Shown: positions 1-30,803 of the stretch, piece after piece
Numbering within the stretch: position 1 is the stretch's first letter
Layout: each line of letters starts with the position of its first letter
Virus record (IMG/VR): IMGVR_UViG_3300042560_000186
Coordinates: 1-30,803 of that record
DNA: 30,803 nucleotides
DNA from: a virus
Reading direction: 5' to 3' (one strand)
Position numbers and translations under genes: made by a program
The notes under the pieces: model-generated
What the model was told of the DNA's origin: nothing
What the model saw: only the letters and a program-made list of their open reading frames with translations
Databases searched by the model: none

Positions 1-1
1 A

Positions 2-127
2 GCTGGTGAGCTGATCCGCGAGTTGCCAGCCGAGGACGTACTTGGTGACCCCGGTTGCGTTGGGTTGGTGCGGCAGTTATTCGGCGAACGTGGCGTGCAG
101 CGATTGCGAGAGAGGGTAAAGCGATGA
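2..127 (+). CDS. 3' end of an unrecognised phage gene (partial)
   Basis: An open frame enters from the left edge and ends at the TGA at 125-127, giving the last 41 residues of a protein. The tail is charged and ends in an arginine/lysine-rich stretch (RLRERVKR). The stop overlaps the ATG at 124 in an ATGA junction, the arrangement used by most gene pairs in this window, which supports it as a real gene end. No family is recognised and its function cannot be inferred. Confidence 0.55.
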   Translation, partial: AGELIRELPAEDVLGDPGCVGLVRQLFGERGVQRLRERVKR

Positions 128-321
128 TCGTCGATGACCAATCACCGCCCGGCGCATGGGCGAACGAGATGAAAGCAGCACCGTGGGCGTTCGGCCAGCA
201 GGAGCGCAATATCAGGCTCGCCCTGACCACGATCCGCAAGGCAGGGCTCTGGCATGAGGCCGAGGTGCTGGAGCGCCGTATCAGCGCCCTAGAGGCTGCA
301 ATCGAGGCACCGCTGAAATGA
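124..321 (+). CDS. Small hypothetical phage protein
   Basis: This encodes 65 residues. The frame is open upstream to an ATG at 55, but the ATG at 124 is preferred: it has a purine-rich ribosome-binding site (GAGAGAGGGT) about 5 bases upstream and overlaps the previous stop as ATGA. The C-terminal half (AEVLERRISALEAAIEAPLK) looks like a short amphipathic coiled coil. Its end overlaps the next start by four bases, so the two are probably translationally coupled. No family is recognised. Confidence 0.6.
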   Translation: MIVDDQSPPGAWANEMKAAPWAFGQQERNIRLALTTIRKAGLWHEAEVLERRISALEAAIEAPLK

Positions 322-863
322 CGTACACACACGCCGGGTCATTGCCGCGGCACCTGTACGTCTGGATCGAGCCGAATGCGATCGGACAACACGATTGGCT
401 GCGGGCCGTCTGGTTCGGCATTACCAGCTATCCCGGTCGCGCATGGGGTTGCCATGTGCTACTCGAGTGCGGGGCGATCTACCGTAACGTACCGTTGCAC
501 AAGGTTGCGATGCGTAACACCGAGGAGGTGTGGCGACCGCAGGACGCGCAGACATGGGATGCGTATGGGTGGCAGTTCTCGACGATTGAGTATTCGTACC
601 TGATGAGCAACAACGTGCTGGTCAAGCTCAGAGACAAGCGAGAGTTTGCCGGCGAGTATCTCTTCACGCTGGTGCCGATCGGCGATCCGTTCTCGGCAGC
701 GCCGGAGCAGTCGAAAGAATTCATGTTCTGCGCGCTGGCGAACGGGCGCATTACCGCGCAGCCAACCAACCATGTGCTCGTCGCTGATCGATCGTTCACG
801 ACAGAGCTAGTGTGGCCGAAGTTTCTGGCCCGGCAAACAGACTGGTTTTCATCGGAGGAATAA
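318..863 (+). CDS. Hypothetical phage protein, 181 aa
   Basis: A 181-residue soluble protein rich in Trp and Tyr, with no signal peptide or membrane segment. It starts in an ATGA overlap with the gene before it and ends in a TAATG overlap with the nuclease gene after it. I see no catalytic motif: the cysteines (CHVLLEC, FCAL) are not arranged as a metal site. It lies in the block of small genes upstream of the terminase, where podoviruses often keep late-transcribed accessory genes. The coding assignment is solid from length, junctions and codon use; the function is unknown. Confidence 0.75.
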   Translation: MTYTHAGSLPRHLYVWIEPNAIGQHDWLRAVWFGITSYPGRAWGCHVLLECGAIYRNVPLHKVAMRNTEEVWRPQDAQTWDAYGWQFSTIEYSYLMSNNVLVKLRDKREFAGEYLFTLVPIGDPFSAAPEQSKEFMFCALANGRITAQPTNHVLVADRSFTTELVWPKFLARQTDWFSSEE

Positions 864-1186
864 TGGGCGCAGGTCAACGTAGGAAGGGCGCGGCGGGAGA
901 GCGTGAGCTCGCGCAGGTACTCTCGGAGCAGCTCGGCTGGGTGGTGAGTCGCAAACTCGGGCAAGCCAGAGACGGCGGCGATGACATCCAGACCGGCAAG
1001 TTTCGCTGGGAGTGCAAGCGGCGCAAGAAGCTCGCGGTGTACGAGTTCATGGATCAGATCACCGCGGCGTGTGGGTCGGGCGATGTGCCGGTCGTTGCCA
1101 TGCGTGCAGACGGCAAGGGCTGGCTGGTGATGATGAAGCTCGAAGATGCGCTGCCGCTCATTCGAGGGGAGCTGCCGCAGCGATGA
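863..1186 (+). CDS. PD-(D/E)XK-type nuclease, Holliday-junction-resolvase-like
   Basis: This encodes 107 residues from the ATG at 863, which has a GGAGG site at 854-858 and overlaps the previous TAA. A longer start at 812 would sit inside the preceding gene. The layout fits small PD-(D/E)XK nucleases of the archaeal-type resolvase group: a basic N-terminus (RRKG), an acidic residue in AGERE (E13), aspartates in GGDDI (D40/D41), then a WECK motif (E50 and K52). Such enzymes cut branched DNA with Mg2+, and a phage could use one to resolve replication intermediates before packaging or to degrade host DNA. The fold assignment is by motif only. It ends in an ATGA overlap with the next small gene. 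Confidence 0.7.
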   Translation: MGAGQRRKGAAGERELAQVLSEQLGWVVSRKLGQARDGGDDIQTGKFRWECKRRKKLAVYEFMDQITAACGSGDVPVVAMRADGKGWLVMMKLEDALPLIRGELPQR

Positions 1187-1482
1187 AGCTCAAAACGTGC
1201 GACATCTGTGGCACTCGGTACTATAAAAACTGCAAACAGGAGAAGAACCATGACGCGATCATTCAGCATCGACAGTTCCATCGACTCTATCGACTTGTCT
1301 CCGCGGCGGTCGATGACGCCAGAGCAAGAGCAGCGAAAGAGGCAAATTCTCTACCGGATAAAAGGCTTACGCGCAAACCTCGCAGAACTGGAGCGAGAGT
1401 TAAACCGCGTCGAACTTGGCCTGCCGGAACCTTATCGCTACGATCCCGAATGGTTGCCACCATTCATTCGGAGGGGCCATGA
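1183..1482 (+). CDS. Small zinc-finger-like protein (frame overlaps the next entry)
   Basis: This encodes 99 residues. The start overlaps the nuclease stop as ATGA and the end overlaps the start at 1479 as ATGA, so both ends fit the local pattern. The N-terminus has a CDIC pair (C6, C9), a further Cys (C17) and histidines (H23, H29, H33), consistent with a C2H2-like zinc site. The second half is arginine-rich and has a low share of G or C at third codon positions. From about 1300 the frame at 1250-1552 has more typical codon use. Either both are translated from overlapping frames, or only the zinc-finger part of this frame is under selection. Confidence 0.45.
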   Translation: MKLKTCDICGTRYYKNCKQEKNHDAIIQHRQFHRLYRLVSAAVDDARARAAKEANSLPDKRLTRKPRRTGARVKPRRTWPAGTLSLRSRMVATIHSEGP

Positions 1483-1552
1483 GGTTCAACATCAAGATCG
1501 AGGAAGTGGAGAACGTGGCGACGATCGCGGAGCTCGCGGCGACGGTACTTGA
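1250..1552 (+). CDS. Small coiled-coil protein in an overlapping frame
   Basis: This encodes 100 residues from the ATG at 1250, preceded by GGAGAAG. It has a Ser/Asp-rich N-terminus, then a charged helix with heptad-like spacing (RIKGLRANLAELERELNRVE), then PEPYRYDPEWLPPFI. Up to about 1480 this reads like a real protein and third codon positions are mostly G or C. The last 24 residues are Gly/Arg/Asp low-complexity and overlap the start of the next gene in another frame. It shares 1250-1482 with the zinc-finger-like frame. The function is unknown. Confidence 0.5.
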   Translation: MTRSFSIDSSIDSIDLSPRRSMTPEQEQRKRQILYRIKGLRANLAELERELNRVELGLPEPYRYDPEWLPPFIRRGHEVQHQDRGSGERGDDRGARGDGT

Positions 1553-1658
1553 TTACGAGCGTGTACTGCGTAGAATCGAAAGGTGGGGCCGTGACCATGA
1601 GCCAAGTATATGGGCGAGGGAGATTCTGGAATCGAATCAACGAAGGCTGGATTCCTAG
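1479..1658 (+). CDS. Small hypothetical protein, 59 aa
   Basis: This encodes 59 residues from the ATG at 1479, directly after a strong GGAGGGG site. The sequence is acidic at the N-terminus (KIEEVENVATIAEL) and helical throughout, ending in basic residues. Codon use is typical of the genome. The start overlaps the end of the zinc-finger-like frame as ATGA. The end overlaps the frame of the small membrane protein that follows. No family is recognised. Confidence 0.55.
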   Translation: MRFNIKIEEVENVATIAELAATVLDYERVLRRIERWGRDHEPSIWAREILESNQRRLDS

Positions 1659-1756
1659 CCGATGTGGTTTGGTTCGCCTACGCGAGCGTATCGATTGGCG
1701 TACTGGCTGGCCTCTGTTTCTCGGTCGCGTTTTGGGTATTTAAGATCCTGACATGA
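1610..1756 (+). CDS. Single-pass membrane microprotein, 48 aa
   Basis: The frame gives 48 residues: a short polar N-terminus (MGEGDSGIESTKAG) followed by one hydrophobic segment at about residues 15-44 that contains an FAYASVSIGVLAGLCF core and ends KILT. This is a convincing transmembrane helix. The stop at 1754-1756 overlaps the next ATG at 1753 as ATGA. The start is uncertain: the ATG at 1610 has no close ribosome-binding site, while a good one (AGGTGGGG, 1581-1588) suits the GTG/ATG at 1591/1597 in another frame, which is open to 1743. It could be a lysis- or membrane-associated mini-protein, but nothing shows its role. Confidence 0.45.
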   Translation: MGEGDSGIESTKAGFLADVVWFAYASVSIGVLAGLCFSVAFWVFKILT

Positions 1757-1950
1757 GCGATGGGATGAGATTGGTGCCGTGCCAGAACTGCAATGCTGCA
1801 GGCTGGATCGCGCACAACGGAGACTGGGTACGGTGCGAGGAGTGCAATCCTCTGCCGATCCCGAAGGCAACGGCCACGGTGTTGACATTCAGCCGCGGTG
1901 CCAAGGTCAGAAGGCCGGTAGTTGACAACGACCTGCCGCCGGCAGCGTGA
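1753..1950 (+). CDS. Small zinc-ribbon protein
   Basis: This encodes 65 residues with two CxxC pairs, C10/C13 (CQNC) and C28/C31 (CEEC), separated by 14 residues including WIAHNGDWVR. The spacing fits a four-cysteine zinc ribbon. Such mini-proteins are common in tailed phages and usually bind nucleic acid or a partner protein; which one applies here cannot be told. The start forms an ATGA overlap with the membrane microprotein. Confidence 0.7.
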   Translation: MSDGMRLVPCQNCNAAGWIAHNGDWVRCEECNPLPIPKATATVLTFSRGAKVRRPVVDNDLPPAA

Positions 1951-1957
1951 GGACGAT

Positions 1958-2107
1958 ATGAAGCAAGGTTTGTACGCAGCGATCCACGCCAAGCGCGAGC
2001 GCATCAAGGCCGGAAGCGGCGAGAAGATGCGCAAGCCGGGCAGCAAGGGCGCACCGACAGCCAAGGCATTCCGCGAGTCCGTCAAGACGGCGATGAAGCG
2101 GAAATGA
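1958..2107 (+). CDS. Basic small phage protein, 49 aa
   Basis: This encodes 49 residues from the ATG at 1958, following a GAGGA site; an upstream ATG at 1922 lies inside the previous gene. The protein is strongly basic (KRERIKAGSGEKMRKPGSKG, ending MKRK). Similar lysine-rich sequences with the HAKRERI and KMRKPG motifs are, from memory, common in podoviruses and cyanophages. It is the first of three consecutive cationic genes just ahead of the terminase. DNA binding is an inference from charge. The end overlaps the next gene as ATGA. Confidence 0.65.
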   Translation: MKQGLYAAIHAKRERIKAGSGEKMRKPGSKGAPTAKAFRESVKTAMKRK

Positions 2108-2406
2108 AAACGGCTGCGTGGCAGCGGAAGGAAGGACAGAACCCTAAGGGCGGGCTGAACGAAGCAGGAAGGGCCAGCTATGCTCGACAAACTGGTGGAA
2201 AGCTTAAGGCTCCGGTACGAAGTGGCGATAACCCGCGCAGAGCAAGCTTTCTTGCGCGCATGGGCAACGCTGCAGGCCCGATGGAGAAAGACGGAAAGCC
2301 AACCCGTCTCGCCCTCGCCCTCCGAGCGTGGGGAGCCAGCTCCAAGGAAGATGCCAAAGCGAAAGCGGCGGCGATAAGTAAACGAAACAAGGGAAAGGTT
2401 AAATAA
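2104..2406 (+). CDS. Basic phage protein, DUF6321-like
   Basis: This encodes 100 residues. The opening, with [20 protein letters not shown] and then TGGKLKAPV, matches my memory of the DUF6321 family of small cationic phage proteins, though these normally have a different C-terminus. The C-terminus is Lys/Ala-rich ([18 protein letters not shown]). The high positive charge suggests DNA or RNA binding, perhaps in packaging or DNA condensation, but no function is established. A second frame (2180-2377) is open inside it with its own ribosome-binding site. The start is an ATGA overlap with the previous gene. Confidence 0.7.
2180..2377 (+). CDS. Possible nested small protein inside the DUF6321-like gene
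   Basis: A 65-residue frame lies wholly inside the preceding gene. Its ATG follows an AGGAAGGG site by about 6 bases. The N-terminal half is a plausible amphipathic helix ([18 protein letters not shown]), and the C-terminus is proline-rich and then very basic (KMPKRKRRR). Third codon positions are mostly G or C, as in real genes here, but an alternative frame in GC-rich DNA can mimic this. It is a candidate only. Confidence 0.25.
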   Translation: MLDKLVESLRLRYEVAITRAEQAFLRAWATLQARWRKTESQPVSPSPSERGEPAPRKMPKRKRRR

Positions 2407-2408
2407 CC

Positions 2409-2582
2409 ATGCCGCTAAAGAAAGGCTACAGCCAGAAAACCATCTCATCGAACATCTCGAAAGAGGTCAGATCTGGCCGTCCCCAGAAGCAAGCGGTGGC
2501 GATCGCCCTGAGCACGGCACGCAAAGCCGCACAGAAGGCGGGTAAGGGAATGGCCGCTCGCAAACTGATGCCGAAGAAGTAA
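2409..2582 (+). CDS. Basic small phage protein, DUF6496-like
   Basis: This encodes 57 residues. The N-terminus ([16 protein letters not shown]) and the [16 protein letters not shown] segment closely match the short DUF6496 family of phage proteins as I remember it. It is highly basic, ending ARKLMPKK. The gene is the last of the three cationic genes before the terminase and ends in a TAATG overlap with the small terminase gene, so it is probably co-translated with the packaging genes. Its function is unknown. Confidence 0.7.
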
Positions 2583-2998
2583 TGCCCGCTGGACGCCCGT
2601 CCATCTATTCGCAAGAGCTGGCCGACAAGATCCTGTCGGAGTACAGCCTTGGCCGCAGCATCCGCGACATCTGCTCCGAGGAAGGGATGCCAGACCGGGT
2701 GACCTTGTGGCGCTGGAGGAATGAGAATAAAGATTTTGCATCCGCTCTCGCGTACGCGCGCGAGGCAAACGCCGAGACGATTGAGGACGAGATCCACGAC
2801 ATCGAGCGCAAGGTGCTGACCGAGCAGGTCAATCCGCAGGCTGCGAACGTGGTGCTATCGTCTATGCGCTGGCGCGCCCGAGTGCTGCATCCAAGGCGAT
2901 ACGGCGACAAGGCCGAGGTCGAGCACTCGGGCAATGTCGGCCTGACGGTCAACGTGGTACGGCTAACCGATGCCGACAATCAATCTGCCAGCGAATAA
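2582..2998 (+). CDS. terS: Terminase small subunit
   Basis: This encodes 138 residues. The N-terminal part, from GRPSIYSQELADKI through RSIRDICSEEGMP to VTLWRWRNENKDF (about residues 4-51), is a helix-turn-helix of the kind found in Sf6-type small terminases. An acidic helical segment follows (EANAETIEDEIHDIE), which in this family helps form the ring oligomer. The small subunit recognises viral DNA and hands it to the large subunit for cutting and packaging. The last 29 bases overlap the large-subunit gene, which strongly supports the assignment. The C-terminal tail is polar and probably flexible. Confidence 0.88.
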   Translation: MPAGRPSIYSQELADKILSEYSLGRSIRDICSEEGMPDRVTLWRWRNENKDFASALAYAREANAETIEDEIHDIERKVLTEQVNPQAANVVLSSMRWRARVLHPRRYGDKAEVEHSGNVGLTVNVVRLTDADNQSASE

Positions 2999-4343
2999 CT
3001 GGCGACCGCGGCATTACCAAGTGGCCGCATGGGCCGCGCTAGAAGGTGGCTGCAAGCGGTTGGCTATTGCATGGCCGCGGCGTCACGGCAAGGATGAGGT
3101 TGCTCTGCACTGGGCTGCGGTATCGATGATGACCCGCCCCGGCAGCTACTGGCACATGCTCCCGCAGGCTGCTCAGTCTCGCAAGGCAATCTGGGATGCA
3201 ATCGACGGCCATACAGGCCGCAGGCGTATCGACAATGCATTCCCATTGGAGCTGCGCGAAACGACGCGCGAGCAAGACATGTTCATCCGGTTCAAGAACG
3301 GATCGACATGGCAGGTCGTAGGCTCGGACAACTACAACAGCCTCGTCGGTTCGCCTCCGGTCGGTGTCGTGTTCTCCGAGTACGCGATGGCAGACCCGAA
3401 TGCATGGGCATTCCTACGCCCGATCCTTGCCGAGAACAACGGCTGGGCGATCTTCATCTCGACGCCGAGAGGCCGAAACCATTTTGCTCGCCTCGTCGAA
3501 TACGCACGCCAAGACCCGCAATGGTTCGGGCAAGTGCTGACGGTCGAGGACACGAAGGCGATCCCGATGGACACGATCGCTCGGGAGCGCAAAGAGCTGA
3601 AGATGGAGCGCGGCGACAAGGAAGCCGAGGCCATCATTCGGCAAGAGTATTACTGCGACTTCGATGCAGACATACCGGGCGCGTACTACGGCGAGCTCAT
3701 GCGATCGGCGGAGCTGCAGGGCCGCGTTGCATCCTTCCCGCATGTGATCGGCCAGCCGGTCGGCACCGCATGGGATATTGGCGTCGGCGATTCGACGGTG
3801 ATCTGGTTCTACCAGTTCGTCGGTCACAAGATCCGCATCATCAACGTACTTGAAGGCTCGGGCGTCGGGCTCGACTGGTACGCCAAGAAGCTCCTGAGCA
3901 TGGATTACGTCTACGGCGACACGATCTGGCCGCATGACGGGGCTGTGCGTGAGTGGGGCTCTGGCGTTACTCGAGTCGAGACTGCCGCGGGGTACGGGCT
4001 CAAGCCGCGCATCCTTGAAGCCGATTCGGTCGATGACGGCATCCAAGCTGTGCGTCAGATGCTGCCGGTGTGCGAGTTCAACGCCACGCCTGATCCGTTC
4101 CCAGGTGAGACGCCGGACGATGCCAAGGCGCGCATGACGCGAGCGATCGACGCGCTGCGCCAATACCGCAGGGAGTATGACGAGAAGGGGCAGAGATTCC
4201 GCGACAGGCCGCTGCATGATTGGACGTCGCACTTTGCAGACGCGATGCGCTATCTCGCCAAAGGTCGCCGGCCATTCAGAGGTACAGAGCGCAGAGGTCG
4301 ACAGCCGGGTGCCGCTATAGCAGACTACGCTGTGTTGGGCTAG
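2970..4343 (+). CDS. terL: Terminase large subunit (packaging ATPase and nuclease)
   Basis: This 457-residue protein has the two-domain terminase layout. The ATPase part shows a Walker A of the terminase type (PRRHGKDE, residues 36-43), a Walker B ending in the catalytic acid (VVFSE, 133-137) and the coupling motif FISTPRG (162-168). The nuclease part has an RNase-H-like acidic triad: D269 in AWDIGVGDS, D323 in PHDG, and D424 in HFADAMRY. The enzyme pumps DNA into the prohead through the portal and cuts the concatemer. The opening (NNWRPRHYQ) is typical for this family, which supports the start at 2970 despite a weak ribosome-binding site and a 29-base overlap with the small subunit. No motif is missing. 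Confidence 0.95.
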   Translation: MPTINLPANNWRPRHYQVAAWAALEGGCKRLAIAWPRRHGKDEVALHWAAVSMMTRPGSYWHMLPQAAQSRKAIWDAIDGHTGRRRIDNAFPLELRETTREQDMFIRFKNGSTWQVVGSDNYNSLVGSPPVGVVFSEYAMADPNAWAFLRPILAENNGWAIFISTPRGRNHFARLVEYARQDPQWFGQVLTVEDTKAIPMDTIARERKELKMERGDKEAEAIIRQEYYCDFDADIPGAYYGELMRSAELQGRVASFPHVIGQPVGTAWDIGVGDSTVIWFYQFVGHKIRIINVLEGSGVGLDWYAKKLLSMDYVYGDTIWPHDGAVREWGSGVTRVETAAGYGLKPRILEADSVDDGIQAVRQMLPVCEFNATPDPFPGETPDDAKARMTRAIDALRQYRREYDEKGQRFRDRPLHDWTSHFADAMRYLAKGRRPFRGTERRGRQPGAAIADYAVLG

Positions 4344-4368
4344 ACTCGCGCCAAACCGTGAGGTGTCT

Positions 4369-4569
4369 ATGTCTGGACTGTTCAAACCCAAGATGCCGAA
4401 GATCGAGCCGCCGCCGCCACCTCCCGAAACGGATGTCGCAAAGCAGCGCGAAATCGAATCCACCCGACTGCGCCGGCGTCGAGGCCGTGCCAGCACCATG
4501 ATGTCGACCTCTGAATCCCGCCAGCAGGGCGGCGTGGCGACGACTAGACTCCTCGGAGGTGGCATGTAA
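4369..4569 (+). CDS. Proline-rich small phage protein
   Basis: This encodes 66 residues from the ATG at 4369, with GTGAGG upstream; a GTG at 4363 would add two residues. The layout is a short start (MSGLFKPKMPKIE), a run of prolines, an acidic/basic linker, then RRRRGRASTMMST and a glycine-rich end. From memory, small proteins with this proline-run then RRGR architecture are widespread in podoviruses and usually lie near the portal gene. Here the portal is 5 kb away, separated by the adhesin module. The function is unknown; a structural or assembly role is inferred from position. Confidence 0.7.
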   Translation: MSGLFKPKMPKIEPPPPPPETDVAKQREIESTRLRRRRGRASTMMSTSESRQQGGVATTRLLGGGM

Positions 4570-5297
4570 TGGCTACCAAAAAGATCACTCAGCTCACCTC
4601 GCTCGCTCAGGTCGACGTTGCCAACGGCAGCGACGTTCTTGCGATCGTCGACCTCGGTGCGTCAGAGACGAAGAAGGTCACCCCGCAGGCGCTCGTCGGT
4701 TCAGCCGCGAGCGACATGGTGGCGACATGGAATAGCGTCCTGACCGCCTTCAACGGCGTCAAGCTCAACGTCACGGACACGGCGTCGGATGCTACCTCGC
4801 GGTTATTGAGCTTGCAGGTCGGTGGCGTCGACAAAGCATTCATCACCAAGGCCGGCACGATGAACATCGCCGGCGCGCTGATCGTCTCCAGCGTCTCGAC
4901 GCTTACGGGCGCGGTCACCGCGGTCAGCTCGGTCAAGTCGACGTCAGCCACGGCGGGCGTTGGCTATGGCACGGGCGCAGGCGGCGCGGTTACTCAGGCT
5001 ACCAGCAAATCAACCGGCGTCACGCTCGATAACGTTTGCGGCACGATCACGATGAACAACGCCCAGCTCGACCGCGAGACTGCGGTGAGCTTCACGTTGA
5101 CCAACAGCGCGATCGCGGCGACCGATGTGGTGGTCGTGAACATCAAGTCGGCAGCAACAGCGAATGCCTACAACGTCGCTGTGACGGCTGTGGCCGCTGG
5201 GTCATGCCGGATTCAAGTTCACAACCTTCTCGGCGGCTCCGATCTTTCGGAAGCTCTCGTACTTTCCTTTGCGGTCATCAAGGCCGTCGCGGCTTAA
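4569..5297 (+). CDS. Fibre-like structural protein
   Basis: This encodes 242 residues and starts in a TAATG overlap. The N-terminus (KKITQLTSLAQVDVANGSD followed by DVLAIVDL and KKVTPQAL) resembles an N-terminal module that I recall from phage fibre and spike-like virion proteins. The middle is Ser/Thr/Val/Gly-rich beta-repeat-like sequence. The end has GTGAGGAVTQATSKSTGVTLD, then CGTITM, and finishes ALVLSFAVIKAVAA, typical of trimeric beta-structured fibre tips. The most likely role is a capsid or tail fibre that contacts the host or decorates the particle. Attachment to head or tail cannot be told from sequence. Confidence 0.65.
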   Translation: MATKKITQLTSLAQVDVANGSDVLAIVDLGASETKKVTPQALVGSAASDMVATWNSVLTAFNGVKLNVTDTASDATSRLLSLQVGGVDKAFITKAGTMNIAGALIVSSVSTLTGAVTAVSSVKSTSATAGVGYGTGAGGAVTQATSKSTGVTLDNVCGTITMNNAQLDRETAVSFTLTNSAIAATDVVVVNIKSAATANAYNVAVTAVAAGSCRIQVHNLLGGSDLSEALVLSFAVIKAVAA

Positions 5298-5309
5298 CGG
5301 AGTCCCATC

Positions 5310-5594
5310 ATGGCAACAGGCATTGTTTTGGCATCGAACGCCAGCGCGACGGGTAGCTGGTTTTTCTGGCCGGGCGGTCGCGGTGAGTTCCGCGTCGAAG
5401 GCACGTTCCCCGGCACGGTCAAGCTCGAATGCAAAGGGCCGAACGGCACCGCACAGGATGTCGGCACCAACACAACGTTGACCGGAGCTGGCGGCGGCAT
5501 CTTCGAGCTCGGCGCTGGCGAGATCCGCTGCAACATTGCCACGGCGACCGCGGTCTACGCGATGGCATTGCGTATCCCTGACGGCGGCTTCTAA
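5310..5594 (+). CDS. Small structural-type protein, 94 aa
   Basis: This encodes 94 residues with a start near CGGAGT. The sequence is rich in Gly, Thr, Ala and aromatic residues (SWFFWPGGRGEFRVEG, then TLTGAGGGIFELGAGEIR) and looks all-beta, like small decoration or fibre-associated proteins. It has no signal peptide or membrane helix. It lies between the fibre-like gene and the glycine-rich adhesin, so it may belong to the same host-contact assembly. No family name can be given. Confidence 0.6.
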   Translation: MATGIVLASNASATGSWFFWPGGRGEFRVEGTFPGTVKLECKGPNGTAQDVGTNTTLTGAGGGIFELGAGEIRCNIATATAVYAMALRIPDGGF

Positions 5595-5602
5595 GCCAAG
5601 CC

Positions 5603-8008
5603 ATGCGAACAGAAAGCCGGACGGCGGTACGCACGTTCATTCGCACGGCGCTGCGCACGCTCGGCGGGGGCGGTGGCGGCGGAGCATTCACCGAATACAA
5701 AATCTTCACCGCATCCGGTAACTGGACTGCGCCCACGGGCGTGACGCAGGTGGAATACCTTGTCGTTGCGGGTGGTGGTGGCGGCGGTGGCGCAGGGGCA
5801 ACTTCGCCGCAGCGTTCCGGTGCTGGTGGTGGTGGCGCTGGCGGATTCCGTACAGGTACAGGCTTCAGCGTTACGGCAGGCACTAACTACACGATTACCG
5901 TTGGCGCAGGTGGCGCAGCAAGGTCGGTTAGTTCTACCGCGAACGGCGGCAATGGGTCCGATTCCGTATTTAGCACCATAACGTCCACAGGCGGTGGCGG
6001 TGGTGGGCAGGGCAACCCTAATGGAAGCGCCGGGGCTAACGGCGGCTCTGGTGGCGGCGGCGGTGCGGGTGGTGGTTTCGTTTCGGGAGGTACTGGCAAC
6101 ACTCCTTCAGTAAACCCGTCACAAGGTTCAAATGGCGGGGATTCTCCGGCTAATGGCGGTGGAGGTGGTGGCGGCGCTTCCGCGACTGGAGCGCAACCCA
6201 CGCCCGGATTAGCCGGCAATGGCGGAGATGGCACGGCCTCGTCAATCTCTGGCGCGTCTGCGACGTATGCAGGCGGCGGCGGTGGCTCTGATTATTTTGG
6301 CGGCGCAAACACAGGCGGCTCTGGCGGCTCTGGCGGTGGCGGCTCTGGCGGCGGTTTCGGCCCGAGTAACTTGTCTGCGGTTTCTGGCACGGCTAACACC
6401 GGAGGCGGTGGCGGCGGCGTAAAAGCGGCGAGTGGCGAAAACTCTGGCTCCGGCGGCTCCGGCATCGTCATCCTCAAGTACACCGTACCCGTACAGTCTG
6501 TCGTAGCCACGTTCACCTCTACCGGCACATGGACTGCCCCGAGCGGCGTCAGCGAGGTTGAGTACCTTGTCGTCGCGGGTGGTGCAGGTGGTGGTTCTGG
6601 CGTTCCCGGCGTTAGTTCTGGTGGCGGCGGTGGAGCGGGTGGATTCCGTACTGGCACAGGTTTATCTGTAACAGCCGGAACTGACTACACGATTACGGTT
6701 GGAGGCGGCGGCGCTTCTAGCACAAGCGGATCTAATAGCGTTTTCTCAACTATTACCTCAACCGGAGGCGGGCGAGGGGCTGGTGGCGCACCAAATGCCG
6801 CTGCAACGGGTGGCTCTGGCGGTGGTGGCAATGATGCTGCGGGTGGCGGGACTGGGGCTGCTGGAAATACTCCAAGCACAGCGCCGTCGCAAGGAAATGC
6901 CGGTGGAAATGTCGGCGTGTTGGGATGTGGAGGCGGCGGCGGGGCTGGCGCAACCGGATCAAACGGATCTGTAAATGTCGGCGGTGGCGGTGGAAACGGA
7001 ACCGCGTCATCCATTTCGGGCGGCTCGGTTACCTACGCGGGTGGTGGTGGCGGTGGCGGTGCATCTGCCCCTGTTGCGCCGGGAGGCTCTGGCGGCGGCG
7101 GCACCGGCGGTCAAGGGCCAAATAATGCAACTGCTGGCGCAGCCAACACAGGCGGCGGCGGCGGTGGCGCTATTGGTGGCGCGGCTCCCGCTGACGTAGG
7201 CGGCGCTGGCGGCTCCGGCATCGTCATCATCAAATACAACATCGGCTCTGCCTCAATCTTCACCTTCAAGTCATCGCAGAAGTGGACTGCACCTGCGGGT
7301 GCGGTGAGCGTTGACTACCTCGTTGTAGCGGGTGGTGGTGGAGGTGGGGTTGGCGGATTAAATTTATATAACGGCGGCGCAGGAGGGGCTGGCGGCTTCC
7401 GTACCGGCACGGCGTTGACTATTACTGCTGGTAGCGAGTACACGATTACCGTTGGCGGTGGCGGGGCATCTAGCACTAATGGTTCCGATAGTATTTTCTC
7501 TACCATAACCTCCACGGGCGGTGGTAAAGGCGGCACGGGTAGTCAAGGCGCAACCGGATCAAGTGGTGGTTCTGGCGGTGGTGGCGCATCACATGGATCG
7601 GCAAATGGAGGCGCTGGCAACACACCGTCAGTCAATCCTAGTCAAGGCAACAATGGCGGTGCCGGTAGCAACGATGCGCCGAACTATGGTTCTGGCGGCG
7701 GCGGCGGTGCTTCTGCTGTAGGTTCTGCGGGGACATCAACTGCTGGCGGTAACGGTGGCGCAGGCACCGCTTCAAGCATTTCCGGCGGCTCTGTTACTTA
7801 TGCAGGCGGCGGTGGCGGCGCTGCATCAGCAGGAACAGCGGGAACCGGCGGCTCTGGTGGTGGCGGTAATGGTGGCGTTGCCGCAGCAGGCTCTGCTGCT
7901 ACAGTCAACACAGGCGGCGGTGGCGGCGGAGGATCGGGACTCGGCGCGGCTTACGCAGGCGGCGCAGGCGGCTCCGGTATCGTAATTCTCAAGGTCAACT
8001 TCACATGA
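5603..8008 (+). CDS. Giant glycine-rich adhesin with three tandem domains
   Basis: This 801-residue protein has a short basic N-terminus (residues 1-25), then three copies of one domain. Each copy begins with a Phe-x-x-x-x-x-W-T-A-P segment (Trp at 41, 310 and 561), continues with a YLVVAGG strand, then some 200 residues of poly-Gly/Ser/Asn with GGFRTGT, YTITVG, VFSTIT and YAGGGGG landmarks, and ends GGSGIVILK or GIVIIK. This is the phage glycine-rich domain. In the Salmonella phage S16 adhesin, runs of this type fold as packed polyglycine-II helices that carry receptor-binding loops. A host-binding tip or decoration role is likely. Starts 9 bases after the previous stop. Codon choice in the glycine runs is mixed GGC, GGT and GGA. 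Confidence 0.75.
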   Translation: MRTESRTAVRTFIRTALRTLGGGGGGGAFTEYKIFTASGNWTAPTGVTQVEYLVVAGGGGGGGAGATSPQRSGAGGGGAGGFRTGTGFSVTAGTNYTITVGAGGAARSVSSTANGGNGSDSVFSTITSTGGGGGGQGNPNGSAGANGGSGGGGGAGGGFVSGGTGNTPSVNPSQGSNGGDSPANGGGGGGGASATGAQPTPGLAGNGGDGTASSISGASATYAGGGGGSDYFGGANTGGSGGSGGGGSGGGFGPSNLSAVSGTANTGGGGGGVKAASGENSGSGGSGIVILKYTVPVQSVVATFTSTGTWTAPSGVSEVEYLVVAGGAGGGSGVPGVSSGGGGGAGGFRTGTGLSVTAGTDYTITVGGGGASSTSGSNSVFSTITSTGGGRGAGGAPNAAATGGSGGGGNDAAGGGTGAAGNTPSTAPSQGNAGGNVGVLGCGGGGGAGATGSNGSVNVGGGGGNGTASSISGGSVTYAGGGGGGGASAPVAPGGSGGGGTGGQGPNNATAGAANTGGGGGGAIGGAAPADVGGAGGSGIVIIKYNIGSASIFTFKSSQKWTAPAGAVSVDYLVVAGGGGGGVGGLNLYNGGAGGAGGFRTGTALTITAGSEYTITVGGGGASSTNGSDSIFSTITSTGGGKGGTGSQGATGSSGGSGGGGASHGSANGGAGNTPSVNPSQGNNGGAGSNDAPNYGSGGGGGASAVGSAGTSTAGGNGGAGTASSISGGSVTYAGGGGGAASAGTAGTGGSGGGGNGGVAAAGSAATVNTGGGGGGGSGLGAAYAGGAGGSGIVILKVNFT
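5689..6498 (+). repeat. Glycine-rich domain repeat, copy 1
   Basis: First of three protein-level repeats in the 801-residue adhesin, about residues 30-298. Landmarks are NWTAPTGV, YLVVAGGGG, GGFRTGTGF and GGSGIVILKY. It is the longest copy. Confidence 0.75.
6502..7251 (+). repeat. Glycine-rich domain repeat, copy 2
   Basis: Second copy, about residues 301-549. Landmarks are TWTAPSGV, YLVVAGGAGG, GGFRTGTGL and GSGIVIIKY. The boundary strands are well conserved with copy 1, whereas the poly-glycine core differs in length and in its interspersed residues. Confidence 0.75.
7252..8005 (+). repeat. Glycine-rich domain repeat, copy 3
   Basis: Third copy, about residues 550-801. Landmarks are KWTAPAGA, YLVVAGGGGG, GGFRTGTAL and GGSGIVILK at the very C-terminus. 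It forms the end of the protein, so it is the likely distal tip. Confidence 0.75.
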
Positions 8009-8253
8009 AAACATATCAACTGATGGGCATTGATACCGCGATGCACTTGCTGCGTCCCGGTGCAAAGTGGGAAATCAGCAACCGCGAAATCACCCGCTGG
8101 GAAGATCCGCGACCGAAACCGTCGTGGGACGAGATCATGTTCACGATTGAAAAGATCAAGGAACTTGAGGACGCGGTGCCGACGATCCTGCTGCCCGAGC
8201 AGCAGAAGGCGTTTGAGGACTATGTTGAGCAGATTGAAAAGGCGGTCGCGTGA
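8005..8253 (+). CDS. Small acidic protein, possibly XkdW-like fibre partner
   Basis: This encodes 82 residues, starting in an ATGA overlap with the adhesin gene. The sequence has an ITRWEDPRPKPSWDEI segment followed by an acidic helix (KIKELEDAVPTILLPEQQKAFEDYVEQIEKA). A tryptophan/proline turn before such a helix is seen in small phage proteins of the XkdW type that sit directly after fibre genes, often as assembly partners. That match is tentative. The tight coupling to the adhesin suggests a partner or chaperone of it. The stop overlaps the oxygenase GTG start. Confidence 0.6.
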   Translation: MKTYQLMGIDTAMHLLRPGAKWEISNREITRWEDPRPKPSWDEIMFTIEKIKELEDAVPTILLPEQQKAFEDYVEQIEKAVA

Positions 8254-8864
8254 ATCTGTATTCCATATTCCCGACGGCGGTTGCCAAGTTTGAACTCGGG
8301 CGCGACTTCAGCCCCGAGGAAACTGCCTTTGTGGACTCGCAAGAGACGCACAAGAACCAAGGCAACACCACAAGCAACGACCGCTATGTGCTGCGCCACG
8401 ACACGATGGCAAACCTCAAGGCGTTCGTAGAGGCAAGCGTGGCCGAGTATCTACAAAGTATCTACGCGCCGAAAAACGAGGTGGGCTTACGCATCACTCA
8501 GTCGTGGCTCAACTACTGCCAGCCCGGTCAATGGCACCACAAGCACGCGCATCCCAACAGTTTCATCAGCGGCGTTCTTTACATGAAGGCTGCTCGAGAG
8601 CGCGACAAGATCTATTTCTACCGCGACGGCTACCAGCAGATCAAAGTCCAGACGGACAACTGGAACCTCTACAACAGCGAGAGCTGGTGGTTTGAGGTCG
8701 GTGCCGGCGACTTGATGCTGTTCCCGTCCAGCCTCACGCACATGGTGGAAGCCGTGCAGCAGGAGCGGGTATCGCTATCGTTCAACACTTTCCCGGTCGG
8801 TTATGTCGGGGAAGAAGAATCGCTCACGGCGTTGCATCTTGAGAATCCTCAAGGCGCAGCGTAA
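8250..8864 (+). CDS. 2-oxoglutarate/Fe(II)-dependent oxygenase
   Basis: This encodes 204 residues from a GTG at 8250 (GTGA overlap); the opening NLYSIFPTAVAKFEL is typical of the phage-borne 2OG-FeII_Oxy_5 group. The double-stranded beta-helix motifs are present: an HAH pair (H99, H101) just before PNSFISGVLYM, a distal histidine in SSLTH (H164), and an arginine in ERVSLSF (R173) where 2-oxoglutarate binds. These enzymes hydroxylate or demethylate a protein, nucleic acid or small molecule using O2 and 2-oxoglutarate. The substrate cannot be read from the sequence. The position right after the adhesin genes makes a virion protein a possible target (inference). Confidence 0.85.
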   Translation: MNLYSIFPTAVAKFELGRDFSPEETAFVDSQETHKNQGNTTSNDRYVLRHDTMANLKAFVEASVAEYLQSIYAPKNEVGLRITQSWLNYCQPGQWHHKHAHPNSFISGVLYMKAARERDKIYFYRDGYQQIKVQTDNWNLYNSESWWFEVGAGDLMLFPSSLTHMVEAVQQERVSLSFNTFPVGYVGEEESLTALHLENPQGAA

Positions 8865-9216
8865 TGACTTTCCAGAGTTTTACGCGGAGTACAGTATTGA
8901 TGATCTAGGGATATTCATGGACAAACTGCCGGTCGCCTTTTTGCCAATCATCAAGGCCGACATTGAGCAGCGAGGCATGGTTTACCCGATCATCATTTTC
9001 AGTCCTTACGAGCAGTACCAGGCCGACCCGAATCCGGTGCTGCCCGCAAAGACGAGTTGGAGGCGAGAGATACTGCGGGTGTACATGGGACACAAAAGGG
9101 TGTGGGTAGCAAGGGAGTTAGGTTACTCGCACATTTCTGCGTACCATGTACGGACCGACAAGCAGGCCCGAGCGTTATGCGGGCATACGACGATTAGAGA
9201 GTTTTGCCCAAATTGA
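8803..9216 (+). CDS. ParB-like (sulfiredoxin-fold) domain protein
   Basis: The frame gives up to 137 residues. The core has GMVYPIIIF and, later, VYMGHKRVWVARELGYSHI (about residues 93-111). This matches the ParB N-terminal/sulfiredoxin-like fold, whose GHxR box binds nucleotide; ParB-like domains can act as CTP-binding clamps or as nucleases. A 20-residue loop separates the two halves. The start is uncertain: ATG 8803 overlaps the oxygenase by 62 bases, TTG 8839 lies within a perfect inverted repeat, and ATG 8917 would remove part of the conserved part. Residues NDFPEFYAEYSIDDLG look genuine. No DNA-binding ParB C-terminal domain is present. Confidence 0.6.
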   Translation: MSGKKNRSRRCILRILKAQRNDFPEFYAEYSIDDLGIFMDKLPVAFLPIIKADIEQRGMVYPIIIFSPYEQYQADPNPVLPAKTSWRREILRVYMGHKRVWVARELGYSHISAYHVRTDKQARALCGHTTIREFCPN

Positions 9217-9228
9217 GGAGTAACTGAA

Positions 9229-9591
9229 GTGGCCCACTACGCAGAGTTAGATGAGAACAACGTCGTTAAGCGCGTCATCGTCGTCGCCAACAAGGATACG
9301 GCGGATGCCAACGGCAACGAAGTCGAAAGCATCGGTGTGGCATTCTGCCAGAAGCTGCTCGGCGGCAACTGGAAGCAGACGAGCTACAACGGCAGCATCC
9401 GCAAGCACTACGCCGGGATCGGCTACAAGTACGATGCCGCGCTGGATGCGTTCATCCCGCCGCAGCCGTATCCGTCATGGACGCTGGACGCCGACTGCAA
9501 CTGGCAGGCTCCGGTGCCGATGCCGTCTGATGGAGAGATGTATACTTGGGACGAAGCTGCCCAAGCATGGGTTTCGGCTCCGCAGGAGTAA
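9229..9591 (+). CDS. Conserved small phage protein, 120 aa
   Basis: This encodes 120 residues from a GTG with a GAGGAG site at 9214-9219. It contains HYAELDENNVVKRVIVV, a GNWKQTSYNGSIRKHYAGIGYKYD core and a PYPSWTLD...W-aromatic tail. From memory, closely similar sequences are common in marine and freshwater podoviruses and myoviruses, near fibre genes or structural genes, with no known function. It is probably a small virion or assembly protein. It ends four bases before the portal start. Confidence 0.7.
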   Translation: MAHYAELDENNVVKRVIVVANKDTADANGNEVESIGVAFCQKLLGGNWKQTSYNGSIRKHYAGIGYKYDAALDAFIPPQPYPSWTLDADCNWQAPVPMPSDGEMYTWDEAAQAWVSAPQE

Positions 9592-9594
9592 GCG

Positions 9595-11262
9595 ATGGCA
9601 GAGTCACGCGCAGCAGAAGTCCTTGAGGGCTATGACCGGCTGAAGGGTGCGCGTGGCACTTGGGAGCAGCATTGGCAAGAAGTCGCCGAGCGCGTCTGGC
9701 CGACGATGGCCGAGATGACAGGCTGGCGCACGCCGGGCGAGAAACGATCAGAGAAGATCTTCGACTCGACCGCCCAGCGCGCCTTGCCGCGATTTTCTGC
9801 TGCAATGGATTCGATGCTGACGCCGGCCACCCAGATGTGGCACGGACTGCGTACCGGCATCCCAGAGCTCGATGACAACGTGGCTGTGCAGCGTTGGTGT
9901 GATTCCATACGCGACATCTTGTTCCGCCAGCGATATGCGCCGACTGCGAACTTTGCGAGTCAGGCATTCGAGTGCTACATGAGCCTAGGTGCATTCGGCA
10001 CCTCTGCGCTTTTCATCGACGAGATTCCCGGCGTGACGCTGCGATACCGCGCGATCGCGCTCTCTGAGTTAGTCATCGATCTTGACCATACTGGCCGCGT
10101 CGACACCGTGTATCGCTGCTTCCAGCTCACGGCGCGACAGGCGATGCAGATCCCCGGCTGGGCTGACAAGCTGCCGCGTGGCATCAAGTCCTCGGCTGAG
10201 GCGCGTGCGAACGATATGTTTGAGTTCGTGCATTGCGTGAAGCCGAACGGCGACTATGTGGCCGGTCGAGCTGGCCCGCAGGGCATGCGCTATCAATCGC
10301 GCTACGTCTCCCGTGAGGGGCAAGTGTTGCTCGATGACAGCGGCTATCGATCAATGCCGTATGCGGTCGGGCGCTACGTCACCGGGCCGCGTGAAATTTA
10401 TGGGCGGTCGCCCGCGATGGAGGCTCTGGCCGACATCAAGTCTCTGCAAGAGATGGAAAAGACCATGCTTCGGATGGCGCACCGCATGGTCGACCCGCCG
10501 CTCATTCTCGCCGAGGAGGGCGCCCTTAATGCGTTCTCGGTGCGCCCTAATGCATTGAATTACGGCTACCTCCGCGAGGACGGCACGCCGCTGGTTCAAC
10601 CGCTGCAGACGGGAGGCAATCTGCCGATCGGCATTGAGATGTCGGATCAGAAGCGCAAGGCGGTGAACGATTCCTTCCTTGTGACGCTGTTCCAGATCCT
10701 TGTCGAGAGTCCTCGCGTGATGACCGCGACCGAGGTGCTGCAGCGTGCGCAGGAAAAAGGCGCGCTGCTTGGCCCGACGATGGGCCGTCAGCAGTCAGAG
10801 TTCCTTGGCCCGATCATCGACCGCGAGCTCGACCTTCTTTCGGCTGGTGGCGATCTGCCGGTGCCGCCTCCGCAGCTCATGGATTACATCATGGGCGGTG
10901 GCGAGATCCTGCCGAAGTACACCGGCCCGCTCGCCCGGCTGATGAAAGCCGAGGAGGCCGCTGGCATTCTGCGCACGATCGAGGCGATCCTGCCGGTCGC
11001 GCAGGCGTCTGGCGACATGACGGTGCTGCGCCGCATCAATGCGGATCAGGCGGTCAAGGTCATTGCCGAGGCCAACAATGTGCCGGCAAAGGCGCTGCGT
11101 ACCGACGAAGAGCTCGAAGCGATGGACGCCGCGCAGCAAGAGGCCGCGCAGATGCAGCAGCTTTTGGCCGCGGCTCCGGTCGCAGGGCAGGCCGCTGAGA
11201 GGTTTGCAAGGGCGGAGCAGATCGCTGCGTCTGCTCCAAGACGAGCTGTGCCGGGAATCTAA
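9595..11262 (+). CDS. Portal protein (head-tail connector, T7 gp8 type)
   Basis: This 555-residue protein belongs to the podovirus connector family (head-tail_con; T7 gp8 is 536 residues). The opening is typical: a RLKGARGTWEQHWQEVAERVWPT helix, then EKIFDSTAQRALPRFSAAMDSMLTP. The centre holds GRSPAMEALADIKSLQEMEK and MTATEVLQRAQEKGALLGP, which are strongly conserved in these portals. The protein forms the twelve-subunit ring at one capsid vertex through which DNA is packed and ejected. The C-terminus is rich in Ala, Gln and Met, as in the family's barrel and crown. Codon use and length are normal. Confidence 0.92.
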   Translation: MAESRAAEVLEGYDRLKGARGTWEQHWQEVAERVWPTMAEMTGWRTPGEKRSEKIFDSTAQRALPRFSAAMDSMLTPATQMWHGLRTGIPELDDNVAVQRWCDSIRDILFRQRYAPTANFASQAFECYMSLGAFGTSALFIDEIPGVTLRYRAIALSELVIDLDHTGRVDTVYRCFQLTARQAMQIPGWADKLPRGIKSSAEARANDMFEFVHCVKPNGDYVAGRAGPQGMRYQSRYVSREGQVLLDDSGYRSMPYAVGRYVTGPREIYGRSPAMEALADIKSLQEMEKTMLRMAHRMVDPPLILAEEGALNAFSVRPNALNYGYLREDGTPLVQPLQTGGNLPIGIEMSDQKRKAVNDSFLVTLFQILVESPRVMTATEVLQRAQEKGALLGPTMGRQQSEFLGPIIDRELDLLSAGGDLPVPPPQLMDYIMGGGEILPKYTGPLARLMKAEEAAGILRTIEAILPVAQASGDMTVLRRINADQAVKVIAEANNVPAKALRTDEELEAMDAAQQEAAQMQQLLAAAPVAGQAAERFARAEQIAASAPRRAVPGI

Positions 11263-11265
11263 GTC

Positions 11266-11577
11266 ATGGCGAGCGATAACGACATTCTTGGAATGCGTTT
11301 GGATTTGCTGCATGAGGATGTCGGCGAGATCAAGACCGCCCTCGGCAAACTCTCGGATGCGATTACGAAGCTCGCGCTGGTCGAGCAGAGCCAGTTACAG
11401 ACAGCCGAGGCGCTGGAGCGCGCATTCAAGGCCATCGAGCGCGTCGAGAATCGGCTGATGAAACTTGAGAATGCGAACGTCACAAACAGCGAATCGGCCA
11501 AGTGGGTCGACCGCGGGGTTGTCGCGCTGGTGTGCGCTGCAGCGGCGGCGATTGCCAAAACAGCAGGGCTGCTCTGA
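11266..11577 (+). CDS. Coiled-coil membrane protein, XhlA-like
   Basis: This encodes 103 residues. A long heptad-patterned region covers about residues 5-70 (LDLLHEDVGEIKTALGKLSD and VENRLMKLENAN), followed by one C-terminal transmembrane helix at about 83-102 (VVALVCAAAAAIAKTAGLL). This layout, soluble coiled coil then a terminal helix, is that of XhlA-type hemolysin/holin-accessory proteins. It directly precedes the holin-like gene (TGATG overlap) and a lysozyme, so a role in lysis is likely. It has no signal peptide. Confidence 0.7.
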   Translation: MASDNDILGMRLDLLHEDVGEIKTALGKLSDAITKLALVEQSQLQTAEALERAFKAIERVENRLMKLENANVTNSESAKWVDRGVVALVCAAAAAIAKTAGLL

Positions 11578-12044
11578 TGTGGGAGACATTGCTTGGCGGT
11601 GTGTTCGGCGGCGTGCTGCGCCTTGCACCGGAGGCGCTGAAGTTCTTCGACCAGAAGAATGAGCGCAAGCATGAGCTGGCAATGCTCGAAGCTGAGATGA
11701 AGTTTGCCCAGGTGCGCGGCGAGATCGCCATGCGCCAGACCGAAGCGCAGATGACGATGGCCGAGGTCGAGGCGATCGGCGAGGCATTCAAGGAGCAGAG
11801 CCAGACGGCGCAAGCTGCTGGCAAAGTGGTTGCTGCAATCTCCGCGCTGGTGCGCCCGTTCGTGACCTACCTTTTTGTGGTTGCCTACGCGGCGGTCAAG
11901 GTTGCTGCATTCCTAATCGCACTCGAGCAGAACGGCGACTGGAAGCAAGTTCTCATAACCATGTGGAGCGTCGACGACATGGCGGTGCTGAATATGATTC
12001 TCAGTTTCTGGTTTGTTGGCAGAGTCTATGAGCGCACTCGATGA
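11577..12044 (+). CDS. Holin-like membrane protein
   Basis: This encodes 155 residues from the ATG at 11577, within a TGATG junction. It has a hydrophobic N-terminus (LLGGVFGGVLRLAP), a long charged central helix with KHELAMLEAEMKFAQV, and two C-terminal transmembrane stretches at about 93-116 (RPFVTYLFVVAYAAVKVAAFL) and 133-150. It matches the pattern of phage three-segment holins with an internal coiled coil. Holins open the inner membrane so the lysozyme can reach the cell wall. The lysozyme that follows has no signal peptide, which fits. It overlaps the lysozyme start by 17 bases. Confidence 0.75.
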   Translation: MWETLLGGVFGGVLRLAPEALKFFDQKNERKHELAMLEAEMKFAQVRGEIAMRQTEAQMTMAEVEAIGEAFKEQSQTAQAAGKVVAAISALVRPFVTYLFVVAYAAVKVAAFLIALEQNGDWKQVLITMWSVDDMAVLNMILSFWFVGRVYERTR

Positions 12045-12483
12045 GGCGGTAACGCAAGCTGCTGTACTCTGCCGGCACTTTGAGGGGTTCCGATCTCGAC
12101 CATACATCTGCCCGGCTGGGTACCCAACGATCGGCTACGGCACAGTTTGGAAGCCAGACGGAACGCGAGTCACGATGGATCATCCGCCGATAACCAATGC
12201 CGAGGCTGACGCATGGCTGGTCAGCGAGCTGCGCAGCAACTACGGCGCTGGCGTGCTGAAGGCGTCTCCCGGTTTGATTGCGCATACCAGCGCACTCGCG
12301 TCAATGATTGATTTCGCGTATAACCTCGGCGTGGCTAGATACAGGGCCAGCACTCTGCGAAAGCGGGTTGACGCAAAAGATTGGGCGGGCGCAAAGGAAC
12401 AGCTCGCCAAGTGGGTGCGAGGCGGTGGCAAGGTGTTGCCGGGATTAGTACGGAGGCGCGCCGCGGAGGCTGCGTTGTTCTGA
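12028..12483 (+). CDS. Endolysin, GH24 lysozyme
   Basis: This encodes 151 residues. The start is taken as ATG 12028, not the TTG at 12013. The catalytic triad follows the E-8aa-C-5aa-T form of phage lysozymes: E19 in HFEGF, C28 in the position that is often Asp, and T34 in PTIGYGT. FAYNLGVARYRASTLRKRV and the terminal GLVRRRAAEAALF are standard for this family. The enzyme cuts the glycan bond between MurNAc and GlcNAc in peptidoglycan. No signal sequence or signal-anchor is seen, so release depends on the holin. A spanin pair is not recognised nearby. Confidence 0.9.
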   Translation: MSALDEAVTQAAVLCRHFEGFRSRPYICPAGYPTIGYGTVWKPDGTRVTMDHPPITNAEADAWLVSELRSNYGAGVLKASPGLIAHTSALASMIDFAYNLGVARYRASTLRKRVDAKDWAGAKEQLAKWVRGGGKVLPGLVRRRAAEAALF

Positions 12484-12692
12484 TGCCAAAAAAGATGCCA
12501 GTCGTTCAGATTGAAGATGGCAAGTGGTATCGAGTCAAAGGCTATACGCACACGGAATGCTGCGACTGCGCGCTGGTGCATAAAGAGGAAATTAGGCTGG
12601 TCGACGGCCATCTGGAATGGCGCGCCATGCGAGACGACAAGGAAACCGATAGACGTCGGAAAGAACTTGGAATCAAGGTAACTCGTAGGTAG
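12483..12692 (+). CDS. Small cysteine-rich protein, 69 aa
   Basis: This encodes 69 residues and starts in a TGATG overlap with the lysozyme. The central segment HTECCDCALVHKEE places H23, C26, C27, C29 and H33 close together, a likely metal-binding knuckle. The C-terminal half is charged (DDKETDRRRKELGIK). From memory, small phage proteins with the CCDCALVH motif recur in podoviruses, with no known role. It ends three bases before the phosphoesterase gene. Confidence 0.65.
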   Translation: MPKKMPVVQIEDGKWYRVKGYTHTECCDCALVHKEEIRLVDGHLEWRAMRDDKETDRRRKELGIKVTRR

Positions 12693-12695
12693 ATC

Positions 12696-13694
12696 ATGCC
12701 CAAGGCAGCTTGTTCGGATGACGAATTCATATCCATTTGGAATCGGCTGGGAAGCCCGATAAAGGTTGCGAAGTTCCTCGGCGTCAGCGATCGAGCTGCG
12801 CAAGAAAGGCGTCGCAGGATAGAGCTGCGCTGCGGCGTGCATCTCGTAACCAAAGAGCGCAACCGTCCGGTATCTCAAGATGAGATGAAGGGCGCAAGGC
12901 TCGACGCGGTTGCTGCCGAGCGTGCGCGCAAGTACGAAAAAGACATGACGATGGATCTTGAGGACGGGGTCGTACTGGTGGCCTCTGACTGCCACTATTG
13001 GCCGCAGGTGGTAACGACAGCGCATGAGGCGTTCTGCAGACTGGCAAAGGCGCTGAAACCGAAACTCGTAGTGCTGAACGGCGACATCCTTGACGGCGCT
13101 CGCATCTCCCGTCACGCGCGCATCATGTGGGAGAAACAGCCGGAGCTGAAAGATGAGATCTATGCGGTGCAGGATCGGTGCGCTGAGATTGAGCGCGCTG
13201 CGGGTAACGCTGCTTTCGTGCGCACGATCGGCAACCACGATGCGCGATTCGAGAACTACCTATCCAGCCGGGTGAGCGAGTTCGAGGAGATGACCGGCAT
13301 GACGCTGCTCGATTACCTGCCTCGCTGGCGGGCGGGTTGGGCGCTGCACCTCAACCACGGCACGAAAGGTTGGACTGCAATCCGGCACAGGCCGGTCGCT
13401 GGCGGCATTCATTCTGCCTACAACTCGACGCTCAAGGCTGGCGTGAACTACGTTCACGGGCATCTGCACAAGCTGCAGGTGACGCCGTGGGCTGACTACC
13501 GAGGACGTAGATACGGCGTAGATACGGGAACGATGGCCGAGCCGTATGGGCCGCAGTTCAACTACACCGAGTCCGGCCCGGTGAACTGGGCGTCTGGGTT
13601 TGCGGTGCTGACCTTCCACAATGGCGTGATGCTTGAGCCGGAACTTTGCGTAGTGCAGCACGGCGCGGCATGGTTCAGAGGTGCGCAGGTATGA
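12696..13694 (+). CDS. Metallophosphoesterase with N-terminal HTH
   Basis: This encodes 332 residues. The N-terminal part (about 10-50) looks like a helix-turn-helix (VAKFLGVSDRAAQERRRRIE). The rest is a calcineurin-like metallophosphoesterase with the full metal set: D98 and H100 in SDCH, D130 and D133 in GDILDG, GNHD (179-182), an H in LNHGT (221) and GHLH (255-258). Such enzymes hydrolyse phosphomonoesters or phosphodiesters, including nucleic acids and nucleotides. From memory, phage copies with an N-terminal HTH are common. Its substrate is unknown. It lies in the late region between lysozyme and scaffold. The end overlaps the next gene in an ATGA junction. Confidence 0.85.
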   Translation: MPKAACSDDEFISIWNRLGSPIKVAKFLGVSDRAAQERRRRIELRCGVHLVTKERNRPVSQDEMKGARLDAVAAERARKYEKDMTMDLEDGVVLVASDCHYWPQVVTTAHEAFCRLAKALKPKLVVLNGDILDGARISRHARIMWEKQPELKDEIYAVQDRCAEIERAAGNAAFVRTIGNHDARFENYLSSRVSEFEEMTGMTLLDYLPRWRAGWALHLNHGTKGWTAIRHRPVAGGIHSAYNSTLKAGVNYVHGHLHKLQVTPWADYRGRRYGVDTGTMAEPYGPQFNYTESGPVNWASGFAVLTFHNGVMLEPELCVVQHGAAWFRGAQV

Positions 13695-13966
13695 AAATGA
13701 TGCTGCTCTGGTTGCTGATTGTTTTGCAGGTCGTCGATGCGCTAACAACGATGAAGATTCTTGAGAAAGGCGGGCGCGAGCTAAACCCTGCGATGGACTG
13801 GGTCTTTCGCAAGATCGGCGTGCTCGAAGGGCTCTTTATCGTCAAGACGCTGGTTTGCGGAATATGCTGGATATGGATGGAGTTCATCCCGGTCTGGGCG
13901 TTCCTGTTTCTGATCGGCGCGACCTCGCTGGTCGTTCATCACAACATCAAGCAACTGCAAAAGTGA
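13691..13966 (+). CDS. DUF5658-like membrane protein
   Basis: This encodes 91 residues starting in an ATGA overlap (ATG 13691). There are three hydrophobic segments: about residues 3-18, 46-63 and 66-82. The LQVVDALTTMKILEKGGRELNP stretch matches the signature (L.VxDaLTT...GGxElNP) of the DUF5658 family. The family is widely distributed and of unknown function. It could assist lysis or alter the membrane, but nothing direct shows this. Confidence 0.7.
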   Translation: MKMMLLWLLIVLQVVDALTTMKILEKGGRELNPAMDWVFRKIGVLEGLFIVKTLVCGICWIWMEFIPVWAFLFLIGATSLVVHHNIKQLQK

Positions 13967-14157
13967 GCGAGTTCCAGCAGGCGTGGCAGGCACCGGAGCT
14001 GTGCCGCAAGTGCGTTTGGTTCTGCCCGTGGAATGGGCAGGGCTACGGGTGCGCGCACGATACCGTCAACGGGTTGCTCGGCGGCGTGGTGCGCTGCGAG
14101 GAAAAACACTTCCAGCAATGGGAGCCGTGGGTCATGCCTAAAATCAAGGATCTCTAA
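13963..14157 (+). CDS. Small zinc-binding-type protein, 64 aa
   Basis: This encodes 64 residues from a GTG at 13963 (GTGA overlap); the frame is open further upstream but that part would lie inside the membrane-protein gene. Candidate metal ligands are C14, C17 and C21 (CRKCVWFC), C30, H32, C45 and H49. The cluster suggests one or two zinc sites. It ends in a TAATG overlap with the Bbp19-like gene, so it is coupled to the head-assembly genes. The function is unknown. Confidence 0.6.
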   Translation: MSEFQQAWQAPELCRKCVWFCPWNGQGYGCAHDTVNGLLGGVVRCEEKHFQQWEPWVMPKIKDL

Positions 14158-14456
14158 TGACGTTCTCAATGATGCGGGCGCGGGTCGCCCAAGTGCTTCA
14201 CCGCACTCGCGGGTACAAGCGGCTATTCATGGCCCCCGGCACCAACGAGCTGTCCGAGGATGGTCAGATTGTGATGGCGCATCTCAAGCGGTTTTCCAAG
14301 TACGGAAAGCCGCCGATCGCGCCGGGCGTGCAAGGGGATTTGTTTCAGCTTGGCCGGATGGTTGGCCGGCAAGAAACGGTGCAGATGATTGTCGAGGCGC
14401 TGCACTTGGACGAACGAACCTTGACCAATTTGCAAGAGGACTTCAGAGATGAGTGA
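14157..14456 (+). CDS. Bbp19-like phage protein
   Basis: This encodes 99 residues. The GKPPIAPGVQGDLFQLGRMVGRQETVQMI stretch and the helix before it match the Bbp19-like family, named after a Bordetella phage BPP-1 protein, as I remember it. The family is small and found next to the scaffold and capsid genes, as here: it overlaps the scaffold gene by 8 bases. A role in head assembly is likely from position; a defined function is not known to me. Confidence 0.7.
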   Translation: MTFSMMRARVAQVLHRTRGYKRLFMAPGTNELSEDGQIVMAHLKRFSKYGKPPIAPGVQGDLFQLGRMVGRQETVQMIVEALHLDERTLTNLQEDFRDE

Positions 14457-15303
14457 CGATCAAGGGTCTGCAGAGGCAGGCAACCCGACTGCAGCGGCAC
14501 CTGCATGGTATGCGCCGGAAGGGATCGCTCCCGAGGTATCCACCTCGCTCGGCGAACTGGTGAAGGCGAAAGGCTGGAAAGGGCCGGCGGATGCGCTGCT
14601 TTCGTATCAGAATCTCGAAAAGGTATTCGGCGCTGACAAGGCCGGGCGCACGATTCTCGCTCCCAAGTCGGACGATGACGCCGACGGGTGGAGTGCCGTC
14701 TACAACCGCCTAGGAAGGCCGGAGAGCGCAGACAAGTACGAGCTGCCTGTGCCGGAGGGCGATGACGGTTCGTTCGCTCAGGCGGTCGCTCCGGTGCTGC
14801 ATGAGCTTGGGCTGACCAGCAAGCAGGCCAAGGGGCTCGCCGAATGGTGGAACCAGACGTCTGCGCAGCGTATCGAAGCCGAGTCCGAGGGTTTCTCTGC
14901 CAAGTCGGAGGCCGAGTACAAGGAGCTGCAGAAGGAATGGGGCGCTGCCGCGGCGCAGAATGAGGAGCTCGCCAAGCGTGCGGTGCTCAAGTTCAGCAAG
15001 GAAGCCGGCATCGATGAGACGGCCTTTGATGCGATGGAGCGGGCGATTGGCACGGCCAAGCTGATGAAGCTCTTTCACTCGATCGGCTCCCAGTTCGCAG
15101 AGGGCTCATTCGTTTCGAGCGACACGCCGACGGGCGGTGCGATGACGCCAGCTCAGGCGAAGAACAAGATCGCCGGCATGTTTGCCGATCAGGAGTTCAT
15201 GGGCCGTTACATGAACACCGACGAGCGCGTGCGCGCTGGGGCGATTGAAGAAATGATGAAGCTGCAGCGGATGGCGAATCCCGAGCTCTTTACATCAGAG
15301 TGA
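14449..15303 (+). CDS. Capsid scaffold protein
   Basis: This 284-residue acidic protein lies directly upstream of the capsid gene. It has the features of podovirus scaffold proteins: low-complexity acidic start (DDQGSAEAGNP), a conserved LVKAKGWKGPADALLSYQNLEKVFG segment, then VYNRLGRPESADKYELPVPEG and long coiled helices with heptads (EAEYKELQKEWGAAAAQNEELAKRAVLKF). The C-terminus is helical and charged, the region that contacts the coat. It guides procapsid assembly and then leaves. Start at ATG 14449 gives the 8-base overlap with the gene before it. Confidence 0.85.
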   Translation: MSDDQGSAEAGNPTAAAPAWYAPEGIAPEVSTSLGELVKAKGWKGPADALLSYQNLEKVFGADKAGRTILAPKSDDDADGWSAVYNRLGRPESADKYELPVPEGDDGSFAQAVAPVLHELGLTSKQAKGLAEWWNQTSAQRIEAESEGFSAKSEAEYKELQKEWGAAAAQNEELAKRAVLKFSKEAGIDETAFDAMERAIGTAKLMKLFHSIGSQFAEGSFVSSDTPTGGAMTPAQAKNKIAGMFADQEFMGRYMNTDERVRAGAIEEMMKLQRMANPELFTSE

Positions 15304-15353
15304 GCAGGGCATACCATCCGAATGTCTTGTGAATTTTCTCCTGAGAGTAACTT

Positions 15354-15380
15354 GCCGGGGAGGTAACTCCCCGGCCTTTT
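15354..15380 (+). terminator. Intrinsic-type terminator after scaffold gene
   Basis: A perfect 9-bp GC-rich stem (15354-15362 with 15367-15375) closes a four-base GTAA loop (a GNRA tetraloop) and is followed by CTTTT at 15376-15380. It lies 50 bases after the scaffold stop. The uridine tract is short, so it may be partial, trimming transcript levels between scaffold and capsid. The same DNA could instead be an RNA processing or stability hairpin at the 5' end of the capsid message. Confidence 0.65.
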
Positions 15381-15521
15381 AGGAGACAGGGCAAGCCGCG
15401 AGGCCCCTAAGACAGTCGGAAAGACGACCGCCCGGCTAGAGCGTATCTGGCAAGGATTCTGGCCCCGGCAACGGACAAGCCATCCGAGAACAGTATCTAA
15501 CTTTGTTTTTGGAGGGCTATC
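15381..15521 (+). promoter_or_regulatory. Structured leader RNA upstream of the capsid gene
   Basis: The 218-base gap between scaffold and capsid (15304-15521) is the longest non-coding stretch in the window, and no small coding frame with a ribosome-binding site is apparent in it. After the terminator-like hairpin, two more stem-loops can be drawn. One pairs 15388-15391 with 15405-15408 and 15395-15397 with 15402-15404, with a GCGA loop. The other pairs 15454-15457 with 15482-15485, 15461-15463 with 15479-15481 and 15465-15467 with 15472-15474, with a GCAA loop. A GGAGGG site at 15511-15516 serves the capsid ATG at 15522. This may be an RNA that controls or stabilises the capsid message. No promoter box is clear. 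Confidence 0.45.
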
Positions 15522-16409
15522 ATGGCCGATAATATTGCAAGCGTTTATGCCGTCCAATACGGCACGAACATCTCGCTGCTTCTGCAGCAGAAGGGCTCCA
15601 AGCTGCGCTCTGCGGTGCAGACTGGTTCTTACAAGGGCAAGCAGTCGGAAGTCGTCACGCAGTACGGTGCCACCTCGGCCCGTGCGGTTTCGACCCGCTA
15701 CCAGCCGATCGTCCCGGTCAACACCCCGAACAATCGTCGGTGGGTGTTCCCCGAGGATTACGACTGGGCCGACCTGATCGACAACTTCGACAAGCTCCGT
15801 CTCCTCGCTGACCCGCAGTCTGCCTATTCGCAGAACGGGCTCTATGCGATGGGCCGCGCGATCGATGACGTCATCATCTCGGGCATCTTCGGTGCGAACA
15901 AGACGGGCGAGGCTGGCGGCACGACCACCAACTTTGCCACTTCGACTCAGCAGGTTGCTGTGAACTACGCTGCCTCGGGCAACGTGGGCCTCACGGTTGA
16001 CAAGCTGCGCGAAGCGCGTCGCATCCTGATGGAGAACGAAGTCGACCTCGACGCCGAGCCGGTGTATTGCGCCATCTCTGCCGAGCAGCACGATGACCTT
16101 CTCGGTCAGATCCAAGTGACCTCGGCTGACTTCAGCTCCGGCATGCCGGTGCTTGAGGATGGCAAGGTGACCCGTTTCCTCGGGATCAACTTCATCCACA
16201 CCGAGCGTCTCCCGACGAGTTCGAGCCACCGCCGTTGCCCCGTGTGGGTGCCGTCGGGCGTTCATCTCGGCATGTGGAATGACATCATGTCGAACATCAC
16301 GCAGCGTCGTGACCTCTCTTCGCATCCTTATCAGATCTATCTGATGGGAACCTTCGGTGCCACGCGCACGGAAGAGAAGAAGGTTGTCGACATCCTCTGC
16401 GCGGAATAA
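15522..16409 (+). CDS. Major capsid protein
   Basis: This encodes 295 residues from the ATG at 15522, with a strong TTGGAGGG site. It follows the scaffold gene and precedes a cement-like gene, as in BPP-1-like phages. The sequence fits the Phage_capsid_2 family of HK97-fold coat proteins: QYGTNISLLLQQKGSKLR at the N-terminus, then RYQPIVPVNTP and RRWVFPEDYDWADLIDNFD, the ADPQSAYSQNGLYAMGRAID spine-helix region, and LGINFIHTERLP. It forms the icosahedral shell. Codon use is strongly biased to C/G third positions, as expected of a highly expressed gene. Nothing is truncated. Confidence 0.9.
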   Translation: MADNIASVYAVQYGTNISLLLQQKGSKLRSAVQTGSYKGKQSEVVTQYGATSARAVSTRYQPIVPVNTPNNRRWVFPEDYDWADLIDNFDKLRLLADPQSAYSQNGLYAMGRAIDDVIISGIFGANKTGEAGGTTTNFATSTQQVAVNYAASGNVGLTVDKLREARRILMENEVDLDAEPVYCAISAEQHDDLLGQIQVTSADFSSGMPVLEDGKVTRFLGINFIHTERLPTSSSHRRCPVWVPSGVHLGMWNDIMSNITQRRDLSSHPYQIYLMGTFGATRTEEKKVVDILCAE

Positions 16410-16423
16410 GGGAGTAAACGAAA

Positions 16424-16924
16424 ATGGCAGTTGTAGCAGTTAAGTCGACCCTTATCACCAATGCAGACGCGACCCCGGTCGTCCTCAACAGCCCGCGTGT
16501 TGATGGCGGCAGCGAGCGTGTGGCGGTAGCCACGGCGGCGATTACGGACACCGATAGCATCGCTTCGACCTATCGCATGTTCCGTGTGCCGTCGAATGCT
16601 GTGATGACGGATCTCCGCATCTACTCGCCGGACATCGGCACCACGACGATCACCGACATCGGCCTCTACGCCGCTGACGGCGGTGCGGTTGCTGATGCGA
16701 ACTTCTTCGCCGACGCTCTGTCCCTCAAGGACGGCGCGCTGAACGGCGTGGACGTTCTGCATGAGGGCGGTGGGTTTTTCACCATCGCCAACTCCGGCAA
16801 AGAGCTGTGGGACGCCCTCGGCCTCACCAGCGACCCCGGCGTGCTCTACGATGTGACTCTCACGCTGACGGCGGCGGCTGACGCCACCGGCACCGTGAAG
16901 CTCGTCGGTCGTTACACGGCGTAA
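16424..16924 (+). CDS. Capsid decoration (cement) protein
   Basis: This encodes 166 residues right after the capsid gene. It is rich in Thr, Ala, Asp and Val with an all-beta look: STYRMFRVPSNAVMTDLRIYSP, then TTITDIGLYAADGG, and a TLTLTAAADATGTVKLVGRYTA end. In BPP-1 the gene in this position encodes the jellyroll cement protein that locks the capsid. The assignment to that role rests on position, size and beta character, not on a recognised motif. Like the capsid gene it has strong C/G third-position bias, fitting high expression. A terminator follows. Confidence 0.7.
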   Translation: MAVVAVKSTLITNADATPVVLNSPRVDGGSERVAVATAAITDTDSIASTYRMFRVPSNAVMTDLRIYSPDIGTTTITDIGLYAADGGAVADANFFADALSLKDGALNGVDVLHEGGGFFTIANSGKELWDALGLTSDPGVLYDVTLTLTAAADATGTVKLVGRYTA

Positions 16925-16930
16925 TGAATC

Positions 16931-16964
16931 GGGGCGGGCCTGTAACAGGGCTCGCCCCTTTCTT
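16931..16964 (+). terminator. Intrinsic terminator after capsid/cement genes
   Basis: A long stem pairs 16931-16940 with 16949-16958 (GGGGCG with CGCCCC plus further pairs, one G-U), closed by a short loop and followed by TTTCTT. It lies immediately after the cement gene and separates the highly expressed head genes from the tail genes, so it probably lowers downstream transcription. Confidence 0.75.
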
Positions 16965-16978
16965 GATGGAGAGCCAAC

Positions 16979-17173
16979 ATGGCAGACCGTTTCTACGGAA
17001 TTGACCGCGGCGAGCAGGGCGTGCGTAACGTGACGGAAGGCGCGGCCTCTACGGCCACGACCGACGTCGAAGTGCGCGTCGATCTCGATGCAAACATGCA
17101 AAAGATGGAAGTCTTGCTTGCCCTTGACACGATCAAGGAAGCGATCCTTCAGGACACTTGGCCGCCGGCTTAA
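16979..17173 (+). CDS. Small head- or tail-associated protein, 64 aa
   Basis: This encodes 64 residues with a TGGAGA site. The sequence (RFYGIDRGEQGVRNVTEGAA, then TDVEVRVDLDANMQKMEVLLALDTIKEAI) is acidic and soluble. It sits between the cement and the tail tubular A genes, a position where BPP-1-like and other podoviruses also carry a small gene. No function is known; a structural or assembly role is inferred from position. Confidence 0.65.
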   Translation: MADRFYGIDRGEQGVRNVTEGAASTATTDVEVRVDLDANMQKMEVLLALDTIKEAILQDTWPPA

Positions 17174-17191
17174 TAGCTGCGGGAGACGCCC

Positions 17192-17794
17192 GTGGCTGCT
17201 AGTGACGTCGCAATCGCAAACCTCGCGCTCACCAAGATTGGTGACTTGAGGATTACGAGCCTCTCGGACAATACCAAGCCGGCCCGAGAGGTTTCTGCCG
17301 TCTACTCAATGCTGCGCGACAAGCTGCAGCGAACCTATAACTGGCGCTTTTGTGTAAAAAGGGCGGTTCTGGCAGCAGAAGTCGATACCCCAGTTTTCGA
17401 CTACAGCTACCAATATCCCGTACCGTCCGACTGTCTGCGCATCCTGCAGATCAATGCTTACTATCCAGCGCCAGACCTGTCCGATCTGATTAGCAGCGGC
17501 GGGCAGGAATATGTGCTCGAAGGCGGCAAGATCCTGACCCGCAGCTCGGGCTCGCTGAATCTGCGCTATCTCGGGCGCGTGACTGACCCCACAAAGTTCG
17601 ACACCTCGTTTGATGAAGCCTTCGCGTCATCGATCGCTTACAACGTCGCCGAGGCGCTTACGCAGTCTGACGGCAAGAAGAATGCGGCGCTGCGCGATTA
17701 CCGCATGGCGCTGATGGAAGCCATCCGTGCCAACGCTATCGAGAATCCACCGGAGTCCATTGCGGATACGACTTGGATTACTGTGAGGCTCTAA
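17192..17794 (+). CDS. Tail tubular protein A (T7 gp11 type)
   Basis: This encodes 200 residues from a GTG at 17192 with GGGAG upstream. The motifs IANLALTKIGDLRITSLSDN, AREVSAVYSMLRDKLQRTYNW and the YQYPVPSDCLRILQIN segment are typical of tail tubular protein A / gatekeeper adaptors (T7 gp11, 196 residues). The C-terminal AEALTQSDGKKNAALRDYRMALMEA helix is also standard. It forms the twelve-subunit ring between the portal and the tail nozzle. The stop is directly followed by the tubular B start. Confidence 0.9.
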   Translation: MAASDVAIANLALTKIGDLRITSLSDNTKPAREVSAVYSMLRDKLQRTYNWRFCVKRAVLAAEVDTPVFDYSYQYPVPSDCLRILQINAYYPAPDLSDLISSGGQEYVLEGGKILTRSSGSLNLRYLGRVTDPTKFDTSFDEAFASSIAYNVAEALTQSDGKKNAALRDYRMALMEAIRANAIENPPESIADTTWITVRL

Positions 17795-20656
17795 ATGCCA
17801 AGCGCCAATCCAGCCGTAGTTAATTTTAACGGTGGTGAAGTCGGGCCAATGATGAGTGGCCGCACGGACTTCGATAAATATCCATCGAGTATGCACCGGA
17901 TGCGGCGGTTCATCCCGACCGCGCAGGGGCCGGCCAAGCGATCGCCGGGTACAAAGTACGTCTTGCAGGCGCGCTATCCCGACAAACGGGTGTGGCTGCA
18001 AAAGTTCGAGTTTGCCTTCGATCAGGCGTATGTCATCGAGTTCGGTGACCAGTACTGTCGCTTCTACACCGACCGCGGCGTAGTGCTGGAGACTGGTCTT
18101 GACGTCAGCAACGTCACGAATGCCAGCCCCGGCGTGTTGACCTATGTCGGCACAGACCCGTCGAACGGCGACTGGATGTATGTCAAAGACGTTCTCGGCA
18201 TGCCGGACATCAATGGCCGATACGTCAAGGTCACGAATCTCAACGCTGGCGCTAAGACGTTCGAGCTCTACGACATCAACGACCAGCCGATCAACACGAC
18301 CGGATACGGCACTTATGCCGGCAACGGCGACATCCAGCGCGTCTACACGATCGCGTCTCCGTACACGGTTGAGGATTTGTTCACCGCCGAGGGAACTTCT
18401 GCGCTCTCAATCACTCAGTCGGGCGATGTGCTCTATGTCGGCTGCGAGGGCTACGCGCCGCGCACGTTGACGCGCAGCGGGCAAACAAGCTGGGCCTTCG
18501 CCGAGTACGCACCGACTGACGGGCCGTTCCAAGCGGAGCCGGTGACGAAGGTCAACTTCTCGCTCTCGGCAACGACCGGATCGGTAACGGTGACCGCGGG
18601 CAGCACGGTTTTTGATAACAATTCTGCTGGGATGCTGCTGCGTTTGCAGCCGATCAACATCACGACAACACAATGGGAAACCGGCAAGGCAACCACCGCC
18701 GGCAATATCCGCAAGAGCGCGGGCAAGTTTTACGAAGCGGTCAACTCGGCAACGACCGGCGCGGTGCGCCCGATTCACGAAGAGGGCGAGGACTATGACG
18801 GTACCGCTGGCGTTCTCTGGAAGTTCCTGCACCCCGGCTATGTGATTCTCAAGATCACGGCGGTGACGAGCGGAACGGTGGTCACGGCAGACGTTATCGG
18901 GCCGGGTGTTGCGCCGACCGAACTGCTGTCGTCGACGCCTTGCGCCTATCGCGTGGGCGCGTGGGGTACGGGCATGGGTGCTTCGTTCCCGTACAAGGTC
19001 ACTTTCTGGCGCGATCGCCTGTGGTGGGCTGGCGGTCAGAATGTGTACGCATCGGTGGCCGGCGACTACAGCTCGCAAGCGGTCGACACGATGGGCGAGA
19101 TCCTTGCTGACAATGCAATCAATCTGACGCTCGCGGTCGGCAACGTCGACAAGGTGCGCTGGATGCGCCCCGGCAACGCGCTGATCGTTGGTACTGCGGG
19201 CGCTGAGATTGCGATCCGCGAGAACATTACGACTGCGGCGCTCGGGCCGGAGAACGTCAAGTTTGACCTGCAGTCGGCAGAGGGCTCGATGGAGCTTGAG
19301 CCGATCCTTGTCGAGGACGCTGTACTGTTTGCCCGAGTCGGCGGTCGACGGATCATCGAGCTGCGCTTTGACATCCAAGCGGATGCGTGGGTTCCCCGCG
19401 ACATGAACGCGCTCTATCCCGAGATCACCAAGTCGGGAATTATCGACATCGAGTTCCAGAAAGAGCCGGACGACATCATCTGGTGCGTACTTGGCGATGG
19501 TCGTCTTATCGGCCTGACCTACGACCGCGAGCAGAATATCTATGGCTGGCACCAGCACCCGATCGGTGGCCGCAACGTCAAGGTAGAGGCGGTGCAGGTT
19601 ATCCCGGGCCCGGCTGGCGACGTCGATGACGTTTGGCTTGTGGTGTCGCGCACGGTCGAGGGCGATGTGGCGTATGAGCTGGCGACTGAGGCGGGCGACG
19701 ATCTCATCACAGAGGGCGACGACCGGCTTGTGACCGAGGCCGACGTCGAGTTCACCCGCCGCACGGTAGAGTATTTCGCGCAGGCGCTCGAAGAGGGCGA
19801 GGACATTCAAGGCGCGGTGTATCTTGACGATTCTTTGGAATACAACCCATTGGAGCCAGCGGATCTGTTTCTCGGCGCAGGCTACGATACGGTTGGCAGC
19901 ACCAACGTCACGGCCACGGTAATATCTTCGCTGGAGCTGGCTACCGAGAACAATGAGATCATTGAGACTGAGGACGGCTTCGACATCGTGATTAACGATC
20001 CGGTGTTCGTGGCAAGCGATGTCGGGCGCGAGATTGTGCATCGGTATTACGACGAGGCATTCGGCCAATGGCGCAGCTCGCGCGCGCTCATCACCAGTTA
20101 CTCTGACGAAGAACAGATTTTTGTCACGATCATTGCTGCCTTTCCTGACAACGATGTGCTGTTTAATACTTGGCGCATGACCGCGACCTTGCTGCGCGGG
20201 CTGCACCACCTCGAAGGCGAAACAGTATCTGCGCTCGCAGACGGTGCTGAGGTAACGGGCCTGCTGGTTACGGACGGCAAGGTGACGCTGCCTGTGGCGG
20301 CTTCTCGGGCGGTTGTAGGCTTGCCCTATACCTCGACCCTAGCCACGCAGAGAATCGAGGCAGGAGCCTCCATAGGCACGGCACAGGCCAAGACCAAGCG
20401 CATCCACAAGCTCGCCTTGCGGCTGTACAACAGCCTCGGCGGCAAGATCGGGCCAAGCGCAACAAATCTGGACTACATCATTTACCGCACCGGATCGGAT
20501 TTGATGGACGAGGTGCCGCCGCCTGTGACGGGTGACACCGATGTTCTTCCGTTCCCCGGTGGCTACGAGACGGACGGAAGAATCTGGGTGGTAGCGGATC
20601 AGCCGCTGCCGCTGAACGTGGTGGCGCTGTATCCCGAGCTGGAGACGGCGGGGTGA
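17795..20656 (+). CDS. Tail tubular protein B / nozzle protein (T7 gp12 type)
   Basis: This 953-residue protein is the tail nozzle. Its opening (NFNGGEVGPMMSGRTDFDKYP, then RRFIPTAQGPAKRSPGTKYV) is the signature of this family, as is FEFAFDQAYVIEFGDQYCRFY. The middle has RLWWAGGQNVYASVAGDY and a long beta-propeller-like stretch. T7 gp12 is 794 residues; this copy is longer, with an extra acidic region around residues 625-690 (EAGDDLITEGDDRLVTEADVEF). The protein forms the hexameric nozzle and often docks fibres. Junctions are tight: it starts straight after tubular A and its end overlaps the next GTG. Confidence 0.9.
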   Translation: MPSANPAVVNFNGGEVGPMMSGRTDFDKYPSSMHRMRRFIPTAQGPAKRSPGTKYVLQARYPDKRVWLQKFEFAFDQAYVIEFGDQYCRFYTDRGVVLETGLDVSNVTNASPGVLTYVGTDPSNGDWMYVKDVLGMPDINGRYVKVTNLNAGAKTFELYDINDQPINTTGYGTYAGNGDIQRVYTIASPYTVEDLFTAEGTSALSITQSGDVLYVGCEGYAPRTLTRSGQTSWAFAEYAPTDGPFQAEPVTKVNFSLSATTGSVTVTAGSTVFDNNSAGMLLRLQPINITTTQWETGKATTAGNIRKSAGKFYEAVNSATTGAVRPIHEEGEDYDGTAGVLWKFLHPGYVILKITAVTSGTVVTADVIGPGVAPTELLSSTPCAYRVGAWGTGMGASFPYKVTFWRDRLWWAGGQNVYASVAGDYSSQAVDTMGEILADNAINLTLAVGNVDKVRWMRPGNALIVGTAGAEIAIRENITTAALGPENVKFDLQSAEGSMELEPILVEDAVLFARVGGRRIIELRFDIQADAWVPRDMNALYPEITKSGIIDIEFQKEPDDIIWCVLGDGRLIGLTYDREQNIYGWHQHPIGGRNVKVEAVQVIPGPAGDVDDVWLVVSRTVEGDVAYELATEAGDDLITEGDDRLVTEADVEFTRRTVEYFAQALEEGEDIQGAVYLDDSLEYNPLEPADLFLGAGYDTVGSTNVTATVISSLELATENNEIIETEDGFDIVINDPVFVASDVGREIVHRYYDEAFGQWRSSRALITSYSDEEQIFVTIIAAFPDNDVLFNTWRMTATLLRGLHHLEGETVSALADGAEVTGLLVTDGKVTLPVAASRAVVGLPYTSTLATQRIEAGASIGTAQAKTKRIHKLALRLYNSLGGKIGPSATNLDYIIYRTGSDLMDEVPPPVTGDTDVLPFPGGYETDGRIWVVADQPLPLNVVALYPELETAG

Positions 20657-21081
20657 TCGAGGTCGTGAAGTTCCGCCCGGCGCACCTCGATGAACTGAGG
20701 CTGCAGCCCTCGCAGGAATACCTCTCAGCCTTCGTCGGTCGACCGGGATATGGGCAGGAGCTGGTGGAGGCAGGGCCGTGCTATACGGTGCGCAGGGATG
20801 GAAAGATCATCTGCTGCGCTGGTGTGGTGAACCTGTGGACAGGCAGAGCGTCGGCATGGGCGCTTTTGTCGTGGGACGCAGGTAAGAGCATGAGGCCGCT
20901 GCACCGCGAGGTGTTGAAGTTCCTCGATCGCTGCGAGATTCGGCGCGTCGAGGCGTATGTATATCCGGCCTTTGAGCCCGGCCACAGATGGGCGAGAATG
21001 CTGGGGTTTGAGTTTGAAGGATTGATGCGGGCATTCGGCCAAGACGGAAACGATATGGCGATGTACGCGAGGATTCGGTAA
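20653..21081 (+). CDS. T7 gp13-like protein (DUF2833), GNAT-like fold
   Basis: This encodes 142 residues from a GTG in a GTGA overlap. It matches the DUF2833 family of T7 gp13 (138 residues): FRPAHLDELRLQPSQEYL near the start, GKIICCAGVVNLWTGRASAWALLS, then RRVEAYVYPAFEPGHRWARMLGFEFEGLMRAFG. The last part looks like the acyl-CoA-binding half of GNAT acetyltransferases, but no enzymatic role is established for this family. In T7 the gene product is needed for assembly of the internal core. The stop overlaps the next ATG as TAATG. Confidence 0.8.
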   Translation: MIEVVKFRPAHLDELRLQPSQEYLSAFVGRPGYGQELVEAGPCYTVRRDGKIICCAGVVNLWTGRASAWALLSWDAGKSMRPLHREVLKFLDRCEIRRVEAYVYPAFEPGHRWARMLGFEFEGLMRAFGQDGNDMAMYARIR

Positions 21082-21620
21082 TGGCAGATCCAGTCACAAT
21101 TGCGGCACTAGCGGCGGCAGCATCTGCGACATCGTCTCTGATGTCGACCGGGCAGCAGCGTCAGGTCGGAGCCGCGCAAGCGCGGCAACTTGAGGTTGAG
21201 GCCGGCGTGGCTCGGCGTCAGGCTGGACTTGAGGCAGAGGCGCTCGGTCGTGAGACTCGTCGCCAATTCGGCGAACTGCGAGCGGCTGGCGCACAATCTG
21301 GGCTTTTGGAGTCCGTATCCTTCGGCGATGTCTACAAGCAAGCCGCGACCGCGGCGGAGCTCGATGCGTTGTCTCTGGCATATCAAGGCGAGACGCAAGC
21401 GCAGAGCTTGCTGACCGAGGCGCGCATCACTCGCGCTGCGCGGCCATCGTGGACGCAAGGCATTTTGCAGGCTGGATCTGCGGCACTCGGCGGTTACACC
21501 GGCGCGGGCGGCACGCTCCCTGCGCCAAGAGCGCGAACGACGACGCCGGCTGCGGCTACGCCAAAGCGCGCCCCATCGACAATGACCACGGTTTCCCCGC
21601 GGCGTATTGGCCCGAGGTGA
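21081..21620 (+). CDS. Internal virion protein (T7 gp14-like position)
   Basis: This encodes 179 residues. The N-terminus is hydrophobic and alanine-rich (TIAALAAAASATSSLM), followed by a long alanine/glutamate/arginine helix (ARQLEVEAGVARRQAGLEAE) and a Pro/Thr-rich basic tail. The size and place, just after the gp13-like gene, fit T7 gp14 (196 residues), the core protein that inserts into the outer membrane to start the DNA channel. Sequence similarity itself is not strong by eye, so the role is by synteny and composition. Confidence 0.7.
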   Translation: MADPVTIAALAAAASATSSLMSTGQQRQVGAAQARQLEVEAGVARRQAGLEAEALGRETRRQFGELRAAGAQSGLLESVSFGDVYKQAATAAELDALSLAYQGETQAQSLLTEARITRAARPSWTQGILQAGSAALGGYTGAGGTLPAPRARTTTPAAATPKRAPSTMTTVSPRRIGPR

Positions 21621-21623
21621 TAT

Positions 21624-23687
21624 ATGGCAAGGCTTGAGTTCTACAGACAGCAAGTCGTCCCGCGGATCGCTACACCTAGCACGCGCGGGCTTGCGGCTGT
21701 TGGCGCTCAGGCTGCGGAGACGGCAGAGGCGGTTGCTCGGGGTGCGGTCGCTGTCGGCCAGTTGGTCGGCGAACGCAATCGCGAAATTGAAAGGCGGCGC
21801 GAGGATGAGGCTGCAATCGACGCATCATCACGCGCTATTCGCATCAAGTCGCGCTGGCTAGACAAGTCCAGAGAGCTTGAGCAGCAAGCCATAGAGAAAG
21901 ACGAACTCGACGACTACACCAATCGCGCTGCAGAGGCTTATCGCGAGATTGCAGACGATGAGGTAAATCAGGCCAAGTCTGACCGCGCCCGCGCATGGCT
22001 GCGAGGTCAAGCCGACCAGTTCGGCCTTAACGTCCAAGAGAGTTCGCTGCGATGGCAAGCGAACGCCAAGGTTGACCGCGATATCAACAAGGCAGAGCAA
22101 TCATACGAATCTGGTCGCCTTTTGGTTGCAGCAAAGCCGGAAGATTACGAGTCCGTCAAAAACGATGTCGGCCTGCAGTTTGCGATCTTGCCGCCGGACA
22201 AGCGCGAGCGAGCGTGGTCGAAGGCGAGAAGCAATCTTGCTCTGGACGCTGCGCTTTCATCGATGCGCGCCAATCCGGCTGCTATGCAAAAGGCGCTGGA
22301 AGCGGAACCCGGCAAGTCGCCTCTCGCGTTTATCAACGACCTCGATCAGGACGATCGCACTCGACTGACCGTGCAGACGGAAGCCGAGATCGAGCAGATC
22401 CGCCGCGAGCAGGAGCGTCGGCGCGCAGAGATGCGCGATGTGCTGCGCGATGATGTCGCGAACCAGACTGCGCTGATGAGCGTGGGCGTTGTGCCGCAGA
22501 ACCCGATTCCGCGGTCGCGATTCGTTGCGGCTGGTATGGGCGAGGACTACGACAGTTATTCGGAAGCGTTCAAGCTCGCTCCGATGATGAGCTCGCTTGC
22601 CAACATGAACCGGCAAGAGGCGCTTACCAAGATCGAAGGCTTAAAGCCAAAGACCGAGAAGGGCGCTGCCGATGCAGTCAAGCGTTACGAGTTCGCGCTG
22701 AAAAACTACACGAACATCGTCAAGCAGCAGGAAGAAGATCCCGGTGCGTTCCTAATCCAGAATTCGCCATCCTTGCGTGCAGCTTATACGTCAATCGGCG
22801 AGGCGCAGACGCCAGAAGCATCGACTGCTGCCGCGCAGAATTACGCTCGGCTGGCCGTGACTGAAGCAAAAAGCATTGGCATCCAAAACCCGGCGATCCT
22901 GCCCAAGAATGTCGCTGACGATCTTGTGGCTCGCGTTTACGGCAGGTCGGGCGACGACAAGGCAATCGTCGGTTCTGCGGTGATTCTTGCCGAGCGCCAG
23001 AAGTGGGGCAAATACTGGCCGAATGTGTTTGCCCAAGTTGCGAAAGATCTGCCGGGCTCGGCTGCGGTGATTGGCGCTGGCATGCGCGAGAAGCCAGCCG
23101 ATCGATTGATTGAATTGTCTGCGCTTTCCGAGAAAGAGCTCGGCGCGCTGCTGCCTTCCGACAAGGCTCCGAAGGATGTGCGCGACAAGGTGAACGATGT
23201 GATGAGCGACATATTCGCATCGTTCCAAGGCCAGCAAGGCGATGCCGCGATGATTGCAATGCTTGAAGATTCAGCCTATCGGCTGGCGGTCGATTACGCG
23301 CGCGCCGGTAAGAGCGTGAACGACGCGGCTGATCTAGCGTATTCCGAGGTCGTCGGCGAGCGGTATGTGCTTTCCGAGGTTGAGGACAGCATGGTACGAG
23401 TGCCGCGCCAGAATGCGATGCCGAATCGCGTTCTGCGCAGCGGGCTGACCATTGCGAAAAACAGAGCGGTAAAGGATCTCGGGTACAGCAGAATCCGCGA
23501 TGCGTACTGGCAGACGCTGCCGAGCGATGATCGGGTGGCGCTGATGTACGACCGTGAACCTGTTTTAGACAAGGCCGGAAACCCGGTGGTTTACACATGG
23601 GAAGAGCTGCGAAACCTTAGCGCGACAAGGGAAGAGACGATGCGCCCACAAATGCGAGAACTCTCGCGTGCCACGCTCGGCCAATAG
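21624..23687 (+). CDS. Internal virion protein (T7 gp15-like position)
   Basis: This encodes 687 residues, close to T7 gp15 (747). It is helical throughout, with charged coiled-coil stretches at the N-terminus (ERNREIERRREDEAAIDASSRA) and centre (EIEQIRREQERRRAEMRDVL). The end is polar (EELRNLSATREETMRPQMREL). No enzymatic motif is visible. It lies between the gp14-like gene and the giant protein, so it is expected to be the second core protein that forms the periplasmic part of the ejection channel. The N-terminus has no signal peptide. Confidence 0.75.
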   Translation: MARLEFYRQQVVPRIATPSTRGLAAVGAQAAETAEAVARGAVAVGQLVGERNREIERRREDEAAIDASSRAIRIKSRWLDKSRELEQQAIEKDELDDYTNRAAEAYREIADDEVNQAKSDRARAWLRGQADQFGLNVQESSLRWQANAKVDRDINKAEQSYESGRLLVAAKPEDYESVKNDVGLQFAILPPDKRERAWSKARSNLALDAALSSMRANPAAMQKALEAEPGKSPLAFINDLDQDDRTRLTVQTEAEIEQIRREQERRRAEMRDVLRDDVANQTALMSVGVVPQNPIPRSRFVAAGMGEDYDSYSEAFKLAPMMSSLANMNRQEALTKIEGLKPKTEKGAADAVKRYEFALKNYTNIVKQQEEDPGAFLIQNSPSLRAAYTSIGEAQTPEASTAAAQNYARLAVTEAKSIGIQNPAILPKNVADDLVARVYGRSGDDKAIVGSAVILAERQKWGKYWPNVFAQVAKDLPGSAAVIGAGMREKPADRLIELSALSEKELGALLPSDKAPKDVRDKVNDVMSDIFASFQGQQGDAAMIAMLEDSAYRLAVDYARAGKSVNDAADLAYSEVVGERYVLSEVEDSMVRVPRQNAMPNRVLRSGLTIAKNRAVKDLGYSRIRDAYWQTLPSDDRVALMYDREPVLDKAGNPVVYTWEELRNLSATREETMRPQMRELSRATLGQ

Positions 23688-23697
23688 GTGATATCGC

Positions 23698-26600
23698 ATG
23701 AGCTTTGACGGACTGCTGTCGATCCGCCGGCCCTACGAGCGCCAAGTTGAAGTGCGCGAGCCAACGCTGGGCGAGGAGCTCATCGAGGTTGGTCGCGAGG
23801 CATTTGAGTTCAGCCCGACGCAATCCATAGTTCGCGGGCTGGAGCTTGATGAGGCCCGTCGCAGCAAAAACATCCTGTCGGCAGAAAGCGCGCGTGCTCA
23901 GCTCGGCAACGCCGGGCTGCGCGACCAGCTCACCGTGCCGGATCAAGGTATCAGCCAAGAGGCGCTCGACATCCTTATTCGCCGCAAGCAGATCGAGAAT
24001 CGTCGCGCTGATCTCTACTCCAGAAGTCCCGGCGGCTTTAGTCGCGGCGCAGCCAAAGTCGCAGCCAGTCTCGGATACTCGCTCTTTGACCCGCTAAACA
24101 TTGCCACGGCATTCGTGCCGGTGGTAAGTCAGGCGCGGTATGCGGCCATGCTCAGAGCGCAGACTGGCTTACTTGGCCGCACCGGAGTGCGTGCCGGCGT
24201 CGGCTTCGTCGAGGGCGCTGCCGGTGCCGCACTTGTCGAGCCGCTTATTCTCGGCGTAGCTCAGGCAGAGCAGGCCGACTATGACGGCGCTGACTCCCTT
24301 CTCAATATCGCATTTGGAGGCATTCTGGGCGGTGGCCTTCATGCCGTGGGCGGCGCTGGGTACGAGGCCGTGCGTCGCCTCAGAGGGCTTGAGGCGCTGC
24401 CTCCGCGCACCGATGTCGAGGCTGCCGTGCAGCAGGCTCTCGCTGAGTCTCGCACCGAGCTGCCGAGCGCGCCGAGCGTGCCGCCGCCGGTCAAGGTGGA
24501 GACGTCCAAGCGGTTCGAGCCGTCTACTGTGCAGCCTGTCGACGCCTACACCGAGTCTGCGCAACGGATTCTGAAAGAGCTCAACAGCATCCTTGACCTC
24601 GACCCGAACAACACCAAGCAAGTGTCTCTGGCTACGGGCGAAAAAGCGGTATCGATTACTGAGTTCGTGCGCCGAGCCGGTGGAATTGTCGATCAAGGCG
24701 GCGAGCTCTCGGCTAGAGACGTCACCAACAAGACTGCGCCCGGCTTGGTTCGCAAGGACACGCCAGAGAATCGGCAAATCGCCGGCATGGACTCCGTGCG
24801 CGAGCGGCTTTTCGATGCGGGATATTTCCTAGAAAAGACGGACTACAACCAGATTAGCGATTCCGAGATATTCGATGCGCTCGCCGAGGACATTGCCGGC
24901 AATCGAGTGTGGCAAGGCACGGTGCGCGACAAGCTCTCCAAGTTCATTGGAGGCCGCGACTACATCACGCTCATGGAGGCCGAAGGCTTCAGCCGGAGCA
25001 TGTCTGTGGCGCAGATCGCCGATCGGCTGCGAGCGATGGACGATGAGGCCCGCGCCGAGTTCGATGTTGCCCGCGAGATCGACCCTGAGACGCTGCGCGA
25101 GTACGAAGCCTTTGCAGAGCGCCTCAATGCGCAAAATGCCGCGGTCAATATCGTCGACTCTCTGAACCCAGAAACCCGCCGCGCTGCGCTGCAGACTGGT
25201 GTGGCTCAAGCGATGGATGCCCGAGATATTAGCGTCGAGGCCATCGTCGGCCTTGACCCGTCAATCGCCCGCGGCGGCGAGGACTTCCCGCTGCAGTCTG
25301 CCCGCAACGCGGCCATCGAGAACTCGCGCCCAGATCAGGCCGCGCTGGTGGACTTTGAGGCTGCCGCAGAGACGCCAGATCCGCGCCGGGTGCCGATGCT
25401 AGATGCCGCCGATGCCGCACTTGCCGATGCCCGCGCTGCCGCCGATGAGGCCGCCAATGCGGTGAATGCCGAAGGCGAGTTCCGTCGCAGCCTGATGGTG
25501 CAGGAAGAGCCGCAGCAGTTTGGCGATGTGCCGGTAACGGTCGACAATATCGCCAACGTCGAAGCAGCCTTTGAGCGTGCCCGCGGCAAGACGTTCCCGA
25601 ATAACCGAACATTCAAGAAGGAAATCCAAGACGCGGTTAATGCCGCGGCTACGGACGCCGCGGTCGATCTCACGGAGATGACGCCTGCCGTTGAGCGATA
25701 CCTAATCCGTATGGCTGTGCGCGAGGCTCGGGTCGCCCTGCGCGATAACGCCAATGCGGTCGGCTGGTACAACGAGAAGGTCACCAAGGCGCTGCGCATC
25801 ATCTCGCTGATTCACCCCGAGATTATGAAGAGCCGAGAGGATCGGTTCGCATTCACTTGGGCGCTTGCCGTTACATCGAACGGGCTGAAGGTCGACAAGA
25901 ACTTCGATCTTGCGATGAGGGCATACGAGGCTTGGAAAAAGACCGGCCGCATGCCAAACGACATTGGCATTGGCACGGCCTCTAGCGCCATCAATAACTC
26001 GCTAGAGCTCTACAACGTGATGCTCAAGCAGCACGGATTCGATGCGCTTGAGAATTTCATGCGATCGAAGGACACGGTCAAGAAAATCGAGGCGTTCTCG
26101 GGCCTTGAGGTTGGCGGAGAGAACCTTTCGACGCAGGTCTACGGCTCGGCCATTCTCGGCCCGAAGATCGGCAACGGATTTTTCTCAAACTTGTACGGCA
26201 ACTTCGAGCAGCTCACGATCGACCGCTGGCTCATGCGTACTTGGGGGCGCTGGACTGGGACGCTGATTGAGGAAAACCCGACGCAGGTCGCGGCCAAGAG
26301 AAAGTCACTTGTCTCGCTTATCCGATTGCTAGGTAAAGATGAGCGCAAACAACTTGAAGGCATCATTGGCAGGAAGATCGCTCTGGCTCGGCCGGACGAG
26401 ATTGCGTTCGCCATTGCCAAGGCCAGTACCAAAAAGGCAAACAGAACGGCTGTTAATAAAATTGGGGCAGGGTTTTCTGAAGAAGCATTGAGCTCGATTG
26501 TTGGCTCGTTGAAGAAAAACAAAGTCCGAATCGGCCTAGGTGATGAGATTCGCAAAACTGGCAATGCGCTCGCAAAGTATATTGACGGGCAGAAAGAAGC

Positions 26601-29600
26601 TCCGTCTGGCCCACCTGAGCGCGCCAACCTTCGCAAGGTGTTCGGCGCTGCCCTAGAGCAGCTCCAAAAAGATAACCCAGAGTTAACAATGGCTGACATG
26701 CAAGCCTTGCTCTGGTATCCTGAGAAGAGGTTATACGATGCAGCGGGTGCAGCAGATGAAGCAGTCGAAGCCGGATATGCAGACGATGCAGCCCCAGACT
26801 ATGCCAACGCAGCGGCAAAGCTCGCCGAAGGACGAGGAGTCTCCAGAGACAGGATCGACGGAGTCACTCGAGCAGTTGACGAAGAGCTACAGGCCGAGCA
26901 ACGCGCAGGACGAGCAGGACGAGCTGGTCAGCGAGTTTCTAACTCTGCAGCGTTCACAGTAAATGAACAGCTCCAACTGTATCTCGATTTCGGGCCAGTT
27001 CCGACTCAAAGCGGCCCGCGAGCTGTCGCAGCCCAACGCGCCGCAGTCAAAGCGGTGGATGATCTACGATCCTCCTCCGACTTACTTGCACTCTCCTTGT
27101 CGCGTGATTTCGCTGCAAGACAGAGAGTCTCGCTTGTCGGGCAAAAAGTAAGCTCGACCGAAGACTTTGCCACGCTTGCGCAGGTCTACCGCGATCCGCG
27201 GTTTGAGACGCTGCGCTACGTCTTTACGGATGACGAAGGCAATATCGTCGGTCAGGCTGGCGCGACCTCTCGGCTTCCTGCGTCGGCGGCTGGCTGGATT
27301 GGGCCGGAGGCCACAGACTTCCTTAACGAGCTCATCGATCGCGCATACGGAATCGGCGCGCGCGGCGTTTATCTTTTGCATAATCATCCAAGCGAGGTCG
27401 CCAGACCAAGCTCGGTTGACATCGAGTTCACCACAAGCGTCGCCAAGTTTTTCAAAAGGCGCGGGATGGAATTCCGCGACCATGTAATTATCGATACCAA
27501 TGAGTACTCCGTAATCAAGGCAAACGGAGCGTCCGAAACGATCAAAAAAGATTTTGGTCAGCCGAGTTTGTTGCGCCTTAAGAAAATGGCGGCCATGCCA
27601 ATTCGGAACTCCGAAAACCTTGCCAGCCTTGCGCGAGAGCTAAAGTTCGACAATAAGTCTACGGTGCTGATTGCTACGAATATCCGGTATGTCGTCCAGA
27701 ACATCGTCGAAGTCCCGCAAGACAAAATCATGTCTTACGGCAACACGCGAAAAGAGCGGGCTCGCGCGATGTTTGCTCTGCGAAAACTTGCGCTGTCGAG
27801 CGATTCGTCATTCATCTTTGCCGTGACTCGTGACTATGCGTCGGCGCAGGCGATGCGCAACGTGGCGCTCGATACTATTTTCATCGATGAGAGTGGGCGC
27901 GCAGGCTCCGTCGGCGCCGCGCAAGCGCGCGGTGGCCGCATCATTCCGAAAGATCGCAGGGCCAGAATCTCGCCGGAAACCAGCGAAGCATTCTTGCCCC
28001 TTCGCGATCTTGATGCCGCCGAGGCTATGCGCCAGAAAGCCGTCTTTGAGGAAGGCGCTGTCTACAATGCCGGCGATACCAAGGATCAGATGCGCCCGTT
28101 CGATGAGGCGATCGCCCGCGCAGAGATGTATGCGCAGGCTATCCGCGCTGCTGCCGATCGCGTCGGCAATGACGATGCCGCAAGAAGCGCGATGCAGATG
28201 GCATCGAAGGGCCAGCTCACGGCAATGGAGATCGACACGTTGCTGGCGCGGCTGAAGGATGAGAACACCCGCGTTCGCTCAACGCTCCGAAAAGCGCAGG
28301 AGCAATTCACGGCAGCAGACAAGATTGACTCACTCGAAGGCGACGCTACCCGCGCAGCCAACTCGCTCGCTAACAACATCAAGCTCGATGCCACGATCGC
28401 CGCCCGCAATGCCGCGCTCAGTCTCGCGGCACGCACCAAGGCCGTCGGTCGCATCCTCACCCAATTCGCCGACAACCCGTCAGAGGGGCTGCTGTCCTTG
28501 CTTGGCGGTTCGTCATTCGCCCGGTTCGGCTCCAAAGACTCGGCGTTCCATTGGCAACGAACCTACTTCACCCGCTGGACGAAGGGCATGCTCGCCGAGA
28601 TGGAGAAGGAAGGGCTCGTCGAGGGATTCGCGAGCGATGCCTACTCACGCGATGTTGCCCGCGCCCTGTACCAGATGGGTCGCGATGAGCCTCGCCTTGA
28701 GGGGCTCGACCCGACTGCGATCAAGATTGCCAAGATCGTCTACAAGTACCGCGAGGACTCGCGCAATACGCGCAACAGATTCGGCGCGTGGATTCGCGAC
28801 CTGACGGGATACATCACCCGGCAACAGCATGACTTTATGAAGATCCGCGCGGCAGGCGATAAAGAATGGAAAGACTTTGTACGCCAGCGCATCGACGTCG
28901 AGCGGTCGCTCAAGCCGGGGCAGAACCTCGAAGAGTTCCTCGATTTCGTTTATGCCGATCTTGCCGCTGGGCGTCACTTGTCTGCGGTCGACGATGAAGC
29001 TGCTGCCTACACGGCACCGGGTTCACTTGCCCGCCGAGCCTCCCAGTCTCGCGTCATTTACTTTAAGGATGCAGATGCCGAGTTCGATTACTTGACGGAG
29101 TTCGGCGTCGGCAAGCTCAACGAGGCAATCCTCGGCGACCTTAGTCGCGCAGCACAGCAAGCCGGCTTGATGCGCGTGCTTGGCCCGAACCCCGGCTATA
29201 CGCTCAAGGCGGTGATGGCCGAGGTCGAAGCTGGCCTTGTGCGCACGCCGGAATTGCGTGGCGAGTTTGCCGACACCCGCGACACGGCAGAGGGCTTGCT
29301 CTCGATGCTTGACGGTACGGCCAACGTGCCGGGCAAGGCGATGGCCGCCCGTGTCGGCTCCAATGTGCGCGTGGTTCAAGCGATGGCAAAGCTCGGCGGC
29401 GCGGTCATTTCGGCTGTCACCGACCTGCCCGTATACGCAAGCCAGATCAAGTATCAGGGCCGCGGCGGCCTGTTCTCTGGTATCGCTGAGGGTATCGGCG
29501 GGCTCTTGCAGGGCCGAGCCAAGGGCGAGCGCAAACGCATCCTCGGGATGATCGACACCGTGGCCGACAATCTGGTTGGCAGCGTGGCGACTCGATTCGA

Positions 29601-30696
29601 TTCAGATGACCTGATGTCTGCAGGGTCTGCCGATCTGATGCGGCTCTTCTTCCGGCTTAACGGTCTGCAATGGTGGACGGACACCCTGCGCGAGAGCATG
29701 GAGCTCGGCACCGCGAACTGGCTCGGCTCTCTCCGCGATACCTCGTTCGACGGTCTTGACGCCAATGCCAAGCGCCTCTTCGACCAGTACGGCATCACAG
29801 CCCCAGAGTGGGACGTTATCCGGCAGGGCGTTATCGATGCCGCCGACAAGCGCACCTATGTCGTCCCCGAGCAAATCAACCAGCTCGACATCGAGGTGTT
29901 TCGCAACTATCTGAGCAAGATCGGTCGAGAGCCAACGGATGCTGCAGCCGCCACGGCTCGCCGTGACTTGGCCGACAGATTGCGCAACTTCATCATCGAT
30001 CAAGCCATGACCGCCGTGATCGAGCCAGACATTCGGTCGCGCTACTTCTGGGTGCGCGGCTTGCGACCGGGAACTTTCTGGGGCGAGGCCGCTCGGTTTA
30101 TTGCGCAGTTCAAGGGGTTCCCGACCGCGCTCACCCGGCAGGTGTTTGGTCGCGAGATCTACGGTCGCGGCTACGGCTCGCTGTCGGAATACCTCAAGTA
30201 TGGCAAGGGCGACATGCTTGGCCTCGCTCAGATGATTCTGATGATGACGGCGTTCGGCTATATCGCCATGTCGGCGAAGGATCTGCTCAAGGGCAAGACC
30301 CCGCGAGATCCCGAGAACCCGCAGACTTGGCTTGCCGCCATGCTGCAGGGTGGCGCGCTCGGCATCTATGGTGACTTCCTGCTCGGCCAGTCAAACCGCT
30401 ACGGGCGCAACATCATCGACACCTTAGCTGGCCCGACATTCGGCGTCATCGGCGATCTTGACGAGCTGCGCCAGCGGGCCATGCGCGGGGACGATGTGGC
30501 CGCATCGGCCTTCCGCATCCTGATCGCAAACACCCCATTTATGAATCTGTTCTACAGCCGTATAGTCCTCGACTACCTTGTGCTGTACCAGATCCAAGAG
30601 GCATTGAACCCCGGCTACTTGAGACGCATGGAGCGTCAGGTGGAGCGGGAGCAAGGGCAAGAGTTCTTGCTCGCGCCTTCAGAAGCTGTGCAATGA
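23698..30696 (+). CDS. Giant internal virion protein with JAMM metalloprotease domain
   Basis: This 2332-residue protein takes the place of T7 gp16 (1318). Regions: a polar start; a small-residue, hydrophobic stretch (about 115-235); helical linkers; a conserved helical domain I associate with DUF7178-like parts of phage polyvalent proteins (about 620-1020, ending DMQALLWYPEKRLY); a disordered Ala/Glu/Arg linker; a RadC/MPN-type domain (about 1145-1285) with the JAMM motif H1228, H1230, S1238, D1241 in HNHPSEVARPSSVD; a related-looking domain (about 1300-1400); coiled coil; and a C-terminal ejection-protein part with RDLTGYITRQQHDFMKI, AARFIAQFKGFPTALTRQVFG and one or more membrane-like segments (near 2173-2195). 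No transglycosylase motif is seen. It is likely injected into the host with the DNA. Confidence 0.85.
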   Translation: MSFDGLLSIRRPYERQVEVREPTLGEELIEVGREAFEFSPTQSIVRGLELDEARRSKNILSAESARAQLGNAGLRDQLTVPDQGISQEALDILIRRKQIENRRADLYSRSPGGFSRGAAKVAASLGYSLFDPLNIATAFVPVVSQARYAAMLRAQTGLLGRTGVRAGVGFVEGAAGAALVEPLILGVAQAEQADYDGADSLLNIAFGGILGGGLHAVGGAGYEAVRRLRGLEALPPRTDVEAAVQQALAESRTELPSAPSVPPPVKVETSKRFEPSTVQPVDAYTESAQRILKELNSILDLDPNNTKQVSLATGEKAVSITEFVRRAGGIVDQGGELSARDVTNKTAPGLVRKDTPENRQIAGMDSVRERLFDAGYFLEKTDYNQISDSEIFDALAEDIAGNRVWQGTVRDKLSKFIGGRDYITLMEAEGFSRSMSVAQIADRLRAMDDEARAEFDVAREIDPETLREYEAFAERLNAQNAAVNIVDSLNPETRRAALQTGVAQAMDARDISVEAIVGLDPSIARGGEDFPLQSARNAAIENSRPDQAALVDFEAAAETPDPRRVPMLDAADAALADARAAADEAANAVNAEGEFRRSLMVQEEPQQFGDVPVTVDNIANVEAAFERARGKTFPNNRTFKKEIQDAVNAAATDAAVDLTEMTPAVERYLIRMAVREARVALRDNANAVGWYNEKVTKALRIISLIHPEIMKSREDRFAFTWALAVTSNGLKVDKNFDLAMRAYEAWKKTGRMPNDIGIGTASSAINNSLELYNVMLKQHGFDALENFMRSKDTVKKIEAFSGLEVGGENLSTQVYGSAILGPKIGNGFFSNLYGNFEQLTIDRWLMRTWGRWTGTLIEENPTQVAAKRKSLVSLIRLLGKDERKQLEGIIGRKIALARPDEIAFAIAKASTKKANRTAVNKIGAGFSEEALSSIVGSLKKNKVRIGLGDEIRKTGNALAKYIDGQKEAPSGPPERANLRKVFGAALEQLQKDNPELTMADMQALLWYPEKRLYDAAGAADEAVEAGYADDAAPDYANAAAKLAEGRGVSRDRIDGVTRAVDEELQAEQRAGRAGRAGQRVSNSAAFTVNEQLQLYLDFGPVPTQSGPRAVAAQRAAVKAVDDLRSSSDLLALSLSRDFAARQRVSLVGQKVSSTEDFATLAQVYRDPRFETLRYVFTDDEGNIVGQAGATSRLPASAAGWIGPEATDFLNELIDRAYGIGARGVYLLHNHPSEVARPSSVDIEFTTSVAKFFKRRGMEFRDHVIIDTNEYSVIKANGASETIKKDFGQPSLLRLKKMAAMPIRNSENLASLARELKFDNKSTVLIATNIRYVVQNIVEVPQDKIMSYGNTRKERARAMFALRKLALSSDSSFIFAVTRDYASAQAMRNVALDTIFIDESGRAGSVGAAQARGGRIIPKDRRARISPETSEAFLPLRDLDAAEAMRQKAVFEEGAVYNAGDTKDQMRPFDEAIARAEMYAQAIRAAADRVGNDDAARSAMQMASKGQLTAMEIDTLLARLKDENTRVRSTLRKAQEQFTAADKIDSLEGDATRAANSLANNIKLDATIAARNAALSLAARTKAVGRILTQFADNPSEGLLSLLGGSSFARFGSKDSAFHWQRTYFTRWTKGMLAEMEKEGLVEGFASDAYSRDVARALYQMGRDEPRLEGLDPTAIKIAKIVYKYREDSRNTRNRFGAWIRDLTGYITRQQHDFMKIRAAGDKEWKDFVRQRIDVERSLKPGQNLEEFLDFVYADLAAGRHLSAVDDEAAAYTAPGSLARRASQSRVIYFKDADAEFDYLTEFGVGKLNEAILGDLSRAAQQAGLMRVLGPNPGYTLKAVMAEVEAGLVRTPELRGEFADTRDTAEGLLSMLDGTANVPGKAMAARVGSNVRVVQAMAKLGGAVISAVTDLPVYASQIKYQGRGGLFSGIAEGIGGLLQGRAKGERKRILGMIDTVADNLVGSVATRFDSDDLMSAGSADLMRLFFRLNGLQWWTDTLRESMELGTANWLGSLRDTSFDGLDANAKRLFDQYGITAPEWDVIRQGVIDAADKRTYVVPEQINQLDIEVFRNYLSKIGREPTDAAAATARRDLADRLRNFIIDQAMTAVIEPDIRSRYFWVRGLRPGTFWGEAARFIAQFKGFPTALTRQVFGREIYGRGYGSLSEYLKYGKGDMLGLAQMILMMTAFGYIAMSAKDLLKGKTPRDPENPQTWLAAMLQGGALGIYGDFLLGQSNRYGRNIIDTLAGPTFGVIGDLDELRQRAMRGDDVAASAFRILIANTPFMNLFYSRIVLDYLVLYQIQEALNPGYLRRMERQVEREQGQEFLLAPSEAVQ

Positions 30697-30706
30697 GGAT
30701 TGAACC

Positions 30707-30803
30707 ATGACCGTTTCATCGACAACCGCTCGAGTTAGTTATTCCGGCAACGGCACCACAACCGTTTTTCCGGTGCCGTTCTACTTCTTGGCAAACAGCG
30801 ATC
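30707..30803 (+). CDS. Tail fibre or tailspike N-terminus (partial)
   Basis: The gene starts at ATG 30707 with a GAGGA site and runs off the right edge after 32 codons. The first residues (TVSSTTARVSYSGNGTTTVF, then PVPFYFLANSD) match the conserved head-binding start of many phage tailspikes and fibres. The full protein would be the main receptor-binding or depolymerase part. What lies beyond cannot be seen. Confidence 0.75.
   Translation, partial: MTVSSTTARVSYSGNGTTTVFPVPFYFLANSD

Follow-up and report, generated by a model that had tools for sequence, protein, structure and literature searches.

Slot-specific ends and apparently interchangeable interiors in the tandem glycine-rich heads of a phage fibre

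The 801-residue fibre of an uncultured phage from water is probably a tail-associated adhesin array whose heads are interchangeable between slots and between phages and serve putative host recognition. Its gene (ORF 5603-8008, + strand) lies in a virus record of 30,803 bases, the whole of which was analysed and is called the window here. Each of the three heads starts with about 22 and ends with about 10 residues that are specific for its slot, and these ends enclose an interior of about 220 residues that is nearly independent of the slot. As judged from the sequences, this exchange pattern in a tandem adhesin is both unusual and orderly. Arrays of Gly_rich_2 domains that combine slot-specific ends with interchangeable interiors were not described in the literature searched, which mostly did not extend to subscription papers.

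The fibre ORF sits between the genes of the large terminase (2970-4343) and the portal (9595-11262); the capsid gene of the same phage is located at 15522-16409. Analysis with hmmscan resolved the protein into three PF21722 (Gly_rich_2) stretches (whole-protein E 4e-65; 220.4 bits against a cut-off of 24.3), and the protein also matched PHROG 2295, whose function is unannotated. A PF21722 search of the window's own record gave 0 matches, compared with the three from hmmscan, which we took as low-complexity loss. The NCBIfam search gave none, and searching the annotated phage collection with the fibre and with the window DNA returned one record each. A first-pass annotation of the DNA had proposed three copies with shared boundary strands, and these were recovered: the motifs WTAP, YLVVAGG, GGFRTGT, and GIVI are present exactly three times each. 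Alignment and the PF21722 stretches delimited domain 1 (residues 30-297; 5690..6493, +; PF21722 within residues 1-297, E 3e-22), domain 2 (residues 298-551; 6494..7255, +), and domain 3 (residues 552-801; 7256..8005, +; also covered by a structure model), which comprise 268, 254, and 250 residues, respectively. Identity between the aligned copies is ~63% at the protein level and ~61% at the DNA level. Where residues agree, the codon is the same in only 38-45% of cases, and the longest exact DNA run between two copies is 21 nt. Thus, an assembly duplication, the error that the annotation had itself raised, is ruled out for the window copies.

Structure prediction for domain 3 alone yielded a confident fold (pLDDT 94.2, pTM 0.89) and not disorder; the whole-fibre model (pLDDT 79.5, pTM 0.46) does not define the relative packing of the heads. 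The best structural alignment of domain 3 was obtained with the Pam3 fibre gp24 (VIA; Z 17.1, 180 residues, 2.2 A). It was followed by the Bxb1 mycobacteriophage tail tip (PDB 9d93; Z 15.8), which carries the same type of glycine-rich head, and by weaker alignments with the glycine-rich domains of ALK/LTK (Z 6.3-8.8). Foldseek matched Pam3 with E 5e-5 and modest TM-scores of 0.46-0.50, and the Pam3 fibre was the sole PDB sequence match to the window fibre (E 0.003-0.005). As modelled, the head is of the Pam3 gp24 type, with TNF-like sheets and glycine-rich loops. The predicted viral structure library provided 248 matches with E <0.001, the first being an 808-residue phage protein. In the same library, Gly_rich_2-like proteins were found in algal viruses too, and the domain 3 model was matched by a glycine-rich protein of halovirus HF2 (E 1e-14), which we take to be a member of the hafunaviruses. 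S16 gp38 had no entry among the structural matches listed, and this absence does not exclude a gp38-like fold.

For the comparison of heads, we collected 49 distinct closed fibres adjoining gene X, the gene that follows the fibre (L063 and L066 were left out before the count), and counted their heads by a YLVV-type pattern. Without L128, a fragment, and L126, in which the pattern missed the second head, 47 fibres provided 139 domains, the great majority of them 236-275 residues long. The carriers are all metagenome contigs, so that some chimeric joins are possible, and loci from separate searches are partly the same contigs; such duplicates also entered a mean computed for X. Conservation reached at least 90% at 112 of the 259 columns of the 139 aligned domains. 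Eight hypervariable segments lie between the glycine blocks; they contain less glycine (0.20 versus 0.47) and more charged and aromatic residues. This combination of a conserved framework with hypervariable segments upholds the description of the protein as a glycine-rich, adhesin-like molecule. The suggestion that the copies differ in their poly-glycine core has to be turned around, since in the alignment of the three window copies the poly-glycine blocks are mostly kept and about eight short intervening segments vary.

Two explanations based on the glycine codons were discarded. Microsatellite expansion was rejected because the window fibre contains only three small tandem repeats, all of them in copy 1, and because adjacent glycine codons were alike in 66 of 151 cases, with 57 expected after shuffling (p 0.07, not significant). 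Codon scrambling peculiar to glycine was rejected because third-position GC is low in the other amino acids checked too. Low third-position GC was seen in the fibres of 22 of 22 carriers examined and follows the GC content of the contig; it is therefore no sign of recent import.

The division of each head into ends and interior became apparent in the 27 three-domain fibres. The DNA identity of the N-end was 0.880 between domains of the same slot and 0.584 between domains of different slots, and the corresponding values for the C-end were 0.904 and 0.670. In three interior segments, same-slot and different-slot identities nearly coincided (0.691/0.678, 0.581/0.579, and 0.622/0.618); a residual slot signal of 0.0127 and 0.0042, beyond 12 permutations, was left in two of the three. 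This contrast holds across 3,159 domain pairs. Judged by the ends, the nearest neighbour of a domain belonged to the same slot class in 126 of 139 cases; judged by the interiors, it did so in 66 of 139, with ~46 expected by chance. In the window, the slot-specific parts are the start of domain 1 (KIFTASGNWTAPTGVTQVEYLVV; 5699..5767, +), the joint of domains 1 and 2 (GIVILKYTVPVQSVVATFTSTGTWTAPSGVSEVEYLVV; 6461..6574, +), and the joint of domains 2 and 3 (GIVIIKYNIGSASIFTFKSSQKWTAPAGAVSVDYLVV; 7217..7327, +). The chain closes with the strand GIVILKVNFT (7976..8005, +), which the fibre comparison identified as a near-invariant fibre end.

The order of the slots is fixed as well, with starts of the types KIF, ATF, and FTF following one another in all 27 three-domain fibres. 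Four-domain fibres have another order, which is the same in 7 of 7, and two-domain fibres show ATF and FTF in 7 of 12 cases, as though slot 1 were absent. Copy number differs between phages, from one to six heads: the 49 fibres comprise 27 with three heads, 12 with two, seven with four, one with six, one with a single counted head (L126, owing to the missed one), and the fragment. When the comparison was widened to 131 closed ORFs, many more one- and two-domain forms appeared. The six-domain fibre resembles a four-domain array to which slots 2 and 3 of a three-domain array have been added, and in a segment test its fourth domain gave a weak fit to an E-type start with an A-like second half. 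An unequal crossover within one head would be compatible with this sequence; misassembly is another possible origin.

Interiors are replaced even between close relatives. The portal proteins of contig L052 and the window are 99.8% identical, and the slot starts of the two fibres have identities of 0.94-0.985. Their interiors, however, are at background level (0.592, 0.643, and 0.617; background mean 0.616). Among the long carriers, 12 of 12 pairs with backbones 86-92% identical had interior identities of 0.59-0.67 in all slots. These pairs correspond to about nine independent ones because G011 and G012 are the same virus, and only this 100% identical pair shared its interiors.

Conversely, similar interiors were found in different slots. 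Domain 3 of the window and domain 1 of L008 have an interior DNA identity of 0.934, including 202 nt without a mismatch, at an N-end identity of 0.591. Other cross-slot near-copies are L009 domain 1/L032 domain 2, L056 domain 1/L136 domain 2, and L016 domain 3/L027 domain 1; clear cases amount to a handful only. Near-matching interiors occurred 20 times among 9,441 between-fibre pairs. Concerted evolution within a genome was considered and rejected, as within-fibre pairs are no closer than between-fibre pairs (mean interior identity 0.618 versus 0.616), with 0 of 150 within-fibre pairs at 0.8 or above. This equality neither supports nor excludes selection for unlike heads.

The first-pass annotation had suggested duplication followed by divergence. 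Taken as a full model, this means that a single head was tripled long ago within the fibre and that each copy then changed in its own slot, with multivalent binding as the outcome and little part for recombination. The equal divergence of the window copies is in line with such a history, as are the predominance of three-domain fibres (27 of 49) and the slot-specific ends, which imply that the slots themselves are old. In-place divergence predicts, however, that interiors track the slot as the ends do, and they hardly do so. Near-identical interiors occupy different slots, and close phages differ in every interior. We consider divergence in place rather unlikely as the main history of these heads; the interiors appear instead to have been exchanged between slots and phages.

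Much of the apparent shuffling might also reflect metagenome misassembly, in which fibre genes were joined at conserved glycine-rich stretches. Conserved blocks do recur within and between fibres, many domain pairs share exact runs of 60-80 nt, and the six-domain fibre is represented by one contig (L133). The cross-slot copies, however, differ by scattered changes along ~220 codons, which are not made by a join, and the slot contrast persists over the full set of domain pairs. Between the window copies, exact runs reach 21 nt at most, and a second contig, L002, which may come from the same population, carries the same fibre. Misassembly is accordingly an improbable source of the pattern, and interchangeable heads remain the reading that we prefer.

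The N-terminus of the window fibre differs from that of its relatives. It consists of a tag, MRTESRTAVRTFIRTALRTL followed by seven glycines (5603..5683, +), with an RTxx repeat, for which a helix was predicted at residues 4-20 with low confidence (pLDDT about 45). MSGI opens 44 of the 48 distinct fibres compared, MTGI one, and an RYKGG-type sequence two; RTxx is found in that of the window only. The same tag type occurs at this place in the phage's own lineage. In 13 of 16 window-lineage regions, the gene after a small gene located there starts with an RTxx repeat, which is degenerate in L220 and L251 and was not found in L200. The bodies behind this tag range from ~50 residues through a 420-433-residue protein and a three-stretch LamG protein to one to three Gly heads. 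Identity between the DNA sequences of the window and L008 sets in among the glycine codons that immediately precede AFTEYK, which suggests that the adhesin body was fused to the local RTxx tag; this tag may act as a virion-attachment peptide. The proposal that glycine codons offer a route for domain gain or loss stands in part: gain and loss by recombination are supported, and the N-terminal junction fits a crossover in glycine codons, but codon slippage was not seen, given the few tandem repeats and the narrow range of domain lengths.

The fibre gene is the first member of a conserved cassette. The start of gene X (82 aa; 8005..8253, +; phrog_21526, function unannotated) overlaps the fibre stop (ATGA), and in the 80 loci retained from 569 related stretches the identity of X is 89-100%. 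The window protein had no Pfam match, its PDB hits, among them a designed repeat protein, looked like chance matches, and the genome collection contained X on two metagenome-bin contigs, which point to no host. Next follow a 2OG-Fe(II) oxygenase gene (PF13759; 8250..8864, +; E 7e-19; 68.5 bits against a cut-off of 27; phrog_81), an optional gene (8803..9216, +) present in 16 of the 78 loci identified through the fibre alone, and a phrog_7759 gene (9229..9591, +). At least 3 kb of downstream sequence was available for 55 of these loci. In this subset, X was present in 48 loci, the oxygenase in 51, the 9229-type gene in 53, and the window's portal in 6. Wherever X was present (48 of 48), it was followed by the oxygenase, in some loci the optional gene, and the 9229-type gene, in this order. 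Upstream of the fibre, a fibre-like gene (phrog_18251; 4569..5297, +) with homologues in same-lineage phages and the small gene (5310..5594, +) lie outside the mobile cassette. The latter belongs to the phage's own lineage, occurs in 4 of the 78 loci, and adjoins the insertion place in same-lineage phages.

The backbones carrying this cassette are diverse. The window's portal family was found in 2 of 25 carrier records. In a comparison of 23 carriers, the window had 11 other ORFs in common with G010 and 0-2 with any of the 21 others, and requiring 8, 10, or 12 shared ORFs divided the carriers into 5, 8, or 10 groups, respectively. Eight contigs were compared in part only, which lowers these counts. 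Within the window lineage, defined by a portal at least 87% identical (22 loci), 15 loci lacked a cassette in the stretch from the small gene to the portal; the cassette is thus not essential. Five loci, one of them the window's twin contig, had X with a two- or three-domain fibre, and two had a single Gly domain without X. Parts of the cassette also occur in marine cyanophages. One region of P-RSM4 holds genes for a single-domain Gly_rich_2 protein and for homologues of the 9229-gene and X, together with a gene whose identity to the oxygenase is 27%. S-CAM8 likewise has a single-domain Gly_rich_2 protein with homologues of the 9229-gene and X, and its annotated oxygenase showed no match to that of the window.

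The closest structural precedent, Pam3 gp24, is described in the accessible part of its report as a trimer with one head per chain and an N-terminal helical bundle, assembled with the chaperone gp25 (PDB 7yfw, 7ypx; PMC9608196). In both fibres, TNF-like sheets run into a glycine-rich, loop-tipped domain, and a partner gene follows the fibre gene; the parallel between gp25 and X concerns this position. Each chain of the window fibre, in contrast, bears three domains behind a tag of 20 residues. One could imagine this fibre as a natural single-chain heterotrimer, in which the three heads of one chain pack like three gp24 chains. The slot-specific end strands would then be three different interfaces, three exchangeable tips would face the host, and each slot could be refilled from a shared pool. 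Judged by the rate of near-matching interiors, this pool would very roughly hold several hundred interior types, so that three slots would allow very many combinations. We regard this arrangement as unlikely. Two- and four-domain arrays count against a strict trimer and would need between-chain pairing or a different stack.

Other systems share single traits with the window fibre. According to the accessible text on S16/T2-type and PP01 gp38, glycine-rich motifs alternate with hypervariable loops that set receptor specificity (PMC6851490, PMC12892980). The window heads have a comparable layout of conserved motifs split by hypervariable segments, whereas gp38, as those texts present it, combines a beta-helix base with one glycine sandwich. 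In haloarchaeal hafunaviruses, a small gene comes after that of a variable glycine-rich adhesin associated with host range, with a single adhesin per gene in the portion of the report available (PMC8651126). For LSH1, three small C-terminal polyglycine-rich 'brush' domains are reported; the accessible sections place the Bxb1 and LSH1 brush domains on tail hub or tip proteins and describe no slot shuffling (PMC13243795). The unrelated Alteromonas phages A5 and V22 share a tail fibre/chaperone host-recognition module, which in the available excerpt has another fibre fold and lacks tandem interchangeable heads (PMC10579305). Tail-associated tandem repeats of the BACON domain in gut phages, a different domain, have in two lineages spread mostly by horizontal transfer of separate domains, and the text at hand does not mention slot-specific ends with slot-independent interiors (PMC6949934). 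In Pectobacterium, the accessible text reports exchanged tailocin fibres (PMC13195805).

The fold, the variability, and these precedents together suggest a receptor-binding role, and a chain of three heads might bind several receptors. A structural fibre, or one that binds debris, glycans, or particles generally and not a specific host receptor, would agree with the presence of Gly_rich_2-like proteins in algal viruses as well and with the searches made, which found no tested function for the Gly_rich_2 family. Hypervariable segments and head replacement between close phages fit host-range selection, though, and the accessible parts of the two reports assign the Pam3 domain to host recognition (PMC9608196) and let the haloarchaeal virus adhesin track host range (PMC8651126), which leaves general binding a doubtful account. 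That a diversity-generating retroelement writes the loop diversity is most improbable: short hypervariable segments in a fixed frame would suit it, but a reverse transcriptase (PF00078) was found in 0 of 23 carrier records, some of them fragments, and whole interiors, beyond the loops alone, differ or are shared.

For an array of interchangeable heads, we propose the following mechanism. The short N-terminal tag would fix the fibre to the virion, and three tandem TNF-like/glycine-rich heads would present hypervariable loops to the host surface. The slot-specific first ~22 and last ~10 residues would join adjacent heads. Homologous exchange, the crossover mechanism that we infer, would move the ~220-residue interiors between slots and between co-infecting phages and so create new specificity, and whole slots could be gained or lost. 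The whole cassette of fibre, X, 2OG-Fe(II) oxygenase, and phrog_7759 would transfer between otherwise unrelated phages. X, a candidate fibre-assembly partner, probably supports fibre folding, and the oxygenase may act on the fibre by modifying it.

Phage host range is mostly explained by swaps of whole fibres or by mutations in loops. A fixed frame with interchangeable heads would constitute an apparent level between these two, and head swapping is likely a way to change the bacteria to which the phage attaches. The 2OG-Fe(II) oxygenase, though often filed as a metabolic gene, is here tied to an adhesin cassette. If our reading is true, the host range of each phage would correspond to its set of heads, and heads and slots could be tested singly as purified proteins.

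In the window, the gene for the fibre, an 801-residue protein with three Gly_rich_2 (PF21722) domains (5603-8008), had a third-position GC of 0.52, compared with 0.70-0.78 in nine other genes measured. Low values were also found for the fibres of other phages carrying the fibre cassette. A six-domain fibre on a single contig (L133:1295-6001) looks like a fusion of a four-domain array with the last two domain positions of a three-domain array. In the T4-like cyanophages P-RSM4 (L148) and S-CAM8 (L150), the homologue of X, the 82-residue candidate fibre partner, lies downstream of a Gly_rich_2 protein and is surrounded by several oxygenase-like genes.

Elsewhere in the window, the middle (residues 1220-1277) of the 2,332-residue virion protein (23698-30696) contains an HNHPS motif and matches phrog_10276, a DNA-repair family. 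The HNHPS motif is typical of JAMM/RadC domains. A metallophosphoesterase-like gene (12696-13694; phrog_221) directly follows the endolysin gene, with structural genes around it.

The N-terminal RTxx repeat tag of the window fibre also occurs on other bodies in phages of the same lineage. Many encode a tagged protein of ~50 residues alone (L196:6476, L202:7849, L215:5267 and similar loci), the C-terminal end of which consists of repeated LLE-type motifs. Two tagged proteins comprise ~680 residues (L240:5331-7367 and L228:2754-4802). The L240 protein, with its three LamG (PF13385) stretches, is a further adhesin-like body in three parts, located where the window has its fibre.
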